In this document: piece after piece, positions 1 through 64,000 of the stretch
Numbering within the stretch: the first letter of the stretch is position 1
How the letters are laid out: every line of letters starts with the position of its first letter
Assembly: GCF_000242595.2 (NCBI RefSeq)
Contig: NC_017098.1
Coordinates: forward strand, 1-64,000
DNA length: 64,000 bases
Origin: Spirochaeta africana DSM 8902
GTDB taxonomy: Bacteria > Spirochaetota > Spirochaetia > DSM-27196 > DSM-8902
Direction of reading: 5' to 3'
Made by a program: the position numbers and the translations under genes
The notes under the pieces: model-generated
Seen by the model: only the letters and a program-made list of their open reading frames with translations
The model's database searches: none
What the model was told of the DNA's origin: nothing

Positions 1-1401
1 CCCTTCTGGGACGAGGTCATGAATCAGTTCAGTGCTGAGTACTCGCCCCAGGAGATACATATGTGGTTTGAGCGGATGCAGTATCACGACTCAACCGAAT
101 CGAGCATCGTCATTGCCGTGCCTTCCTCGTTTGTACAGGATCAAATCGAGCAACGCTATGCACGGGCAATCGAAGATCGCCTGCTGGAGATATCCGGCAG
201 CCCGATAAAGCTGGAGTTTCATGTACAGCGTGCTGCCAGTTCACCGCGGGCGCAGCGCAGCAGTGCACAGCTGGTACGAGAGGAACAGCAGGAGGCTTCT
301 GCAAGCCAGGAAAGCAGTCGGTCTGCACCGCGACTGAGTGTAACTACCGCAGTAAAACGACCGCACCCGAGTCTGAATCAGCGGTACACCTTCGATAACT
401 TTGTTATTGGTGAGAACAACAACTTTGCTGCCAATGCCGCTCTGGCAATCAGCAAGAATCCCGGTACCGCCTATAACCCGTGTCTGGTGTATGGCGGTGT
501 CGGCCTGGGCAAAACCCACCTGATTCAGTCAATCGGCAACACCGTCTACCAGGACATCGATAATGCCAAGATCATCTTTGTCTCGGCCGAGGAGTTTACC
601 AACGATTTTCTGAATGCCCTGCGCGAGAAACAGACTGCCCAGTTCAAAAACAAGTATCGCTATGCCGATGTACTGCTGATCGATGATATCCATTTTCTGC
701 AGGGAAAAGAGGAAACCCAGGAAGAACTGTTCCACACCTTTAATGCCCTGTACGAGGCCAATAAACAGATGGTATTTACCTGCGACCGGCCGGTATCCGA
801 GCTGCGCCAACTCAAGGATCGCCTGCGCAACCGATTTGAACGCGGCCTGAATGTGGACCTGAAGCCACCCTCGTTCGAGACCAGACTTGCCATCCTGCAA
901 AAGAAGCTGGAACAGTCCAACCGCAATATCCCCGAAAGCGTACTGAATCTGATCTGCAGCAACGTTACCACCAATGTCCGTGATCTGGAGAAAGCCCTGA
1001 CCCGGATCCTGGCCTATGCCGAACTGGTCGGCAAGGATATTACCGAAGAGGTTGCCCGCCAGCAGCTGAAGGATATCTTTGTTACCCATCACCAGGCCAG
1101 CATAAATATCGACTTTATCCAGCGAGCGGTAGCCGACTACTTCAATCTGACTACCAACGAGCTGAAATCAAAAAAACGGACTGCTGCCATTGCGTTTCCG
1201 CGACAGGTTGCCATGTATATTGCGCGGCAGATTACCGAACTCTCCACCACCGAGGTCGGGCTGGAATTCGGGGGGCGTGATCACACCACCGTGATGTATG
1301 CCTGTCAGAAGATCGAAAACAAAATGAAGAGTGACTCTACCATCGAACCGATGGTCAAACGGCTGATACGCGATATTCGCGAGAGCAATGCCAAGGGATA
1401 A
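1..1401 (+). CDS. dnaA: Chromosomal replication initiator DnaA (5' end outside window)
   Basis: DnaA binds DnaA boxes at the origin and melts it in its ATP form. The reading frame is open from base 1, and the residues before the first ATG at 19 (PFWDEV) match the usual start of DnaA domain I, so the true start lies upstream of the window and 19 is not the start. A variable domain II linker precedes the AAA+ domain. The Walker A motif GGVGLGKTHL is encoded at 493-522 and the Walker B LLIDDIHFL near 673. The C-terminal DNA-binding signature GGRDHTTVMYAC is near 1270-1305. It is followed by an origin-like region and dnaN. Confidence 0.97.
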   Translation, partial: PFWDEVMNQFSAEYSPQEIHMWFERMQYHDSTESSIVIAVPSSFVQDQIEQRYARAIEDRLLEISGSPIKLEFHVQRAASSPRAQRSSAQLVREEQQEASASQESSRSAPRLSVTTAVKRPHPSLNQRYTFDNFVIGENNNFAANAALAISKNPGTAYNPCLVYGGVGLGKTHLIQSIGNTVYQDIDNAKIIFVSAEEFTNDFLNALREKQTAQFKNKYRYADVLLIDDIHFLQGKEETQEELFHTFNALYEANKQMVFTCDRPVSELRQLKDRLRNRFERGLNVDLKPPSFETRLAILQKKLEQSNRNIPESVLNLICSNVTTNVRDLEKALTRILAYAELVGKDITEEVARQQLKDIFVTHHQASINIDFIQRAVADYFNLTTNELKSKKRTAAIAFPRQVAMYIARQITELSTTEVGLEFGGRDHTTVMYACQKIENKMKSDSTIEPMVKRLIRDIRESNAKG

Positions 1402-1632
1402 TCCCGGTCTGGAAAGACTGTGGATGAATACGGGATAATCCGGGATAACCCGACCCGGCGGTGGAAAGTGTGCAGAAATCCGCACAACCCCGCATGATTA
1501 TCCCCAGAAAAAAGTGCTGCTAAGGCACCACATACTATATACTTAGGCAGGTTACCCACATATCCGGAGTGCCTACTACTACTACTACTGTTCTTTATAT
1601 AATATAAGGGAAGTAGAAGAAGGAGCGAAAAC
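1402..1632. other. Candidate replication origin (oriC) between dnaA and dnaN
   Basis: This gap holds DnaA-box-like 9-mers one base from TTATCCACA: TGTGGATGA (1419-1427, reverse), TTATCCCCA (1498-1506) and TTACCCACA (1552-1560). GGGATAA heptamers also occur at 1395, 1432 and 1442. The last box is followed by a short G/C-containing spacer, five CTA triplets (1573-1587) and the AT-rich stretch TTCTTTATATAATATAA (1591-1607). On the minus strand the CTA run reads 3'-GAT-5' repeats, the DnaA-trio. The order box, spacer, trio, AT-rich DNA matches the unwinding element of B. subtilis oriC. Whether replication starts here is inference. Confidence 0.75.
1573..1607. repeat. DnaA-trio tract plus AT-rich unwinding element
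   Basis: Five perfect CTA triplets at 1573-1587 and one near-match CTG (1588-1590) run directly into a 17-base A/T-rich stretch. DnaA trios (3'-GAT-5') load DnaA onto single-stranded DNA next to the last DnaA box. The TATAAT at 1598-1603 could also be a -10 element for dnaN. Confidence 0.7.
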
Positions 1633-2736
1633 ATGAAGTTCACATGCGACAGAGACATCCTTATCAAGGAAATCACCACAGCCCAAGAAGTCATTTCATC
1701 ACGCAACGCATTGTCGATACTCTCCAACGTGCTGCTGCATGTCGAGAACAACACCCTCACGGTTCGTGCCACCGATCTGAAGGTCAGTTTTGAAACCAAA
1801 CTGCCGGTGGATGCTGCCGACGCCGGGGCTACTACGGTGTTCTGTGACAAGTTTCTGGGGATTCTTCGCTCCATGCCGGCCGGCACTGCAACCTTCGAAG
1901 ATCAGGGCAACGGCACCTTCTACATAAAGAATCGCGACGGCAGTATTGATTTCAAACTGAAAAGTATCGATGCCGAGAAATTCCCCGAGCTCAAGACGAT
2001 TGCCGATGATCACTACTTCAGCATCCCGCAGCGCGAGTTTATCGAGATGATATCGCAGACGGTGTTTGCGGTTTCGGATGATGAAACCCGCTACTTCATG
2101 AACGGGGTGTACATGGAGCACAGCGACGGGCAGCTGATCATGGTTGCAACCGATGGGCGACGCCTGTCGTACATCTCCTCTACCCAGCAGAATGAGGTGC
2201 CCGATTTTCCCGGGGTTATAATCCCGCCCAAGGTGCTGAATATGGTGCGCAAACTTGCCAGCGGCGAGGGGCAGTTTCTGATGGCGGTACACGAGAAAAA
2301 CATCTTTCTCCAGTTCGAGAATCTGCATCTTACCTCGACGTTGATAGACGGGCAGTTCCCCAATTATCGCCGGGTAATCCCCGAAAGCCAGGATCACTCG
2401 ATCATTGTGCAGTCTCGTGATTTCGAGGAGGCTATCAAGCGTGTCAGTCTGCTGGTAGAGAAATCTCATCGGATCTATATCGATATCAACGGGGATGTGC
2501 TGACGGTCCGCTCTGAGGAAAGCGAGTTCGGGGTGGCCAAAGAGACGATCCCGTGTGAGTATCAGGGGCCGGATACAACCCTTGCCCTGAATTACCGCTA
2601 TCTTGTTGATCCCCTGCGGGTAATCGACAGTGAACAGATCGAGATCCAGTATACTGCTCCCGGGAAGGCACTGACCCTGTACAGTGTACCGCATGATCGC
2701 TACAAGCATATTGTTATGCCGATGCAGCTTGACTGA
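1633..2736 (+). CDS. dnaN: DNA polymerase III beta sliding clamp
   Basis: The product of 367 residues is the ring-shaped processivity clamp that tethers DNA polymerase III to DNA. Length and sequence fit the family across all three clamp domains, including VATDGRRL near the middle and the usual C-terminal end MPMQLD. The start ATG is preceded by a good ribosome binding site (GAAGGAG). Its upstream region is the putative origin, so its promoter may overlap the AT-rich unwinding element. recF follows after 3 bases, with no clear ribosome binding site of its own, which suggests coupled translation. Confidence 0.97.
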   Translation: MKFTCDRDILIKEITTAQEVISSRNALSILSNVLLHVENNTLTVRATDLKVSFETKLPVDAADAGATTVFCDKFLGILRSMPAGTATFEDQGNGTFYIKNRDGSIDFKLKSIDAEKFPELKTIADDHYFSIPQREFIEMISQTVFAVSDDETRYFMNGVYMEHSDGQLIMVATDGRRLSYISSTQQNEVPDFPGVIIPPKVLNMVRKLASGEGQFLMAVHEKNIFLQFENLHLTSTLIDGQFPNYRRVIPESQDHSIIVQSRDFEEAIKRVSLLVEKSHRIYIDINGDVLTVRSEESEFGVAKETIPCEYQGPDTTLALNYRYLVDPLRVIDSEQIEIQYTAPGKALTLYSVPHDRYKHIVMPMQLD

Positions 2737-2739
2737 TGA

Positions 2740-3828
2740 ATGGGCTTTTCCAACCTCCGATTTTACCAGTTTCGTAACATAGCAAATACCACATTGCGGC
2801 TTGACAGCCGCAATGTGTGTTTTGTTGGCCGGAACGGGCAGGGAAAGACCAATGCCCTCGAGGCTATTTACCTGCTGTGCTATGGATCCAGCTTCCGCAC
2901 CCGGCAGGATGCGTTGCTGGTTCATCACGGCAGCAGCGAGATGGCGCTGGTTGGCACTGCCGAGGTAGATGAACGGACACTGGAACTTGATCTGCGGATC
3001 CAGAACAATCGCAAGCAGATCAGCGTAGACGGCAATCCGGTGCAGGATCGCAAGGAAATGGTCCACAACATCCCTTGCATCGTGTTTTGCCATGATGATA
3101 TCGAGTTCGTATCCGGTGCACCCGACCGGCGCCGCTGGTTTTTTAATCAAACCATGAGCATGGCCGAACCGCAGTACATTGATTACCTGCGCAGCTACAA
3201 CCGGATTCTGAAATCCCGCAATCAGACCTTGAAAGACGGGCGCCTGGATCTGCTGGATGTCTATGATTCACAGCTTGCCGAGACCGGTCTGATCATCCAG
3301 CAAAAACGTCGCCAGATTGTGCAGCAGTTCAACCTGAGCTTCCAGCAGCTGTTCAGGGAGATCAGTGAACTGCCGTACGAGATGACCATTGACTATCGTT
3401 GCAGCTGGGATGACGATTCAACCGGGACCTGGATTCTGCACGAATTGCGCCGTCGCCGTGACATGGACCTGCGACTGGGAACTACTACCAGTGGTCCGCA
3501 TCGGGACAAACTGGTGTTTGTGGCCAACGGGATGGATTTTACCACGGTTGCCAGTACGGGCCAGCTGCGCCTGTTGGGGCTTATTCTGCGGGTAGCGCAG
3601 GCCCGTTACCTGGCTGATATGGTGGGATTACGCCCGATATTGCTGCTGGATGATGTACTGCTGGAGCTTGATCCACAGCGGCGAAAAAGCTTCATGCGTT
3701 TTCTGCCGGCATATCTGCAGGCTTTTTATACCTTTTTGCCGGACGAGGAGTTTTCTCAGTACATCAGCGGTGATACACTGGAATACAGGGTACAGCATGG
3801 ACAATTCGAGCTATTCCAAGGCAGGTGA
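2740..3828 (+). CDS. recF: DNA replication and repair protein RecF
   Basis: RecF is an SMC/ABC-type ATPase that, with RecO and RecR, loads RecA at single-strand gaps. The 362-residue product carries Walker A GRNGQGKTN (residues 30-38), a SGPHRDK segment near residue 250 and Walker B LLLDDVLLELD near residue 301. Gene order dnaA-dnaN-recF is classical. The next gene starts inside its 3' end. Confidence 0.95.
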   Translation: MGFSNLRFYQFRNIANTTLRLDSRNVCFVGRNGQGKTNALEAIYLLCYGSSFRTRQDALLVHHGSSEMALVGTAEVDERTLELDLRIQNNRKQISVDGNPVQDRKEMVHNIPCIVFCHDDIEFVSGAPDRRRWFFNQTMSMAEPQYIDYLRSYNRILKSRNQTLKDGRLDLLDVYDSQLAETGLIIQQKRRQIVQQFNLSFQQLFREISELPYEMTIDYRCSWDDDSTGTWILHELRRRRDMDLRLGTTTSGPHRDKLVFVANGMDFTTVASTGQLRLLGLILRVAQARYLADMVGLRPILLLDDVLLELDPQRRKSFMRFLPAYLQAFYTFLPDEEFSQYISGDTLEYRVQHGQFELFQGR

Positions 3829-4324
3829 TCTCCTTGGCGGACTGATGGATCTGCTGGGTGCAGACGGGGGATCCGAGATAGCCCGTCTGTTTCAGACCTG
3901 GCGCAGCATCGTGGGTGATGACATTGCCTCTCACAGTGCGATAGAGGATATTCGCAACGGCACCGTGATTGTGGTGGTGGATCATCCTGCCTGGATGCAG
4001 CAAATCCAGTTCCGTCAGCAACACCTGTTGAAACGGATGCAGCGTGAATTCACCCAGCTGGAAATAAAGCGGATATTGTGTAAAATCGGCAGCCCGAAGA
4101 TCAAACCGCCCGTGTCTCCCAATCAGGAGAGCCCACAGAATCCTGCACCGCAGTCTCCGGCCGTTGAGCCAGGGGATCGGGAAGAAAAAGCAGCCCCATC
4201 GGGGGAATCAACCGGGCAGTCGGAAAACCCCCGGGAGCAGCATGCCGACAAGGAATCCTTTCTGGCATCGATGCAGCGGCTGAAAAGTACCCTGGAGTCG
4301 CAGGAACCCCGGGATCGTAGTTGA
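3797..4324 (+). CDS. dciA: DciA/DUF721-family replication protein
   Basis: The 175-residue protein has the DUF721/DciA core: W..IVGDDIA followed by an H-A-W-M-Q-Q-I-Q segment, in the first 95 residues. DciA proteins help load or operate the replicative helicase in bacteria lacking DnaC/DnaI loaders; this is family knowledge. The C-terminal third is rich in Pro, Glu, Gln and Ser and looks disordered. The chosen ATG at 3797 lies 32 bases inside recF and begins MDNSSYSKAGDLL, where homology starts; the frame is open further upstream but that part is recF shadow. Confidence 0.85.
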   Translation: MDNSSYSKAGDLLGGLMDLLGADGGSEIARLFQTWRSIVGDDIASHSAIEDIRNGTVIVVVDHPAWMQQIQFRQQHLLKRMQREFTQLEIKRILCKIGSPKIKPPVSPNQESPQNPAPQSPAVEPGDREEKAAPSGESTGQSENPREQHADKESFLASMQRLKSTLESQEPRDRS

Positions 4325-4439
4325 CATCGACCTGCCACTTTTCTATACTGTGCCACCACATCACTTTTCGGCTGATGCGCTGATGCAGGCAGCATGGCCG
4401 TATTTTTGATACGAAGAATCACCATTAAGGAGTAATCCA

Positions 4440-4595
4440 ATGAAGAGAACCTATCAGCCAAGCCGGGTAAAACGAAATCGCAAGTTCGGTTTCCGTGCAC
4501 GTATGAAGACCAAGGGTGGTCGTCTGGTGCTCAAGCGCCGTCGTGCCAAGGGTCGGAAGAAGCTGTCTGTAGCGGATGAAAAGAAGCCTTACTAA
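4440..4595 (+). CDS. rpmH: 50S ribosomal protein L34
   Basis: A 51-residue, very basic protein starts [18 protein letters not shown] and continues with RMKTKGGR and [13 protein letters not shown], the near-invariant L34 sequence. It has a good ribosome binding site (AAGGAG at 4427-4432). The short acidic-basic tail (VADEKKPY) extends a few residues beyond the usual end, and its last 20 bases overlap the start of rnpA in another frame. rpmH and rnpA are almost always neighbours. Confidence 0.97.
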
Positions 4596-4932
4596 GGCTG
4601 AGATTCTACGCACCCGTCGGGACATATCGAATGTGTTCCGTCGGGGAAAGCGGATACAGTGCACCGGACTCAAACTATTTATTACGCCCAATCAACTCGA
4701 GTACACACGAATACTGATCTCACCTGTACGAAAATTCGGTACCGCGGTCCAGCGCAACCGTGCCAAACGACAGCTGCGCGAGATATTTCGACTCCACAAA
4801 CATCGTATCGAATCCGGACGTGATATAGCGGTAGTACTGTATCCAGGGACATACAGCTATGCTGATCGCCTGCAGGAATTCTGTGAGGCACTACAATCGG
4901 CTGGTTGTATTACTTCTGACACTGCTATGTGA
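4576..4932 (+). CDS. rnpA: Ribonuclease P protein component
   Basis: This 118-residue basic protein binds the RNase P RNA and assists 5' processing of pre-tRNAs. The family signature [13 protein letters not shown] is near residue 62, and the N-terminal [20 protein letters not shown] region fits. The ATG at 4576 overlaps the last 20 bases of rpmH. yidC follows at once. Confidence 0.93.
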
Positions 4933-4946
4933 CACAAGGAGTCAGT

Positions 4947-6749
4947 ATGGAAAAGAATACCGTCATCGCGGTTATTCTGTCAGTAATCATTATTACCGCC
5001 AGCTTTATCCTGCAGGGGATATTCTTCCCCCCGCCCGAGGGCGATGCATTTCCGCCACAGGTAACCGAACAGCCGGCACCCGATCATCGGACAGAAACAG
5101 GACAGGACGCTGCCGCACCGCAGCCTGATGGCCGACAGCCGGCAGTTTCCGGCTTTCAAGCGGCAGAGATCGAGGATGAACCTTCGATTGAGCCGTTTGT
5201 ATATCGCAACGATATGCTGCAGGTAACCTTTGATCCGCGGGGCGGACGGGTGACATCACTGCAGCTGCTGGCCTACGAGGATGGTGAAACCCCGGTAGAT
5301 ATGGTAATGGCCGATCCCGATGGACGCGCGGCCTTTGATATCTCGTTTGGTGGCGTGGATGAACCTATAGTCCGCGATGCCTTTTTTCGCCGCAGTACCG
5401 GCGATGACCACACAATCGAGTTTTACCGGGACTTTCAGCCGGAGGGCGCCGAGCCGTTTACCCTGATCCGTCGCTACCGGTTTTATCCTGGTGAATATCT
5501 GTTCCGGGTGGAAACCGAGATCCAGAACAGCGTAAATCAGCTTATACCATTGAATGTGGACAATGCCGCGTACACCCTGCATTACGGACCACAGATTGGA
5601 CCCCGGTTCGAGGTGCTTGATCAGCGTACCGATTATCGCCGGTTCAGCTATTTTGACGGCAGACGCAAGCGTGATGAGAACCTGCGCCAGGGTGAGATAG
5701 AGGTAATGAGCGAACGCCCTCGCTGGGCAGGGATTAACGGCAAGTATTTCGCCGTTGTAGCGGTACCTGGTACCGCTGACTACCGGATTCATTTCGATAC
5801 CCGTCAGCAATCGCCGCTGTCGGAAAGTCATACCCTGTCGCTGGTCCGGCCGCCGATCAGCAGCTCGCGCAACACCGACTCGGTACTGTTCTACGCCGGT
5901 CCCAAGATCAGCAGCGCCCTGGGGCGCTATGATAATTCCGGGGACAATGCCCTGGGTGTATCCGGGCTGGAGCTCGAGGAGATCATGGACAGCCGGTTTC
6001 TGGGGTGGTTCGAGAATATCCTGAAATCCCTGCTGGAGGCCATCTACCGGGTGGTGCCGAACTACGGGGTATCAATCGTTATAATGACGATTCTGGTCAA
6101 GCTGCTGCTGTGGCCGCTCACCAAGAAAAGCTTTGAATCAACCGCCAAAAGCCAGGCCCTGCAGCCGAAAATCCAGGAACTGCGCGAAAAGTACAAGGAC
6201 AAGCCGGAAAAACTCAATGCCGAGATGATGGCCATGTACAAGAAGGAGGGGGTAAATCCTCTTGGCGGCTGTTTCCCGATGCTGCTGCAGATGCCGCTGC
6301 TACTGGCCATGTTCGGTCTGTTTAACAACCACTTCGATCTGCGCGGGGCAACCTTTATCCCCGGCTGGATTGAGGATCTCTCGGCACCGGAGTCGATCTT
6401 CTATTTTGGCGATTATTTTTCCCTGCCGATCCTTGGGTGGACCGATATCCGTCTGCTGCCGATTCTGTTCGTTGCCAGTCAGCTGCTTTTCGGGCGCTTC
6501 AGTCAGCCTGCCGGCAGCAGCAACTCGCAGGCCAAGATGTTCACCACCTTTATGCCGATCATGTTCTTCTTCATCCTGTACAATATGCCGTCGGGTCTGC
6601 TGGTGTACTGGATTATTACCAACATTCTGTCGGTCGTGCAGCAGCTGGGTACTACCAAGTATCGTCAAGGACACCCGCAGCACGAGAAACATCCCGCGCC
6701 GGCTCCGAAAAAGTCGGGCCGCGGTTCACAGGGGAGAAAAAAGAAATGA
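4947..6749 (+). CDS. yidC: Membrane protein insertase YidC
   Basis: YidC inserts and folds inner-membrane proteins with or without SecYEG. The 600-residue product has the Gram-negative layout: an N-terminal membrane anchor (about residues 5-24), a large periplasmic beta domain, then the conserved hydrophobic core starting near VVPNYGVSIVIMTILVK and a lysine-rich tail. The ATG at 4947 follows AAGGA with 6-base spacing. A GTG at 4929 in the same frame would add six residues but has no ribosome binding site. The stop overlaps the jag start as ATGA. Confidence 0.95.
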   Translation: MEKNTVIAVILSVIIITASFILQGIFFPPPEGDAFPPQVTEQPAPDHRTETGQDAAAPQPDGRQPAVSGFQAAEIEDEPSIEPFVYRNDMLQVTFDPRGGRVTSLQLLAYEDGETPVDMVMADPDGRAAFDISFGGVDEPIVRDAFFRRSTGDDHTIEFYRDFQPEGAEPFTLIRRYRFYPGEYLFRVETEIQNSVNQLIPLNVDNAAYTLHYGPQIGPRFEVLDQRTDYRRFSYFDGRRKRDENLRQGEIEVMSERPRWAGINGKYFAVVAVPGTADYRIHFDTRQQSPLSESHTLSLVRPPISSSRNTDSVLFYAGPKISSALGRYDNSGDNALGVSGLELEEIMDSRFLGWFENILKSLLEAIYRVVPNYGVSIVIMTILVKLLLWPLTKKSFESTAKSQALQPKIQELREKYKDKPEKLNAEMMAMYKKEGVNPLGGCFPMLLQMPLLLAMFGLFNNHFDLRGATFIPGWIEDLSAPESIFYFGDYFSLPILGWTDIRLLPILFVASQLLFGRFSQPAGSSNSQAKMFTTFMPIMFFFILYNMPSGLLVYWIITNILSVVQQLGTTKYRQGHPQHEKHPAPAPKKSGRGSQGRKKK

Positions 6750-7498
6750 GTATAGTACGTGAATACGAAGGCAAGACCGAAAAGGATGCGATTGACGCAG
6801 CAGTAGAAGATCTGGGGCTGGGGCGAGAGGCATTCGATGTCGAGATCCTCGACAGCCAGCGCTCCGGCTTTCTGAACATGAGCAAAAAGGTGCGCGTCCG
6901 GGTGCACCTGCACGATAACATTGCGGTACCGGAGGATGCCCCGGCTGCCAGGCCGGCCTCTGTCAGGCAGCCTGTATCCAGTGCTGCTTCAGCTTCCGCA
7001 GCACCGGCAGCAGCAGCCGCCGGTGCCGAACCCGAGAACGATTTTGAGCATGCGATCTGCGATTTCATGCGCAATCTGACCGCAAAAATGGGTACCCCCA
7101 TGGAGCCGGTTATTATGTACCGGGAACCGCACAAACTGGCGCTGCGCCTGGACGGGGATCATGCCGGGATTATTATTGGCCGCAAAGGCAAGAACCTTGA
7201 TGCCCTGCAGGTACTGGTGAACGTGGTCTCCAATCGACTGGCTGGCAGTGATTTCAAGGTGGTGCTGGATACCGAGAATTATCGTGGTCGTCGCGAGGAA
7301 CAGCTGATTCAGCTGGCCGAGCGCACCGCTGATCAGGTGATGAACTCACGAAAATCCCGGCTGCTGGAACCGATGAATCCTTTTGAGCGGCGTATCATCC
7401 ATACGGCACTGAACAACATCAATGACATCGGTACCAAGAGTGAGGGCGAAGGCCTGTACAAGCAGGTACGCATCTATCACCGGGCATATGAGAAGTAA
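6746..7498 (+). CDS. jag: Jag/KhpB-type RNA-binding protein (Jag-N, KH, R3H)
   Basis: The 250-residue protein has a Jag N-terminal domain (about 1-55), an alanine/proline-rich linker (about 60-95), a KH domain with IIIGRKGKNLDALQ near residue 140, and a C-terminal R3H region (ERRIIHTAL). It is an RNA-binding partner of the yidC locus in many bacteria and has been linked to cell envelope and division control. Translation is coupled to yidC through ATGA at 6746-6749. A rho-independent terminator follows. Confidence 0.92.
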   Translation: MSIVREYEGKTEKDAIDAAVEDLGLGREAFDVEILDSQRSGFLNMSKKVRVRVHLHDNIAVPEDAPAARPASVRQPVSSAASASAAPAAAAAGAEPENDFEHAICDFMRNLTAKMGTPMEPVIMYREPHKLALRLDGDHAGIIIGRKGKNLDALQVLVNVVSNRLAGSDFKVVLDTENYRGRREEQLIQLAERTADQVMNSRKSRLLEPMNPFERRIIHTALNNINDIGTKSEGEGLYKQVRIYHRAYEK

Positions 7499-7502
7499 CT
7501 CC

Positions 7503-7710
7503 TGTGTATAACATGTGAATAAAAACCGCCATATTTTCGGATGTGGCGGTTTTTTTATGTCTGTACTGAATTCATCGATATATTTGTTAACAACCTGTGC
7601 AAAAATCGCTATTTTACTGCGTGATATCGGTATATTACCCACGATTCAAGGAATCACTGGCGCCGGTATCTGCCGGCTCCAAAGTGTTTGTGTGGACAAT
7701 CTGTGGAAAA
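7503..7710 (-). other. Cluster of DnaA boxes between jag and gcvH
   Basis: Four sites match the relaxed consensus TTWTNCACA on the minus strand: 7503-7511 (TTATACACA), 7514-7522 (TTATTCACA), 7596-7604 (TTTTGCACA) and 7702-7710 (TTTTCCACA). A fifth, 7691-7699 (TTGTCCACA), has one mismatch. All point the same way. The rest of the 272-base gap is moderately AT-rich, with a CTCAATTGAG palindrome at 7736-7745. I saw no DnaA-trio here. Confidence 0.6.
7521..7556 (+). terminator. Rho-independent terminator after jag
   Basis: AAACCGCCA pairs with TGGCGGTTT around a short loop and runs into seven or more T residues. This closes the rpmH-rnpA-yidC-jag transcription unit. Confidence 0.88.
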
Positions 7711-7770
7711 TGTTTCACTATTGCAGTAAATACAACTCAATTGAGGCCACACGTACCGAGGAGGCACAGA

Positions 7771-8151
7771 ATGGAATTTTCCGCAGATGTGAAGTATGCC
7801 AGGAATCATGAATGGATAAAGCAGGACGGCAGCGAGTATATAGTAGGGGTGTCGGATTTTGCCCAGGATGAGCTTGGCGACATTGTGTTTGTCGAGTTGC
7901 CCGAGGTTGGCGAGCATTTTGCTGCCGGTAAGGCCTTTGGTGTGGTGGAAAGTGTAAAAACCGCCAGCGATGTATATCTCCCGGTGGCCGGTACGGTAAC
8001 CGCGGTGAATGAAGCGCTGCGCGACAACCCGGAACTGATCAACGAAAGCCCGTTCGACAAGGGCTGGATTATCAAAATACAGATAGATGATGCTGCCGAG
8101 CTTGAGGCGCTGATGGATGTATCGGCCTACAAGCAGATGGTAGATGCATAA
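7771..8151 (+). CDS. gcvH: Glycine cleavage system H protein
   Basis: The 126-residue protein carries the lipoyl-lysine site VESVKTASDVY, with Lys63 as the expected lipoylated residue. It shuttles the aminomethyl group between the P and T proteins. Length and fold are typical. The ATG at 7771 has a strong ribosome binding site (GAGGAG). No gcvP or gcvT is nearby; ahcY and metK follow, so the context is one-carbon and methyl-group metabolism. A role as a lipoyl carrier outside glycine cleavage is possible. Confidence 0.93.
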   Translation: MEFSADVKYARNHEWIKQDGSEYIVGVSDFAQDELGDIVFVELPEVGEHFAAGKAFGVVESVKTASDVYLPVAGTVTAVNEALRDNPELINESPFDKGWIIKIQIDDAAELEALMDVSAYKQMVDA

Positions 8152-8160
8152 GGAGAACTG

Positions 8161-9654
8161 ATGGATTTCAATATTCGGGATATACAGCTGGCAGAATGGG
8201 GTCGAAAGGAACTGGACATGGCCGAAAAGGAGATGCCCGGACTGATGGCCGTACGCAAGGAATATGGCCCGCAAAAACCCCTGAACGGGGTGCGCATATC
8301 CGGTAGTCTGCACATGACCGTCCAGACAGCCGTGCTCATAGAAACCCTGGCCGAGCTGGGGGCAGATGTACGCTGGGCCAGCTGTAATATATTCTCTACC
8401 CAGGACCATGCCGCCGCGGCGGTAGTGGTGGGCCCCCCCCGTCTTGGCGGAACCCCGGAGGATCCCCGTGGCGTCCCGGTGTTCGCCTGGAAGGGCGAAA
8501 CCCTGGAGGAATACTGGGACTGTACCCTGCAGGCACTGAGTTTCCCCGGGAATAGCGAGGCGGCCGGGGCTGGCGCAACCGGTGAAGCTGGCACCGCCAG
8601 CGCGAGCGTGATCGGTCCGCAGCTGATTGTTGACGACGGGGGCGATGCCACCCTGCTGGTGCACAAGGGGTTCGAGCTTGAGCAGGGTTCCGACTGGGTG
8701 GACAGCCCCAGTGAAAGCAGCGAAGAGGAGATAATCAAGAATCTGCTCAAGCAGGTTCATCAGCAGGATTCCTCACGCTGGCAGCGGGTAACCGCCGATC
8801 TGCACGGGGTAAGCGAGGAAACCACCACCGGGGTACACCGCCTTAAGCGGATGGCCGCCGAAGGCAGCCTGCTGTTTCCCGCCATCAATGTAAACGACAG
8901 TGTGACCAAGAGCAAGTTTGACAACCTGTACGGCTGTCGGGAAAGCCTGGTAGACGGCATAAAGCGCGCCACCGATGTTATGACTGCCGGCAAGGTAGCG
9001 GTAGTCTGTGGTTTTGGCGATGTCGGCAAGGGCAGCGCCCAAAGCCTGCGCGGCATGGGCGCCCGGGTTATCGTAACCGAGATCGACCCGATCTGTGCAC
9101 TGCAGGCCGCAATGGAGGGCTACGAGGTGAAAACCCTGGAAGAGGTCGTGGCGCAGGGCGATATCTTTGTTACCTGTACCGGCAACCGGGACATAATCAC
9201 CATCGAGCATATGCGTGCCATGAAGGACGAGGCAATCGTCTGCAACATTGGCCACTTTGATAACGAGATACAGGTAACCCGCCTGGAGCAGGAACCCGGG
9301 ATAAGCCACATTGAGATCAAGCCCCAGGTAGACAAGTATGTGTTTGCAGACGGACACAGCGTAATCCTGCTGGCCAACGGCCGCCTGGTGAACCTGGGCT
9401 GCGCCACCGGTCATCCCAGCTTTGTAATGAGTGCCAGCTTTACCAACCAGGCACTGGCACAGATTGACCTCTGGAAGAACCGGGACAGCTATGCGAAACA
9501 GGTCTATGTACTCAGTAAAAAGCTGGACGAAGAGGTGGCGCGGCTGCACCTGGACAAGCTTGGCGTCAGCCTTACCCGTCTGACACCCGAGCAGGCCGAT
9601 TATATCGGGGTAACAACCGATGGCCCCTACAAGGACGACACCTATCGCTATTAA
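8161..9654 (+). CDS. ahcY: S-adenosylhomocysteine hydrolase with an Ala/Gly insert
   Basis: The 497-residue enzyme reversibly splits S-adenosylhomocysteine into homocysteine and adenosine using bound NAD. The substrate segment [15 protein letters not shown], the [10 protein letters not shown] motif and the NAD loop [10 protein letters not shown] (residues 284-293) are intact. It is longer than many bacterial forms. Roughly residues 131-152 form an Ala/Gly/Ser-rich insert between [11 protein letters not shown] and the VDDGGD segment. It follows gcvH by 9 bases (ribosome binding site AAGGAG) and precedes metK, so the pair makes and recycles the methyl donor. Confidence 0.96.
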
Positions 9655-9681
9655 CAGGTAGCGCTCGTACCAGAAGTGTAC

Positions 9682-9710
9682 GCCGCTGTCGGGTACTGCC
9701 GGACAGCGGC
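9682..9710 (+). promoter_or_regulatory. RNA hairpin between ahcY and metK
   Basis: GCCGCTGTC at 9682-9690 pairs perfectly with GACAGCGGC at 9702-9710 around an 11-base loop. There is no T tract, and the metK ribosome binding site (AAAGGA) begins five bases later. It may affect transcript stability or metK translation. I could not match it to a known SAM or SAH riboswitch. Confidence 0.45.
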
Positions 9711-9727
9711 GAAGAAAGGATACCGTT

Positions 9728-10891
9728 ATGAACACCCGACCGTTTTTGTTTACCTCTGAATCGGTAAGCGAGGGACACCCCGACAAGATAGCCGATCAGA
9801 TATCGGATGCAGTACTCGATGCATGTCTGCAGGACGATCCCCATAGCCATGTAGCCTGTGAGACTTACACCACCACCGGCATGGTGCTGATTGGCGGTGA
9901 GATTACCACCGAGACGTATGTGGATATACAGGAGATCGCTCGCGGCGTGGTACAGGATATTGGTTATACCCACCCCGAGTATGGCCTGGATTACCAGTCA
10001 ATGGCGGTGTTAAACACGATTCACAGCCAGAGTCCCGACATTGCCCAGGGGGTAGATGCCAACCAGCTGTTTGGCGGACAACAGGGTGCCGGAGACCAGG
10101 GAATGATGTTCGGCTATGCCTGTGACGAAACCGACGAGCTGATGCCGGCCCCCATCATGTGGTCACATCGCATCCTGGAGCGCGCCGCGGAATTGCGGAA
10201 GAACGGCAGCATCGATTTCCTGCGCCCGGACAGTAAAAGCCAGGTTACCCTGGAGTATAAGGACGGGCGCCCGGTACGCATTCATGCCGTGGTACTGAGC
10301 CATCAGCATAACGACGGGGTGGCCTACGCGGAACTCAAGGAAACCCTGATCCGGGAGATTGTTCACCCGGTACTGGAGCCAACCGGCCTGCTGACCGACG
10401 ACACCATCTACCACGTAAACCCCACCGGGCGGTTTGTTATCGGGGGACCCCATGGTGATGCCGGGCTTACGGGCCGAAAGGTGATTGTTGACACCTACGG
10501 TGGTATGGGGCGCCATGGCGGCGGCGCCTTCTCCGGCAAGGATCCCAGCAAGGTAGACCGATCGGCAGCTTATATGGCCCGCTGGGTCGCCAAGCATGTG
10601 GTGGCAGCCGGGCTGGCAACACGCTGTGAGGTACAGCTTGCATACGCTATCGGCGTACCAGAGCCGGTCAGCGTTATGGTGGACACCTTTGGTACCGCCA
10701 CGGCACCGGAGCAGCGCATTGAACAGGCAGTCCAGCAGGTGTTTGATCTTACCCCCGCGGGAATTATACGCGACCTGGATCTGCTGCGGCCGATCTATCG
10801 CAAGACAGCAGCCTATGGCCACTTTGGCCGTGACGGCTTCAGCTGGGAAAAAACCGATCGCATCTCTCAACTCCAACAGGCGGTTGGCTGA
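9728..10891 (+). CDS. metK: S-adenosylmethionine synthase
   Basis: The 387-residue enzyme makes S-adenosylmethionine from methionine and ATP. Family motifs are [12 protein letters not shown] (residues 15-26), [12 protein letters not shown] (about 120-131) and [19 protein letters not shown]. The length is normal. The start follows AAAGGA. It lies 73 bases after ahcY, so the two are probably cotranscribed. Confidence 0.97.
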
Positions 10892-10908
10892 CAGAAAATC
10901 GGCAGCGC

Positions 10909-10941
10909 GGTCGAGTACCAGGAACAGGCTGGTGCTCGACC
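10909..10941 (+). terminator. Strong hairpin after metK
   Basis: A 13-base stem (10909-10921 with 10929-10941, one G-U pair) encloses a 7-base loop, 17 bases after the metK stop. There is no T run, so it is not a standard intrinsic terminator. It could stabilise the 3' end or act with Rho. Confidence 0.45.
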
Positions 10942-11004
10942 CAGCTGCAGATACAGCACCAGGCAAGGAAAAACCGGAAAAACGGTAAATCGTCGCGCAC
11001 AGGT

Positions 11005-11033
11005 TTGCGTTCCTGGCAAAATCGGTTTAGGAT
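11005..11033 (+). promoter_or_regulatory. Candidate promoter for the diguanylate cyclase (leaderless layout)
   Basis: TTGCGT (11005-11010), a 17-base spacer and TAGGAT (11028-11033) lie 7 bases before the GTG at 11041, which would place transcription start at or next to the start codon. AGGA inside the -10 could instead be a weak ribosome binding site. Confidence 0.4.
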
Positions 11034-11040
11034 TCGGACA

Positions 11041-14022
11041 GTGGAAGTTAACTTTTCCGCACGGGCGTCGGACGCGGTAAATCCCTTCTATCCGTTTGAT
11101 CAACTGGTACGGGAGATATTCGCCCGCTATGGCGGGTATGCCGACACGCTGCGCAGCATTCACCGATCTCCTCAAGCCGAAAAGCAGGCACTGTCGCTTT
11201 ATCTGCGCCCGCAGTTTAACGGATTCGCCATGTCGCTGATACTCCTGGACTCGGGATCCAAGGTGGTACAGCGCACCATGCATGATCTGGTGCGGTCCGT
11301 ACTGGATGCCGCCGGTGTGAATCGGGACACCAGCTCCGGGCAGACACCGAACTCACACACAATCCATATAAAGGTTGATAATGCCTGGAATCTACCGCCC
11401 TCATTTCTGAAACTGGCCGGGTATGCCGTGCAGGAATGCCATCGACAGAATGTATCGCTCTCGATTGGACTGGATTGCTGGGCCGGCGATGACCTGCCGT
11501 TGGGGGTATGGGCGCGCAGAATGCAGGGCTGTCCGGATCCGCACCCATTGCCGGATTATGCGGTTGATCCGGAGCCTGGCCTGGAGCCCCCTGAGGCAGC
11601 AGTCGATCCGGCAGCTGCCCAGCTTGCGGTTATCAATCTGGATCAGTTGATCAGGATATTCCTGGCCGACTCGGTAGAACTCTATCAGCAGCAGCTGCTG
11701 TATACCATCTTTTCTGCAGATGCAGAGCTGGAGGTGCGCCAGTGGTCGTGGCTGCTGCTGTCACGCTCCCAGGGGGTGGATAAAATCCTGCCCAAGGTTC
11801 TGGCCGAGCTGGTCAAGCCGGGTGGGGTGGATCCGCGCCTCTTTTTTGTACTGCATGTGGGCATTGGTGCCTACTATTACGAGCATAACTACCTTGACGA
11901 GGCAAGTCGCTTTTTCGAGCAAGCCTATGCGCAGTATCGCGATACGCCATATCCGGTACAGGTTCATCACGAGATTCAGCGCTTCTTCTGGATGAAAATG
12001 GGGGATCTGCTCAGCAAGAATCGCGAGTATCTGCAGGAACCGGCCCGGGTGTTCTATCGGCGCGCCTTGTCGATTCCGCAGAAGGATGGCGAGCTGCTGT
12101 CTATCCAGGCGCGGCGCGGGCTGGCGTATCATCTCGGGGTGGAGTCTGTGTTCGACCAGGCACATCGCGAGATCGCCATGGCCCTGGATCTGGCGCGACA
12201 GATGGGCTATGTGCGCGAGATGTTCAACTGCCGACGAATCCTCGGGGCGATCTATCAGATGCAGGGGAAAACCAGTCTTGCTGTCGAGCAGCTGCAGCAG
12301 GCCCTGGACCACAGCGAATCCAGCGGCAATCCTCTCGAAGTGGCCAAGATCCACAACACCATCGCCTATATCCAGATGACCGACGGCCAGTTCTCCAGCA
12401 GCCTGAACCACAATATTCTGGCCCTGCAGATGCTGATTACCCGGTTCCATCCACGGTATGTCGAGGAGATGACCAACACCATCAGTACCATGATCGAACT
12501 GGCAATGTTCAGCGGCAACCCGATGGCTGCCCTGGACCTGCTGCGCTACAACATGGAAATATCCTCGTTCTTCTCTTCGCGGCGGTCGGAACGTCACTGG
12601 AACATGATTCAAAGTTTTCGCTACATGACCTATGTCTACTGGCGGCTGGATCAGCCAGGACAGGCCCGGGTATTTCTGGCACGCTATGAACTGAACGTTC
12701 GCCAGTTCGAACACTATATCAACACCTTTGAGCAGCAGCGCTACCGCTTGCTGCTGTCTGACAACCCGACCCGGGAAGAGATTGATCGCATCCTGGCACC
12801 GGTGCTGCCGCATCTGGAAACAACCATTCATGTACGAATGATGCTGGTGCAGTTTTTTCTGGATCTGCATCGCAAGACCGGACACGAAGATTATTATCAG
12901 CGCGCCGTAGATACCGCCAAACGGTTTTCGCTCTCCCATCTGGTAGAGTACTACCACCATCCGGCCGAGATTGACTGGGCCGGGATTGAGCGCCGGGTTC
13001 CGATGCAGCTGCTGCAAAACTTTGTCGGCAGTGACAAGCGGTTAAAATCGCTGCAGGCCACCCTGTATCGTTACGACACCGTACACGAGTTCAGTCAGCG
13101 GATAATCAACCAGAATAATATCGATGAGGTAATTGATTACCTGTTTCCGATCGTCCGCTCCCAGCTGGAGGCTGACGCACTGTATCTGTATCTCTCGGTT
13201 CCCGAGGGATTTCTGCGTATTCGCAGTGAAAATGATACGGTTCGCCAGGTGGTTACCGCACGAGAGGATGCGGTCCTTGCCTGGGCAGAGCAGGAACTGA
13301 AGGGGGGGCGTATTGATCCCCGGCTCCATGCGGCCCGGGAACTGGCCGAGCGATCGGTGCTGATCGGGGAAATGAAGACCCGCAGCGGACGCTCCGGTCT
13401 GCTGGTTGTGGCCAACTCACCCGATCATCACTGGATTTATACCGATGAAGATCAGAATGTTCTGACCAACCTGATGGACCTGTTCAGTCTGAAGATGGAG
13501 AACCTGGAATACATCCAGCGTCTGGCCGAGCAGTCGCAGCTGGATGATCTGACCGGTGTGTACAACAAACGCCTGCTGGAGCCGACCCTGCGAGAGCTGC
13601 ATGCAGAGCATCAGCGGCACGGCACCCCCTTCAGCATGATTGTGCTGGACGGTGATAACTTCAAGCAGATAAACGATACCTACGGGCACCTCTACGGCGA
13701 CACGGCCATTCAGAAAACTGCTGATGCCATACGCTCCTGTATTCGGGCAGCCGACAAGCTGATCCGCTTTGGCGGCGATGAGTTTATGGTATTTCTGCCG
13801 GCCACCGCGCTTCCGGACGCCCGCGAGGTGGCGGAGCGCATACGCCAGGCTCTGGAAGAATCAATCTGTACCGCCTCGATCGGTGTAGGGCAGTACAGCG
13901 AAGATTACGAAAACACCGACCGTTTTTTCCAGGCAGTCGATCGCGCCATGTATCTTGCCAAACGCACCAGGAATACCGTGGTTGTGGCAGCCGGCGAGCT
14001 GCCGGCCCCGGTGGAGCATTGA
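11041..14022 (+). CDS. TPR-GAF-GGDEF diguanylate cyclase
   Basis: The 993-residue protein ends in a GGDEF domain (from about residue 834, LDDLTGVYNKRLLEP) that makes cyclic di-GMP. The GGDEF active-site motif is intact near residue 911, and an RxxD product-inhibition site (RAAD) lies five residues before it. A GAF-like domain spans about 680-825. The centre (about 230-560) is helical and tetratricopeptide-like. The first 180 residues match nothing I recognise. No membrane segment is evident, so it is probably cytosolic. GTG at 11041 is preferred over TTG at 11005 because the latter forms part of a candidate -35. Cyclic di-GMP often controls surface polysaccharide, which fits the neighbouring glycosyltransferase, but that link is inference. 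Confidence 0.88.
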   Translation: MEVNFSARASDAVNPFYPFDQLVREIFARYGGYADTLRSIHRSPQAEKQALSLYLRPQFNGFAMSLILLDSGSKVVQRTMHDLVRSVLDAAGVNRDTSSGQTPNSHTIHIKVDNAWNLPPSFLKLAGYAVQECHRQNVSLSIGLDCWAGDDLPLGVWARRMQGCPDPHPLPDYAVDPEPGLEPPEAAVDPAAAQLAVINLDQLIRIFLADSVELYQQQLLYTIFSADAELEVRQWSWLLLSRSQGVDKILPKVLAELVKPGGVDPRLFFVLHVGIGAYYYEHNYLDEASRFFEQAYAQYRDTPYPVQVHHEIQRFFWMKMGDLLSKNREYLQEPARVFYRRALSIPQKDGELLSIQARRGLAYHLGVESVFDQAHREIAMALDLARQMGYVREMFNCRRILGAIYQMQGKTSLAVEQLQQALDHSESSGNPLEVAKIHNTIAYIQMTDGQFSSSLNHNILALQMLITRFHPRYVEEMTNTISTMIELAMFSGNPMAALDLLRYNMEISSFFSSRRSERHWNMIQSFRYMTYVYWRLDQPGQARVFLARYELNVRQFEHYINTFEQQRYRLLLSDNPTREEIDRILAPVLPHLETTIHVRMMLVQFFLDLHRKTGHEDYYQRAVDTAKRFSLSHLVEYYHHPAEIDWAGIERRVPMQLLQNFVGSDKRLKSLQATLYRYDTVHEFSQRIINQNNIDEVIDYLFPIVRSQLEADALYLYLSVPEGFLRIRSENDTVRQVVTAREDAVLAWAEQELKGGRIDPRLHAARELAERSVLIGEMKTRSGRSGLLVVANSPDHHWIYTDEDQNVLTNLMDLFSLKMENLEYIQRLAEQSQLDDLTGVYNKRLLEPTLRELHAEHQRHGTPFSMIVLDGDNFKQINDTYGHLYGDTAIQKTADAIRSCIRAADKLIRFGGDEFMVFLPATALPDAREVAERIRQALEESICTASIGVGQYSEDYENTDRFFQAVDRAMYLAKRTRNTVVVAAGELPAPVEH

Positions 14023-14061
14023 ATCTGCGGTAAAACTTTTTGCTGCGTGATATACCCCCCT

Positions 14062-14090
14062 TTTCCAACGAATATGCATAGTGCTATATT
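14062..14090 (+). promoter_or_regulatory. Candidate promoter, leaderless layout
   Basis: TTTCCA (14062-14067), a 17-base spacer and TATATT (14085-14090) end 6 bases before the ATG at 14097. No ribosome binding site lies in between. Confidence 0.5.
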
Positions 14091-14096
14091 GCCCGT

Positions 14097-14711
14097 ATGA
14101 GTCTCCCTACCACCGACGCAGGCGTGCGCCTGAATCCGGCACTGAATGCCGCAGAGATAGATATGTACAGCGTGCTGCTGTCTAAAACCCGCAGCGTGGT
14201 AGATTTTGGTGACCCCGGCAGCACCCTGCTGGCCGTGCGGCATCGCGTAAAGCAGCTGTTTTCTGTTCAGCCGAACCCGCAGCAGCTGGCGGTACTCCGG
14301 GCAATCCAGCAGATTTCCGAGGCCGAACGTGAGGACCGGGTGCGATTTATTCAGCCGGATATCGGCCGCACCAATGCACGCAACAAGCCCGTGGATAAAA
14401 AGCGCCGCGATGACTGGCCGCTGTACTACACCCAGCTCTGGAATGAGCTGCAGGGGATTATTCCCGATCTGGTATACATTAACGGGGTATTCCCCCTGGC
14501 AACCGCCCTCGAGGCACTGGCACACATCGGCCCCGGCACCCAGCTGCTGCTGGTGGGCGGCCTGAAGCACCGACGCCAGGAAGCCCTGCAGAATTTCTGT
14601 GATCTTACCTCGTCGGTTGGCAGCCTGGCAGTCTACCGGCCGCGCAAGAATTACGACAACGAGCTGCGTCAGGAGCTTCTGGGCGCCATTCGCTATAACC
14701 GCCGCGCGTGA
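14097..14711 (+). CDS. Hypothetical protein, possible methyltransferase-like fold
   Basis: I do not recognise this 204-residue protein with certainty. The segment VVDFGDPGSTLLAV (near residue 35) resembles the glycine-containing motif I of class I methyltransferases, and the alternating beta/alpha pattern with LVYINGVFPLATALEALAHI and TQLLLVGGL in the second half suggests a Rossmann-like sheet. The motif has only two glycines and no clear acidic cofactor residue, so catalysis is doubtful. Similar modules occur in surface-sugar loci, and a glycosyltransferase follows after 78 bases. No signal peptide or membrane segment is seen. Confidence 0.6.
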   Translation: MSLPTTDAGVRLNPALNAAEIDMYSVLLSKTRSVVDFGDPGSTLLAVRHRVKQLFSVQPNPQQLAVLRAIQQISEAEREDRVRFIQPDIGRTNARNKPVDKKRRDDWPLYYTQLWNELQGIIPDLVYINGVFPLATALEALAHIGPGTQLLLVGGLKHRRQEALQNFCDLTSSVGSLAVYRPRKNYDNELRQELLGAIRYNRRA

Positions 14712-14754
14712 TTTTTGCCGCGGGTGGGTGTACGCTCCCGGCAACAGGAAATCA

Positions 14755-14781
14755 TTGTCCGTGAATGCTTCGTGTGATACT
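14755..14781 (+). promoter_or_regulatory. Candidate extended -10 promoter, leaderless layout
   Basis: TTGTCC (14755-14760), a 15-base spacer and an extended -10 (TG at 14773-14774, then GATACT at 14776-14781) end 8 bases before the ATG at 14790. No ribosome binding site is visible. Confidence 0.4.
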
Positions 14782-14789
14782 TTTCTGTA

Positions 14790-16199
14790 ATGGTTCTTAT
14801 TGTAAGCAACAGCAGCTGGTATATCGCCAATTTTCGCCTGCCCCTGATCCAGGCCATCCAGCGCGCCGGCTATCGCGTGGCGGTGTTGGCCCCCGGCGAC
14901 GAGCACACCCACCGACTGGCCGACGCCGGCTGCAGCCTTCACGAGCTGCGCATCCGCAATAAAAGCATCAACCCGCTCACCGAGCTCACCGTCGTCTGGC
15001 AGCTGTGGAAAATCTATCGCCGCCTGCGCCCCGATGCCATCCTGCACTTTACCCCCAAGCCCAACATCTACGGCTCGTTCGTGGCAGGCATCCTGGGCAT
15101 ACCCGGTACCAGCGACATCGCCGGGCTTGGCAATGTATTTGTACGCGATTCACTGCTCAGTCGGATAGTCCGTGGACTGTATCGGGTCTCGCAGCGCCGC
15201 ACCCGCAAGGTTTTCTTCCAGAATCCCGATGATCGCGATCTTTTTCTGCACCACCGGATTGTCCGCCCCGACCAGGCCTGCCTGCTGCCCGGCAGCGGCG
15301 TAGATCTGGCGTGGTTTGATCCTGCAGCCTGGACCGGGTCGCCCGATCCCTATGCGGAGATTGAGGAGGATTGTGCCGCGGCCGCGGCTGGCGCGTCCGG
15401 CGCCGCTACCAGCGGCGGCGCCACTGCGGAGGGCGGCGACCCGGCCAGTCCCACTGCTACCGCGGGCGTCGCGTCCAGCGCAGCCACCGCAGGCGGTGTG
15501 GTCCCAGCAGCCGCCACCCCGCTGCGATTCCTGATGATCGCGCGCCTGATCCGCGAGAAGGGGGTAGCCGATTACGCTGCCGCCGCCCAGCTGGTTCGCG
15601 CCGCCTGGCCAGCCGCACCAGCCGCAGCAGCGGTCCCGGCCACTCAAACTTCACCAGCAGCCGCCGCACCCGGGGCCTCAGCCACCGCGCCAGCCACTCC
15701 AGCGGGCCCCGCCCCCCGCTTCTACCTGATCGGCTATATCGACCCCAATAACCCCGGCGCCATCACCGAGCAGGAACTCGCCGCCTGGCAGGCCGACGGC
15801 AGCATTACCTGGCTCGGCCGCCAGCACGACGTTCGCCCCTGGATCGCCGCCGCCGACTGCATCGTCCTGCCCTCGTATTACCGCGAAGGCACCCCCCGCA
15901 CTCTGCTCGAAGGCCTGGCCATGGCCAAACCCCTGATCGCCGCCGACAGCATCGGCACTCGCGAACCCGTCCATCACGGCGAAAACGGCCTCCTCTGCGC
16001 CCCCCGCGACCCCGTCAGCCTTGCCGCCAGCATCCACCAGCTCGCCATCCTTGCCCCCCACGAGCGCCAGACCATGGCCGCCGCCTCCCGCACCATTGCC
16101 CGAACCCGCTACAACATGCACATCGTGATCGACACCTACCTCGCCACCCTCGCCTACATCGCCCCCACACCACACACCGCTCACCCCCACGCCCCCTGA
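14790..16199 (+). CDS. GT4 glycosyltransferase with alanine-rich inserts
   Basis: The 469-residue protein has the GT-B fold of family 4 glycosyltransferases. The N-terminal domain starts with VLIVSNSSWYIANFRLPL, as in CapM/PglA-like enzymes. The acceptor-side segment HFTPKPNIYGSFVAG is intact, and the nucleotide-sugar helix EGTPRTLLEGLAMAKPLI is near residue 364. It should transfer a sugar to a lipid-linked or surface glycan acceptor. Two Ala/Gly/Thr/Pro-rich inserts, about residues 194-240 and 272-309, interrupt the interdomain linker and a loop of the C-terminal domain. Local GC rises sharply from the first insert to the gene end, and codons become almost all C-ending. The C-terminus PHPHAP is low-complexity. 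Confidence 0.82.
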   Translation: MVLIVSNSSWYIANFRLPLIQAIQRAGYRVAVLAPGDEHTHRLADAGCSLHELRIRNKSINPLTELTVVWQLWKIYRRLRPDAILHFTPKPNIYGSFVAGILGIPGTSDIAGLGNVFVRDSLLSRIVRGLYRVSQRRTRKVFFQNPDDRDLFLHHRIVRPDQACLLPGSGVDLAWFDPAAWTGSPDPYAEIEEDCAAAAAGASGAATSGGATAEGGDPASPTATAGVASSAATAGGVVPAAATPLRFLMIARLIREKGVADYAAAAQLVRAAWPAAPAAAAVPATQTSPAAAAPGASATAPATPAGPAPRFYLIGYIDPNNPGAITEQELAAWQADGSITWLGRQHDVRPWIAAADCIVLPSYYREGTPRTLLEGLAMAKPLIAADSIGTREPVHHGENGLLCAPRDPVSLAASIHQLAILAPHERQTMAAASRTIARTRYNMHIVIDTYLATLAYIAPTPHTAHPHAP

Positions 16200-16514
16200 A
16201 TTACCCCCGGGGGGAGCCACCCCACCATCTGCAGCCGCCTCCGGCGCCAGCCCCCATCAGACGCTCCCCCCAGCCTGCGGCCCCCATCCCGGGCGCACCC
16301 CGCCACCCGCCGCCACCCGCCGGCACCCTGCCCGGCTACAGCACGCGGCACCCGCACCCCCCGCGCGCCCGGAACCGTGCCGCTATCCCGGGCTCGCTTA
16401 CGCTCCGCCCGCCGCGGCCCGTGGTGGCCTCCGGCTCCCCCGGCAGCCAGTATCGACGGAATTTAACGGAAAAACCTGATGCCGCAGGAACACAACCGCA
16501 GTAGTACATGGTGA
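16200..16514. other. Very GC-rich, C-skewed non-coding stretch
   Basis: No gene is supported here. The first 250 bases are extremely GC-rich with long C runs, a tandem 10-mer (CGCCACCCGC at 16301 and 16311) and a motif GGTGGCCTCCGG..CCCCGG near 16424, which recurs near 18269. Composition returns to normal about 70 bases before the insertion sequence. Confidence 0.6.
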
Positions 16515-16522
16515 AGGCAGTA
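16515..16522. repeat. IS256 target-site duplication, left copy
   Basis: AGGCAGTA directly abuts the left inverted repeat and is identical to 17872-17879. Confidence 0.9.
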
Positions 16523-17871
16523 GATAGTGTCCAAACGTGTTTGCAATTTCACCCTGGAGCCATCAGCCTCCGGCTGGTTACGCAACCGTTCTCAGGATGA
16601 ATTCTTTCTGTTCATCCAGTGATTCCTTTTTAATGTACGATCTGCCGGTTGTCCAGTCTTCGGTGTATTCTATCAGATAGCAGGTGACCATTCTGATGTA
16701 TGACTCCCTGGACGGAAAGACGCCAACCACCTTTGATCGTCGACGGATTTCTTTGTTCAATCGCTCCAGCATATTGGTGGAGGAGATTTTCCGTGCATCG
16801 ATTTTTGCAAAGGCATAGAACTGCAGTGAGTCATCAAGTCCGGAATCCAGGATTTCGACTGCATCAGAGCAAGAGTCTTCCCAGTCATCCATAAGCTGCT
16901 TGGCGTATTTTCGCGCGGTAGCTTGATCTGGCTGTAGCCAGATGTGCTTTAATCGCTCTGCAAATTGTTCCTTGTGTTTGCTGCGTACTTTGGCGAGGAC
17001 ATTTCGCATGAAATGCACTTTACACCGTTGCCAACATGCGCCGACAAATTCTGATCGGATTGCATTTTTCAATCCCTGGTGTGCATCTGATACCACAAGC
17101 CATACATGCTTGAGACCGCGCTGTTTTAAGCGCTGAAACAGGTCGGCGTATGTTTCCTCTGATTCAGTTTCCATGGGCTCTATAGCAAGTATTTCGCGCT
17201 CTCCAGCAGAATTAAGGCCACAGACCACCATCACTGCTTCATTCTGCACTCTCTGGCCATGGCGTATCTTTTCATACAGTGCATCAATCCAGATAACTGG
17301 ATATTCTGAATCCAGCTCTCGGTTGCGAAATTGCTGAACCTGTTCATCCAGCCCCTTATTAATTTCAGAGACCTGGCTGGCTGATATGGATTCAATCCCC
17401 AGCTCCTTGGCGAGGCGATCGATCTTACGGGTAGAAACACCGTTGATAAATGCTTCCTGCACTACCTGTAGGAGTGCTTGTTCCGAGCGTTTCTTCTCGG
17501 TTACAAAGAAGGGAATGTACCCGCCCTTGCGCAGCTTTGGAACGACGAGGTACATGGTGCCCAGACGGGTATCGAATCTTCTGACACGAGAACCGCTGAA
17601 ATGAGTCGTCCGATTTGCGACATGCTTGCCTTTCACGGCACCGGCTTTATTTTCAGCTTCAATGCGCATGAGCTGTTCGGTCATCCATTTGAGCATTTCA
17701 AGCAGAGGGTCCTGTTCAGCTATGAAACGGGATAGAAGTTTCTCGAAATCTGCGGTAGCTTTGAGTGGGGCCATTGTGTGTTCTCCTTTGGTATGGTTTG
17801 GCTACTACACCTTTCGGAGGATCCAATGGCTCCTTTTACTTTTCAAATTGCGAACGTTTCAGGACACTATC
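16523..17871 (-). mobile_element. Complete IS256-family insertion sequence
   Basis: The 1349-bp element carries one full transposase gene. Its ends are imperfect inverted repeats: the left begins GATAGTGTCC at 16523 and the right end ends GGACACTATC at 17871; both continue inward with AAACGT and GCAATTT blocks. It is flanked by identical 8-bp copies of AGGCAGTA (16515-16522 and 17872-17879), the expected target duplication for this family. Intact ends, gene and duplications imply a recent insertion. Confidence 0.93.
16578..17774 (-). CDS. IS256-family (mutator-type) transposase
   Basis: The 398-residue transposase cuts and pastes or copies the element through a DDE catalytic triad. Asp164 (in VIWIDALYEK), Asp230 (in VVSDAHQG) and Glu337 (in STNMLERLNKE) are present, together with the family C-x(3)-C...H segment (Cys247, Cys251, His254). 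Length is normal for IS256 and there is no frameshift, so it is probably active. The start lies about 100 bases inside the right inverted repeat, with GGAG upstream of the ATG on the minus strand. Confidence 0.96.
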   Translation of the reverse strand: MAPLKATADFEKLLSRFIAEQDPLLEMLKWMTEQLMRIEAENKAGAVKGKHVANRTTHFSGSRVRRFDTRLGTMYLVVPKLRKGGYIPFFVTEKKRSEQALLQVVQEAFINGVSTRKIDRLAKELGIESISASQVSEINKGLDEQVQQFRNRELDSEYPVIWIDALYEKIRHGQRVQNEAVMVVCGLNSAGEREILAIEPMETESEETYADLFQRLKQRGLKHVWLVVSDAHQGLKNAIRSEFVGACWQRCKVHFMRNVLAKVRSKHKEQFAERLKHIWLQPDQATARKYAKQLMDDWEDSCSDAVEILDSGLDDSLQFYAFAKIDARKISSTNMLERLNKEIRRRSKVVGVFPSRESYIRMVTCYLIEYTEDWTTGRSYIKKESLDEQKEFILRTVA

Positions 17872-17879
17872 AGGCAGTA
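17872..17879. repeat. IS256 target-site duplication, right copy
   Basis: AGGCAGTA directly follows the right inverted repeat and equals 16515-16522. Confidence 0.9.
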
Positions 17880-18120
17880 TGGAAATTATCATCAAACCGC
17901 ACGACACCTTTTCGCTGTTTTCCACTGATTATTAATTCAGGAAGGCCGGCAGGAAGGCCGACAGGAGGAAGCCACCCTTGTGGCCCGGCGACTGCAGAAA
18001 CTGGGCATGAGCATTGCGCAGGTCGCAGAGATCGTGGATGCCTCGCCGGAGCAGGTAACCGACTGGCTGGCCGAGCACCTTGAGCTATACCCTGTAGGGC
18101 ATCGTGGTCCTGGCACCTGA
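17879..18120 (+). pseudogene. Broken Rpn-family recombination-promoting nuclease remnant
   Basis: Two pieces survive. At 17879-17935 a start-like peptide MEIIIKPHDTF ends at a stop. At 17941-18120, in another frame, EGRQEGRQEEATLVARR and LGMSIAQVAEIVDASPEQV form the typical C-terminal tail of Rpn/PD-(D/E)XK nuclease-transposase proteins. The catalytic middle is missing. The IS256 element sits immediately upstream, its right target duplication overlapping the first base of the ATG. The assignment rests on the characteristic repeated E-G-R-Q-E and I-A-x-V-A pattern. Confidence 0.6.
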
Positions 18121-18133
18121 TATATCGACATAC

Positions 18134-18235
18134 CCTGTGGAACCACTCGCACAGCAATCACTTTCATCTGAGAAACTATACAAAAAGTAGCATTATCTCA
18201 TATCAGACTGAGTCTCTCGCACCGGTTCCCACAGG
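18134..18235 (+). repeat. 102-bp dispersed repeat, copy 1 (MITE-like)
   Basis: Starts CCTGTGG-AACC and ends GGTTCCCACAGG, an imperfect terminal inverted repeat of about 11 bases. The core, including CTTTCATCTGAGAAACTATAC and AAAAGTAGCATTATCTCA, recurs with about 85-90% identity at 23130-23231 in the same orientation. No coding capacity. It starts 13 bases after an Rpn remnant. Confidence 0.75.
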
Positions 18236-18299
18236 CCTGCAGGAACAACCCTCTGCCCATCGCCGTGTGCGGTGGCCTCCGGAACCCCCGGAGAAAACC

Positions 18300-18506
18300 T
18301 TACTCCAGTAACTCCTCCGCAGAGATAAACCGTCGGGACTGAGTCGCGTTGACATAGTCCTCCATGAATCTGATATCCTGAATATCCTCGTACAACTCGT
18401 ACATGGACTTCTTGAACAGGGTGGATTTATCCTCGTGAAAGTACTCCGAGAGATAGGCCAGAATCTTTTCTTCTTCCTTGTTTAAACGAACACTTACTAC
18501 GGCCAT
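18300..18506 (-). CDS. Antitoxin, ribbon-helix-helix type (RelB/DUF6290-like)
   Basis: A 68-residue protein starts MAVVSVRLNKEEEKILAYL, the N-terminal strand and helix pattern of ribbon-helix-helix antitoxins, followed by an acidic helical tail that would wrap the toxin. It starts 10 bases inside the toxin gene, so the toxin is first in the operon and the antitoxin second. Expected to neutralise the toxin and bind the operon promoter. Confidence 0.75.
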   Translation of the reverse strand: MAVVSVRLNKEEEKILAYLSEYFHEDKSTLFKKSMYELYEDIQDIRFMEDYVNATQSRRFISAEELLE

Positions 18507-18766
18507 TTTCTATACACCTCCCCTCGCTTGGTAATTGCATGAACATAAAAATCCCGGCCAGACATCGTAAAAATGGCCCGGTACTTTCCCTTTCGCAGCC
18601 GGTAGAACTCGTCAGAGGAGCTTGTCTTCAGTTTTTTTATGTCGAACAGATTCAAGTCACCTGTCTGATCGAGTGCCTGAAACGCATGGACGAACAGCCT
18701 GGCAATCTGCTGAGGCAAGACACCCTTTTTAATGTCATTTTTGATATCCTCATCGTAGAACACCAT
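18497..18766 (-). CDS. RelE/ParE-superfamily toxin
   Basis: An 89-residue protein ends FYRLRKGKYRAIF...HAITKRGEVYRKWP, the typical RelE-fold C-terminal strands with conserved Arg and Lys, where mRNA interferases hold their catalytic basic residues. The N-terminal half is helical. It is the first gene of the pair, transcribed from a candidate promoter that overlaps the divergent promoter of the beta-barrel gene. Whether it cleaves mRNA or poisons gyrase cannot be told. Confidence 0.8.
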   Translation of the reverse strand: MVFYDEDIKNDIKKGVLPQQIARLFVHAFQALDQTGDLNLFDIKKLKTSSSDEFYRLRKGKYRAIFTMSGRDFYVHAITKRGEVYRKWP

Positions 18767-18772
18767 GACTAC

Positions 18773-18801
18773 AATGTACTACATGGCGTAATCAGGGGCA
18801 A
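18773..18801 (-). promoter_or_regulatory. Candidate promoter of the toxin-antitoxin pair, leaderless layout
   Basis: On the minus strand TTGCCC, a 17-base spacer and TACATT end 6 bases before the toxin ATG (18764-18766). No ribosome binding site is visible. It abuts the divergent promoter of the beta-barrel gene. Confidence 0.45.
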
Positions 18802-18830
18802 TGGCAAAAAAATCCGTTCTCTCGTAGAAT
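18802..18830 (+). promoter_or_regulatory. Candidate promoter of CotH cassette 1, leaderless layout
   Basis: TAGAAT (18825-18830) ends 7 bases before the ATG at 18838, with a weak -35 (TGGCAA, 18802-18807) 17 bases upstream. The intervening AGCCCCG is not a ribosome binding site. Confidence 0.4.
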
Positions 18831-18837
18831 AGCCCCG

Positions 18838-20154
18838 ATGCACCTGTTTCATTCCGCCCGACGCCCCCCGAGGCTGCTGTTGTCGGCTGCCGTGCTGCTG
18901 CTCGCTACTCTGCCCGTCTTTGCCGGATCAACGCCGCCGACAGCGGTTGCCGATCCCGCGCCGCCGGCTCCGGAAACCGCACCAACGCTGCCCTGGCCGC
19001 AGCTCACCGGGTTTACCCGGGTGTGGGGCGGGGCCGTGGCCGGGGTTCGCGAACTGCCCGGCACGGTGGCGGCCGATGGGCGCGGGCCGGTGCAGCTGTT
19101 CGCCGCAAACCCGCTGTACGGCATGGAGCTGGGACTGCAGCTGCAGGCGGCACCGGCCCCGGGCCTCCACCTGGCCGCGGCCGCCGAGCTGGCGCTGGAT
19201 CAAGCCTCCATGGAGTTTGCGGCTGCGCTGCCCGAGCTGTATCTGCAGCTGACAACCCCGACCCGCTACGATGCCGGTCTGCAGCTGGCAATCGGCCGAC
19301 GCCCGCAGGAGTGGGGGATAGCCCGACTGCTGAACAACCCCGCCAATCTGGTCAGCGACAGCGACCAGGCAATCGGTCTCGGACTATCCGCCCGGCTCTT
19401 GTCCCTGCAGCTGCAGGGGCTCGGTTATCTAAGCGAGCCGGAGGAATCGGACACCGCTGCCGGACATGCGGTTTACTCGCTGCATACCACCTTCAATCCC
19501 GGCTGGTTTCGCAGCTCGCTCGCTTTGCAGCAGCGCACTGCAGAGGATCTGCCGCTGCGGGCGACGGCGGCACTCGGGTTCGAGGCGCCGCTGCCCTTTG
19601 CCCCGTCCGGCTGGCAAAGCACTATCGATACCGCGGCCGAGGGTACGGCCATCTGGGAGCCGGAGCTTCTGTGGGAGGGCGAGTTCTTTTTAACCGTGGC
19701 GGCCGACTGGCGCCTGCAGCGGGGACACCAGCGCCGAGGCCACCCGCCGGCCCCGGCCCCGCAACGCCCGCCGCCCCCGGATCTGAAGCGCTCGCAGCAG
19801 GCCGACCTCCACCCGGACTGGCGCCTCAGTGCCGAGTATCACTTCGACAGCACGGTACTGGGGACCCGCGGCAACGAGGCGGCGGTGCGGATCAAAACCC
19901 CGTACTGGCGTGGCCCGGCCGGGGAGTGGCGGGTCGCGGTTAACAAACGCTATGCCTGGGCCGATGGTTCCGGCAGCGTTACACCGAAACTTACCGGGCA
20001 GCCTGCTCCCCAGGCGTTACCACATACCACCCTGAGCGCCGCCCTGCCGATCGCCTGGGGAGGGCGGGACAGTATTGCCCGTCAGAACCATGACCTGCTT
20101 GGCGAGCGAACCGCGGCGCTTCACCTCACCCTGACCCTTGGTGTAGACTGGTAG
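18838..20154 (+). CDS. Predicted outer-membrane beta-barrel protein (CotH cassette 1)
   Basis: The 438-residue product has a signal peptide (cut near LPVFAG, residue 30) and then many alternating hydrophobic/polar strands. It ends in LTLTLGVDW with a C-terminal aromatic residue, as in outer-membrane barrels. A segment AIGRRPQEWGIARLLNNPANLV is shared with the cassette 2 protein (RAGRQKMAWETARLLNNPADFV), showing paralogy. An Ala/Pro-rich stretch and a Pro-rich loop (about 300-320) are present. It is first in an operon with a lipoprotein and a CotH kinase. Function unknown; it may export, anchor or display the partner lipoproteins. Confidence 0.72.
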   Translation: MHLFHSARRPPRLLLSAAVLLLATLPVFAGSTPPTAVADPAPPAPETAPTLPWPQLTGFTRVWGGAVAGVRELPGTVAADGRGPVQLFAANPLYGMELGLQLQAAPAPGLHLAAAAELALDQASMEFAAALPELYLQLTTPTRYDAGLQLAIGRRPQEWGIARLLNNPANLVSDSDQAIGLGLSARLLSLQLQGLGYLSEPEESDTAAGHAVYSLHTTFNPGWFRSSLALQQRTAEDLPLRATAALGFEAPLPFAPSGWQSTIDTAAEGTAIWEPELLWEGEFFLTVAADWRLQRGHQRRGHPPAPAPQRPPPPDLKRSQQADLHPDWRLSAEYHFDSTVLGTRGNEAAVRIKTPYWRGPAGEWRVAVNKRYAWADGSGSVTPKLTGQPAPQALPHTTLSAALPIAWGGRDSIARQNHDLLGERTAALHLTLTLGVDW

Positions 20155-20155
20155 C

Positions 20156-20998
20156 ATGCACCGCATCCTGCCGCCAGTGCTGCCGCCGCGGCGCCTGCAG
20201 CGCACACCATTGCTCACGAGCCGCTGTCTTCTGCTCACTCTGGCGGCAGGGCTGTTTACCGCCTGTGTCGGGCCGTTTCATTCGCCGGCTGCCGACGATG
20301 CCCAGGCCGCACGCCGTATGGCCTCGTACCGCACCGACTTCGAGCACTATCGGGGTACCGAAGCCAGTCTGCCGCCGGGGATGTTTGTCACTGCCGATGG
20401 ACCTTCCGGTGAAACCGGGGGCGATTCGTTCGATCCCTTTACCGGGGTACATGAATACTCCCCCAATTCTGCCTACAGCTTCGACGGCTTCGGTGCCTTT
20501 ACCGCCGATCGCAGCCGCTACTCCTTCGGGATCCGGGAGCACGGCCCGGTCGACATGCAGAATGCGCGGCTGTATCTGGAATACTCCAACACCACGGTCT
20601 TTCCGATTATCGGCTTCGAGGTAAGCTACGAGGTGCAGGTGTGGTACCTCGGGCAGCGGGACAATCAGATCCGGCTGAAATACAATACCGACAGCAGCGG
20701 TTTTGGCGACCTGGCCGACATCGCCGCCACCCGCAATCCCATGGGAGACTATACCGCCGACGGGCTGCCGCTGGACGGCACTCGCAGCGTCAACAGTGTG
20801 CGGGTTCGCACCAGCTTCATGCTCGAGGAACTGCAGCAGACCGATGGCAGCTCTGCCGGGATACCGACCCTGCAGCCCGGTGCTGTCGGGTATTTCCGCT
20901 GGCAGTTTTCTAATGCCGAACACGATGACGGCGGTATTCGCAGCGGACTGGCACTGGATCGCATTCGGATTACCCCGATACTGGCAGGTGAGCAATGA
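20156..20998 (+). CDS. Lipoprotein of the CotH cassette (about 280-residue family), copy 1
   Basis: The 280-residue protein has a long basic N-terminus, a hydrophobic segment and a lipobox ending LFTAC (Cys near 37), so it should be lipidated. Downstream motifs shared with the 26357-27190 product include DPFTGVH, DGFGAFTA, YSFGIRE and GFEVSYEVQVWYLGQRDNQIRLKY. The pattern FGIR-NTT-SYEVQVWY-RDNQIRLKY resembles a jelly-roll-like beta domain found in many secreted proteins, but I cannot name the family. The gene starts 1 base after the barrel gene and overlaps the CotH gene by ATGA. Confidence 0.72.
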   Translation: MHRILPPVLPPRRLQRTPLLTSRCLLLTLAAGLFTACVGPFHSPAADDAQAARRMASYRTDFEHYRGTEASLPPGMFVTADGPSGETGGDSFDPFTGVHEYSPNSAYSFDGFGAFTADRSRYSFGIREHGPVDMQNARLYLEYSNTTVFPIIGFEVSYEVQVWYLGQRDNQIRLKYNTDSSGFGDLADIAATRNPMGDYTADGLPLDGTRSVNSVRVRTSFMLEELQQTDGSSAGIPTLQPGAVGYFRWQFSNAEHDDGGIRSGLALDRIRITPILAGEQ

Positions 20999-23109
20999 GG
21001 CTTCGTCGCTCCCCGGGATCAGCGCGCCGGCTGCGGCCAGCCGTACTGCTGATACCACTGGTTCTCCTGCTGCTGGCAGCCGGCGCCTGCGAGATCCAGC
21101 TGCCGACCCCGTCGCTGCCGGCCCTGCGCGAGGGCGGGGTGGCGTTCTCGCACGATGCCGGGTTCTACCATGAACCATTCCAGCTGGAACTCGGCCTGGA
21201 CGAGGTTGCCGACCAGCTGCGCTCGGCAGGTCAGCTGCGCGCTGAAGATCAGGCGCGCAGCTCCGCTACAGAGATCACCATCTACTACACCCTGGACGGC
21301 TCTGAACCCACGCCGGATAACATCATGACCGACCGCGAATGGCGGGAGGCCTCGTCTGAGACCCGCGCTCGCACCTTTGTCTACACCGGCCCGATCAGCC
21401 TCGGGGATCAGCTGCCGCGCGAGCCCGATCTGGCGACCATAAAAACCGGCCGTATGGGGGACGAGTATGCCTGGCATCCCCCGCACAGCAGCCATCGCAG
21501 CCATGCCGTGGTGGTGCGTGCCCTGGCGCGCGGGCAGGAACTGCAAACCCGTACCACGACCCGCAGCTACTTTATCCATCCGGATGGCGATACCATCCAT
21601 CAGCTGCCGGTGGTAAGCCTTTCCCTGGATCGCGCGGGATTGTTCTCGTTCGAGACCGGGCTCTACGTCCCGGGAATCTGGGCGGAGTGGTGGGACATCT
21701 ACACCGGTAACTATCATCAGCGCGGTCGCGACTGGGAACGCCGTGCCCACCTGGAGTATTTCGAGACCGAACCGGAGCAGGGGGCGATTACTGCCCCCCC
21801 CGTTCTGTCGCATGGCGTCGGGGTTCGCCTGCATGGCGCCAAGAGCCGGAACTTTCCGCAGAAATCCCTGCGACTGTATGCCCGCAGCGAGTACGGCCCG
21901 AATCGCCTGGCGCATCAGTTTTTTTCTACCAAAAGCGACGACCGCTTTAACCGGCTGCTGCTGCGCCACTCCGGCAACGACTGGGGACACACCATGTTCC
22001 GCGATGCTGCCGCCCAGACCCTCATGCTGCATCGGGATCTGGACATCCAGCATTACCAGCCGGCAGTGGTGTACATTAACGGGGAGTACTGGGGGATTCA
22101 CAACCTGCGCGACCGCTACGACCCGCATTATATGGAGCAGCGCTACGGACTGGATCCCGACAACATCACTATCCTGGAGAACAATGCCGAACTGGATCAC
22201 GGCAGCCCGCAGCTGCGCAGCCAGTATCTGGATCTGGTTGCCGCGGTCGGCACTGCGCCGCTGGATACCCCCGCCGCGATCAACGAGAAGCTCGACCTGG
22301 ACAACTGGATCGATTATCACATTCTGCAGTGGTACCACGCCAACACCGACTGGCCCTATAACAATGTCCGCCTCTGGCGGGTAAACCGGCCACCGACAGC
22401 CACCGCCGGCGGCCAGCCGGATCCACCCGACCCCACCGTGAACGACGGGCGCTGGCGCTGGCTGGTCTATGACATCGACCGCTCCTTCGGCTTTACCAGT
22501 ACAAAGAACACCAACATGCCCCGCCATGTACTGGACGCAGACGACTGGTCGCGCGACCTCGTGCATAGATTGCTTTCTATCCCCGTGGTGCGGGATGAGT
22601 TTCTGCAGCGCACCGCCGTACACCTGGCAACTACCTTTCACCCGGAACGGGTAGCCCAGCATATCCAGCAGCTGGCAGCCGCGATCGAGCCGGAGATACC
22701 CCGGCACAGCCAGCGCTGGCGCCGCCCCGGCACCGGTTTCTGGCAGCAGGAACTGGATATCATGCTGGATTTCGCCGCCAATCGTCCGCGAATCCACCGC
22801 CGTCACCTGGATACCTGGTTTGGCGAGATTACCGGCACCGCCACTGTAGAGATAACCGGGGTCGACCCGGACAGCGACATACGCCTGCATACGGTGCGGC
22901 TGCACCCCGACACCCCCGGTGTGGAAATCCAGGACGGCAGCTGGAGCGGTGAGCTCTTTACCGGGGTACCGCTTACCCTGGAATCCGGCTCGACCGATCT
23001 TTCCACTGCCGTTATTCAGGGCGACGAATCAGCCTTTGAACTGCTGGAGCAAACCCCCGATCGCCTGAGCCTGCGCATCACCGGGGAAAAAGTATCGATT
23101 CTGCTGTGA
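20995..23109 (+). CDS. CotH-kinase-family lipoprotein 1
   Basis: The 704-residue protein has a lipobox (LLLAAGAC), a chitobiase-C-terminal-like beta domain (ITIYYTLDGSEPTP, about 95-110) and a CotH-type atypical kinase domain (about 200-600). Conserved features are GVRLHGAKSRNFPQKSLRLY, the LLLRHSGNDWGHTMFRD segment, YINGEYWGIHNLRDRYD and the acidic LVYDIDRSFG metal-site-like motif. Known CotH proteins phosphorylate secreted proteins in spore coats. Here it should act on surface or periplasmic substrates. The C-terminal 180 bases of conserved sequence (22825-23004) recur in the third CotH gene. ATGA overlap with the preceding lipoprotein gene. Confidence 0.85.
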   Translation: MRLRRSPGSARRLRPAVLLIPLVLLLLAAGACEIQLPTPSLPALREGGVAFSHDAGFYHEPFQLELGLDEVADQLRSAGQLRAEDQARSSATEITIYYTLDGSEPTPDNIMTDREWREASSETRARTFVYTGPISLGDQLPREPDLATIKTGRMGDEYAWHPPHSSHRSHAVVVRALARGQELQTRTTTRSYFIHPDGDTIHQLPVVSLSLDRAGLFSFETGLYVPGIWAEWWDIYTGNYHQRGRDWERRAHLEYFETEPEQGAITAPPVLSHGVGVRLHGAKSRNFPQKSLRLYARSEYGPNRLAHQFFSTKSDDRFNRLLLRHSGNDWGHTMFRDAAAQTLMLHRDLDIQHYQPAVVYINGEYWGIHNLRDRYDPHYMEQRYGLDPDNITILENNAELDHGSPQLRSQYLDLVAAVGTAPLDTPAAINEKLDLDNWIDYHILQWYHANTDWPYNNVRLWRVNRPPTATAGGQPDPPDPTVNDGRWRWLVYDIDRSFGFTSTKNTNMPRHVLDADDWSRDLVHRLLSIPVVRDEFLQRTAVHLATTFHPERVAQHIQQLAAAIEPEIPRHSQRWRRPGTGFWQQELDIMLDFAANRPRIHRRHLDTWFGEITGTATVEITGVDPDSDIRLHTVRLHPDTPGVEIQDGSWSGELFTGVPLTLESGSTDLSTAVIQGDESAFELLEQTPDRLSLRITGEKVSILL

Positions 23110-23129
23110 ATACCGCCAGTCGCGGCCGC

Positions 23130-23231
23130 CCTGTGGAACAACTCGCAGAACAATCACTTTCATCTGAGAAACTATACAAAAAGTAGCATTATCTCAGATC
23201 AAACTGAGTCTCCCGTATGTGTTCCCACACG
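23130..23231 (+). repeat. 102-bp dispersed repeat, copy 2 (MITE-like)
   Basis: Same length and orientation as 18134-18235, with about a dozen differences. It begins CCTGTGGAAC and ends with GTTCCCACA. It starts 20 bases after the first CotH gene and directly precedes another Rpn-tail remnant. Confidence 0.75.
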
Positions 23232-23237
23232 CCTGTG

Positions 23238-23282
23238 GAGATAATAGCCTGGTTAGCCGAGCACCCCGAGCTAAGGCCCTGA
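23238..23282 (+). pseudogene. Rpn-family C-terminal tail remnant
   Basis: The frame encodes EIIAWLAEHPELRP then a stop. This matches the DWLAEHLELYP end of the Rpn remnant at 18061-18096. Only the last residues survive. Confidence 0.45.
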
Positions 23283-23762
23283 GCTATAGCCCTGAGCGTA
23301 TCCTGATTCCGGCTGCAGGCTGGGTAGTATGCGGTTCGCTGCGCAACCACAGTACCGGGGCGGTTGCGGGGAACCGTGGCTGGAGCGAAGTGTCTGATAC
23401 AGACCGTTATCGGTCAGATAGATTTTCCGGGCTGCCGCGGGATTGGCTCGGTTGCGCAACGTAATCAGAAAAAGGCTCTCCTCCAGATGGTGCAGATACT
23501 CATCCAGCAGCACATTACGTTCTGCCATGTGTCTGGAATCAGTTCGGCTCTTCTCGGGAAAATCACGGAAACGAAGGAACTCGCTGAAACTCAGGGGGAA
23601 GAGTTCATAGGTAAGTACCTTGCCGCGCAGGGATTCAGCAAGGTTACGACTGAACATAGCAGAGTTGGATCCGGTAATGATCACCGTGGTATTCTGATTC
23701 TGCAGATACCGCAGTCCCGACTCAAAATCCTGCAGCTGTTGAATCTCATCCAGGAAAAACAC
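23271..23762 (-). pseudogene. Remnant of an AAA-type ATPase (AAA_14/DUF4143-like)
   Basis: The minus-strand frame begins at the Walker B region (FFLDEIQQLQDFE) and continues with VIITGSNSAMFSRNLAESLRG and YELFPLSFSEFLRF, as in this ATPase family. It lacks the Walker A N-terminus. The middle is deleted: LLDEYLHHLEESLFLI joins two distant family segments, then RKIYLTDNGLYQTL. The tail is nonsense. The intact relative in this window is at 46761-47966. The region to 23921 holds no other recognisable gene. Confidence 0.75.
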
Positions 23763-23921
23763 CGGATCATGCGGTGCGCTTGTCTCTATTGCTGCCTGTC
23801 AAGGAAATAAGCTTTGATTCTTTCCTTCTGCATGCTGAAATAAAAGCTGTATTTCGTGGTGTATGCAAGCATAAACCCCAGGTACCGGCCGCCGCTATGA
23901 CCGCCCTGCACATAAAAGTCC

Positions 23922-24593
23922 CTACTTCAGCCGTCGCTTATACTCTGAAATCGTGATATGCAGGTTGTGTTCGGCGGCAAAGCGATCGAAGCGGGTGTAC
24001 AGCTCCACCAGGTCGGCGGAACGGGGGTGGCGCAGTTCCAGTTCGAGTTCGATGCGCGGTGATTTCTGCTTGCCGCTGGCGCGGGCAGCTGACTCCCCGC
24101 GGGTACTGACGACCTTTCCGCGCAGGCCGCATTCGGCAATGAACTGCAGCAGCTGTTGTTTGCGCAGTACATGCTGCTCGGCTATGCTGCAGTGCAGCAG
24201 AAAAAACTGGCGGGACGGCAACAGGTGTGGTACCACCAGTACCATGAGCGAGAGCACGATGAACGCCAGGGCAGACAGCTTGTACTGCCCGGTGCCAACC
24301 AGAACCCCGATGATTACCGCAAACAGGATAAAGGTTATTCCTTTCTGGTCGGTCAGCGCCGAGCGGAAGCGGACAATACTCAGCACACCGAAAATACCGA
24401 AAAAGGTTACCGCCTGCACCGAGCTGTCGATGTGCATCATGACCGAAAGCAGCACCGTCAGCAGCGGGATTACCTCCAGCAGCGAGTCGTCCAGCCGCTT
24501 CCAGCGATTGCTGACGACATACACCAGCAGGATCGCAATACCGAACAAAAAACTGATACCCAGGTTACCCAGGGTGTGGATGGTTATGGTCAT
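23922..24593 (-). CDS. DUF4956-like inner-membrane protein
   Basis: The 223-residue protein has about five hydrophobic segments in its first 145 residues, including LGISFLFGIAILLVYVV and ITFILFAVIIGVLVGTG with the family-like SIVRFRSALTDQKGITF loop, then a charged cytosolic domain of about 80 residues (ELELRHPRSADLVELYTRFDRF). DUF4956 proteins are often encoded beside CotH and VTC-domain genes, and here the gene is divergent from CotH cassette 2. ATG at 24593 is chosen over a TTG at 24629 because a promoter-like element and a possible AGGA site lie just upstream. Function unknown. Confidence 0.78.
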   Translation of the reverse strand: MTITIHTLGNLGISFLFGIAILLVYVVSNRWKRLDDSLLEVIPLLTVLLSVMMHIDSSVQAVTFFGIFGVLSIVRFRSALTDQKGITFILFAVIIGVLVGTGQYKLSALAFIVLSLMVLVVPHLLPSRQFFLLHCSIAEQHVLRKQQLLQFIAECGLRGKVVSTRGESAARASGKQKSPRIELELELRHPRSADLVELYTRFDRFAAEHNLHITISEYKRRLK

Positions 24594-24600
24594 AGCAAAG

Positions 24601-24629
24601 ATCCTAAAGAAATTTGCCAACACGAACAA
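24601..24629 (-). promoter_or_regulatory. Candidate promoter of the DUF4956-like gene
   Basis: On the minus strand TTGTTC, a 17-base spacer and TAGGAT end 7 bases before the ATG. The AGGA within could alternatively be a ribosome binding site. Its -35 lies 3 bases from the divergent -35 at 24633. Confidence 0.4.
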
Positions 24630-24632
24630 TAC

Positions 24633-24662
24633 TTGCCACTAATCGGGGTGCTGTCGTAGACT
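24633..24662 (+). promoter_or_regulatory. Candidate promoter of CotH cassette 2, leaderless layout
   Basis: TTGCCA (24633-24638, 5/6 match), an 18-base spacer and TAGACT (24657-24662) end 7 bases before ATG 24670. No ribosome binding site is visible. It is back-to-back with the DUF4956 promoter. Confidence 0.5.
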
Positions 24663-24669
24663 GATGATA

Positions 24670-26367
24670 ATGAAAAAGACCCTGCTGTTTGCTGCGGTAC
24701 TGTCCCTGGGTGCCGCCCTCATCGCCCCGGCGCTGGAACACACCCCGGTGGCTGTACCCGATGCCCGCTTGCGCGCTGCCATCATCGCCGAACTGGAACT
24801 GCCCGAAACCACCGAGCTTACCCGTGAACAGCTTGCCGAGCTGACCTCCCTGCGTGCCCGCAGTGCCGGGATCCGGGATCTGACCGGGATGGAGCATGCG
24901 GTGAATCTGGCCGAGCTGGATCTGCGCGATAACGACATCCGCAGTATCGAACCGCTGCGGGATCTCGCCGGGCTTGTCTGGCTGAGCCTGCGCGAAAACC
25001 CGCGCCTGCGGGATATCGGGCCGCTGGCCGGGCTGACCGCCCTTGAGTATCTGAACCTGAACCGGAATTATCGTATCGCCAGCATCGAGCCGTTGGCCGG
25101 GATGCAGCAGCTGGATACCCTGATTCTTCGCAGCGTGCCGGTGCTGCACCGCACGGCGGATCAGGATGTGCTGCGCAGCCTGCGCGGGATTTCCCGGTTG
25201 AATATTCGAGATACCGGCCTGGACACCGTGGAGCCGCTGCTGCCGGGGCTGGAGCGGGGTGACTACCGCGAGCAGCTGGATCTGCTGGAAAACCCGCTGC
25301 AGGATCGTCATAAACTGACCCCGTATCGCGCTCATATAGAGGACTTTCAGCAGTATACCCCGGTATTCACCGCCCGGCTGCGCACCAATGCAGGTATGAT
25401 ATTCGGTCGTGATGAATGGTACAGCTTTGCCGTGCATCGCGAGCCGATATACGACCTGGATCTGCGACTGCGGCTGGATGTCGAGCCGCGATCGTACCTG
25501 CGCATCTTTGGTGCCCTGGATATAGAACTGGATACCGACGAGCTGGATTTTGACTGGGAGATAGATGAGCTGTTTCTGCAGTACACCTTTCCGGATGACA
25601 CCACCCGGATACGGGCCGGACGGCAAAAAATGGCGTGGGAGACTGCCCGGCTGCTGAACAACCCGGCCGATTTTGTAGCCGCGGTCGAGGACGGGTATGC
25701 CCTGCGACTGGATGCCCGCCTCCCGGCACTACTTGATGTCTCCCAGCACGCCACCGCGGTGGTCTATGCCACAGAGGACTATTTGTGGTCGGATGCAGAC
25801 CGGATCGAGCTGCGGGATTTTGCCTATGCCCTGCGCTACCGGGTACAACCGGGACCATTCGATCTGCGCCTGTCGGCCCGTTACCGGCAGGAGCAATATC
25901 GCCCCCTGCGCACGGCAGCCAGCCTGGGGTTCCGGCATGACGGTATCGAGCTGCGCGGCGAGGCAACAACCTGGTGGGACAGGGACGAAGCCCCGCGCGA
26001 GGGCGACGGGTTTCTTACCGCCCAGGCGAGCTGGACAGCGCAGCAGCCGGATTCCTGGCGCATACTCACCGAGTATCAGTATGACAGTACGATTCTGGAC
26101 GGAAAGGGACATTATACCGCCGCCGAGTTTCGCTTTCCGCCGCTGTTCGGGTTCCAGTCACAGCTGCGTCACCGGCATGCCTTTCAGGATCATTCCGGCG
26201 AGATTATCCCCGAGCTCAGGCGTACGCTCATCCCGGGTGTGCAGGCAGTTTTTCAGCTGCCGATGGTGTATGGGGATCAATACGGCTACTATCGCCGCAA
26301 CCCGGAGCTGGGAGATGGCCGGGCAATGGCCGCGATTCTGTCGCTGGAGGCAGAGTTTGAATTCTGA
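24670..26367 (+). CDS. Leucine-rich-repeat/outer-membrane beta-barrel fusion (CotH cassette 2)
   Basis: The 565-residue protein starts with a signal peptide (MKKTLLFAAVLSLGAALIAPA). About five 22-residue leucine-rich repeats follow (about 60-180: NLAELDLRDNDIRSIEPL, ALEYLNLNRNYRIASIEPL). The second half is strand-rich and ends LSLEAEFEF with a terminal Phe, as in outer-membrane barrels. The region RAGRQKMAWETARLLNNPADFV and the later EYQYDSTILDGKGHYTAAEFR are paralogous to the cassette 1 barrel. Start 24670 is preferred over 24664 (MIMKK) from the promoter position. The repeats probably lie in the periplasm or on the surface as a binding platform for partner proteins. Confidence 0.75.
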   Translation: MKKTLLFAAVLSLGAALIAPALEHTPVAVPDARLRAAIIAELELPETTELTREQLAELTSLRARSAGIRDLTGMEHAVNLAELDLRDNDIRSIEPLRDLAGLVWLSLRENPRLRDIGPLAGLTALEYLNLNRNYRIASIEPLAGMQQLDTLILRSVPVLHRTADQDVLRSLRGISRLNIRDTGLDTVEPLLPGLERGDYREQLDLLENPLQDRHKLTPYRAHIEDFQQYTPVFTARLRTNAGMIFGRDEWYSFAVHREPIYDLDLRLRLDVEPRSYLRIFGALDIELDTDELDFDWEIDELFLQYTFPDDTTRIRAGRQKMAWETARLLNNPADFVAAVEDGYALRLDARLPALLDVSQHATAVVYATEDYLWSDADRIELRDFAYALRYRVQPGPFDLRLSARYRQEQYRPLRTAASLGFRHDGIELRGEATTWWDRDEAPREGDGFLTAQASWTAQQPDSWRILTEYQYDSTILDGKGHYTAAEFRFPPLFGFQSQLRHRHAFQDHSGEIIPELRRTLIPGVQAVFQLPMVYGDQYGYYRRNPELGDGRAMAAILSLEAEFEF

Positions 26368-27190
26368 TCGGTACGCTGCCACCCCGCTGGCTTGTATCCT
26401 GCTGCTGGCCGGCATTCTGCTGCTGACCACCTCATGTGCCGGGCCATTTGATTCGCTCGGGTCCGGTGGTCTGGCAGATGCGCGGGAACGCAGTACGGTA
26501 TACATCGATTTTTCCGAGTACCGCGGCAGCCGCGATACCATGCCGGCGAACATGTTTGTTACCGGCAGTCGCGACAGCGATGGCGAGCCGATCGGTTCAG
26601 GATATGACCCCTTTACCGGCGTGCATCTGTATGCCGGCGGCGCCACCAGTGACACCTTCGATGGCCTGGGGGCCTACACCGCCGGCGACGACAGATACGC
26701 ATTCGGTATCCGCGAGCGCGGCGCGGCAGACCTGCGGGACCTGCGGCTGTTTTACGAGTTTACCAACACAACCGAGTATACCATTATCGGGTTTGAGGTA
26801 TCGTATGCGGTCGAGTTGTGGTACCACGGCCAGCGGGACAACCAGATCCGGCTGAAATATTTCCCGTATACAACCGGGTTTGGCGATCTGGCTGATATTA
26901 TTGCTACCCCCAACCCGAGACTGCCTGATTTTCTGCCTGCCTATGGACCGGATTCGTTTCTTGACGGCCGCCATACAGAAAACCGGATAGCAGAGCAGCA
27001 GCGGTTCCTGTTCAGGGAATTGCAAAAGACCAGCGGCGCGGCAGCGGGGATATCTCCCCTGTATCCCGGCGAAACCGGGTATCTGCGCTGGCAATACTCC
27101 AACGGCGAGATAACCACCGGTACCCGGCGCAGCGGGCTGGCGATCGCATCAATTCAAATTACCCCGATCTTCCGGGAGGATACCCCATGA
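26357..27190 (+). CDS. Lipoprotein of the CotH cassette (about 280-residue family), copy 2
   Basis: The 277-residue protein has a lipobox (LLLTTSC) and is clearly paralogous to the 20156-20998 product: YDPFTGVHLY, DGLGAYTAGDDRYAFGIRERG, NTTEYTIIGFEVSYAVELWY and RDNQIRLKY. The start is a TTG at 26357, 11 bases inside the barrel gene, with GGAGG six bases upstream; no ATG or GTG gives an intact signal peptide. ATGA overlap with the next gene. Function unknown, but the constant pairing with barrel and CotH genes suggests an accessory or substrate protein. Confidence 0.73.
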   Translation: MNSDRYAATPLACILLLAGILLLTTSCAGPFDSLGSGGLADARERSTVYIDFSEYRGSRDTMPANMFVTGSRDSDGEPIGSGYDPFTGVHLYAGGATSDTFDGLGAYTAGDDRYAFGIRERGAADLRDLRLFYEFTNTTEYTIIGFEVSYAVELWYHGQRDNQIRLKYFPYTTGFGDLADIIATPNPRLPDFLPAYGPDSFLDGRHTENRIAEQQRFLFRELQKTSGAAAGISPLYPGETGYLRWQYSNGEITTGTRRSGLAIASIQITPIFREDTP

Positions 27191-29199
27191 GAACACCAGC
27201 GGGTAGGATCAGGAACCGGCAGGCGGCGCGGCTGGTACTGCCGATACTGTGTCTGCTGCTGGTAACCGGCTGCATCGGGCCATTCAGCCCCACAACCGTT
27301 TCCGACGAGAAAACCCTGCCGCCGCCCCGGTTCAGCCACGAGGCCGGGTTTTACAGTGAGGACTTTGAGCTTTCACTGCTGCCACCTGCGGACTACCCCG
27401 ATGCCAGAATTTACTACACCCTGGACGGGTCCTACCCGGATCCTGCATCACCGCAGCGGGATTTTTTGGTAATGCAAACCTACCCGAACGGCACCCGGGA
27501 AACCTGGACCACCACCACTACACCATACCAGGAACCACTTTCCATCGGGTTTTCTGCCGCAAGCATCCCCCGCTACGAGATTGAATCTATCAATACCTAC
27601 TACCGGAATACCCCGTTCCAGCCCGAAGAAGATCCGGATCGCGGCTGGGTTGTCCGGGCAATTGCGGTGTGCCGGGAGAGTGCTGCTGTCAGCCCGGCAG
27701 CAACAGCGGTGTTTTTCCCCCAATCTGTCAGGGATCAGCATACCCTGCCGATTATCTCGCTGGTATCCGATCCCGCAGGTTTGTTCGATCATTACCAGGG
27801 GATCTACGTAGCCGGGCAGGTCTTTAACCGTGAACTGGCGGCCAACCCGGATGGCGGCCCGACCCGCGGCTGGGACGGCAACTACAAGCAGCGCGGGCGT
27901 GACTGGGAGCGGGAGGGGTTTCTGCACTTTTTTGATTCCAGTGCTGCCGCGGATATGCAGCAGCGGATCGGGATTCGTATAAACGGCAACAATACCCGAT
28001 CGTTTCGCCGCAAGTCGCTGCGCCTGTATGCTCGCAACGACTATGGCAATCGAATCTTTCCGGTTAATCCCTTTGGTACCGATGAAAAAATCCGGCGCCT
28101 CATCCTGCGCAATTCAGGGCAGGACGGGGGAAATTATCCACAGGAAAGCTATGGCTACGGCAATACCGAAACCAACATGCGCGATGCACTTACCCAGATG
28201 GTGGTGAGCCACTACCCGGTGGAGCATGAGCAGTATCGCCCGGCGGTGCATTATATAAACGGTATATACTGGGGACTGATCAACATCCGCGAGCGGCGGG
28301 ATCAGCACCACTTTGCCGCCCGGTACGGGATATCACCGGATAATCTGGTAATCCTGGCCAACGAACGCCTGCACTATGGCCGCGGCAGCGACCTGTGGCT
28401 GTACCGCCAGCTTGCCGGCGCAAACTCGGCAGAGGAAATGTGGGACATGGTAGACAAGCAGTCGTTTACCTACTACAACATCGGCAATCTGTTTCTGACC
28501 CACTCCTACTGGCCGCTGGGCGGCAGCGGCGACAACCGCTACTGGCGGGTGAGAGAGCCATCCGCGGTGAACCCCTATCACGATGGCCGCTGGCGCTTTA
28601 TGTGGCAGGATATGGATAAATCATTTTCCGAGTACTCACGCAATATGTACGCCCAGCTGGAGGACACCCACTCGCTGCATCGCAAGGTCAGTCGCCTGGT
28701 GTTTGCCGATCCAGGCTATCGGAACTATTTTCTGAACACCCTGGCCGATGAGCTGAATACCACCTTCGCTCCGGACAGACTGCATGGGATAATCGACACC
28801 CTGAACGCAGCTATCGCCCCGGAACGGTCCCGCCACTACAGCCGGTGGCGCAGCGGCGATCACGAGCCGGATGCATTTCGCGACTTTGCCGATAATCGGC
28901 AGGAGCATTTTATCGCGCACACCAAAGCGTATTTCGGGCTGGACGGGATGCACGAACTGCAGCTTGCCGGCAGTGCCGCACAGGGTTCGATACAGCTGAA
29001 CTCCCTGCAGATAGATACCGACTCCTGGAGCGGTCGCTACTTTGCCGGTATTCAGCTGCGTCTGACGGCTCAACCGGCCAGCGGCTATCGCTTTGACCAC
29101 TGGCTGGTAAACGGCACCACCCATTCCGCACCATCCATCACCCTGGATCTCCGAGAGGATACAACGGTAACGGTGCAGTTCAGCGAGGCTGGGTCATGA
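27187..29199 (+). CDS. CotH-kinase-family lipoprotein 2
   Basis: The 670-residue lipoprotein (lipobox LLLVTGC) has the chitobiase-like segment ARIYYTLDGSYPDP near residue 75 and a CotH kinase domain (about 190-560) with GIRINGNNTRSFRRKSLRLY, RLILRNSGQDGG, YINGIYWGLINIRERRD and the acidic WQDMDKSFSEY motif. The C-terminus differs from the other two CotH proteins: AQPASGYRFDHWLVNG and DTTVTVQF form an InlB-B-repeat-like domain seen in surface proteins. It overlaps both neighbours by ATGA. Confidence 0.85.
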   Translation: MRTPAGRIRNRQAARLVLPILCLLLVTGCIGPFSPTTVSDEKTLPPPRFSHEAGFYSEDFELSLLPPADYPDARIYYTLDGSYPDPASPQRDFLVMQTYPNGTRETWTTTTTPYQEPLSIGFSAASIPRYEIESINTYYRNTPFQPEEDPDRGWVVRAIAVCRESAAVSPAATAVFFPQSVRDQHTLPIISLVSDPAGLFDHYQGIYVAGQVFNRELAANPDGGPTRGWDGNYKQRGRDWEREGFLHFFDSSAAADMQQRIGIRINGNNTRSFRRKSLRLYARNDYGNRIFPVNPFGTDEKIRRLILRNSGQDGGNYPQESYGYGNTETNMRDALTQMVVSHYPVEHEQYRPAVHYINGIYWGLINIRERRDQHHFAARYGISPDNLVILANERLHYGRGSDLWLYRQLAGANSAEEMWDMVDKQSFTYYNIGNLFLTHSYWPLGGSGDNRYWRVREPSAVNPYHDGRWRFMWQDMDKSFSEYSRNMYAQLEDTHSLHRKVSRLVFADPGYRNYFLNTLADELNTTFAPDRLHGIIDTLNAAIAPERSRHYSRWRSGDHEPDAFRDFADNRQEHFIAHTKAYFGLDGMHELQLAGSAAQGSIQLNSLQIDTDSWSGRYFAGIQLRLTAQPASGYRFDHWLVNGTTHSAPSITLDLREDTTVTVQFSEAGS

Positions 29200-31148
29200 A
29201 GCGCGTAACCTGTCTGCTGTGCCTGGCACTGCTGGTAACCGGCTGCATCGGGCCATTCAGCCCCACAACCGTTTCCGACGAGAAAACCTTGCCGCCGCCC
29301 CGGTTCAGCCACGAGGCCGGGTTTTACAGCGAGGGCTTTGAGCTTTCACTGCTGCCACCAGTGGACTACCCCGATGCCAGGATTTACTACACCCTGGATG
29401 GATCTGTGCCAGATCCCGATAATGTCATGACCGATGAACAATGGGAGGCCGCCGATCGTACCACCAGGGTGCGTACCTTCCGCTACCGTGAACCTATCGG
29501 GATTGCCGCACACCTGGATCGCGTCAATGACATCTCGCTGATTCCGACGAACTATTATAATTGGGAGGAACCGGCTGCATCGGTACCCAAATCTGTCATC
29601 GTTACGGCAAAGGCTTGGCAGGAAGACGGCAAAAGCCGTCCGGTATTCAATACCTTTTTTGACCATGACCATGGCCAGTTGCCTGTTGTCAGCCTGGGAA
29701 CAGAGAGAACAGGGCTGTTTTCTCACAGAAATGGCATACTGGTGCCGGGGGTGCACTATGATGAGGACCAGGATCGGTGGTGGCGAACCGGGAACTATCA
29801 GCAGCGAGGGCGTGAGTGGGAACGGATAACCAGTTTTGAGTTGTTCCGCGATGGGCACCAGCGGGTGCTGCATCAGAATGTGGGGATCCGGATTCACGGG
29901 CGTGCAAGTCGGGGCATGCCGCTAAAGAGTTTTCGTTTGTATGCCAGAAGCGATTATGGCACCAGCAGGATTAACCATCAGATTTTCCCTACTAAATATG
30001 TGGATGATTTCAATCGTATACTGTTACGGAACTCCGGGCAGGATAGCCAGCACACCCTGCTCAAGGATGGTGCAATACAGCGCATGCTGCATGACTTCGG
30101 GTTTGAGTCTCAGCATTATCAGCCGGCTGTTGTGTATCTGAATGGTGAGTACTGGGGGATACTCAACTTTCGTGATCGGTTCGACCATCATTATCTGGAG
30201 ACCCATTATGGGGCAGGGCGCGAGAATACGGTAATTCTACAGTCCCATGGGAGTCTGATTCTTGATCATGGAGAAGATGTCCGGAACGATTTTATGACCG
30301 AGGTAAATGCCGTTCTGGATGGCCATAGAAGCGCTGCCTGGATACGGAATTTTCTGGATGTGTCCGGATATCTCGATTACAACATAGTGCAGTTCTACAT
30401 AGCCAACAGTGATTGGCCACATAATAATACCAGATTCTGGCGATTTACCGGGACACCGACAACAGCTTTTGGTCCAAGGGATGGCAGATGGCGCTGGATG
30501 CTGTTCGATCTGGACTCCGGGTTTCGCGTTTCCGATCGCAATATGTTCACCCACGTTTTTGAGGATCGGGGTCATCACTGGACCGCCCGACTATTGGCAA
30601 GCATTCTGGCTATGCCGGAATTCCAGGCAGATTTTGCACAACGCACCGCGGTCTATCTTGCAACACGTTTCAGTCCGGAAAGCATGGTGCCACAAATTCA
30701 GGGCGCGGCAGATCTGATTCAACCGGAAATCGCGCGACATGCCAAACGCTGGAATAGTCCCTGCGAAGTATCATGGCAGGAACAGATTGACGTCATGATG
30801 GATTTTGCCACCGATCGTCCGGCAATTATGCGGCAGCACCTGCAGGAGTATTTTAACGAGATAACCGGCACCGCCATGGTAGAGATAACCGGGATCGAAC
30901 CCGACAGCGACATACGTCTGCACACGGTGCGGCTGCACCCCGACACGCCAGGTGTGGTAATCCAGGACGGCAGCTGGAGCGGTGAGCTTTTTACCGGGGT
31001 ACCGCTTACCCTGGAATCCGGCTCGACCGATCTTTCCGATGCACAGATTCTGGGTGATGAAGGTGGGTATCAGCTGATGGAGCAACGGGTAAACTTCCTG
31101 CGCCTGCGAATTACCGAACCCGATGCTGAAATCAGGATCTCTTTGTAG
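29196..31148 (+). CDS. CotH-kinase-family lipoprotein 3 (mosaic)
   Basis: The 650-residue lipoprotein (lipobox LALLVTGC) carries YYTLDGSVPDPDNVMTD, then a CotH domain with GIRIHGRASRGMPLKSFRLY, RILLRNSGQDSQHTLLKD, YLNGEYWGILNFRDRFD and LFDLDSGFRV. The gene is patchwork: bases 29229-29403 are about 95% identical to 27258-27432 in CotH 2, bases 30858-31037 are about 90% identical to 22825-23004 in CotH 1, and the middle is visibly AT-richer than either. The body protein is closer to CotH 1. Likely all three kinases act on surface or periplasmic targets with different specificity. Confidence 0.85.
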   Translation: MKRVTCLLCLALLVTGCIGPFSPTTVSDEKTLPPPRFSHEAGFYSEGFELSLLPPVDYPDARIYYTLDGSVPDPDNVMTDEQWEAADRTTRVRTFRYREPIGIAAHLDRVNDISLIPTNYYNWEEPAASVPKSVIVTAKAWQEDGKSRPVFNTFFDHDHGQLPVVSLGTERTGLFSHRNGILVPGVHYDEDQDRWWRTGNYQQRGREWERITSFELFRDGHQRVLHQNVGIRIHGRASRGMPLKSFRLYARSDYGTSRINHQIFPTKYVDDFNRILLRNSGQDSQHTLLKDGAIQRMLHDFGFESQHYQPAVVYLNGEYWGILNFRDRFDHHYLETHYGAGRENTVILQSHGSLILDHGEDVRNDFMTEVNAVLDGHRSAAWIRNFLDVSGYLDYNIVQFYIANSDWPHNNTRFWRFTGTPTTAFGPRDGRWRWMLFDLDSGFRVSDRNMFTHVFEDRGHHWTARLLASILAMPEFQADFAQRTAVYLATRFSPESMVPQIQGAADLIQPEIARHAKRWNSPCEVSWQEQIDVMMDFATDRPAIMRQHLQEYFNEITGTAMVEITGIEPDSDIRLHTVRLHPDTPGVVIQDGSWSGELFTGVPLTLESGSTDLSDAQILGDEGGYQLMEQRVNFLRLRITEPDAEIRISL

Positions 31149-31201
31149 CCCAGGCCTTGCCGCCCTGTCCTACAATTTTCCCGATTTTTTTGACCCCCAC
31201 A

Positions 31202-31247
31202 TTGATTTGCAACCCTCCGCGTGCTACGTTGTTCAATACGTGAACAA
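31202..31247 (+). promoter_or_regulatory. Candidate promoter with operator-like inverted repeat before the regulator
   Basis: TTGATT (31202-31207), 17 bases, then TACGTT (31225-31230). The perfect inverted repeat TTGTTCA / TGAACAA (31229-31235 and 31241-31247, 5-base spacer) covers the expected transcription start. It could be an autoregulatory site for the downstream winged-helix protein. This leaves a leader of about 180 bases. Confidence 0.4.
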
Positions 31248-31422
31248 ACTGCTTCGCATGCCTCGCAGCCTGGTTCGCCGGTCGGGGTTGTGCGCTGTGG
31301 CAACAGCATCGGGATGCAGGGAGCCGGGAGACAGATGCCGCACAGCGGCAAAATCGCCCCGGCTGCCATCGACCCCGGTGTATCTGCAGACCGGCAGCGT
31401 TGTTCACTACCCCGGAAAATCC

Positions 31423-32091
31423 ATGGCATCATCCCGTATCCAACCAGAATTTTTTCCCTCTCTCTCCTCCGAGGCAGCGGCCGAACCTGTTCCGGACAAT
31501 GCCGCACGCAGTGTGGCCGGGTCGGAGGATCCCCACGAGCTGGAACTCCTGCGGGAGCTGGAGCAGGCCGGGCGGGAACAGCGACAGCCGCGGCAGCGGG
31601 AGCTGGCCGAGGCGGCGGGGATCAGCCTGGGCACGACCAACCTGGTGCTCAAGCGTCTGGCGAAGCGCGGACTGGTCAAGCTGCGTAAACTCAACGGCCG
31701 CAGCATGCAGTATGCGGTAACACCTGAGGGGATGCGCGAACTTTCGAATCGCAGCTATCGCTACATGCGCCGTACTATTGGCAGCGTAGTGCGCTGGAAA
31801 GAGCAAATCGATCATCTGGTCCGCAACGCCAGGCAGAACGGGTGTACCGACATACTACTGATTGGCCCCAGCGATCTGGGATTTATAGTAGAGCACTGCT
31901 GCCGTCGCCACGCCGTAGGTTTTATAAGCTGTTCACAGCTCGAAGAGCTGACAGCCGATTCTCATCGCCCTGGCAGTATCTGGCTGGCAGGGGAACATAT
32001 AGACCCGTCCGGTGAGCAGGCTCGACAGCTCCGGGTACAGGCCGAACATTCTACAGCGGCACCACCGGTTTTTTTGCGGGAGGTGCTGTGA
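31423..32091 (+). CDS. Winged-helix (MarR-like) transcriptional regulator of the glycan locus
   Basis: The 222-residue protein has a helix-turn-helix near residues 55-105: RQRELAEAAGISLGTTNLVL followed by KRLAKRGLVKLRKLNG and the wing. A helical linker follows, then an alpha/beta C-terminal part (DILLIGPSDLGFIVEHCC) that may bind a ligand. Proteins of this layout often stand at the head of exopolysaccharide loci. ATG 31423 is chosen because the in-frame extension upstream (from 31258) looks non-coding. GGAA lies six bases before the ATG. Confidence 0.72.
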   Translation: MASSRIQPEFFPSLSSEAAAEPVPDNAARSVAGSEDPHELELLRELEQAGREQRQPRQRELAEAAGISLGTTNLVLKRLAKRGLVKLRKLNGRSMQYAVTPEGMRELSNRSYRYMRRTIGSVVRWKEQIDHLVRNARQNGCTDILLIGPSDLGFIVEHCCRRHAVGFISCSQLEELTADSHRPGSIWLAGEHIDPSGEQARQLRVQAEHSTAAPPVFLREVL

Positions 32092-32195
32092 TCAGGAACT
32101 GTTTTATGCTGGTGTCGTATCACTCTGCTGGATCACCGCCTACTGAAACCATAACGGCAAGCTGAACTATTGCAAATTGTAGAGGAGTAACCCCC

Positions 32196-33143
32196 ATGAG
32201 CGAAACCACCCCCGCGGCGATATCGATCGTCGTACCCGTGCACAACGAAGAGGGCAATGTTGCCGAGCTGCATCGCGAGATCGTCCAGGTCTGCGAGGCC
32301 AACGGCTATACGTATGAGATAATCTTTGCCGACGATGGTTCGCGCGACAGGACCTGGCAGATAATGCAGGGGCTGCGGCCGCTTACGGCAATCCGGCTGC
32401 GCAAGAACTTCGGGCAGACGGCGGCCATGGATGCCGGCATCAAGCAGGCGCAGTATCCGTATATTGTTACCATGGATGGCGACCGGCAGAACGATCCGGC
32501 GGACATCCCCCGCCTGCTGCAGGCCCTGGAGGAGCAGCGGGTGGATATCGTCTCCGGCTGGCGCAAGAACCGCAAGGACTCCTTTGCCAAGCGGTTTACC
32601 TCGCTGGGGGCGCGCATGCTGCGCCGGGTGCTGATTAACGACGGCATCCACGACTCGGGCTGCAGCCTGAAGGTCTACAAGAGCGACTGCTTTCGTGGTC
32701 TGACCCTGTACGGCGAGATGCACCGCTTTATCCCGGCGATTCTCAAGATAAAAGGTTTTACGATTGGCGAGATAGAGGTGCACCACCGCCCGCGTACCGC
32801 CGGGAAAACCAAGTACAACTGGAAGCGCTCGGTGAAAGGCTTTCTGGACATGATCTCGGTCTGGTTCTGGGAGAAATACGCCGTGCGCCCGCTGCACCTG
32901 CTGGGCGGCCTGGGTATTCTGGCCCTGCTGCTGGCATTCGGGGTAACCGGGATCGGGATCGGGTTCTATATGGCGCGGATCACCCTGTTCCGCTTCTTTC
33001 TGCCGGTACTGGCAGCGTTTCTGTACATCACCAGCTTGCAGCTGCTTATATTCGGGCTTATGGCCGACATGATGGCCAAGAGCTATTTCGGTACGACCAA
33101 AGACACCCCGTATTCGGTGGCGGAGGTTCAGGAGCAGAAATGA
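32196..33143 (+). CDS. GT2 polyprenyl-phosphate glycosyltransferase (DPM/GtrB-like)
   Basis: The 315-residue enzyme has an N-terminal GT2 domain with SIVVPVHNEEGNV, FADDGSRDRTW and MDGDRQNDP (the metal-binding D-x-D region), and two C-terminal membrane segments (about 230-255 and 265-290). This is the layout of enzymes that move a sugar from a nucleotide to undecaprenyl phosphate at the inner membrane. The lipid-linked sugar is then a donor for GT-C enzymes; a GT-C gene starts at its stop codon (ATGA). Ribosome binding site GAGGAG. Confidence 0.88.
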   Translation: MSETTPAAISIVVPVHNEEGNVAELHREIVQVCEANGYTYEIIFADDGSRDRTWQIMQGLRPLTAIRLRKNFGQTAAMDAGIKQAQYPYIVTMDGDRQNDPADIPRLLQALEEQRVDIVSGWRKNRKDSFAKRFTSLGARMLRRVLINDGIHDSGCSLKVYKSDCFRGLTLYGEMHRFIPAILKIKGFTIGEIEVHHRPRTAGKTKYNWKRSVKGFLDMISVWFWEKYAVRPLHLLGGLGILALLLAFGVTGIGIGFYMARITLFRFFLPVLAAFLYITSLQLLIFGLMADMMAKSYFGTTKDTPYSVAEVQEQK

Positions 33144-35857
33144 AATCCGGCTATCGTCTCTGTATCGCTGTTGGCATAACCCTGTTGAGTGCCGGGGTGA
33201 TGGTTTCGCAGCTGGTGCCGCGCATCGATATGTCGGCAAACTATTTCGATGTACGGTATTTTACCTATCTCGACGGCTACGATGTGCATATCGAGGCCGA
33301 TCGCGGCGGTCGTACCCACCAGCTGGAAGCAGGAGAGGTATCGCGCCAGTTTTTCCGTGAGGATATTACCGCCTTTCGGCTGATTTTTACTCGCAGGCCG
33401 GCAGTCGATGGGGATGCTATGGTAATGACCTCCAGCACAACCTGGCAATGGCTGGGGCAGGCGCCGGCGCCGGCCGGGCTGTCATATGTCGGGCTGCATC
33501 TGTCCGGTGGGGTCGAGCCGACCCAGCTTATGGTGCGGGCCAATCATCTGCCGGCAGAGTTCTCGCACCAGCAGGATGGGCTTGCCTATTATCGCGTGCC
33601 CGGTTCGCCTCAGCTGCTGCATCAGCTTGATGTCCGTACCCGCACGCCGCTGGCAAACCCGGTTCGCCGGGTGCTGGTCCTGGAAGAACCCCCGCAAAGG
33701 ATTTACCTGGATACCCTGCAGCTGTTTCGGGACATCAGTCAGGTAGAGTTTCGCTATCCCATGCAGCGGCTGGATGCCGGACGGATCCTGCAGGATTTTA
33801 CCGTGCTCGAGGGTGCTGCCGCTGCAGTACCGTACCGGCAGTACCTGGAAATCCAGCCGACCTCACCAAGGATTGTACTGGAGTACAGCGGGGATCTGCC
33901 GCAGTTTCTGGCGGAGGGCAGGGCGCATGCCCGTCCGGTCGTCTGGGGATTGCATGCGGCTATTGCGGGGTTTCTGCTGCTTTTGTGCTGGCTGCTGTAC
34001 TGGCTGATATCTCCCGGGGTGGTGGTGCGGGTACAGGCAGCCCTGCAGAACAGGCAGACATTCCGGGCCACGATTGCCCGTCTGAAAACCCTGCCCGATC
34101 GTCCGGTTGGCGATGTTCGCAGCCTGCGGCAGATCCCGGCTGGTATGGTGTTTCTGGTCTGCTGCATTGCAGCCCTTATTGCCATGAACAGTGTCGCACA
34201 TGGCTCACTGATGTATTACCTGGCAGTGGCAGTTGCGGCGGCAGCTGGCACGGGGCTTGTACACGACAGCCGCAGCCGTAAGGACCCCCAGGGACTGCTG
34301 CCGCTGGGCGATCCGGCCGCAGGTGTGTCGGGCCCAATCACCTGTACCTCGCGCCGCTGCGGGTGGGTACTCTTTTCCCTGCTGGTTCTGTGTACCGCCG
34401 CTGCCCATCTGTACCGCCTGGGCGACGGCTACATGTGGATAGACGAGGCATATTCGTTCCTGCCGGCCCGGTTTATCCTGGAGACCGGGGAGCCGGTGTA
34501 TCCGCAGACCGGGTATGCGTATTATCGCGCCCACAGCTATCACCGATTGGTGGCCCGCAGCATGGGCTGGTTCGGTCAAACCACCTGGGCAGCCCGATTG
34601 CCCAATGTACTGGCCAACCTTGGCACCCTGGGGGTTATCTATCTGTTTGGCCGGAAACTGCATGCGGCGGTCGGGCTTGGGGCGGCTGCTATCTGGGCAA
34701 CCAGCAGCTATGTGCTGGCGTTAACCCGTTGGGTACGGATGTACCCGCTGCAGTGGTTTCTGTTTGCGCTTGCAGCCTATCTGTTCTATCTGGCAGTAGT
34801 GGATATGCCGCGACCGCGCATCCGCCAGCGCTGGCGCTGGTTCGATCTGTCCTTCAGCCCGGTTCCGCTGGTTGCCTTTTTCCCGGTTTTTCTGTTGGCC
34901 CTGGAAACCCACCGGGTGAGTGTGTATCTGGTGTTCGGGCTGCTGCTGTTCTTTCTGGCCGATGCTGCTGCCAACGCAGATCGGCGCCCGCGCTCCCTGC
35001 TGGGGGCAGCGGTAGTAGTCCTGCTGCTGACTGTCGCCGGCTATCGGGAACAGGGAACCCTTAATCTGTTCAGCGCATTCTTCGGGCATGGCCCGTCTCA
35101 CACACGGGCCAGCACTCCCAGGCTGTCCAACGTGACCGATGTTGTCCGCGAGGCGCAGCTGTTCTGGTTTCTGTTCCCGGTAACCATTGCCCTTATGTTC
35201 CGCAAGCAGGAAACCTGGCTGCGGTTTACCGCAGCGCTGGCGATTGGCGGGGTGCTGTTTATCGGCAATCAGTACGCCCAGAACTTTCGTTACTGGAGTG
35301 CGGTGCTGCCGTTTATGGCGCTGGCAGTGAGCGGGACCCTGTACCGGCTGGTGCTGGCGGCACGACAGCTGAAGCCGGTACTGGCACTGGTCGTGCTGCT
35401 GCTTATGCTGCCGGCGGCTGTCCACCTGCAGCTGTTTGCCCGCGAGCTGGGCGAAAGCACCGTACCCTACGACGACAATGCAATCCTGGCACACAGCAAA
35501 GCCGATTACGGCTATCTGATGCAGTACCTGCAGCTGTTTGCTGTGGATCGAACCATTATGGCCGAACACCATCTGTCGTACAGCTTGCCGGCGCACGGGC
35601 AGCGGGTGGATGTGGTGTTTCGCGAGGGGGTCAGCAGCCAGGATTATCAGCCAATCCAGCGACTTGGTATTCCGTATTTTTATAGCGACGACTTTGTGCA
35701 GCAACGGGACCCCAACGGTTTTCTGGTGTTGCGTCGTGATGAACCGGACATAACCGACCAGGCCCGGCAGGAGTTCTGGCAGCACCCGTTAGCCCCGGGC
35801 GAAACGATCCTGCTGGTTCCTCGCTGGCAGCCTGAAGTACAAGGAGTATACCATTGA
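33140..35857 (+). CDS. GT-C membrane glycosyltransferase (ArnT/PMT-like)
   Basis: The 905-residue protein has a membrane anchor, an exported beta-rich domain (about 30-270), then roughly a dozen membrane segments. The loop [16 protein letters not shown] carries the DE motif typical of the first external loop of GT-C enzymes using polyprenyl-phosphate sugars. It probably transfers the sugar made available by the preceding DPM-like enzyme to an acceptor outside the inner membrane. The long N-terminal exported domain is unusual for ArnT-type enzymes. It overlaps both neighbours by 4 bases. Confidence 0.78.
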
Positions 35858-36915
35858 AGTTCCTGATCACCGGCGGTGCCGGGTTTATCGGCTCGGCAGT
35901 CATCCGCCACATTATTCAGAACACCGCTGACAGTGTAGTCAATCTGGACAAGCTCACCTATGCGGGGAATCTGGAGTCGGTCGCCGATGCCGCACAGAGC
36001 GAGCGCTACACCTTTGCGCAGGCTGACATCTGCGACCCGGCAGCACTGGATCGCATTCTTGTGCAGCATCAGCCGGATGCAGTTATGCACCTGGCTGCCG
36101 AGAGCCATGTCGACCGCTCCATAGACGGCCCGGCAGAGTTTATTCAGACCAATCTGGTTGGCACCTACACCCTGCTGGAAGCTGTCCGCAGCTACTGGAA
36201 TACCCTGTCGGCAGGGGCAAAGCAGGCCTTCCGTTTTCACCATGTCTCTACCGACGAGGTCTATGGCGATCTGGAAAACCCGCAGGATCTTTTTACCGAG
36301 GAAACTGCCTATGCACCCAGCTCGCCCTACTCGGCCAGCAAGGCCGGCAGCGATCACCTGGTGCGGGCCTGGATGCGTACCTACGGCCTGCCGGCGATGG
36401 TAACCAATTGCTCCAACAACTACGGCCCGTATCACTTCCCCGAGAAGCTGATTCCCCACATGATTCTGAATGCGATCAGCGGCAAGCCGCTGCCGGTCTA
36501 CGGTGACGGAAGGCAGATTCGCGACTGGCTGTATGTAGAGGACCATGCCCGGGCGCTGCACCTGGTGGCAACCCGGGGTACCCCGGGGCAGACCTATAAC
36601 ATTGGCGGCCACAACGAAAAGCAGAACATCGAGGTAGTACAGACCCTCTGTGATCTGTTGGACGAGCTTGCGGCACCGCAACGGCCGAAGGGGCTGTCCA
36701 GCTATCGGGAACTGATTGCCTTTGTAAAGGATCGTCCCGGACACGACCGCCGCTATGCCATCGATGCCGGAAAGATTGAGCGCGAACTGGGCTGGACCCC
36801 GCAGGAAACCTTCGACACCGGGCTGCGCAAGACCGTGCAGTGGTACCTGGAGAACCGCGACTGGTGGCAGCGGGTGCTGAGCGGGGCGTACCGGCTGGAA
36901 CGACTGGGAGGCTGA
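35854..36915 (+). CDS. rfbB: dTDP-glucose 4,6-dehydratase
   Basis: The 353-residue short-chain dehydrogenase-type enzyme turns dTDP-glucose into dTDP-4-keto-6-deoxyglucose. The NAD loop GGAGFIGS (residues 7-14), [11 protein letters not shown] and the catalytic [10 protein letters not shown] are present. The start is TTG at 35854 with AAGGAG seven bases upstream; it lies within the last codons of the preceding gene. rfbA follows after one base. Confidence 0.95.
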
Positions 36916-36916
36916 C

Positions 36917-37789
36917 ATGACCAAAGGGATTATTCTTGCCGGCGGGTCGGGTACCCGCCTGTGGCCGATTACCAAAGGGGCATCCAAGCAGCTGTTGCCA
37001 ATCTACGACAAGCCGATGATCTACTACCCCCTGTCGGTGCTGATGCTGGCTGGTATTCGGGAGATTCTGGTGATAACCACCCCGGAGGACCAGGCAGGGT
37101 TCCAGCGGCTGCTGGGAGACGGCAGTGAGTTCGGGGTATCCCTGCAGTTTGCGGTGCAGCCCAGTCCCGACGGGCTGGCTCAGGCATTTCTTATCGGAGA
37201 GAATTTTATTGGCAGCGACAATGTCTGCCTGGTACTGGGGGACAACATCTTTTACGGGCAGGGGTTTACCCCCAAGCTGCGTGCCGCAGTCGAGCGGTCT
37301 GCCGGTGCCACGGTCTTTGGTTATCAGGTAAAAGACCCCGAAAACTTCGGGGTGGTGGAGTTCGATGCAGCCCGACGGGCAATATCCATTGAGGAGAAGC
37401 CCCGGCACCCTAAATCTCATTATGCAGTGACCGGGCTGTATTTCTACGATAACGATGTGGTAGAGATTGCCAAATCGATTGAGCCCTCGGCCCGCGGCGA
37501 GCTGGAGATAACCAGTGTAAACCAGGCCTATCTGCAGCGTGGGGATCTGAACGTAGAGATGCTGGGACGCGGCTTTGCCTGGCTGGATACCGGCACCCAC
37601 GAGAGCATGCTGGAGGCCGCCCAGTTTGTGGAGACCGTGGAAAAACGCCAGGGCTACAAGATTGCCTGCCTGGAGGAGATTGCCTGGCGCAATGGCTGGC
37701 TGAGCACTCCGGAGTTTACCCGAGCCGGTGAGCGTTTGCAGAAAAACAGCTACGGGCAGTACATCCTCTCCCTGGCGGAGGAGGCATGA
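36917..37789 (+). CDS. rfbA: Glucose-1-phosphate thymidylyltransferase
   Basis: The 290-residue enzyme makes dTDP-glucose from glucose-1-phosphate and dTTP. The signature [18 protein letters not shown] near the N-terminus and DNIFYGQGF near residue 110 fit RfbA/RmlA of normal length. It precedes rfbB in the pathway. rfbC and rfbD are absent from the window, so the product is diverted from rhamnose towards an amino sugar. ATGA overlap with the aminotransferase gene. Confidence 0.95.
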
Positions 37790-38865
37790 TCCCGGTTACC
37801 AGGCCCTACCTGCCGAGCAAGCGGAAACTGAAAAAATACATCGACCGTATCTACAAAACCGGCTGGCTCACGAACAATGGCCCGCTGGTGCAGGAGCTGG
37901 AAAACCGGCTGCAGGAGTATCTGGGGGTCAGAAATGTGGTGCTGGTAGCCAATGGATCGCTGGCTCTACAGGTCGCCTACAAAGCCCTGGATCTGCAGGG
38001 CGAGGTTATCACCACCCCGTTCAGCTTTGCAGCCACCAGCAGCACCCTGGTCTGGGAAGGCTTGCAGCCGGTGTTTGCCGATATCGACCCGGAAACCTTC
38101 AATCTGAACCCGGACAATATCGAACCGCTGGTTACCGAGAACACCTCGGCAATCCTCCCGGTACATGTCTACGGCAACCCATGCGAGGTGGAACGCATTC
38201 GCGAGATAGCCGACCGACACAACCTGAAGGTTATCTACGACGCCGCCCATGCCTTCGGGGTGCAATACAAGGGCAGCAGTGTGCTGAACCGGGGCGATAT
38301 AAGCACCCTGAGTTTCCACGCAACCAAGGTGTTTCACACCGTCGAAGGCGGGGCGATTATTACCGCTGACGATGCCCTGGCACAGCGGGTGCGCAAGCTG
38401 ATCAACTTTGGTATATACGGGCCGGACCGCATCGATGGTGTTGGAACCAATGCCAAGATGAACGAGTTCGAGGCAGCCATGGGCCTGTGTGTGCTGGATG
38501 ACATGCCAAAAATCCTGGATGCCCGCCGCAAGATCTGGGAGGTCTATGAGCGTGAGCTGTCCGGGAGGTACCAACTGATGCGGTGGAACCGGCATGCAAC
38601 CAGGAACTATGCTTATGCGCCGATCGTTACTGATGCCGAAAATCATCTGACCGATCTGCTACACAGGTTCCACCAGAAAAAGATCTTTCCGCGACGATAC
38701 TTTTATCCCTCGCTGGATACCGTAGCGGAATATAGTATGGAACCAGATATTTTGTGCGCCCAAGCCCGTTCCCTTGCTGCTCGAGTGATGTGTCTGCCGA
38801 TCTATGCCGGCATCAGGTTATCCGAGCAGAAGAAAATTCTTGCAGAAACAGAAATGAATCCGTAA
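37786..38865 (+). CDS. Sugar aminotransferase, DegT/DnrJ/EryC1/StrS family
   Basis: The 359-residue PLP enzyme has [14 protein letters not shown] at the N-terminus and the lysine segment [17 protein letters not shown] with Lys181 as the PLP anchor. With RfbA and RfbB beside it, the likely substrate is dTDP-4-keto-6-deoxyglucose, giving a dTDP-4-amino-4,6-dideoxy sugar (VioA or WecE-like). A 3-amino product would require a ketoisomerase, which I do not see. It is the last gene before composition drops. Confidence 0.88.
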
Positions 38866-38874
38866 GGAGTTGCT

Positions 38875-39012
38875 ATGAAACACCACCTGTACAACCAAGT
38901 GTTTGCTGGGTGCCTCCTTGAATATATCGGGTGCTAAAATTCGTGGACATGTTTCTGGAGCGAACGATTGCCCTGCTTACATCAATTGTTATGTATACAA
39001 AAGGAAGAGGAA
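38875..39012 (+). pseudogene. Possible truncated gene after the aminotransferase
   Basis: A strong ribosome binding site (AAGGAG) precedes ATG 38875, which opens only 20 codons (MKHHLYNQVFAGCLLEYIGC). A +1 shift continues as NISGAKIRGHVSGANDC, faintly like a hexapeptide acyltransferase start. An acyltransferase would be expected after a VioA-type enzyme. This may be a decayed remnant at the junction with acquired DNA, but the evidence is thin. Confidence 0.3.
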
Positions 39013-40122
39013 ATGTCAAATCGAGCTGTACTGGTAATATCTGGATTCAATAATAGAGCAGTAATTGCTTTTTGTAGATGGGCTACTGATAATGCTATCC
39101 CTTTTCATATCGTGGCAAGTAGCCAACAAGACCCAATTTTTCTGACGGAGTATAAGAATCGTGTAAGTATTACAAGAGAGTCTCCTCAATTAAGCCCTGA
39201 GCTTTTTTGTATGTGGGTTGAATCAATGTGTCGTCAATACGGCTATGAGAAAATCATTATTTTACCTTCCACGGAATACCTTAACCGATTTTTGCTCAAA
39301 AATAGGGTAGCAATTGAATCTGCAGGTTGCGCTATACCACTCGTGAATGAAGATCTGTACAGGAAAATTTCTGATAAATACAGTTTTTCTAAGCTATGTG
39401 CCTCGTATGGTTTAGATGTTCCAGTGGAGTTTGATCAGCTTCCAGAGAGTTTACCTTTTGTAGCAAAACCACACTCGTATTTATCAGCTACGGGCAGTCA
39501 GCTCATCCCGCATCTTATACAAGACACCGTCGAATTAGAGAGATTTCGAAAAAATGAAGATGTGAGCAATTACTTTTTTCAAGAGTTTATCTTTGGCCAG
39601 AGCCTGTATCTATTAGCCTATATTTCGAAAGAAAATCCAGACAATACAATTTTGTTCTCACAGGAGAACTTGATGCAGCAATCCAAAGGTGGCTCCATTG
39701 TTCTAGCAAGATCTTCAGGTTTCCATCTAAGTGAGATAGCAAGTCGATATGTGGCTATGTTGGGCGAGCAGAATTATTTTGGATTGATTATGGTTGAAGT
39801 GCGTAGAGATCCATCCAGGGATCGATATTATATGATTGAAGCTAATCCGCGTTTATGGGGACCAATGCAGTTTTGCGTAGATAATAATGTTGATCTACTT
39901 GGATCTATGCTGAAAGACAATAAATTCGAAATATCTAAGCCTAAGATGTTCTTTACTCCAACGGAATATTACTTTTGGTCCGGAGGAATTACTGAGCATT
40001 CTCAGCCTATTGCCTATCATAGTTATACTGCTGATGATTTTGCTAATAATTTTTATAAAATACGTCAGTATGATATTTTTGCAAGAAAAGATACTATCGA
40101 ATTATTTATTAATGAATTATAA
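39013..40122 (+). CDS. ATP-grasp-domain enzyme
   Basis: The 369-residue protein has an N-terminal Rossmann-like part (RAVLVISGFNNRAVIAFCRW), then an ATP-grasp fold: LPFVAKPHSYLSATGSQ, YFFQEFIFGQSLYLLAYI and the metal-binding segment YYMIEANPRLWGPMQ. Such carbamoyl-phosphate-synthase-like enzymes form amide or peptide bonds using ATP; in glycan loci they may attach an amino acid or similar group. With the aminotransferase next door, amidation of an amino sugar is a plausible guess. ATG 39013 has AGAGG upstream; the longer frame from 38968 lacks one. Codons and base composition are AT-rich. Confidence 0.72.
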   Translation: MSNRAVLVISGFNNRAVIAFCRWATDNAIPFHIVASSQQDPIFLTEYKNRVSITRESPQLSPELFCMWVESMCRQYGYEKIIILPSTEYLNRFLLKNRVAIESAGCAIPLVNEDLYRKISDKYSFSKLCASYGLDVPVEFDQLPESLPFVAKPHSYLSATGSQLIPHLIQDTVELERFRKNEDVSNYFFQEFIFGQSLYLLAYISKENPDNTILFSQENLMQQSKGGSIVLARSSGFHLSEIASRYVAMLGEQNYFGLIMVEVRRDPSRDRYYMIEANPRLWGPMQFCVDNNVDLLGSMLKDNKFEISKPKMFFTPTEYYFWSGGITEHSQPIAYHSYTADDFANNFYKIRQYDIFARKDTIELFINEL

Positions 40123-40145
40123 CATTAATGTACTAATTATTATAA

Positions 40146-41615
40146 ATGTTAAATATAAATAAATCAAAATTTAAAAAAAAAGTACTTTATGCATTTCTAT
40201 GGAGTACTATAGCCAAGTTGGGTCAACAAGGAATTCAATTTTTCATTACTATCATACTCGCCAGGTTACTCTCACCGAATGATTTCGGTCTCATTGGTAT
40301 TCTGCTGGCGTTTATTATTGTGGCAGAAGCCTTTGTGGAACACGGTTTTGGACAAGCGATAATCCAGAAGAAGGAAGTTTCAGAGGCAGATCTGACAACT
40401 GCGTTTCTTTCATCTGTAGCTATTTCAGTTGTTATATATGTATTGCTATGCTTCTCTGCTGGTGTAATTGCTTCTTTTTATAATCGAATAGAATTAGCCT
40501 CGTTAACTCGAGTCGTTGGCGTCGTTGTGATTCTTGACTCTTTAGTAGTGATACAGAGGGCCCAGTATGAACGTGAACTGGATTTCAAACGGCTGTCTGT
40601 GCTTACGTTCATCGCTGCAATCGGTAGTGGCTGTATTGCGGTTTTTGGAGCATACCTTGGCATGGGTGTGTGGGCCTTGGCTACTCAGATTGTCAGTATG
40701 AAATTATTTTTGGCTGTTATTCTCTGGGTGCGCTCAAGTTGGGTGCCCCGGGGCAAATTTTGCACAACAGCGTTTTTGGAAATGTTTCATTTTGGCTGGA
40801 AATTACAGGTGTCTGGATTATTAAATAAGGCATACCGGAATATACATGCGCTTGTTATAGGTCGATTCTTTGCGGTGGACCTGGTAGGCTATTATACCCA
40901 GGCAAGAAAACTGAAAGATATTCCAATGCATAATCTTTCTAGTATCGTGACCAAGGTAACGTTTCCCTTGTTTTCTTCCATTCAGGATGATGTGAACTGG
41001 GTTAAATCCGGGAACAAAAAAAGCACGCATATGCTGTCTTTTCTGTCTTTTCCGCTGATGCTGGGTGCTGCCGCAACCGCCGACAGGCTAATTCCTGTAA
41101 TCCTGGGGAGCCAGTGGTATAACTCAATTTTGTTTTTCCAATTACTGTGTCTGGTGGGGCTGCTGTACCCTGTACAGTCTCTGAACGTAAACACGCTCAA
41201 GGTGGCCGGGCGAACCGATTTGTTTCTTAAGCTCGAAATAGTTAAAAAAATTATCGGTCTTAGCGGCATCGTAATTGCAATACGTTGGGGAGTGTACGGT
41301 TTGGTCGTTGCACAGATTATAACATCGTACATCTCGCTGATTCTGAATATATCTGTGGCTGGCCCGCTGATTGGTTACCGCCTCAGGGAACAACTGGCTG
41401 ATATGTTCCCGTATTTTTCTTGCAGTACTCTTATGGCAGCAGGGGTATGGTTGTTTGGGCATTACCTCGCTACAGAGATCGAAGCCGTGACCTTGATAAT
41501 ACAGATATTTTTGGGAGTCAGCTTGTATGCTGGTCTATGTGCACTGCTGAAGGTCCCAGCCTATATGGCAGTGGTACGGATGTTAATGGAGAGGAAACAT
41601 GCGAGAACTACCTGA
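40146..41615 (+). CDS. Wzx/WzxC-type polysaccharide flippase
   Basis: The 489-residue protein has about 12-14 membrane segments and starts with VLYAFLWSTIAKLGQQGIQF and ILARLLSPNDFGLIGI, typical of the MOP-superfamily flippases that move undecaprenyl-linked oligosaccharides across the inner membrane. The RAQYERELDFKRLS loop is also typical of WzxC. It is AT-rich and has no clear ribosome binding site. Its end overlaps the next gene by 17 bases. Confidence 0.88.
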   Translation: MLNINKSKFKKKVLYAFLWSTIAKLGQQGIQFFITIILARLLSPNDFGLIGILLAFIIVAEAFVEHGFGQAIIQKKEVSEADLTTAFLSSVAISVVIYVLLCFSAGVIASFYNRIELASLTRVVGVVVILDSLVVIQRAQYERELDFKRLSVLTFIAAIGSGCIAVFGAYLGMGVWALATQIVSMKLFLAVILWVRSSWVPRGKFCTTAFLEMFHFGWKLQVSGLLNKAYRNIHALVIGRFFAVDLVGYYTQARKLKDIPMHNLSSIVTKVTFPLFSSIQDDVNWVKSGNKKSTHMLSFLSFPLMLGAAATADRLIPVILGSQWYNSILFFQLLCLVGLLYPVQSLNVNTLKVAGRTDLFLKLEIVKKIIGLSGIVIAIRWGVYGLVVAQIITSYISLILNISVAGPLIGYRLREQLADMFPYFSCSTLMAAGVWLFGHYLATEIEAVTLIIQIFLGVSLYAGLCALLKVPAYMAVVRMLMERKHARTT

Positions 41616-42576
41616 CGAAAACAATATTACTGCAAGCTGGACATCCGAAATAACGCAGCCACTTGTCAGTATAATTTGCACCACCTTTAACCATGTACGT
41701 TATATTGAATATGCTATCTCAGGTTTTCTCTCACAAATAACCAGTTTCCCGTTCGAAATAATCATCCATGATGATGCATCTACCGATGGTACAGCCGATA
41801 TTGTTCGTGAATATGCAGAACTGTACCCAAATATTATAAATGCAATTATTCAACAAGAAAACCTGTATTCCAGAAATCTGAAAAGAGATTCATACGTATT
41901 TCCTCTACTAAACGGAAAATATTTAGCCCACTGCGAGGGTGATGATTACTGGACAGATCCGGATAAACTGCAAAAACAGGTCGATATTCTGGAGTCTGAT
42001 CCTGGATGCAGTATGTGCTGCCATCGTGCACAGATCCTGTACGAGGATGGGTCTACACGACTGACACCTGACTTTGGCTGTTTGCATCCCTTTCCGGAAA
42101 ACCGGATCTTCTATCAGGGAGGATCATCAGTTGCGACGGCTACTATGGTTGCCAGAAAAGAGCTGTATATAAACCGCCCTGAGTGGGGCAAGAGTTCTCC
42201 TGTTGGAGATATGCCTCTTAAATTATGGTATTCCGAAAATGGCAGGATTGCGTATTTGCCAGATGTAATGGCGGTGAGGCGCTTGGGTACTCCCGGTTCC
42301 TGGAATGACAGGATTCGTGGCACCGAAAAAGAGAAGGATTATTATGTCCGAATGGTGCACATGCTGAATGAGTATATGGCTCATACCAGCAAACGAAAAA
42401 TGGACGTGCTTCTGAAAACGTTTGATTATGAATGGGAGTTGCGTAAAAAATTCGGCATAAAAAAATTCCTGGTTAAAGCCAATGTAATCCACAGCAGATC
42501 CAAATACTATTGGTTTTTTGGTATCTGGTTATTGAAATCTATCCAGAAGAAGGTTGAAAAAATTGTTCGGAAATGA
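41599..42576 (+). CDS. GT2 glycosyltransferase
   Basis: The 325-residue protein has a GT-A fold with VSIICTTFNHVRYI, IIIHDDASTDGTADI and HCEGDDYWTDPDKL, the latter being the D-D metal and sugar-nucleotide site. It should add a sugar to the lipid-linked repeat unit on the cytosolic side. There are no membrane segments. AT-rich like its neighbours. Confidence 0.87.
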   Translation: MRELPDENNITASWTSEITQPLVSIICTTFNHVRYIEYAISGFLSQITSFPFEIIIHDDASTDGTADIVREYAELYPNIINAIIQQENLYSRNLKRDSYVFPLLNGKYLAHCEGDDYWTDPDKLQKQVDILESDPGCSMCCHRAQILYEDGSTRLTPDFGCLHPFPENRIFYQGGSSVATATMVARKELYINRPEWGKSSPVGDMPLKLWYSENGRIAYLPDVMAVRRLGTPGSWNDRIRGTEKEKDYYVRMVHMLNEYMAHTSKRKMDVLLKTFDYEWELRKKFGIKKFLVKANVIHSRSKYYWFFGIWLLKSIQKKVEKIVRK

Positions 42577-43684
42577 AGAGTTTACTAAAGCAGTCAACAG
42601 CCAGATACAAAATGTAATAACGCTGGGTAATGAACAGGGTTTCCTGCCTGGCGGGATAAATGGCCCGTATCTCGATATCGAGTCTCCCTTACGGAACACC
42701 TCTCACTGGCTCATATCATTTGCTGTTCAGTATGCTATCACCGGTGACACCGCGTTTCGACACACATGTGACAGACTTATGAATTTTCTGATGCATAATT
42801 CTGCCTATAGTATGGTTGATATACCGATTCACCGGCAGAAGACAGGCAAAGATTGGTGTAACGGGGTCATTGGCCAGGCATGGATTGCTGAAGGTTTATT
42901 GGTTTCCGGGAGCATCATTGGGCGCAAAGACGCAATAGAAAAAGCCGAACACATGCTGCTGCAGCTACCGTTTAACCAGCGCTATGGCATTTGGTCGTGT
43001 ATGGATCCGCGTATAGGTGACGGAGGATTTGATACTACATATAACCATCAATGCTGGTATGCCGCAGTATGTGCAGAGAGTGACAACAGCATACTCAAGG
43101 ATCGTGCGCAGCGGTTTCTGGATGTTTCAGCAGATGGTGCGCTTGATATCAGGCATACAGGGTTGATTTATCACAACTTGCAGCATCTTCCCGACAGCAA
43201 GATACATCGATTGATGCAAAATCCTCTGCATCTTATAGGAAACAAGCTTCTTGCTGTGGGTGCTAAGAAAACCCATCAGACCGATAAAAACGAACGCGAT
43301 ATAGGCTATCACTTGTATGATCTCTACGCGTTAGCGCGTCTGAAACTTGCTTTTCCAGGACACGGGTTGTGGTCTTCAAACAAAATCCGGAAAGCCGTAG
43401 ACTATGCAGCTTCGACAGAGTTTATGCATTCTTTGCAAGATAACTACTATGCATATCCGTATAATGCGCCGGGATTTGAGTATCCGTTGATATCTCTTGC
43501 CTTTTCAGATAGCCATCCGCAGCTGCAGCAATGTGCAGAAAATGCATGGAGAGTACAGATAGAAAAGTCATGGAACCCTGACCTGAGTCTGTTTATTGAC
43601 AATACGTATGACCCTGTTACCCTGGCAGCGCGTATGTACGAGTTTGCTTTGTATGAATTCCACCGGTCATCGCAGAAACTATAA
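42554..43684 (+). CDS. Predicted (alpha/alpha)6-barrel protein of the glycan locus
   Basis: The 376-residue protein is all-helical with repeated aromatic-Gly segments (SHWLISFAVQYAITGD, KDWCNGVIGQAWIAEGLLV, GIWSCMDPRIGDGGFDTTYNHQCWYAA), which recall six-hairpin glycosidases and glucuronyl epimerase-like folds. There is no signal peptide, so it would act in the cytosol, which is odd for a glycan hydrolase. It may process a lipid-linked sugar or be a non-catalytic scaffold. The start is probably TTG 42554, since no ATG or GTG fits, and it overlaps the preceding gene by 23 bases. Confidence 0.6.
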   Translation: MKKLFGNEEFTKAVNSQIQNVITLGNEQGFLPGGINGPYLDIESPLRNTSHWLISFAVQYAITGDTAFRHTCDRLMNFLMHNSAYSMVDIPIHRQKTGKDWCNGVIGQAWIAEGLLVSGSIIGRKDAIEKAEHMLLQLPFNQRYGIWSCMDPRIGDGGFDTTYNHQCWYAAVCAESDNSILKDRAQRFLDVSADGALDIRHTGLIYHNLQHLPDSKIHRLMQNPLHLIGNKLLAVGAKKTHQTDKNERDIGYHLYDLYALARLKLAFPGHGLWSSNKIRKAVDYAASTEFMHSLQDNYYAYPYNAPGFEYPLISLAFSDSHPQLQQCAENAWRVQIEKSWNPDLSLFIDNTYDPVTLAARMYEFALYEFHRSSQKL

Positions 43685-43685
43685 C

Positions 43686-44603
43686 ATGAAAAATAAAACG
43701 GCTATTGGCCTGTGTACCTGTAAGCGGCCACACATGCTGCAACAGTGCCTTGATAGTATTCACAACCTGGAGCTCCCTGCGGATCATGAGGTCGTTGTTG
43801 TTATCTGCGATAACGACGAACAGGGCAGTGCACGGAATATAGTGCAAACATTTCGGGAGAATACTGATCTTTCGGTATATTATGAGATTGAATCTGCCCC
43901 CGGGATTCCTTTTGCCCGCAACAATGTGTTACAGCAATGCCGCCGTTTGGGTATTACCGAACTGGCTTTCATTGATGATGATGAGCAGGTGGATACACAG
44001 TGGCTCGGCAATCTGCTGGCGTACTATACGCAGAGTACTGCAGATGTTGTACGAGGATTGGTGGTTACCACCTATGATGATACTACTCCATCATGGATAT
44101 CGAAAAGCGGCATATATCAGCGTGCTGACAGGAAAAACGGTACGGTGTGTAAAACTGCCGCGACAAATAATGTCTTGTTCAACTATTCCAGGCTATGTAT
44201 GGAGCTGAATCTGCGCTTTGACGAGTCTTTCGGGCGCACTGGTGGATCCGACACGGATTTTTTCAACCGCGCGTATGCGTTGGGCTGCTCAATCCACTGG
44301 GTGAAAAATGCAGTGGTATATGAACAGTTGGAGCACCAGCGCACATCCTTTTCCTATTACTTCAAGCGTCAGTTCCGGAAAAGCAATACCGCGACACAGT
44401 TTCAGAATATCGGGGTAGTCGGTCGGCTGGCTAAGCTGCTGGCAAGTATTGTCTATTTGCTTCTCGCAGTAGGAACGTTGCCGGTCAACCTGTTACGAGG
44501 AAATTTCAAGATAATATACAATTTGGGATTCGCCATTACTGCATTCGCCAAGTTACTTGGTGTATGTGGAATACACCCGAAATGGGATGAGTACGGGCAA
44601 TGA
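43686..44603 (+). CDS. GT2 glycosyltransferase with C-terminal membrane helices
   Basis: The 305-residue protein starts AIGLCTCKRPHMLQQCLDSI and has VVVICDNDEQGS and LAFIDDDEQVDTQWL as GT-A nucleotide and metal motifs, then a GRTGGSDTDFF acceptor loop. Near the C-terminus a hydrophobic stretch (LAKLLASIVYLLLAVGTLPV) may dock it to the membrane. ATGA overlap with the next GT2 gene. Confidence 0.85.
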   Translation: MKNKTAIGLCTCKRPHMLQQCLDSIHNLELPADHEVVVVICDNDEQGSARNIVQTFRENTDLSVYYEIESAPGIPFARNNVLQQCRRLGITELAFIDDDEQVDTQWLGNLLAYYTQSTADVVRGLVVTTYDDTTPSWISKSGIYQRADRKNGTVCKTAATNNVLFNYSRLCMELNLRFDESFGRTGGSDTDFFNRAYALGCSIHWVKNAVVYEQLEHQRTSFSYYFKRQFRKSNTATQFQNIGVVGRLAKLLASIVYLLLAVGTLPVNLLRGNFKIIYNLGFAITAFAKLLGVCGIHPKWDEYGQ

Positions 44604-45544
44604 AATCATACTCTTTTTCAGTGGTTATTCCGTTGTACAACAAGGCTCCCTATATTTGTCGTGCAATTGATTCTGTGTTGCGTCAGACACTAAAGCCAGT
44701 AGAGATAATCGTAATAGATGACTGTTCCACAGACGGTGGTCCAGACAAGGTTGCTGCGTACGCTGATACGCGTATTCGAATAGTGAACCGGGATGTTCCG
44801 GGACCAGGGGGATATGCAGCAAGAAATCTTGGTGTGCTGCAGGCAACAGGTGAATGGATTGCGTTTCTGGATGCCGATGATGAATGGCATCCTGGTCACC
44901 TTGAGCATATGAGTATGCTGTTAAAAAAATATCCGAAGGCGCGTGTTGCAAGCAGTGCACGCAGTTTTGACCTTGGAGATGGCAAACAGCGACATGATGC
45001 CTTTACTAAGTATTTTGGTAATCGGGATGCCTTTCTGACAGTCAGAGATTACTTGGGGGCTGCAGCCAAGGGATACAATGCGATGGGTACAAACTCTGTT
45101 TGCATCCAACGGGTTTTTGCCCAGGAATTCCCATTGTTTCCGGATGGACGTACACGCAGAGGTGGCGATCGCTATGCATGGGTACATGCCGTGGCAAAAG
45201 CTGGAGGTCTGGCGTGGTCGCCACACATCGCATCGATCTCATACCGTAATACGGAGAACATGGTGTCACGGACTGAACTGCCATCACTCACCTTGTACAA
45301 GGAGATGGTGTTTGAGTTGCAGGATCACCTTGCCCATTATGAGCTGAGTGCATTAAAGAAATATGTGAATCGACTACAGCGTGGCGGGCTGATTGAATAT
45401 AAGGTTCGAAAGGCTCCCTGTGGAAGCTACAGTCAGCATTTCTTGTGGAAGGATGATGTAGTGTTCAGTTTGTTCTGGACCTGCGTGCTGCGTATTCCCG
45501 GACTGGGGGCCCTGTTGATCTATCTGAAGCAAAGGCGGCATTAG
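44600..45544 (+). CDS. GT2 glycosyltransferase (paralogue of the 53871-54848 gene)
   Basis: The 314-residue enzyme has FSVVIPLYNKAPYICRAIDS, VIDDCSTDGG and AFLDADDEWHPGHL. The segment PGPGGYAARNLGVLQATGEWIAFLDADDEW is nearly repeated in the product of 53871-54848, so the two are paralogues in the two halves of the locus. The RRGGDRYAWVHAVAK segment is also shared. Base composition starts to return to normal here. Confidence 0.87.
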   Translation: MKSYSFSVVIPLYNKAPYICRAIDSVLRQTLKPVEIIVIDDCSTDGGPDKVAAYADTRIRIVNRDVPGPGGYAARNLGVLQATGEWIAFLDADDEWHPGHLEHMSMLLKKYPKARVASSARSFDLGDGKQRHDAFTKYFGNRDAFLTVRDYLGAAAKGYNAMGTNSVCIQRVFAQEFPLFPDGRTRRGGDRYAWVHAVAKAGGLAWSPHIASISYRNTENMVSRTELPSLTLYKEMVFELQDHLAHYELSALKKYVNRLQRGGLIEYKVRKAPCGSYSQHFLWKDDVVFSLFWTCVLRIPGLGALLIYLKQRRH

Positions 45545-45546
45545 GA

Positions 45547-46653
45547 ATGGACATCCTCATCCTGAACTACGAATACCCACCGCTTGGCGGTGGCGCTGCC
45601 AATGCTACCTTCAACCTGGTGCGCGAGTTGTCCGGTCGGTCGGATCTCCAGGTTACCGTAGTCACCTCGGCGGTTGGTGCTGCCCGGGTGGAACAGCCGG
45701 CAGACAATGTAACCCTGCATTTTCTGGATATTGGCAAAACCGCCGACAGCCTACATTACCAGAGCTTTCGCGATCTGATTGTGTACGCCTGGCGGGCCTG
45801 GCGCGCTGTGCGTCGCCTGCAGAAGCAGCAGCGGTTCGATGTGGTGCATGCCTTTTTTGGCATCCCCTGCGGGTTTGTGGCGCGGTTTTTGGGTGTGCCA
45901 TACATCGTCAGTCTGCGCGGCAGCGATGTGCCGGGCTACAGCCCGCGCATGCAGCGGCTGGAACGGCTGGGGCTGCGGCGCCTGTCGCGCTGGGTCTGGC
46001 GGGGGGCGGCTGCGGTAACGGTAAACTCCGCCGGTCTGGGGGAGCTTGCCGCACAGACCCTTGCTGCCGAGTATCCGGTTATCCCCAACGGGGTGGACAC
46101 GGATCTGTTTGCGCCAGCTGCCGCATCTGCCAGGCGGCCACCCGCTGCTGCGCCGGAGGCAGGGCTGCGGCTGGTGTCTACCGGCAGGCTTATCCCCCGC
46201 AAGGGCTATCATCTGCTGATCCCGGCCCTGCGACCGCAGGATTCGCTGGTATTGATCGGCGACGGGCCCGAGCGTGCTGCCTTGCAGCAGCTGGCTGCAG
46301 GCAAACAGGTGCGTTTTCTGGGCGAGCAGCCGCGCGAGGTAATCGCCCGCGAACTGCAGCAGGCCGATGCCTTTGTGCTGCCCAGCGCCAACGAGGGCAT
46401 GAGCAACAGCCTGCTGGAGGCCATGGCCGCCGGACTGCCGGTGGTGGTAACCGATGTCGGCGGATCACGTGAGCTGGTAGATGGCAACGGCGTGGTCTTG
46501 CCTGAGCGCAGCATCCAAGCCCTGCAGACCGCCCTGCAGCAGCTTTCGGATATGGATCTTGCTGCCATGGGGTGCCGATCCCGAGAGATCGCCCTGCAGT
46601 TTTCCTGGGCAGCAATGGCAGGGTCTTATATTGAGCTGTATCGGGCTTGCTGA
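45547..46653 (+). CDS. GT4 glycosyltransferase
   Basis: The 368-residue GT-B enzyme has the glycine-rich N-terminus MDILILNYEYPPLGGGAAN, VNSAGLGELAAQTL, VIPNGVDTDLF, LVSTGRLIPRKGYHLL and the nucleotide-sugar helix ANEGMSNSLLEAMAAGLPVV. High GC, unlike the preceding five genes. It starts two bases after the preceding stop. Confidence 0.9.
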   Translation: MDILILNYEYPPLGGGAANATFNLVRELSGRSDLQVTVVTSAVGAARVEQPADNVTLHFLDIGKTADSLHYQSFRDLIVYAWRAWRAVRRLQKQQRFDVVHAFFGIPCGFVARFLGVPYIVSLRGSDVPGYSPRMQRLERLGLRRLSRWVWRGAAAVTVNSAGLGELAAQTLAAEYPVIPNGVDTDLFAPAAASARRPPAAAPEAGLRLVSTGRLIPRKGYHLLIPALRPQDSLVLIGDGPERAALQQLAAGKQVRFLGEQPREVIARELQQADAFVLPSANEGMSNSLLEAMAAGLPVVVTDVGGSRELVDGNGVVLPERSIQALQTALQQLSDMDLAAMGCRSREIALQFSWAAMAGSYIELYRAC

Positions 46654-46678
46654 TTTTGTATTCTCCCGCATGCGACAG

Positions 46679-46741
46679 CATAGTTTTTGGGCTTATACCC
46701 ATAAAAACTATGTTGATCAACTGTTTTTTTATGCTTACACT
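46679..46741 (+). promoter_or_regulatory. Promoter and inverted repeat before the ATPase gene
   Basis: An imperfect inverted repeat (CATAGTTTTT at 46679, ATAAAAACTATG ending 46712) overlaps TTGATC (46713-46718); 17 bases later TACACT (46736-46741) may be the -10. The sequence CCCATAAAAACTATGTTG (46698-46715) recurs exactly at 48018-48035 beyond the gene. Confidence 0.5.
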
Positions 46742-46760
46742 ACTGTAGCAGGGGTTTGGT

Positions 46761-47966
46761 ATGATTCAAAGACCATTGTATTACAGTACGCTTTTAGATT
46801 TTGTAGATACGCCATTTGTAAAGATTCTGTCAGGAATCAGACGTTCCGGTAAATCGACTATCATGAAGTTAATTCAGGAAAAGCTGACCAGTAATGGTAT
46901 TACACAGCAGAACATAATTTATCTGAATTTTGAAAGCATGCAGTATATCAATCTTCGGCAATCAGAAGCTTTGTATAATCATGTTATAGAACGAGCCAGG
47001 AATCTTGGTCGTGTGTACCTTTTTTTTGATGAAGTACAGTTGTGTGAGGGTTGGGAAGAGGCTATAAATTCTTTTTTGGTTGATCTTGATGCAGATATTT
47101 ACATTACAGGATCCAACTCAAATATGCTCTCTTCCGAATTGTCTACCCTGCTTACCGGCCGGTATGTTCAGTTACATGTCTTTCCGTTGTCGTTTCGTGA
47201 GGTTCTGGATTTTCACGCAGTATTAAATGATTCACTTTCTGTTCAGACCTTGTTATGGCAATATATTCGGCGGGGCGGTTTTCCCGCCTTGCATATCGCT
47301 CACTATGATGAAGATACAAGTCACATGCTTGTGAATGACATTTATGACTCGATTGTTTTGCGCGATGTGGTAGCCCGATATAAAATCAGAAATATTGAAT
47401 TGCTGCAAAGAATTATGCGCTATGTAATGGATAATGTCGGGAATACATTTTCTGCAAAAGCAATATCCGATTATTTCAAAAATCAATATAGAAAAGTGGA
47501 TATTAACACCGTCTATACCTATCTTGAGGCACTTGAAAGCTCCTATGTAATTCAAAAAGTGAACCGGTATGACATTCAAGGAAAAGAGATTTTAAAGACC
47601 CAGGAAAAATATTATCTGGCTGATCATGGAATTCAACATGCTGTCTTTGGATACCGGGATCGAAACATTTCTGGTGTACTGGAAAATATTGTCTATAATG
47701 AGCTAAGACGGCGCAAGTACACAGTGTATATCGGAAAGCTCAAAACAAAAGAAATCGATTTTATTGCTGAGCGCAAAAATGAAAAGCTCTATATCCAGGT
47801 AAGTTATAAAATGGAGAGTGAAAAAACGGTCTTGAGAGAGTTTGAGCCGTTGCTGCAGATTAAAGATCACTATCCCAAATGCATTATCTCAATGGATGAT
47901 CATTTTCAGGACAATATCGAAGGAGTTCGACATGTACACCTTCTTGATTTTCTGTTAGAGGATTGA
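46761..47966 (+). CDS. AAA-type ATPase (AAA_14/DUF4143-like)
   Basis: The 401-residue protein has Walker A SGIRRSGKST (near residue 30), Walker B VYLFFDEVQ, the sensor-like ITGSNSNMLSSELS and FPLSFREVLDF, then a winged-helix-like part (NTVYTYLEALESSYVIQ) and a C-terminal PD-(D/E)XK-like segment (KTKEIDFIAERKNEKLYIQV). This is the common bacterial ATP-binding family with a DUF4143 domain; its role is unknown and it behaves as accessory DNA. The gene is strikingly AT-rich, has its own ribosome binding site (AGGGG) and is flanked by identical repeats. A broken relative lies at 23271-23762. Confidence 0.85.
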   Translation: MIQRPLYYSTLLDFVDTPFVKILSGIRRSGKSTIMKLIQEKLTSNGITQQNIIYLNFESMQYINLRQSEALYNHVIERARNLGRVYLFFDEVQLCEGWEEAINSFLVDLDADIYITGSNSNMLSSELSTLLTGRYVQLHVFPLSFREVLDFHAVLNDSLSVQTLLWQYIRRGGFPALHIAHYDEDTSHMLVNDIYDSIVLRDVVARYKIRNIELLQRIMRYVMDNVGNTFSAKAISDYFKNQYRKVDINTVYTYLEALESSYVIQKVNRYDIQGKEILKTQEKYYLADHGIQHAVFGYRDRNISGVLENIVYNELRRRKYTVYIGKLKTKEIDFIAERKNEKLYIQVSYKMESEKTVLREFEPLLQIKDHYPKCIISMDDHFQDNIEGVRHVHLLDFLLED

Positions 47967-47999
47967 TGTTGTACCATACGGCTGCCCGGCTTCAGGGAT

Positions 48000-48035
48000 A
48001 TAGTTTTTATGCATATTCCCATAAAAACTATGTTG
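48000..48035. repeat. Inverted repeat after the ATPase gene
   Basis: ATAGTTTTTATG (48000-48011) and CATAAAAACTAT (48020-48031) form a perfect 12-base inverted repeat with an 8-base loop. CCCATAAAAACTATGTTG (48018-48035) is identical to 46698-46715. The two copies bracket the ATPase gene as direct repeats 1.3 kb apart. Confidence 0.7.
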
Positions 48036-48057
48036 GTGACATGCCCGGACAGGCTAA

Positions 48058-48109
48058 TCGGCTCAGAAAATAGCATAAATTGAGCCGAATACGTGATATA
48101 ATCGGCTCA
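48058..48109 (+). promoter_or_regulatory. Leaderless promoter and triple operator of the Fic gene
   Basis: A perfect -10 TATAAT (48097-48102) ends 6 bases before ATG 48109, with no ribosome binding site. TCGGCTCA occurs at 48058-48065, inverted as TGAGCCGA at 48081-48088 and again as ATCGGCTCA at 48101-48109 across the start. The three half-sites flank and overlap the promoter, suggesting autoregulation, perhaps by the Fic protein's own winged helix. Confidence 0.6.
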
Positions 48110-49215
48110 TGTACATCTGGCAGCACAATGAATGGCCTCGCTTTCGCTATCAGTTACCGGGCCTGGAAGACCTGTTGTATCTGTTTGCTGAGCGTGTCGG
48201 GCGGGTGAGCGGGGCCTGGCATGCGCTTGCGGAGCCGAACCGCCAGGAGGCTATGCTGCAGATCATGTCAGCGGAGGCGGTCAAATCATCAGAAATCGAG
48301 GGCCTGCAGCTGAACCGGGGCGATGTATATTCATCGATCCAGAAGAATCTGGGACTGGCGCTGGATGAGAAGCATATCGGTGATCGACGGGCGGCCGGTG
48401 CTGCCGAGCTTATGGTGGCAGTTCGCCAGAGCTGGGATCGGCCGCTTACAGCGGATGCATTATGTGATTGGCAGTATCGTTTGCTGGCAGGTAGTTCTGG
48501 TATACAGATTGGCTCATGGCGCGAGAGTCTCGAGCCAATGCGAATTGTTTCCGGTCCACTGGGGCGTGAAACCGTACATTTCGAGGCACCCCCTGCCAGT
48601 CGGGTTCCGGGGGAGATGCAGCAGTTTCTACAGTGGTTTAACAACACCGCACCGGGGGGTTCTATGAGTCGATTGGAAACCCCGGTTCGCAGCGCGCTTG
48701 CACATCTGTATTTCGAGACTATTCATCCCTTTGAGGACGGAAATGGTCGTATTGGTCGGGCTGTGGCAGAGAAAGCCTTGTCCCAGGGTGTCGGGAGACC
48801 GGTTCTGTTAAGCCTGTCCGGCGCGCTAGAGTCCGACCGACGAGCCTATTATGCTGCTCTTGGGCATGCACAGCGCAATCTTGAGGTTACCGAATGGCTG
48901 CGGTATTTCCTGCAAGTCATTCTGAAGGCGCAGACAATGTCCGAACAGCTTATTGACTTTGCCCTGAAAAAGATCAGATTCTTCGAGCGCTTTGAGCAGC
49001 GTCTGAACAATCGGCAGCTCAAGGTGGTGCGACGTATGCTGCAGGAGGGACCGGAAGGCTTTGTCGGCGGTATGAGTGCCCGCAAGTACGTCGGGATTGC
49101 AGGAACCTCCAAGGCCACGGCAACCCGTGATTTACAGGAACTCAGGGACATGGGTGCAATTGGTATACGCGGTTCGGCAGGCGGTCGCAGTACCAGTTAC
49201 GACATCAGGCTGTGA
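48109..49215 (+). CDS. Fic-domain protein with C-terminal winged helix
   Basis: The 368-residue protein has an N-terminal domain with the inhibitory-helix motif SSEIEG (residues 60-65, [S/T]xxxE[G/N]) and the Fic core HPFEDGNGRIGR (residues 206-217), which transfers AMP to target hydroxyl groups. This makes it a class II Fic protein with a built-in inhibitor. The C-terminal 70 residues (SARKYVGIAGTSKATATRDL and a GGRSTSYDI wing) form a winged helix, as in Fic proteins that regulate their own gene. All catalytic residues are present. It stands in a block of toxin-like genes. Confidence 0.9.
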   Translation: MYIWQHNEWPRFRYQLPGLEDLLYLFAERVGRVSGAWHALAEPNRQEAMLQIMSAEAVKSSEIEGLQLNRGDVYSSIQKNLGLALDEKHIGDRRAAGAAELMVAVRQSWDRPLTADALCDWQYRLLAGSSGIQIGSWRESLEPMRIVSGPLGRETVHFEAPPASRVPGEMQQFLQWFNNTAPGGSMSRLETPVRSALAHLYFETIHPFEDGNGRIGRAVAEKALSQGVGRPVLLSLSGALESDRRAYYAALGHAQRNLEVTEWLRYFLQVILKAQTMSEQLIDFALKKIRFFERFEQRLNNRQLKVVRRMLQEGPEGFVGGMSARKYVGIAGTSKATATRDLQELRDMGAIGIRGSAGGRSTSYDIRL

Positions 49216-49274
49216 AGAAAAAAGGCTGAAGAGTCTGACCGAAATAAATGAATGCCGTGATCCGGGAGGATGAT

Positions 49275-49697
49275 ATGCACGAACAGGATACCCGCTGGCA
49301 GCAGCGATATCAGAATTTTGCGAATGCCCTTGCAGAGCTGCGCGCTGCGGTGGAAGCCGATCGAAGCGTCGGGCTGAACCGACTGGAAGCAATGGGTATG
49401 ATCCAGGCATTTGAATTCACGTATGAACTCGGATGGAAAATGATGAAGGATTATCTGCAGCATCAGGGAATCGCCGACCTTGTTGGCAGCCGTGATACTA
49501 TTCGTGAAGCAGTCACGCAGGGCATATTGACAGAGGCAGAAGGGACAACCTGGCTGGAGATGCTGCAGGATCGCAATCGTACCAGCCATATCTACAATGA
49601 AGATACTATGCGTGAAATCAGAGACGCGATCACGGGAGCTTACTTTCCCGCTTTTGAACAGCTTGGTGTATACATGGCATCGCGCTTTAACCGCTGA
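49275..49697 (+). CDS. HEPN-domain toxin (nucleotidyltransferase substrate-binding-like, HI0074 family)
   Basis: The 140-residue helical protein has the HEPN R-x4-H motif (Arg100 to His105 in DRNRTSH), the RNase site in HEPN toxins. FEFTYELGWKMMKDYL is typical of the HI0074 family. ATG 49275 is preferred to 49248 because GGGAGGA lies just upstream. The MNT partner follows after 22 bases; together they form a HEPN/MNT toxin-antitoxin module in which the MNT protein adds nucleotides to the HEPN toxin. Confidence 0.82.
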   Translation: MHEQDTRWQQRYQNFANALAELRAAVEADRSVGLNRLEAMGMIQAFEFTYELGWKMMKDYLQHQGIADLVGSRDTIREAVTQGILTEAEGTTWLEMLQDRNRTSHIYNEDTMREIRDAITGAYFPAFEQLGVYMASRFNR

Positions 49698-49719
49698 CTG
49701 GCCAGGTACAAGAATCACA

Positions 49720-50013
49720 ATGCAGAACACTATCCATGACTATCAGCGCGCTATCCGGAATATACTGCAGCAATACCCCCAGATCTCCCGTGCCCTGCTG
49801 TTCGGCAGCCGTGCAAAAGGAACCCATCGTCAGGGTTCCGATATAGACCTTGCACTGGTTGGAAGCGGACTCGATCACCACACAATGCTTTCCATACAGC
49901 AACAGCTTGACGATCTGCTGCTGCCGGTGAAAATCGACCTGATTCGACTGGACGATAACACCAAGCCCGAACTTGCCGAACACATTCGCCGTGTCGGAGT
50001 CGATTGGCTGTGA
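49720..50013 (+). CDS. MNT-domain nucleotidyltransferase antitoxin
   Basis: The 97-residue minimal nucleotidyltransferase has LLFGSRAKGTHRQGSDIDLA, the GS-x10-DxD catalytic motif near residues 29-45, and a later acidic strand KIDLIRLDD. It is the usual partner of a HEPN toxin. The frame is open upstream, but ATG 49720 gives the normal N-terminus. Confidence 0.83.
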   Translation: MQNTIHDYQRAIRNILQQYPQISRALLFGSRAKGTHRQGSDIDLALVGSGLDHHTMLSIQQQLDDLLLPVKIDLIRLDDNTKPELAEHIRRVGVDWL

Positions 50014-50051
50014 TGTATAGGATAGATAGTACAGACGGTGGTCTGGCTCAC

Positions 50052-50081
50052 TTGACGAAATGCAAGTATGTATTATACTTG
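50052..50081 (+). promoter_or_regulatory. Promoter and operator palindrome of the VapBC pair
   Basis: TTGACG (50052-50057), a 16-base spacer and TATACT (50074-50079) form a good sigma-70-type promoter. The inverted repeat CAAGTAT / ATACTTG (50063-50069 and 50075-50081) overlaps the -10, where a VapB-type antitoxin would be expected to bind. Confidence 0.65.
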
Positions 50082-50097
50082 TATCGGGAGGTTCCAG

Positions 50098-50328
50098 ATG
50101 CCCCAAATATCCCTGTACGTAGACGAAGAAACCCTGAGAAAGGTGGAAAGCGCCGCACAGCGGCGGCATATCTCTATCTCGAAATGGGTCTCCGAGCAAA
50201 TACGGTCAAAACTCGAGCCAATCTACCCCCTTGGATTCGAAGATTTATACGGTTCAGTAGCGCCAGAGGAATTACAGCGGCCAAGCCAGGGTTCACTTGA
50301 GCAGGATGTAATCAGGGAACGCCTGTAG
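50098..50328 (+). CDS. VapB-type antitoxin
   Basis: The 76-residue protein starts MPQISLYVDEETLRKVE and SISKWVSEQIRSKL, a ribbon-helix-helix DNA-binding pattern, and has a short acidic tail. ATG 50098 has GGGAGG upstream. Its stop overlaps the GTG start of the PIN toxin by one base, so translation is coupled. Confidence 0.8.
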   Translation: MPQISLYVDEETLRKVESAAQRRHISISKWVSEQIRSKLEPIYPLGFEDLYGSVAPEELQRPSQGSLEQDVIRERL

Positions 50329-50723
50329 TGTATTATCTTGATACGAACACCTGCATATACTATCTGAACGGAAGATCAGACAGAATAAAAGCGAAGCTCT
50401 TGTCTACACCCCCTGTTCAGATTGCTATCCCCGCTATGGTAAAGGCAGAATTGCTATTGGGCGCGTATAAGGGACAGACCCCAGCGAAAACTCTGGATAA
50501 AGTAGAAAAATTTCTGCAACCCTTTGAAGTAATTCCCTTCTCTGACCAAATCACCTATGAGTATGCGCACATGCGCAGCACAATTGAACAGCAAGGCAGC
50601 ACAATCGGGCCGAATGATATCATCATCGCTGCGATAACCAGATTCCATGAAGCAATTCTGGTTACGCACAACGTAAAAGAGTTTTCCCGAATCGAAGGAT
50701 TACAAATAGAAGACTGGAAATAA
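50328..50723 (+). CDS. VapC-type PIN-domain toxin
   Basis: The 131-residue PIN ribonuclease has the first acidic residue in YYLDTNTCIYYL (Asp5), a conserved Glu in MVKAELLLGAY, and the late acidic site GPNDIIIAAI; together they bind the metal that cuts RNA. The start is GTG at 50328. It pairs with the preceding VapB. Confidence 0.87.
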   Translation: MYYLDTNTCIYYLNGRSDRIKAKLLSTPPVQIAIPAMVKAELLLGAYKGQTPAKTLDKVEKFLQPFEVIPFSDQITYEYAHMRSTIEQQGSTIGPNDIIIAAITRFHEAILVTHNVKEFSRIEGLQIEDWK

Positions 50724-50766
50724 TCCGTCGGCTGTTCTAAGGCTGCATGGAATCTGCGGAGGGAAT

Positions 50767-51585
50767 ATGTCTGCCAAATTGAAAACGCAATCCTACCACC
50801 ACATAAAAGAGCTGGATTTTGGTTCTGCGATCTCCTCAGCTAACAGCTATCTGGGTACACAGGGGGCACAGCTTATTCCCCTTGCAGTGCTGTATGTTGT
50901 GGTTCCCCTGCTGCAAGCAGCCTTGCAGCGCTGGATCAATACCCTCCAGCTTGCCTGGATGCCGGTGGTGGAGTTTCTTCTGAGCATAATCATGCTGGTG
51001 GTATACACATTTCTGGGGGCTTATCTGATACTGGCTGTGCGTCACCGATCTGCATCTGCTGCAGATTCGCAGCTTTTACGCCGGTGGGCGGCGCGTTTCG
51101 GTGCGCTGCTGCGGACTATTGCAGCCGAGTATGTGCGGATGCTGCTGTACCTGCTGGCGTGTGTGGCTGCACTCACTGCAGGTGCCGTAATTCTGTCGTT
51201 CATTTTTCGGCCCGGGGTAATGTATCCGGCCGGACAGCTGGCGATCACCGTGCTGACATTTGCGGGGGTATTGTTTCTGGTGTTTCTGCTTATAGTCCGC
51301 TACTATTTTACCACGATCAACACCATGCTGCTGGATGTTCAAGGATTTGCTGCGGTAAATCTGAGCGTAGAGATCTATCGCAAGAATGTCGGGATTATGC
51401 TCCTCTACGGGCTGTTGTTCCTGGGCGCGCCTATGCTGCTGGCAATAGTTGTGCTGCGATTCTCCGATATTATTCTGTTATCCCTGCTGGTTTCGATAAT
51501 CGGGGCCCTGTTTTCGGTGTATGTGCTGGTAGTAATGACCTTTGCTCATATGGCGGCGGTCACCCCGGAGGTATCTGAAGCATGA
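50767..51585 (+). CDS. Six-helix membrane protein, unknown
   Basis: The 272-residue protein has about six hydrophobic helices, approximately at 33-52, 62-90, 120-148, 158-180, 205-228 and 232-260. I do not recognise the family; the layout resembles DUF975-like or glycerophosphodiesterase membrane-domain proteins. It is translationally linked to the GT-C gene by ATGA and so probably assists that enzyme or the glycan pathway. Ribosome binding site GGAGGG. Confidence 0.65.
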   Translation: MSAKLKTQSYHHIKELDFGSAISSANSYLGTQGAQLIPLAVLYVVVPLLQAALQRWINTLQLAWMPVVEFLLSIIMLVVYTFLGAYLILAVRHRSASAADSQLLRRWAARFGALLRTIAAEYVRMLLYLLACVAALTAGAVILSFIFRPGVMYPAGQLAITVLTFAGVLFLVFLLIVRYYFTTINTMLLDVQGFAAVNLSVEIYRKNVGIMLLYGLLFLGAPMLLAIVVLRFSDIILLSLLVSIIGALFSVYVLVVMTFAHMAAVTPEVSEA

Positions 51586-53870
51586 AGAATTCCGATTCTG
51601 TGGCGCAGCGGCGCTGGCCGGTTTGGGCAGGTGTTCTGGTGGCACTGTGTGTTGTCGGATTGCTGGCTCTTGCCGATGCCGGACTCGCAATGTACGGCAG
51701 TCGCGATGGGTCGACCACAATGCATGCCGGGCATCCGGTGGTGCTGCCGGTACGGGTAACCCTGCCCGAGGCCGATGCCGAGGTGCTCGGGTTTGCTGAA
51801 CTCGAGCGGGTAAGCCCGCGCGGAAACGTGACCGGCTATGGCTTTGCAGGCGATACCGCGTATGTCGGGGCCCATTTTTTTGCTGATATGCGAATAGCCG
51901 TTCCGCCGGAGCTGCAGGACCGGGTGGGACCGGTCGAGGTGTGGTTTGGCGGCGAGGTTGTCCGAAGTGACAACCCCGACGACCTGCCCGACCTCTTGCT
52001 GCAGCAGGGGAGAATGTCGGTTCTGCCGCCGCTGCGCGGTGTGGCAAACTACCGCGGCGATCTACTGGTGGGTTTGCTGGCGCTGTTGCGCGCGGCAGCC
52101 CTGGTACTGGGGTTCTGGTGGGGGCTGGGGAACATACGGCCGGCTGGCCCTGCCGCGGCTCGGGTTGTAGTAGCCTGGGCTGCCCTTGCGGTAATGGGAC
52201 TGGTGTTGTCTCCCCTGTGGCAGCAGGTTCTACCGGTGCTGGTAAGCGACCTTGCCGTGCTGCTGGCCCGTCTCGCTGCTGGCGGATTTACTGGTGCCCT
52301 TGTGGTTTGCGCCCGGGATGCTGCCCGGCAGCCCGCGGCCATGTCCGGCACCCCTGCCCCGGGAACGGGATACCCGGCTGCCCGCTGGCAGCTGTATGTG
52401 GCGATTGGATCTATCGCCCTGCTGGGGCTGGTGCTTCGCATCTGGAACCCTGCCTACCTGCAGGGGCTGGACACTTTTAACCTTACCGCGGCACGTGCCC
52501 TGAACGACACCGGCAGCTTTGCCTACGAGCGCAATCGCTGGCTGACCTGGCTGCTGGCCGGAAGCATGCGGCTGCTGGGCGACAGCCTGTTGGCCGCACG
52601 CCTGCCGCTGGCGCTGCTTTCCCTGTGTGGGCTGGCGGCGATTGGCTCACTTGCCCGGCCCTTCGGGCGGGCTGCTCTGGGCAGCACCGCAGTGCTGTGG
52701 GCGCTTTCGCCGGTTGCCATAGAGAAGGCAGTCAGTATTCGCGAATATGAGTTGAACATGGTGCTGGCAGCCCTGGTCATGACCCTGCTGCTGCATCTGT
52801 ATCTGCGGGAGCGTACCCGCCCGGTGCGCTGTGCCCTGCTGCTGACCGCTGCCCTTGCGGCAGCTGCGCTGCTGATTATCCCCCTGGGCATCTGGTGGCG
52901 CATCTATACCCTGAATTCCGTTCTGCAGGTCAGCGGGTTTCTCTATGCCGGGTTTCTGCTGCTGTTAGCGTGGCAAAATATGCCGCGCTGGCGAAGGGCA
53001 ATTGTTGCGGCAGCCGCGGTAGGGGTGATCGGGTTGCTGGGAGTAGCCCCCCGCATCGGCCCGTTCTCGTCCCGGTTGTATCTGTCGGTAAACTTTATCC
53101 GGTTCTATTTCGACCCCCTGTCTTCGGTCCCGATGCACTGGTTCAGCTTTCGTGCGGTTGGTATGCTGCTGCCGGTGTTGTTGAGCCTGGCGGCACTGTG
53201 GAACCCCCGCAATCGTGATGTGGCCTGGGCAATGACCCTGGCCCTGTGGGGCAGTCTGATATTCTTCAGCCTGCAGATGGGCGGTACCGATCGCAGCCGC
53301 TATCTCTACCATGCCTTTCCCCTGTATGTAGTGCTGATGGGTGTCGGGGTGCGCACCGTGGTGCAGTGGGTATGGATCTCCGGCCGCAGCAGGCAGCTGC
53401 TGCTGGGGCTGGCCCTGGTGCTTACCTTCTATCTGCCGAACACGGCTATTGCCGCCCGGCATTCGGTACCGGCCGGGCAGGAGCGACAGGTTACCTCGCT
53501 TGGCCATGCGAACTATTTTTATTCTGTCCACGAAAAACTGTTGGCGCTTGGGCTTACCGAAACGACACCTTTGGTACTTAGGGTACAGCGCCCTGATATT
53601 ATGAGCTACCTTACCGGCCGCCCGGTTACCGGCAGCTACGTAATCGAGAACGGCACACCCTATGATATTGCCAGGAGTGTATATTTCGAGTCGCGCAGTT
53701 TCGGCGTGCATCAGCTTGAGGAAGCGCTGCATACCTATGAATCAGGATTTTATGTAACTCGTGAACTTGAAGATGGGTATGGAGATCTGCATCGATTCGA
53801 TACTATTCTTTCCTATCACAGTATTGTAGCAGGGCATGCAATCTATTCATGGGGAGTCTTTGATAAATAA
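51582..53870 (+). CDS. GT-C membrane glycosyltransferase
   Basis: The 762-residue protein has an N-terminal anchor, an exported domain of about 120 residues, then about 12 membrane segments. The loop LQGLDTFNLTAARALND after the first core helix corresponds to the acidic GT-C site, with Asp but not the usual DE pair. SLLAARLPLALLSLCGLAAIG resembles ArnT/PMT-type enzymes. Its layout parallels the 33140-35857 protein, so each half of the locus carries one GT-C enzyme with an exported N-terminal domain. Confidence 0.75.
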   Translation: MKNSDSVAQRRWPVWAGVLVALCVVGLLALADAGLAMYGSRDGSTTMHAGHPVVLPVRVTLPEADAEVLGFAELERVSPRGNVTGYGFAGDTAYVGAHFFADMRIAVPPELQDRVGPVEVWFGGEVVRSDNPDDLPDLLLQQGRMSVLPPLRGVANYRGDLLVGLLALLRAAALVLGFWWGLGNIRPAGPAAARVVVAWAALAVMGLVLSPLWQQVLPVLVSDLAVLLARLAAGGFTGALVVCARDAARQPAAMSGTPAPGTGYPAARWQLYVAIGSIALLGLVLRIWNPAYLQGLDTFNLTAARALNDTGSFAYERNRWLTWLLAGSMRLLGDSLLAARLPLALLSLCGLAAIGSLARPFGRAALGSTAVLWALSPVAIEKAVSIREYELNMVLAALVMTLLLHLYLRERTRPVRCALLLTAALAAAALLIIPLGIWWRIYTLNSVLQVSGFLYAGFLLLLAWQNMPRWRRAIVAAAAVGVIGLLGVAPRIGPFSSRLYLSVNFIRFYFDPLSSVPMHWFSFRAVGMLLPVLLSLAALWNPRNRDVAWAMTLALWGSLIFFSLQMGGTDRSRYLYHAFPLYVVLMGVGVRTVVQWVWISGRSRQLLLGLALVLTFYLPNTAIAARHSVPAGQERQVTSLGHANYFYSVHEKLLALGLTETTPLVLRVQRPDIMSYLTGRPVTGSYVIENGTPYDIARSVYFESRSFGVHQLEEALHTYESGFYVTRELEDGYGDLHRFDTILSYHSIVAGHAIYSWGVFDK

Positions 53871-54848
53871 ATGAGTCCTGTTTTCTTCTCGGTAATTATC
53901 CCACTGCATAACAAGGCACCGTATATTGCTGCAGCTGTCACCTCTGTCCTCAGGCAAACCTGGCAGGAGTTAGAGCTGATAATTGTTGATGATGCATCCA
54001 CCGATAACAGCCTGGAGATCTGCAAGCAGTTCACCGACAAGCGGATCAGTATTTACCAGCGTAATCTTCCTGGCCCAGGAGGCTATGCGGCTCGAAACTA
54101 CGGTATGCAAAAGGCACAGGGAAAATGGATAGCGTTTCTTGATGCTGATGATCAATGGATGCCGGATCATTTGCAGAAAATGGTCGCTCTGGCACAAGCC
54201 CATCCCGATGCATACTTTCTTGGATGTGGTTGGATGATTGCTGCTGATAATACTGAATACCCGGATCCTTATTCTCAATGCTCGCGGCGGGACAAGAACA
54301 GTTGTATCTCGCTGGCTGCATATTTACGCTTGGTAATTCGCGAGTGTCGACCTGTGCATACAAGTGTTGCCTGTGTACGCAAGGATTCACCGACTTGTAA
54401 CAACTTGTTTCCTGCAAATACCGGAGCTAAACGCGGTGGGGATCTGTATGCATGGATTAAAATTCTAAGCGTTCATAAGTGGATGGCATGGAGTCCGCAT
54501 GTCGGCGCGAAATATCAGGCAAGCATTCCGGGGCAGGTAATAAAGTCGGCACCCTCTACTACAGAGTTGATGAGCCGCGGTAAGTTCCGTGAATTGACGA
54601 AAGGCTGCAGTCTTTTTGAGCGTATCATGGTAGCGAAATATATGAACCATCGGCTGATAACTGGCTGGTTGGGAAATGAAAAGCGTGGCAAGAACAACTA
54701 CTGCCTGCCTGTGCATCTGTACTGGTGGGCAGAGCCCGTATATTGTTTGCTTACAACTGCAGTAAGTATTGCACCTGCCAGGCGAACGGTTCAGAAAAGG
54801 AAGCTATTGAAGTATTTGTCGGGATTATTTCATGGTAGATGTCAATGA
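53871..54848 (+). CDS. GT2 glycosyltransferase (paralogue of the 44600-45544 gene)
   Basis: The 325-residue enzyme has FSVIIPLHNKAPYIAAAVTS, IVDDASTDNSLEI and AFLDADDQWMPDHL. Its PGPGGYAARNYGMQKAQGKW segment is close to the 44600 product. The start immediately follows the preceding stop, and its end overlaps the next gene by 10 bases. Confidence 0.87.
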   Translation: MSPVFFSVIIPLHNKAPYIAAAVTSVLRQTWQELELIIVDDASTDNSLEICKQFTDKRISIYQRNLPGPGGYAARNYGMQKAQGKWIAFLDADDQWMPDHLQKMVALAQAHPDAYFLGCGWMIAADNTEYPDPYSQCSRRDKNSCISLAAYLRLVIRECRPVHTSVACVRKDSPTCNNLFPANTGAKRGGDLYAWIKILSVHKWMAWSPHVGAKYQASIPGQVIKSAPSTTELMSRGKFRELTKGCSLFERIMVAKYMNHRLITGWLGNEKRGKNNYCLPVHLYWWAEPVYCLLTTAVSIAPARRTVQKRKLLKYLSGLFHGRCQ

Positions 54849-56038
54849 ACATTCTGTTTTTTTCTACCAAATCCAGTTATAGCAGCCGCAAAGTTGGTGG
54901 TGCAGAGATGTCGATGCGACTAATGGCAGAGACCTTTGCGCAGAGTGGTTGCGATGTAGCTTATGTCACAACCTCCGAATCTCGTATATTGCGCTGGGAT
55001 GAACGCCAGGTAAACGGGGTGCGGGTGCTTTTTATGCCAAGTTTTCGTAACGGGTGTTTATCCTTTCTGCCGCTGTGGATTACCAGTAAACTGGATATGC
55101 TTTTTCGACGATTGTATTCAGTTCGGCAGCATGTTCAATTAGACGATGTCCAGGCAATTTATTGTTTTTACCAGCTCAGGCCTTTGATGTGGTTTCTGAA
55201 AAACAGAACCCGCTATGGGTACAGAGTAATTATGCGAATGGCTGGCCTTGACTGGCTCGAAGAAATAGCGAAAAAGCCGTGGAAAAAGCCTTTGTATCAG
55301 CGGTCGTTCAACTCGGTGGACAGCATAAATTATACGTCACACGGATTGTATCTCTTGTCACAGGAAAAAGCGCAAGAGATTTCTTTCGAGTTACAACCTT
55401 CTGATAGTTTTGTGCAGGACATTGGCATTCGTTTAGAGGCGCAAGAGGTGCATACACAGTCTGAGTTTCTGGCAGGCAAACTGCGTGTGGTGGTGGCGAC
55501 GCGCTTCAGCGATTATCAGAAACGCCAGGATATCCTTGTATATGCAGTCAAAGCGCTAAAAGATACCGGGCAGATAAGTACCAAGAATTTTTCGATGCTG
55601 CTGATTGGTAGCGGGGTGAATCGTACTGCCATTCAACAATTGATTTATGACCTTGATGTCCAGGAGTTGTGCACGATCCAGGGTTTCATGCCACAGTATG
55701 AACTATGGCAGGTGTTACAGGCTGCAGATGTACTGTGTCATCCTTGCGAATATGAGGGACTGGCGAAGATTGTCGCAGAAAGCATGGTTATCGGGTTGCC
55801 GGTTATTGCCAGCAAGGTTCCACCGTTTACTGATATTATTGAACAAGGGGAGAACGGATATTTGTGCAATAACGATCCAACATCATGGAGTGCTGCGTTA
55901 GCGTATCTCATGGATAATCCCGAATCTCGTCGAAAAGTTTCGGCACAGGCGCGCAGCTATGCACTGGAACACTACAACCCTGAGGTCAATGCCCGGAAAT
56001 ATTTGCGGGAGTTTTCCCGAGTATGTGAGCAGACATGA
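54839..56038 (+). CDS. GT4 glycosyltransferase
   Basis: The 399-residue GT-B enzyme has KVGGAEMSMRLMAETFAQSG at the N-terminus, RVVVATRFSDYQKRQDIL in the second domain and CEYEGLAKIVAESMVIGLPV as the donor-binding E-x7-E helix. No membrane segment. ATGA overlap with the next gene. Confidence 0.88.
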   Translation: MSMNILFFSTKSSYSSRKVGGAEMSMRLMAETFAQSGCDVAYVTTSESRILRWDERQVNGVRVLFMPSFRNGCLSFLPLWITSKLDMLFRRLYSVRQHVQLDDVQAIYCFYQLRPLMWFLKNRTRYGYRVIMRMAGLDWLEEIAKKPWKKPLYQRSFNSVDSINYTSHGLYLLSQEKAQEISFELQPSDSFVQDIGIRLEAQEVHTQSEFLAGKLRVVVATRFSDYQKRQDILVYAVKALKDTGQISTKNFSMLLIGSGVNRTAIQQLIYDLDVQELCTIQGFMPQYELWQVLQAADVLCHPCEYEGLAKIVAESMVIGLPVIASKVPPFTDIIEQGENGYLCNNDPTSWSAALAYLMDNPESRRKVSAQARSYALEHYNPEVNARKYLREFSRVCEQT

Positions 56039-57099
56039 GAGCCAAAGTAACGGTACTGGTATATCCCGATGAGATTTCGGTAATGCATACAATCTATCCT
56101 ATGCTCATCTCGAAGGATAGAAGACATTTTTATTTTACTTGTGATACTACGGCTGTTCTGGATCGTCCTGAAACAGATATTATTTGTATTACTCGAATAA
56201 AAAAACGTGCGGAAAAATCGCCCCAGGGATTTCTGATTTTTTTGGAGCAGCTAAAGCAACGCTACGCTACCGTTGTCTGCATAGATAACAGTGCCAGTGC
56301 GGGTTATATTCATCCAGCTGCACTGGAAAAATGTGACTGGTATTTTAAAAGAAGCGTGTATACAGATCGCAATCAATATAAACGGCCTTTGGAGTCCGGG
56401 CGTAGTTATGTACAGTATTATGTAGATACCGGACAGGTTGACGGTGGGGGGTGGACCACTGGATTAGCGGAAAACGCACCGTTAGACAAGCTCGAAGTGC
56501 TATGGAATATCGGCCTGGGATCATACCCGCGGTCCCGATATCGAAAAGCAGTCGCTTTGCGTCTTGCTTCTGCAGGATTACATGGGGTTTTACCGCGAGT
56601 ATACGCCTATCCACGCGCGAGGTTGGCAGCAAAGGAAAAAGATACATACATCAGCGCTCGTTTTGCGGTTCGGTTCCAGAACCACGGTGTCCAGCATCAT
56701 CGCACAATTTTCCAGCACGCTGCCGAAAATGATACTTCTTTTCGTACCGGGGTGGTAACCCTGAAAGAATATAACCGTGAACTCGAAACAGCGACAGCTG
56801 TATTAAGTCCCTTCGGCTATGGGGAAGAGTGTCTGAGAGATTTCGAGGCAATCTATAACGGTGCTGTACTGATCAAACCGGATATGGATCATATAGAAAC
56901 CTGGCCAAACGTGTATGAAAAAAACAAGACATATGCCCCCTGCAACTGGGATGCTACAGATGTTGCCGAAGTCGGCAGTTTTATACTTGATAACCCTCAT
57001 TTTGCAAGTGAGCTGGCGAATAGTGCGATGGAAGTAATGCAATCTGCTCAGGAAGCTATCGATTCCAGGGTAGAGTGGTTTATTGAAATGATTTGTTAA
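56035..57099 (+). CDS. CgeB/GT1-like glycosyltransferase
   Basis: The 354-residue protein has a short first domain and a second with GYGEECLRDFEAIYNGAVLI followed by PDMDHIETWPNVYE, a signature of CgeB-like transferases and related GT-B enzymes of surface-glycan loci. The usual N-terminal glycine loop is weak. Its acceptor is unknown. Confidence 0.72.
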   Translation: MRAKVTVLVYPDEISVMHTIYPMLISKDRRHFYFTCDTTAVLDRPETDIICITRIKKRAEKSPQGFLIFLEQLKQRYATVVCIDNSASAGYIHPAALEKCDWYFKRSVYTDRNQYKRPLESGRSYVQYYVDTGQVDGGGWTTGLAENAPLDKLEVLWNIGLGSYPRSRYRKAVALRLASAGLHGVLPRVYAYPRARLAAKEKDTYISARFAVRFQNHGVQHHRTIFQHAAENDTSFRTGVVTLKEYNRELETATAVLSPFGYGEECLRDFEAIYNGAVLIKPDMDHIETWPNVYEKNKTYAPCNWDATDVAEVGSFILDNPHFASELANSAMEVMQSAQEAIDSRVEWFIEMIC

Positions 57100-57108
57100 G
57101 GAAACGGA

Positions 57109-57993
57109 ATGAATATATTTGGCATAGCCATGGTAAAAAACGAGGCCGATGTTGTCGACGCGATGCTGCTCGATGCCCGGCGCTGGGCGTACAAGATATT
57201 CGTGTATGACAACGGCAGCACCGATGGAACCTGGCAGAAGGTCCAGGCACTGGCCGACGATGTTATCGTTCCCTGGAAATCCGAGGATGTCCCGTTTCAC
57301 AACGAGCTGCGGGCAGATGTGTTCGCCGAGTTCCGGCATCTTGCCCGTCCGGGTGACTGGTGGTGCTACCGGCTGGATGCTGACGAGTTTTATGTCGAGG
57401 ATCCGCGAGAGTTTTTGGCCGCTATCCCGTCACGGTACTCAGTTGCGGTCAAGAAAAGCCTGGATTACCTGCTGACAAAAGAAGATGTAGATGAATACGA
57501 TTTCTGCGGCGATTTTATTGCAGACCAGGGGAAAATTACCTATTTAAGTCCGCATACTTTTCTGGAAAGCCGCTTTTTTCGCCACCGCAACGGGATTATC
57601 TGGGATGCGCAGAAACGGACCTACGGTGGACCGGTGTATCCCCGGCCAATCACCGTGCAGCACTACCAGTATCGCTCGCCGCAGCAGATTCAGCAGCGGC
57701 TGGAAACCCGTCACATCTACTGGCAGCGCAAGGCCCTGCGCAAGGGAAAGATCACCGAGGCGGACCTCGATCTCTCGCCGCTGTCGCCGGACGCCTGGCG
57801 GGAGAAGTGCCCGCCGCGTACCGACTGCCTGCTGGATACCCCGGAGAATCGTGCCCGGCTGCAGTACCGCCCGGGTAACTACGAGCATGTATTCGACTCC
57901 CGGCTGCAGTATCTCCGCAAGCGGCTGATCTATCTCTCGGGGATACGCTTTTTCCGGGAGTATCTGTATCGACGCAAAAAGGGGGCTGAGTGA
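57109..57993 (+). CDS. GT2-like (GT92-type) glycosyltransferase
   Basis: The 294-residue protein starts IFGIAMVKNEADVVDAMLLD, then FVYDNGSTDGTWQKV and the metal-binding YRLDADEFYV. The VKNE opening and D-A-D-E-F motif mark the glycan branch of GT2/GT92-like enzymes. Ribosome binding site AAGGAAAC. High GC returns from this gene on. ATGA-like GTG overlap with the next gene. Confidence 0.83.
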   Translation: MNIFGIAMVKNEADVVDAMLLDARRWAYKIFVYDNGSTDGTWQKVQALADDVIVPWKSEDVPFHNELRADVFAEFRHLARPGDWWCYRLDADEFYVEDPREFLAAIPSRYSVAVKKSLDYLLTKEDVDEYDFCGDFIADQGKITYLSPHTFLESRFFRHRNGIIWDAQKRTYGGPVYPRPITVQHYQYRSPQQIQQRLETRHIYWQRKALRKGKITEADLDLSPLSPDAWREKCPPRTDCLLDTPENRARLQYRPGNYEHVFDSRLQYLRKRLIYLSGIRFFREYLYRRKKGAE

Positions 57994-58718
57994 AAATCGC
58001 CGCGGTATTATTGAACTGGAAGCGACCTGACAACCTGCGACAGGTGATTGCTGCCCTGCGCGAGCAGACCGTGCCGATCGAGATCGTTTTGTGGCACAAC
58101 GGCAGCAGCGACGAGATCGAGGGCGCTGATTGGGTAATCCGTTCGGATCGAAATGCCGGCTGTCTGGCACGCTGGCATGTGGCGGCGCTTACCGGGGCCG
58201 ATTATGTCTTTTGCCTGGACGACGACCTTATCCCGGCCCGTGCGGACATTATCGAGCAGTGTGCACAGCGCAGCCGCCAGGAAGGCGACAACCGGATTAT
58301 CGGGCGCAGCGGGCGCACCATCGGGCCGGCCCCACGCTACTACCGCATGGGGAAAAGCATTGGCACCTCGGCAGCAGAGGATCGCTATGCCGATATAATA
58401 AAAGGACGTTTTATGTTTGTTCCGCGTCGGCTGTTGGCGCAGGTGCCGCTGGGGTTTCTGGATTATGAGGGCCGCGGGGACGATATCTGGATCAGCCTGC
58501 ACACCGCGCAAACCCGCAATCATCACCTCTTGCCGGGGTTTGTTGCCGGGGCGTTTCGTGAATTGCCGGATCTGGATGTAGGGCTTACCCAGCAGAAGGG
58601 GCATTTTATAAAACGGGACCGGGTGGTCAGCAGCATGTTCGCCGCGAATCAGGTAGCCTGGATGCGCCCGAAGCTGCGCACCCGCCTGGTAGACCGCCTG
58701 CTGCGGTGGGGCAGGTAG
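57990..58718 (+). CDS. GT2/GT64-like glycosyltransferase
   Basis: The 242-residue protein starts IAAVLLNWKRPDNLRQVI and has IVLWHNGSSDE and FCLDDDLIPARADII, the D-D-D metal site, with GRGDDIWISLH as a late acceptor or catalytic motif. It resembles small GT-A enzymes of the exostosin-like GT64 type. The GTG start at 57990 overlaps the preceding stop. Confidence 0.78.
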   Translation: MKIAAVLLNWKRPDNLRQVIAALREQTVPIEIVLWHNGSSDEIEGADWVIRSDRNAGCLARWHVAALTGADYVFCLDDDLIPARADIIEQCAQRSRQEGDNRIIGRSGRTIGPAPRYYRMGKSIGTSAAEDRYADIIKGRFMFVPRRLLAQVPLGFLDYEGRGDDIWISLHTAQTRNHHLLPGFVAGAFRELPDLDVGLTQQKGHFIKRDRVVSSMFAANQVAWMRPKLRTRLVDRLLRWGR

Positions 58719-58724
58719 CACCGT

Positions 58725-59750
58725 ATGGCTCATTCTGTGGTACAAGCCGCCCTGCAGCAGGAATTCGATCTGCCGCATCCCCCGGCCATTGTGTCGTTTG
58801 CCGAGCGCCGGCTGTCGCTGTTTTACGAGTTCCGGATGGACGGGATCGAGTATTTTCTGAAGGTGCGCAAGCTGCCAGCACATCGGGAGGGAGATCTGGC
58901 AGCCTCTGCCGCCGACCCGGCTGTACAGCGCGAGGCACGCGCCGAGTGGGATGCCCTGTGCTGGCTGTTTGCCCGCACCGACAGCCCAGACTGTGCGGTT
59001 GCGTTCGTCCGCCCGGTCGCCTGGATCGAGTCGCTGAACGGGATCGTGACCGAACGGGTGCATGGCGAGGACCTGTGGCGCATCGTACGCGACCCGATCC
59101 TGCCGCGCGCCCTGCGCAAGCTGGATTTGTTCGAGCAGATCGGGCGCGGCCTGGGTTTTTTGGCAATGCGCGGCTGCAGCGATGGTGCTGGCGACGGAGG
59201 TGCCGCGCCTGGGAGCTCCAGTACCGCCCGGCTGCAGCCGGTACAACACTCGGTTGGCAGCCCGCAGCTGGATGCTGCCATCGCACGGGTAATGCAGCAC
59301 TACGGGGAGCTGGATATCCCGGCATGCCGGGTTATGAGCGGGGTGGATATCCGCGACGTAGTAATCGACGAGCGCGGCCAGGCATTCTTTATGGACCCCG
59401 GTGAGCTGCGGGATGTGCCAATCTACCAGCCGCTGGCGGATTTCCTGGGAACCCTGCGTAATATGCACCGATTTACGGTTGCGGTGCCCAGCCGGCGTAC
59501 CATCGCTGCCTGTGAAGCAGCGCTGCTGAACGGTTTTTTTGCCGAGGTCGATGGCGACCCGGAGCTGTTGCTGGCCTTCCGACTGCAGCGCCTGCCGAAG
59601 GCCTTGCGACGGGCTAACAAGAAACTCAATCGGCGTCGGCTCCCGGGCTGGATTCGGGAACTGGTTCGCCGGCTGCACCTGCAGCCATCGTATCACGGCG
59701 AAATCCGGGAGCTGCTTGCTGATCTGGAGCGACGGGAAGGAACGACATGA
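58725..59750 (+). CDS. Protein-kinase-like/phosphotransferase-like protein
   Basis: The 341-residue protein has a kinase-like order: a lysine in EYFLKVRKLPAH, an E-R-V-H-G-E-D-L segment, and a C-lobe GVDIRDVVIDERG followed by AFFMDPGELRD and PLADFLGTLRNMH. The usual HGD..N catalytic loop reads SGVDIRD, with the Asp kept but the His and Asn changed, so activity is uncertain. It may phosphorylate a sugar or lipid, or be a pseudokinase. An Ala/Gly/Ser-rich insert (about 150-175, GCSDGAGDGGAAPGSSST) splits the domain. ATGA overlap with the next gene. Confidence 0.6.
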   Translation: MAHSVVQAALQQEFDLPHPPAIVSFAERRLSLFYEFRMDGIEYFLKVRKLPAHREGDLAASAADPAVQREARAEWDALCWLFARTDSPDCAVAFVRPVAWIESLNGIVTERVHGEDLWRIVRDPILPRALRKLDLFEQIGRGLGFLAMRGCSDGAGDGGAAPGSSSTARLQPVQHSVGSPQLDAAIARVMQHYGELDIPACRVMSGVDIRDVVIDERGQAFFMDPGELRDVPIYQPLADFLGTLRNMHRFTVAVPSRRTIAACEAALLNGFFAEVDGDPELLLAFRLQRLPKALRRANKKLNRRRLPGWIRELVRRLHLQPSYHGEIRELLADLERREGTT

Positions 59751-60454
59751 GAACGCCACGGTGGTATGTACGGCAAAGGCTTGGCAGCACTTCGGTCGTA
59801 TACATCAATCCCCAAAAGATCTCGGTATGTGTGGGAACCCGGTACCCGGGACTCAAGCAGAGGCTCAAGAGGCTGCGCCGGGTGCTGCCATGGCCGCTGC
59901 CGTATCTCTACCAGGTTGCGATGGTGCTGAGATATCCCTATGTGCTGGACGATGAGCTGTTTCCTGCCGGCAAGGATCCCCGTAGTGTGCGCAAGTTCCG
60001 GATGCTGCAGGATGTGTGGGAGCACCGCGAACAGCCGGAGCAGAGCAGATTCTTCCGGGAGCAGGAGGAAGAGATTCAGCGCCAAGGCTATGTGCGTCAC
60101 AAACGCCACAGGGTTCGCAGCCGCAGCGAGCTGCAGCAGTTTATCCGGGAATACTTTCTTGATATGCTGTACAGCATGCAGCGCGACGGGTATCTGCCCG
60201 ATAAGACCAGCCATATCGGCACCGGGGGGCATGGTACTGCCTTTATCGATGCCCGGGGGCGGCTGGTAAAATCCTCCGGTGCGGATCATCGCTTTGCTGC
60301 CGCCGTGCTGGCAGGGGTGGATCGCGGATTTCCCCTGGAGGTTATCGGTATTCACCGGCGCTGGCTGGAGCAAAACGGGGTGGCCCCGGATTCCCGTGGT
60401 GCTGTCGGGCAGATTGTCAGCCTGATACGCAGAGCAGAGCAGGAGCATCAATAA
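59747..60454 (+). CDS. Hypothetical protein with ParB-like C-terminal segment
   Basis: The 235-residue protein is basic. Near residues 170-215 it has FIDARGRLVKSSGADHRFAA and FPLEVIGIHRRWLE, which resembles the ParB/Srx fold pattern (G.HR.A) seen in hypothetical proteins of O-antigen loci. The rest matches nothing I know. It sits between the kinase-like gene and the ABC transporter, with overlaps or gaps of 4 bases or fewer. Confidence 0.5.
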   Translation: MRTPRWYVRQRLGSTSVVYINPQKISVCVGTRYPGLKQRLKRLRRVLPWPLPYLYQVAMVLRYPYVLDDELFPAGKDPRSVRKFRMLQDVWEHREQPEQSRFFREQEEEIQRQGYVRHKRHRVRSRSELQQFIREYFLDMLYSMQRDGYLPDKTSHIGTGGHGTAFIDARGRLVKSSGADHRFAAAVLAGVDRGFPLEVIGIHRRWLEQNGVAPDSRGAVGQIVSLIRRAEQEHQ

Positions 60455-60457
60455 ACT

Positions 60458-62308
60458 ATGAGTTCAGACAAAAAACACGATAAAAAAAGTATGCTGGCGT
60501 CAATTCGCGAGCTGTTTTCGCTGCTGACCCCGCGCCAACGGCGCAAATGGGTCCTGCTGCAGTTCCTGGTGGTGCTGAAAGGCGGGGTAGAGCTGATTTC
60601 CGTTGGCGGCATCTATCCGTTTATGAGTGTAGCCTCGGACCCCCAACAGCTCACCGGTGATGGCCTTCTGGCCCAGGTGTATCGCCTGAGTCCGGCAACA
60701 ACCCACGGGCAGTTCCTGGTGTTCCTGGCGATCGCCTTTACTGGCATCATGGTGGTTTCGGCAGCCTTCAAGATCCTTACCAAGTGGCAGATTGTGGTGT
60801 TCAGCAAGCGCGTCGGGGTAGACATGAGTAACCGCCTGTTTCAGCACTATCTGTATCAGCCCTGGCTGTTTCATTCGGCCGGTTCCAGCAGTGCGCTTAT
60901 CAAACAGATCAATACCGAGGTCAATCGGGTAACCCAGCAGATCGTGCTGCCGCTGCTCATCATGAATACCGAGATATTCATGGTGGTGCTGATGCTTGTG
61001 GGGCTCCTGGTACTGAACCCCTGGGTGGTGCTGGTGGGTGCTGCCATGTATGTGCTTATGTACGGGATGATCTACCGCCTGGTGCGTCGCCGGCTGGTGC
61101 GTAATGGCAAGGTGGTGTCGCAGTACAACCAGGTGCGTTTCAAGCTGCTGGTGGAGTCATTCGCCGGCATCAAGGACGTGCTGCTGCTGGGGCGGCAGCC
61201 CAACTTCAGCCGCCAGTTCGACGACGCCAGCTGCCGGCTGGAGGAGGCCCAGAAGAGCACCACCCTGATCGGGGCCATCCCGCAGCGGCTGGTAGAGGTG
61301 TTTACCGTTTCGTCGGTGCTGGTGCTTATTATCGTGTTTATGACCGTTGCAGATGGCGGGCTGGAGGCAGTGCTGCCGCTGCTGTCGGTTTATGCCCTGG
61401 CCTTTAACAAGCTCAAGCCCAGTACCAACAAGATCTATAGGAGCATCTCCAAGTTCAAGGCCAATCAGAATGCTATCATATCGCTGAAGCAGGACCTGGA
61501 AGACAGCTACCAGCGGGCATTGGAGATCGAGCAGCAGCGCAGGCATATCGAATCCAGCACTGTGGCGCTGCCGGTGCTGCAGGCAATCGAGCTGCGGGGG
61601 GTAACCTTTACCTATCCCGGCAAGAGTGAACCGGCGCTTGTCGACTGTGACCTGCGGATCCCGCGCCACTCGGTGGTGGGGCTGGTGGGTTCATCCGGAG
61701 CGGGGAAGTCCACCGCCATCGATATAATCCTCGGGCTGCTGCCACCGCAGCAGGGGCAGCTGCTGGTAGACGGGGTGCCGATTTCCGACGAAAATCGCCG
61801 GGCCTGGCAGAACGGGCTGGGGTTTGTGCCCCAGGCCATCTTTCTGGCCGATGACAGTATCCGGCGCAACATCGCCTTCGGCCTGGCCGACGAGGCGATC
61901 GACGACGAACGGGTGCGACGCGCGGCCGAGATGGCCCATCTGCGCGAGTTTATAGAGAGCCTGCCCGAGGGGTTTGAAACCCGGGTCGGCGAGCGCGGGG
62001 TGCAGCTGTCCGGCGGTCAGCGCCAGCGAATCGGGATTGCCCGCGCGCTGTACGACGATGCCGACACCCTGATCCTGGATGAGGCCACCAGCGCCCTGGA
62101 CGGGATAACCGAGAAGCTTATTATGGATGCCATTCATGACTTTTCCGGCAAGAAGACCATCGTGCTGATTGCCCATCGCCTCTCGACGGTAAAGCAGTGC
62201 GACACCATCTTTCTGATGGAGGACGGCCGGGTCGCCGACCAGGGCAGTTACGCCGAGCTGGAGGCGCGCAGCGAGGTCTTCCAGCGGATGGCCCAGCACT
62301 CCAGTTAG
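60458..62308 (+). CDS. ABC transporter, fused permease-ATPase (PglK/MsbA-like)
   Basis: The 616-residue half-transporter has six membrane segments in its first 330 residues and a C-terminal ATPase: Walker A GSSGAGKST, signature LSGGQRQRIGIARALY, Walker B LILDEATSALD and the switch His in IVLIAHRLSTV. It should act as a homodimer that flips a lipid-linked oligosaccharide or lipid across the inner membrane. It closes the second glycan half. A Wzx-type flippase serves the first half, so the locus may assemble two products. Confidence 0.88.
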   Translation: MSSDKKHDKKSMLASIRELFSLLTPRQRRKWVLLQFLVVLKGGVELISVGGIYPFMSVASDPQQLTGDGLLAQVYRLSPATTHGQFLVFLAIAFTGIMVVSAAFKILTKWQIVVFSKRVGVDMSNRLFQHYLYQPWLFHSAGSSSALIKQINTEVNRVTQQIVLPLLIMNTEIFMVVLMLVGLLVLNPWVVLVGAAMYVLMYGMIYRLVRRRLVRNGKVVSQYNQVRFKLLVESFAGIKDVLLLGRQPNFSRQFDDASCRLEEAQKSTTLIGAIPQRLVEVFTVSSVLVLIIVFMTVADGGLEAVLPLLSVYALAFNKLKPSTNKIYRSISKFKANQNAIISLKQDLEDSYQRALEIEQQRRHIESSTVALPVLQAIELRGVTFTYPGKSEPALVDCDLRIPRHSVVGLVGSSGAGKSTAIDIILGLLPPQQGQLLVDGVPISDENRRAWQNGLGFVPQAIFLADDSIRRNIAFGLADEAIDDERVRRAAEMAHLREFIESLPEGFETRVGERGVQLSGGQRQRIGIARALYDDADTLILDEATSALDGITEKLIMDAIHDFSGKKTIVLIAHRLSTVKQCDTIFLMEDGRVADQGSYAELEARSEVFQRMAQHSS

Positions 62309-62338
62309 CAGCTAGTCGCTGCCATGGCGGGGGCCGTA

Positions 62339-63379
62339 TCAGCGGCTGCGCTCTACCATTCGACGGGCGCTGGGGGTCCAGATAAAGTTCGGGAACCCGC
62401 TGCGCACGTTGTGCAGCTCGATGCTGCCCTGCGGGTTGTTGCGCATTCCCATTACCGAAACCCCGACCCAGTTCCAGCGCAACAGGCTGTCCTCAATCCG
62501 GATATCCACCGGCAGCGAGGTTTCGTCCAGGTGCTGCAGATATACCAGGATACCCGGGCCGGCGTTAAAGCGGGCGTAGAGGTTCCGCACCACGATTCGG
62601 GTAAGCTGCTCATGGGCCCGGTTAGGCTCGAAATCTATCGCCGCCTCCGGCAGGGTGCCGGTGGTGTTGTCAATCTGCACGTTCTCGATCAGCAACCGGT
62701 CAGCCGAGATCACACTGATACCCTGGCGATGATGGTCGAAAATATACAGGTTGCGCAGGGTTACGTTGTAGTTGTAGCTCCGGTCCCGACCGTGGTCGGC
62801 TCCCAGGTAGATACCGTCGCCGCCACTGCCGTAGATCGTAAGACCCTCGATCAGAGTGTTGTGGGCGCCGTAGAGGGCAACAGAATGGCGGTGCTGTGAC
62901 TGCTCGTAGGGAAACCGCTGGAAGTCATCCTTCCACATCCGGAGCTCGGCCCCGTAGCCGTAGACCTGCAGGTTGTCGATACTGCTGCCGCGCATCAGTT
63001 TTTCGCCGCGATCATGGAAATACCCCCGTTTGGCGACCACCTGGGCACCCGGTTCCAGCACAATAATCTTGTCAGAGGGTAAACTCAGCTGCTCGCTGGT
63101 AACCCAGGGGCCGGGACTGGCAGGGATAATTACCACCTCTGCATCCGTATCGAAGGCAGCCTGCAGATACCGGTAAGAATCCTCCCGATCGTAGCCCAGT
63201 TCATCCACGCGCAGGGTGGATCTGCCGGCAATAATCTCCTGCACATGCGGCGGAATCTCGCTGTGGGATGGATGGATATATGGCGGGGCGGTTGCGCACG
63301 CGACCAGCACGGCTGCCGCCAGAGAGACGCCAGCCAACCGGATACCGAAACGCACCGCTGCAGCAGTTTTCTTGTTCAT
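62339..63379 (-). CDS. Right-handed parallel beta-helix lipoprotein
   Basis: The 346-residue protein has a basic N-terminus and a lipobox ending VLVAC (Cys near 28). Then come beta-helix rungs with pectate-lyase-like repeats: NTLIEGLTIYGSGGDGIYLG, VTLRNLYIFDHHRQGISVI and RLLIENVQIDNTTG. Such folds bind or cleave polysaccharide, or modify uronic acids. It is convergent with the ABC transporter, so it may trim or bind the exported glycan. The ATG at 63379 is chosen because the upstream extension has no ribosome binding site and the chosen one has a -10-like element 6 bases away. Confidence 0.8.
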   Translation of the reverse strand: MNKKTAAAVRFGIRLAGVSLAAAVLVACATAPPYIHPSHSEIPPHVQEIIAGRSTLRVDELGYDREDSYRYLQAAFDTDAEVVIIPASPGPWVTSEQLSLPSDKIIVLEPGAQVVAKRGYFHDRGEKLMRGSSIDNLQVYGYGAELRMWKDDFQRFPYEQSQHRHSVALYGAHNTLIEGLTIYGSGGDGIYLGADHGRDRSYNYNVTLRNLYIFDHHRQGISVISADRLLIENVQIDNTTGTLPEAAIDFEPNRAHEQLTRIVVRNLYARFNAGPGILVYLQHLDETSLPVDIRIEDSLLRWNWVGVSVMGMRNNPQGSIELHNVRSGFPNFIWTPSARRMVERSR

Positions 63380-63385
63380 GGGTAC

Positions 63386-63391
63386 AGTATA
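63386..63391 (-). promoter_or_regulatory. -10 element for the beta-helix lipoprotein, leaderless layout
   Basis: On the minus strand TATACT ends 6 bases before the start ATG; no ribosome binding site intervenes. The -35 is weak. Confidence 0.45.
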
Positions 63392-63504
63392 CTGCAGGAT
63401 GTTTCCGATTTGCAGGCTTTTGTTGCATGGTATATAACTTGTTATTATGTAACAGCTTGACAATTATTACCTGCAGGTACAGAATTGTAGGGTTCGGATC
63501 CTGT

Positions 63505-63535
63505 TTGACGGAAATTTAGCGGTGACGGATATTTA
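63505..63535 (+). promoter_or_regulatory. Direct-repeat operator/promoter before the antitoxin gene
   Basis: TGACGGAAATTTA (63506-63518) and TGACGGATATTTA (63523-63535) are a 17-base-spaced direct repeat, 12/13 identical. TTGACG at 63505 could be a -35. The repeat is a likely binding site for the antitoxin. Confidence 0.45.
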
Positions 63536-63560
63536 AACTGTATACGTCACGGAGGGCAGT

Positions 63561-63812
63561 ATGGATACCAAGCTTACTCTGAGATTGGATAAGGAAGTAA
63601 TCGATAGAATCAAGATCTATGCATCGAGTCACAATCAGTCGGTAAGTGCTTTAACTGAACAACTCTACAAAATGTATCTGATACAGGAAGACTTTCCCGT
63701 TGAAGAAAATCTTTCTTCATCGATTGCGAAAAAGTATAAAGGAATAATCAAGGACAGTTCCAATATGGATGAACTGAAGACCGGGTATCTTTTTGAGAAA
63801 CATGTGAAATGA
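63561..63812 (+). CDS. Antitoxin (DUF6364-like)
   Basis: The 83-residue protein begins MDTKLTLRLDKEVIDRIKIYA and SHNQSVSALTEQLYKMYL, a ribbon-helix-helix pattern typical of DUF6364-like antitoxins paired with PIN toxins. GGAGGG precedes the ATG. The stop overlaps the next gene by ATGA. AT-rich compared with the flanking genes. Confidence 0.78.
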   Translation: MDTKLTLRLDKEVIDRIKIYASSHNQSVSALTEQLYKMYLIQEDFPVEENLSSSIAKKYKGIIKDSSNMDELKTGYLFEKHVK

Positions 63813-64000
63813 TTCAAGCGTACATTGACTGTAATATATTGATCGACTGGATTACCGACAGAGAGCCCTTTTCCACATACGCCGCACAAATTATTGAATT
63901 AACCGAAAAAGAACTCATAAAGAGCTATATTTCTCCTCTTACTATTGCAAACAGCTATTATATAATTTCCAGACAGATAAATAAGAACATTGCTTATGAG
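63809..64000 (+). CDS. PIN-domain toxin (3' end outside window)
   Basis: The reading frame opens at 63809 and stays open to the window edge. The N-terminus MIQAYIDCNILIDWI has the conserved Asp of PIN domains (YIDCNILIDW), followed by helical segments and a TIANSYYIIS motif common in this toxin subgroup. It should be an RNase neutralised by the preceding antitoxin. The rest is not visible. Confidence 0.78.
   Translation, partial: MIQAYIDCNILIDWITDREPFSTYAAQIIELTEKELIKSYISPLTIANSYYIISRQINKNIAYE

Follow-up and report, generated by a model that had tools for sequence, protein, structure and literature searches.

In Bacillus subtilis, incC with its basal unwinding system (BUS) lies between dnaA and dnaN, and the BUS boxes are DnaA-box 6 and 7. 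As described in several studies, box-bound DnaA extends as a filament onto the strand that carries the DnaA-trios and captures two bases of each trio (PMC8287927, PMC10721633, PMC6669920, PMC8235120, PMC10316083). The B. subtilis filament pairs six trios with seven protomers; the DnaA residues contacting the trios have been named, and only trios 1-3 are called essential in that species (PMC10721633). The sequence rules for a BUS, as set out in PMC8287927, are a box with at most two mismatches to TTATCCACA, a first trio separated from the box by a spacer of at most 16 bp (peak 10-13), and at least three trios 3'-NAN-5' (consensus 3'-GAT-5') on the strand opposite to the TTATCCACA reading of the box; a second BUS box with at most four mismatches is optional. 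Of the 2070 species considered in the same paper, 1755 yielded candidate BUS sequences, and a search for trios is a routine part of Ori-Finder 2022 (PMC10225481).

The 231-bp dnaA-dnaN gap of Spirochaeta africana DSM 8902 resembles the B. subtilis incC/BUS in its location between the two genes, in having two boxes on the same side, and in the AT-rich region past the trios. Both have six trios (PMC10721633 for B. subtilis) as well as a GC-rich motif, which is GGCC in B. subtilis (PMC8235120) and GTGC in S. africana. The B. subtilis trios are described as imperfect at the third and fourth position, whereas S. africana has five perfect trios followed by CTG as the sixth. Moreover, the B. subtilis lobe is described with seven boxes, compared with three with at most one mismatch, plus weaker ones, in S. 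africana. With oriC2 of Helicobacter pylori the locus shares YTR trios behind a GC-rich tract, which are unwound by DnaA in H. pylori; the oriC2 array differs in that it is described as five perfect and two imperfect repeats with only divergent boxes beside them (PMC8235120). The eTrio of Thermotoga maritima consists of three TAG repeats that are essential there for unwinding and single-strand binding, but these stand apart from the nearest box, and the DnaA that binds them is recruited from boxes farther off (PMC10316083), whereas the S. africana trios start 12 bp from a box. In the literature searched, no discussion of the DnaA-trio in spirochaetes, Treponema or Borrelia was found; the supplement of PMC8287927 or DoriC may list this origin.

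The dnaA-dnaN gap of S. africana

The window analysed here comprises bases 1-64,000 of the one-contig genome (3,285,855 bp) of S. africana. The dnaA ATG lies 27 bp upstream of window base 1 and so falls at the far end of the linearised contig; gyrB points away from dnaA, with an interval of ~80 bp between the two. The gene order is gyrB/dnaA/dnaN/recF-like/dciA/rnpA, with SMC_N/AAA matches in the recF-like gene. Window positions 3650-4324, ~2 kb from the trios, encode a protein with a DciA domain (helicase loader family, PF05258, E 2.3e-19). The features of the region are collected in Table 1.

Table 1. Features of the probable S. africana origin region (window coordinates unless stated otherwise; mismatches are to the DnaA-box consensus)
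Feature	Position	Strand	Basis
gyrB-dnaA intergenic	L002 19881-19973, before window base 1		
dnaA (initiator)	1..1401	+	Pfam DnaA_N, Bac_DnaA, Bac_DnaA_C
dnaA-dnaN gap, 231 bp, probable oriC	1402..1632	.	sequence, DnaA boxes
DnaA box TCATCCACA, 1 mismatch	1419..1427	-	box scan
Weak box-like pair TTATCCCGT / TTATCCCGG, spaced 10 bp apart, each with 3 mismatches	1430..1448	-	box scan
DnaA box TTATCCCCA, 1 mismatch	1498..1506	+	box scan
Trio-proximal DnaA box TTACCCACA, 1 mismatch, BUS box 1	1552..1560	+	sequence, box scan
Weak second box ATATCCGGA, 3 mismatches, BUS box 2	1560..1568	+	box scan
GC-rich clamp GTGC	1569..1572	+	sequence
Six DnaA-trios CTA CTA CTA CTA CTA CTG	1573..1590	+	sequence
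AT-rich block TTCTTTATATAATATAA	1591..1607	.	sequence
dnaN (sliding clamp)	1633..2736	+	ORF, Pfam

A preliminary description of this DNA had noted a DnaA-like box, a spacer, five CTA triplets and an AT-rich block and had likened them to the B. subtilis DnaA-trio. Direct reading of the sequence reproduces the order and coordinates of these four elements exactly; missing from that description were the second box-like site, the GC clamp and the CTG that forms a sixth trio. Box TTACCCACA has a single mismatch to TTATCCACA and is separated from the first CTA by the 12 bp of TATCCGGAGTGC (1561-1572). The five CTA (1573-1587) and the CTG (1588-1590) read as five 3'-GAT-5' and one 3'-GAC-5' on the opposite strand, and nine consecutive NTN triplets are found on the plus strand. 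The optional second box is represented by ATATCCGGA (three mismatches), which overlaps box 1 by one base and has the same offset in relatives. Every published BUS sequence element is thus present in the correct order, strand and spacing, which supports the DnaA-trio reading. Judged by its sequence, the gap holds a textbook BUS, and we consider the element to be the unwinding site of the chromosomal origin with a probability of about 0.9. The earlier identification stands, as all published elements are present and the same module recurs at the same place in most relatives.

By nearest-neighbour energies, no 30-mer in the first 4 kb is weaker than the one beginning at 1577, which spans the trios and the AT-rich block; across the window, 63 of 63,970 positions are weaker.

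The loose form of the published rule (a box, 0-16 bp, at least three NTN) is passed by 3247 of 20,000 shuffles. The rule alone is therefore weak evidence and was rejected as sufficient proof of a BUS. A box with at most two mismatches followed by at least three CTA within 16 bp appeared in 1 of 20,000 shuffles, and (CTA)5 in none of 20,000 dinucleotide shuffles of the 231-bp gap. Since (CTA)5 moreover occurs only once on both strands of the 3,285,855-bp genome, a chance array was rejected. The search for box and CTA together covered sampled stretches and the window (864 kb, or ~804 kb without 60 kb of overlap). Among these ~804 kb, a box at 12 bp from at least three CTA was found at this site only, and one other site carries six middle-T triplets, none of them CTA.

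The initiator itself was compared with B. subtilis DnaA (8btg), to which it aligns with an E-value of 2.5e-117. Of the trio-contacting residues named in PMC10721633, four are identical (Asn187->Asn210, Lys222->Lys245, Glu223->Glu246, and Glu228->Glu251) and three are similar (Ile190->Leu213, Ile193->Leu216, and Arg202->Lys225), and Asn196, which touches the outward-facing base in B. subtilis, corresponds to Lys in S. africana. The cognate DnaA is thus predicted to keep the trio-reading pocket.

Conservation in Spirochaetia

Gaps in relatives were located via DnaN, with matches in 103 of 118 genomes, plus 80 named loci from a genome scan. From 170 loci examined, 3 in which dnaN was not found and 11 without upstream dnaA were dropped, and merging identical gaps left 114. 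A further 40 loci were added, of which 20 belong to the class; L222 was too short and was dropped, so that 19 remained and the total came to 133 class gaps. These 133 gaps hold 296 DnaA boxes (at most one mismatch) versus 12.2 expected. When the last DnaA box alone serves as the anchor (111 of 114 gaps), CTA peaks at a spacer of 12 and then every three bases. By a criterion using trios 1-3, the module is present in 82 of the 114 gaps and absent in 32. The equivalent of BUS box 1 stands at a fixed distance from the trios in relatives, and the GC clamp follows the pattern G-N-[C/G]-C across the class. The nearest named relative, Alkalispirochaeta alkalica (L165), has six trios at the same place. 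In the preliminary description, absence of the trio from close relatives had been named as grounds for refutation; as the same module occupies the same position in most of them, this objection does not apply. In other classes of the phylum, dnaA precedes dnaN in 14 of 20 loci (the other 6 are without dnaA there), and a looser scan of these 14 picked up trio-like runs in 10 and no such run in the remaining 4.

To read the trios position by position, a weight matrix of the 23 bases preceding the first trio was scanned over the 133 gaps while the trios themselves were ignored; 120 gaps scored above the threshold (anchored) and 13 remained unanchored. The matrix was trained on the 82 gaps picked using trios 1-3, so the counts for these trios lean upward; trios 4-6 were not used. 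At trios 1-6, the middle T, which corresponds to the conserved A of the trio strand, is found in 111, 107, 101, 82, 105, and 111 of the 120 anchored gaps, compared with a background of ~32% at random sites in the same gaps. Reading the same tracts out of frame yields 4-15 of 120 when shifted by one base and 23-49 of 120 when shifted by two. CTA occurs at trio 6 in 59 of 120 gaps and at trio 7 in none. Because trio 6 is kept and trio 7 is never CTA, the tract is six trios long in most of the class.

The repeat had also been called unusually pure. Five CTA are indeed at the upper end, but 10 of the 120 anchored gaps, S. africana included, begin with at least five CTA (two of them with six), and the five-fold repeat was therefore rejected as exceptional. 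Fewer than four middle-T trios are found in 14 of the 120. Decayed or altered trios were seen in L050, L051, L052, L062, L063, L070, and L072, which form one related family (f7); the tract of L070, for example, reads CTA CCA CTA AAA CGA CTA. They offer a natural collection in which to study what takes the place of the canonical tract.

All six middle T are kept in 68 of the 120 gaps, and only the fourth is lost in 21. Single losses elsewhere number seven at the third trio, two at the fifth, and none at the first, second, or sixth. Among the 106 rows with at least four middle-T trios, losses at trios 1-6 amount to 4, 2, 8, 28, 3, and 1, and the middle T of trio 4 is replaced by C, G, and A in 10, 9, and 9 rows, respectively. 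As the replacement letters are about equally frequent, this looks like relaxed constraint on trio 4 and not like a changed preference. For a DnaA tree, 6 of the 120 rows were dropped because their DnaA was too short; on the remaining 114 rows the fewest changes at trios 1-6 are 6, 8, 13, 19, 11, and 8, and 2, 2, 8, 12, 3, and 1 on the 100 rows with at least four middle-T trios. On a smaller DnaN tree (55 rows), trio 4 does not stand out, with 5 changes against 6 at trio 3. The lead of trio 4 over trio 3 is therefore tree-dependent and modest. Taken over the anchored gaps, the tract in Spirochaetia is usually six trios long, with the fourth the most tolerant, and these data fit the B. subtilis count of six.

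A further reading is tentative, and we give it somewhat less than even odds: the Spirochaetia tract may be a ruler of six, in which selection keeps trios 5 and 6 no less strongly than trios 1 and 2, with an abrupt end behind trio 6 and freedom to vary in the middle, chiefly at trio 4 and next at trio 3. The literature examined holds no statement of a class-wide fixed six or of a loosest fourth trio, which does not prove that there is none.

Origin position and alternative explanations

GC skew was calculated for sampled 20-kb stretches genome-wide and as a contiguous cumulative curve from -200 to +284 kb. All 7 stretches at 0.14-1.44 Mb have positive skew and all 11 from 1.76 Mb to the contig end have negative skew, with values near zero in between at 1.59-1.69 Mb, so that the arms switch sign near base 1 and near 1.6-1.7 Mb. 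The preliminary description had named a skew switch elsewhere as evidence against the site; the arms do switch near base 1, but the cumulative minimum lies at ~29.5 kb and not at the gap. A shallower local low is found near 2 kb; the two lows differ by ~290 counts compared with a fall of ~8000, and the curve runs upward from just past 2 kb, with 14-24 kb running opposite. The purine-skew minimum is at -83. The skew is hence consistent with an origin at the gap, give or take ~30 kb, and skew alone does not fix it there. Between 14000 and 24000 of the window, GC skew runs against the leading-strand sign although long ORFs are mostly on the plus strand, and this reversal shifts the formal minimum to ~29.5 kb. 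The segment might be inverted or acquired.

A box scan of the last 300 bp of the contig (the short gyrB-dnaA interval and, for the most part, gyrB itself) found no DnaA box with at most one mismatch; when two mismatches are allowed, there is one box at -240. Among relatives, 59 of 76 have at least one box (at most one mismatch) within 300 bp upstream of dnaA, with 145 boxes versus 9.2 expected. The S. africana origin may thus have lost an upstream lobe, to judge from these scans. Both the missing upstream boxes and the skew minimum at ~29.5 kb could be taken to mean that the trios are a genuine relic and that the active origin lies elsewhere, for example near that minimum. Since 2-14 kb already has positive skew, with ~14-24 kb alone opposing it, the purine-skew minimum is at -83, and the trio array is intact instead of decayed, we regard such a relic as extremely improbable.

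It is very unlikely, although slightly less so, that the tract and the AT-rich block are chiefly a dnaN promoter or leader at which DnaA regulates transcription and does not melt the origin. A TATAAT is present at 1598-1603, and the first trio is located 60 bp before the dnaN ATG (median 58 in 82 relatives). However, a promoter scan of 1380-1660 returned one site only, at 1410-1439, and nothing promoter-like at the tract or the AT-rich block; the distance to the dnaN start varies between 44 and 180 bp in 82 gaps, whereas the box-to-trio spacing is fixed; and six in-register trios would have no explanation. The lack of a scan site and the fixed spacing led us to reject an element that is promoter only, while a dual role in promotion and unwinding is possible. 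A neutral trinucleotide microsatellite, arisen by replication slippage and found in the dnaA-dnaN gap by chance, would suit the five pure units in succession and the differing run length among relatives. It would not account for the 12-bp distance to the DnaA box, for a tract that usually stops after six units, for the middle T that is kept while the outer letters vary (TTA, CTG), or for the sole occurrence of (CTA)5 in the genome. The class-wide fixed register and length largely refute slippage, which is scarcely credible as the source of the tract.

Proposed mechanism

For the preferred reading, an unwinding site of the BUS type, the elements with their spacing and conservation, together with the DnaA residues that match, are direct observations, whereas binding, strand choice, melting, and helicase loading would follow by homology. 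DnaA would bind BUS box 1, aided by the weak box 2, and then extend across the 4-bp GC clamp to reach the lower strand, with each pocket of the AAA+ filament taking up one 3'-GAT-5' trio. Given six trios, probably seven DnaA protomers would be engaged, as in the B. subtilis structure. The filament would peel off the lower strand, and opening would proceed into the AT-rich block towards dnaN, where the helicase could be loaded.

Biological significance

This kind of element is already known and ordinary; the six-trio length with a tolerant fourth trio is the testable detail. The analysis narrows the probable site at which a spirochaete chromosome melts to ~50 bases, and most of Spirochaetia share the layout known from B. 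subtilis (box, weak box, GC clamp, six trios, and AT block). The position-wise counts represent a natural-variation test of the cryo-EM model with six trios and seven protomers, and, going by them, trio 4 should tolerate mutation best. If the tract is indeed a ruler of six, distal trios would matter in nature even though the essential set in B. subtilis is trios 1-3, and evolution would be preserving a DnaA filament of fixed length, seven protomers long, that tolerates one missed contact near its centre.

Follow-up and report, generated by a model that had tools for sequence, protein, structure and literature searches.

Two paralogous barrel, lipoprotein and CotH operons in Spirochaeta africana: a new arrangement related to the CotH/VTC/DUF4956 module

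We have analysed a window of 64,000 nucleotides from Spirochaeta africana DSM 8902 (NC_017098.1), which is the start of a closed genome of 3,285,855 bases and begins with dnaA, dnaN and recF-like genes. Within this window lie two paralogous operons, operon A (18838-23109) and operon B (24664-31148), which show the same order of outer-membrane barrel, lipoprotein and CotH genes, with two CotH genes in operon B (Table 1); in this respect, the preliminary description of the locus holds. The barrels of A and B share 28% identity over 366 columns (E 2e-29) and the lipoproteins share 49% over 249 columns (E 1e-77). The two operons are true paralogues, far beyond chance. The leucine-rich-repeat (LRR) domain of barrel B is N-terminal and has no counterpart in barrel A. 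The genes had been described as tied together by ATGA overlaps, and such overlaps are found at the lipoprotein/CotH and CotH1/CotH2 joints but not at the barrel/lipoprotein joint of either operon. In operon A, this joint is a 1-base gap (TAG-C-ATG), and in operon B it is an overlap of about 11 bases that requires the TTG start at 26357. Lipobox-like cysteines were recognized by eye at the N-termini of the lipoproteins and the CotH proteins. We are highly confident of this anatomy of both operons. Promoter-like sites directly before the starts of operons A and B were no commoner than in shuffled sequences, and no Rfam family was found in 16000-32500.

Table 1. Genes of operons A and B and of their immediate surroundings in the window.
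Feature	Position	Strand	Remarks
Barrel of operon A, 438 aa	18838..20154	+	Outer-membrane beta-barrel, C-terminal Trp, no LRR domain; homologues within the genome are barrels B, C and D
Lipoprotein of operon A, 280 aa	20156..20998	+	Jelly-roll (predicted); lipobox ...LAAGLFTAC; in 7 metagenome genomes, a homologous domain forms the N-terminus of fused CotH proteins
CotH lipoprotein of operon A, 704 aa	20995..23109	+	Fn3_assoc/CHB_HEX_C_1, then CotH 277-599; catalytic D, N, D kept
DUF4956 membrane protein	23922..24629	-	Divergent from operon B; TTG start annotated, internal ATG possible; 42.5 bits vs cut-off 30.6
LRR + outer-membrane beta-barrel of operon B, 567 aa	24664..26367	+	LRR about 30-230, barrel 234-567
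Lipoprotein of operon B, 277 aa	26357..27190	+	Jelly-roll (predicted); TTG start; lipobox ...LLLTTSC
CotH1 lipoprotein of operon B (B1), 670 aa	27187..29199	+	InlB-like C-terminal repeat; catalytic Asp -> Tyr
CotH2 lipoprotein of operon B (B2), 650 aa	29196..31148	+	Catalytic residues kept
MarR/winged-helix regulator	31123..32091	+	Border to downstream exopolysaccharide cluster
Exopolysaccharide genes	32196..44603	+	Glycosyltransferases, dTDP-sugar-type enzymes, Wzx-type flippase PF13440

The exopolysaccharide cluster that adjoins the operons is of the Wzx/glycosyltransferase type. On the other side, a Mutator-family transposase gene (16578-17774, minus strand) lies about 1 kb upstream of operon A. 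Operon A lies between two copies of a palindromic, MITE-like repeat of about 107 bases (18133-18239 and 23129-23235, 90% identical), and the only other two copies detected in the genome (69112-69190 and 87220-87297) flank the region of a further CotH locus, locus C. Between the first repeat and operon A, an antitoxin/toxin-like pair is found on the minus strand (18300-18766), consisting of a DUF6290 family protein and an 89-residue protein that looks ParE/RelE-like by eye. An AAA_14 ATPase gene with its N-terminal part missing (23271-23762, minus strand) lies between operon A and the DUF4956 gene.

All three kinase-like genes were confirmed as CotH, with Pfam CotH (PF08757) scores of 173.8 (A), 83.9 (B1) and 152.6 (B2) bits against a cut-off of 23.8. 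The catalytic residues of CotH are equivalent to D166, N171 and D184 of PKA (review PMC12189002), and we read them from the profile match to PDB 5jd9 (E 6e-17). The aligned Asp/Asn/Asp are present in CotH A and CotH B2. In CotH B1, the first catalytic Asp is replaced by Tyr, and accordingly CotH B1 is probably a pseudokinase. A stretch of 188 bases that covers the signal and N-terminal part of CotH1 and CotH2 (27256-27443 vs 29229-29416) is 93% identical, while the remainder is far diverged; this pattern suggests recent gene conversion. Tandem runs of three to four CotH lipoprotein genes were also seen in other spirochaete genomes (L088 5057-12686, L087 6545-12343).

To place the lipoprotein, 84,980 species genomes were scanned. 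Outside S. africana, its domain was found at seven loci, each in a metagenome genome of the Spirochaetales. At every one of them, domain and CotH share a single open frame, with the domain directly in front and a lipobox close to the beginning. Some of these frames end at a contig edge, and the complete ones are about 850-960 codons long. Upstream of the fusions, where the contig extends, there are LRR genes at five loci, VTC at three and DUF4956 at two. Because it is fused to CotH at all seven outside loci, the lipoprotein can be regarded as the N-terminal, predicted jelly-roll part of a lipidated CotH protein, a part for which S. africana has a gene of its own and which relatives encode within the CotH gene. 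The pairing of lipoprotein and CotH, adjacent or fused at seven of seven outside loci and three of three own loci, stands as a real functional unit, as had been proposed. CotH A and CotH B2 lie closest to the fused proteins (support 83/90) in an unrooted, weakly supported tree, and such trees are compatible with fission here as well as with fusion there. Among 198 Spirochaetota genomes, the lipoprotein family was found in S. africana only; one extra match (19.5 bits, internal stops) was dropped as noise. The lipoprotein had no match in plasmids or viral contigs, so nothing points to its having come from a plasmid or phage.

The lipoproteins matched no Pfam or NCBIfam family, and their profile found nothing credible in PDB by sequence (best E 0.38). 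A model built from ten aligned sequences showed a predicted jelly-roll (pLDDT 78), of which the best fold match, at Z 11.6 over 157 residues (rmsd 3.2), was the cleaved-adhesin domain of the gingipain Kgp. Further matches were CBM4, at Z of about 10, and MAM and Eph domains, and jelly-rolls that do not bind sugar score alike. On the basis of this model, sugar binding by the lipoprotein is plausible. The jelly-roll is a common fold that includes the protein-binding Eph and MAM domains, and therefore the fold by itself does not imply glycan binding.

The genome carries six CotH domains at five loci. A third barrel-lipoprotein pair (L007, contig about 2.995-2.9996 Mb) has its CotH gene convergent, not co-oriented, so that a barrel gene lies directly upstream of all three lipoprotein genes of this genome. 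At locus C (L022), a cluster of FtsX permease, LolA_like and barrel genes is followed, about 4 kb on, by a divergent DUF4956 gene and an LRR-CotH gene; the divergent DUF4956 arrangement of operon B thus occurs there as well. This part of L022 (1043-7299), with FtsX permeases, a UDP-sugar transferase-like gene, LolA_like and barrel, has the form of a widespread spirochaetal export cluster. Locus E shows the order DUF4956-VTC-LRR/LTD/CotH.

The barrel has a different usual setting. Its profile matched 27 of the 198 Spirochaetota genomes, and at all 18 loci with readable upstream sequence the barrel stands directly behind a LolA_like gene, often with FtsX-type ABC permeases before the latter. Three further readable barrels, in genomes with fused lipoprotein-CotH, are also behind LolA_like. 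The rebuilt profile and this neighbourhood ruled out that the weak barrel matches are chance motif hits. A barrel of this family was seen beside lipoprotein and CotH only in S. africana and, on contigs that are mostly short, at none of the seven outside lipoprotein-CotH loci, so that the barrel as a dedicated third component in general is not borne out. Elsewhere, lipoprotein and CotH co-occur and the barrel does not join them, which is half of what the preliminary description had itself named as speaking against its proposal. In structure, the barrel model resembles OprD, chitoporin, MOMP and AlgE about equally (Z 18.6-20, about 280-309 residues), and the LRR half of the model is poor. Barrel A matched no Pfam or NCBIfam family, no Pfam barrel family scored above its cut-off, and the barrel profile found nothing in PDB. 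A reading of barrel B as an internalin-like adhesin was set aside; its internalin matches are generic LRR matches. Barrel-like proteins that are unrelated in sequence were seen in or beside the CotH/DUF4956 loci of three other spirochaetes (L077 8664-9686, L095 3728-4726, L091 8435-10048). Judged by composition and C-terminal residues, an outer-membrane partner of CotH may be a recurrent theme even where this barrel family is missing.

On the one hand, the barrels might be ordinary porins or paralogous transport barrels placed upstream by duplication, with only lipoprotein and CotH functionally linked. In all other genomes examined, the barrel family goes with a different system, and the position of operon A and its toxin-antitoxin-like neighbours between MITE-like repeats makes a rearrangement plausible. 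However, three strongly diverged barrel-lipoprotein pairs are kept in one genome, and the LRR family is common to barrels and CotHs: it is fused to barrels (operon B and L007), to CotH (loci C and E, and L091 in another spirochaete), or stands alone before fused lipoprotein-CotH. This sharing is a better link between the B-type barrels and the CotH module than the order of the genes, and we consider the placement by duplication rather unlikely. On the other hand, barrel, lipoprotein and CotH might form a dedicated system of three parts, with the barrel serving to export or display the other two and CotH phosphorylating surface proteins. In line with this, the barrel has kept its place before the lipoprotein genes through divergence to about 30-50% identity, and the unrelated barrel-like proteins of the three other spirochaetes would fit such a system as well. 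The lack of this family at the outside loci and its link to LolA_like speak against such a system, which in our view is unlikely.

Among the 198 Spirochaetota genomes, CotH was found in 31, DUF4956 in 32 and both in 26 (about 5 expected), and in 19 of these 26 the two lie within 10 kb of each other (hand count). DUF4956 adjoins operon B, and none is directly beside operon A. CotH, a polyphosphate polymerase (VTC) and DUF4956 form an accessory cassette of Gram-positive Pel loci (PMC7112168, PMC12345266). Streptococcus intermedius strains lacking SIR_1594 (CotH) or the adjoining DUF4956-type membrane gene SIR_1592 showed altered Pel levels and less Pel-dependent aggregation, and this 2025 study reported no case of the three-gene arrangement outside Pel loci (PMC12345266). 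Spirochaete loci, including locus E, keep DUF4956-VTC-CotH, and we noticed no Pel gene in those parts of their surroundings that were read. Among the genes read in 18838-31148, there is no VTC beside operons A and B, while it is present at locus E and in relatives; A and B are accordingly a variant of the cassette and not the full cassette. The initial statement that no system of this form had been described thus stands for the exact operon, as far as literature searches went, but not for the core cassette, which is published (PMC7112168, PMC12345266).

It is also conceivable that CotH modifies the exopolysaccharide or another glycan and not proteins, with the lipoprotein binding the glycan and an AlgE/OprD-like barrel serving its export. 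Fam20B is a sugar kinase among the Fam20 relatives. The adjoining exopolysaccharide cluster, the Pel-locus association in Gram-positives, the CBM-like fold of the lipoprotein and a barrel as near to AlgE as to OprD and chitoporin are in keeping with this idea, but Bacillus CotH is a protein kinase (PMC12189002), a shared fold is no proof of function and the barrel matches are tied among many porin types, and we hold it to be quite improbable.

The explanation that we prefer, and to which we give an even chance, is an outer-membrane-anchored CotH module that serves a surface glycan or its proteins and has recruited a barrel and an LRR domain. Operons A and B would be lineage-specific forms of the CotH/VTC/DUF4956 module. 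The jelly-roll lipoprotein would probably keep the kinase-like domain of CotH attached to a glycan or glycoprotein of the surface. The barrel, a paralogue of one that works elsewhere after ABC permeases of the FtsX type and a periplasmic LolA_like carrier, may have been recruited here to anchor the lipidated CotH complex in the outer membrane or to let it pass, and it is fused to LRR in operon B and at the third locus. The complex might then modify surface proteins or the exopolysaccharide of the neighbouring cluster and thereby tune attachment or aggregation. Against this explanation stand the missing VTC at A and B, the lack of a DUF4956 gene immediately next to A, a Pel link that comes from Gram-positives and a barrel-CotH linkage in one genome only. 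Moreover, a lipidated kinase there would need a phosphate donor, and the periplasm and the surface are without ATP. A more specific form appears improbable to us: a spirochaete-specific outer-membrane machine in which a CotH kinase, lipidated and bound to glycan, is carried to or anchored at the surface by a barrel with periplasmic LRR, in operon B together with a pseudokinase partner, and phosphorylates surface proteins or the neighbouring exopolysaccharide.

CotH, VTC and DUF4956 recur together across bacteria without a known mechanism. The fusions of jelly-roll with CotH, LRR with CotH and LRR with barrel show which parts act together. With these loci, the module becomes testable in a diderm, and they offer an entry to bacterial extracytoplasmic phosphorylation or glycan modification.

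In comparison with known systems, operons A and B represent a new arrangement of a known, mechanistically obscure module and not a categorically new system. With the Gram-positive Pel cassette (S. intermedius SIR_1592-1594), they share a CotH with an Fn3-type accessory domain, a DUF4956 gene nearby and exopolysaccharide genes next door, and its complete DUF4956-VTC-CotH order is matched at locus E and in relatives. They differ from it in the outer-membrane setting, the lipidated CotHs, the separate jelly-roll lipoprotein, the LRRs, the barrels and the lack of VTC. The Bacillus spore-coat kinase CotH (PDB 5jd9/5jda) has the CotH domain in common with them and, by alignment, the catalytic D, N, D with CotH A and CotH B2, whereas here the proteins are lipoproteins with extra N-terminal domains, there are no spores and CotH B1 has lost the catalytic Asp. 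The barrels are homologous to those of the spirochaete FtsX-type ABC permease/LolA_like/barrel clusters, of which locus C is one, but the barrels of A, B and the third locus have no adjoining LolA_like or ABC genes. The DUF1302-DUF1329-RND clusters, such as AmeABCD of Castellaniella (PMC6394551), place a barrel beside a LolA-superfamily periplasmic protein and are analogous to the usual setting of this barrel; with a DUF1302 match below threshold in the window (12.5 vs 23.2 bits), we draw this as an analogy and not as a claim of homology.
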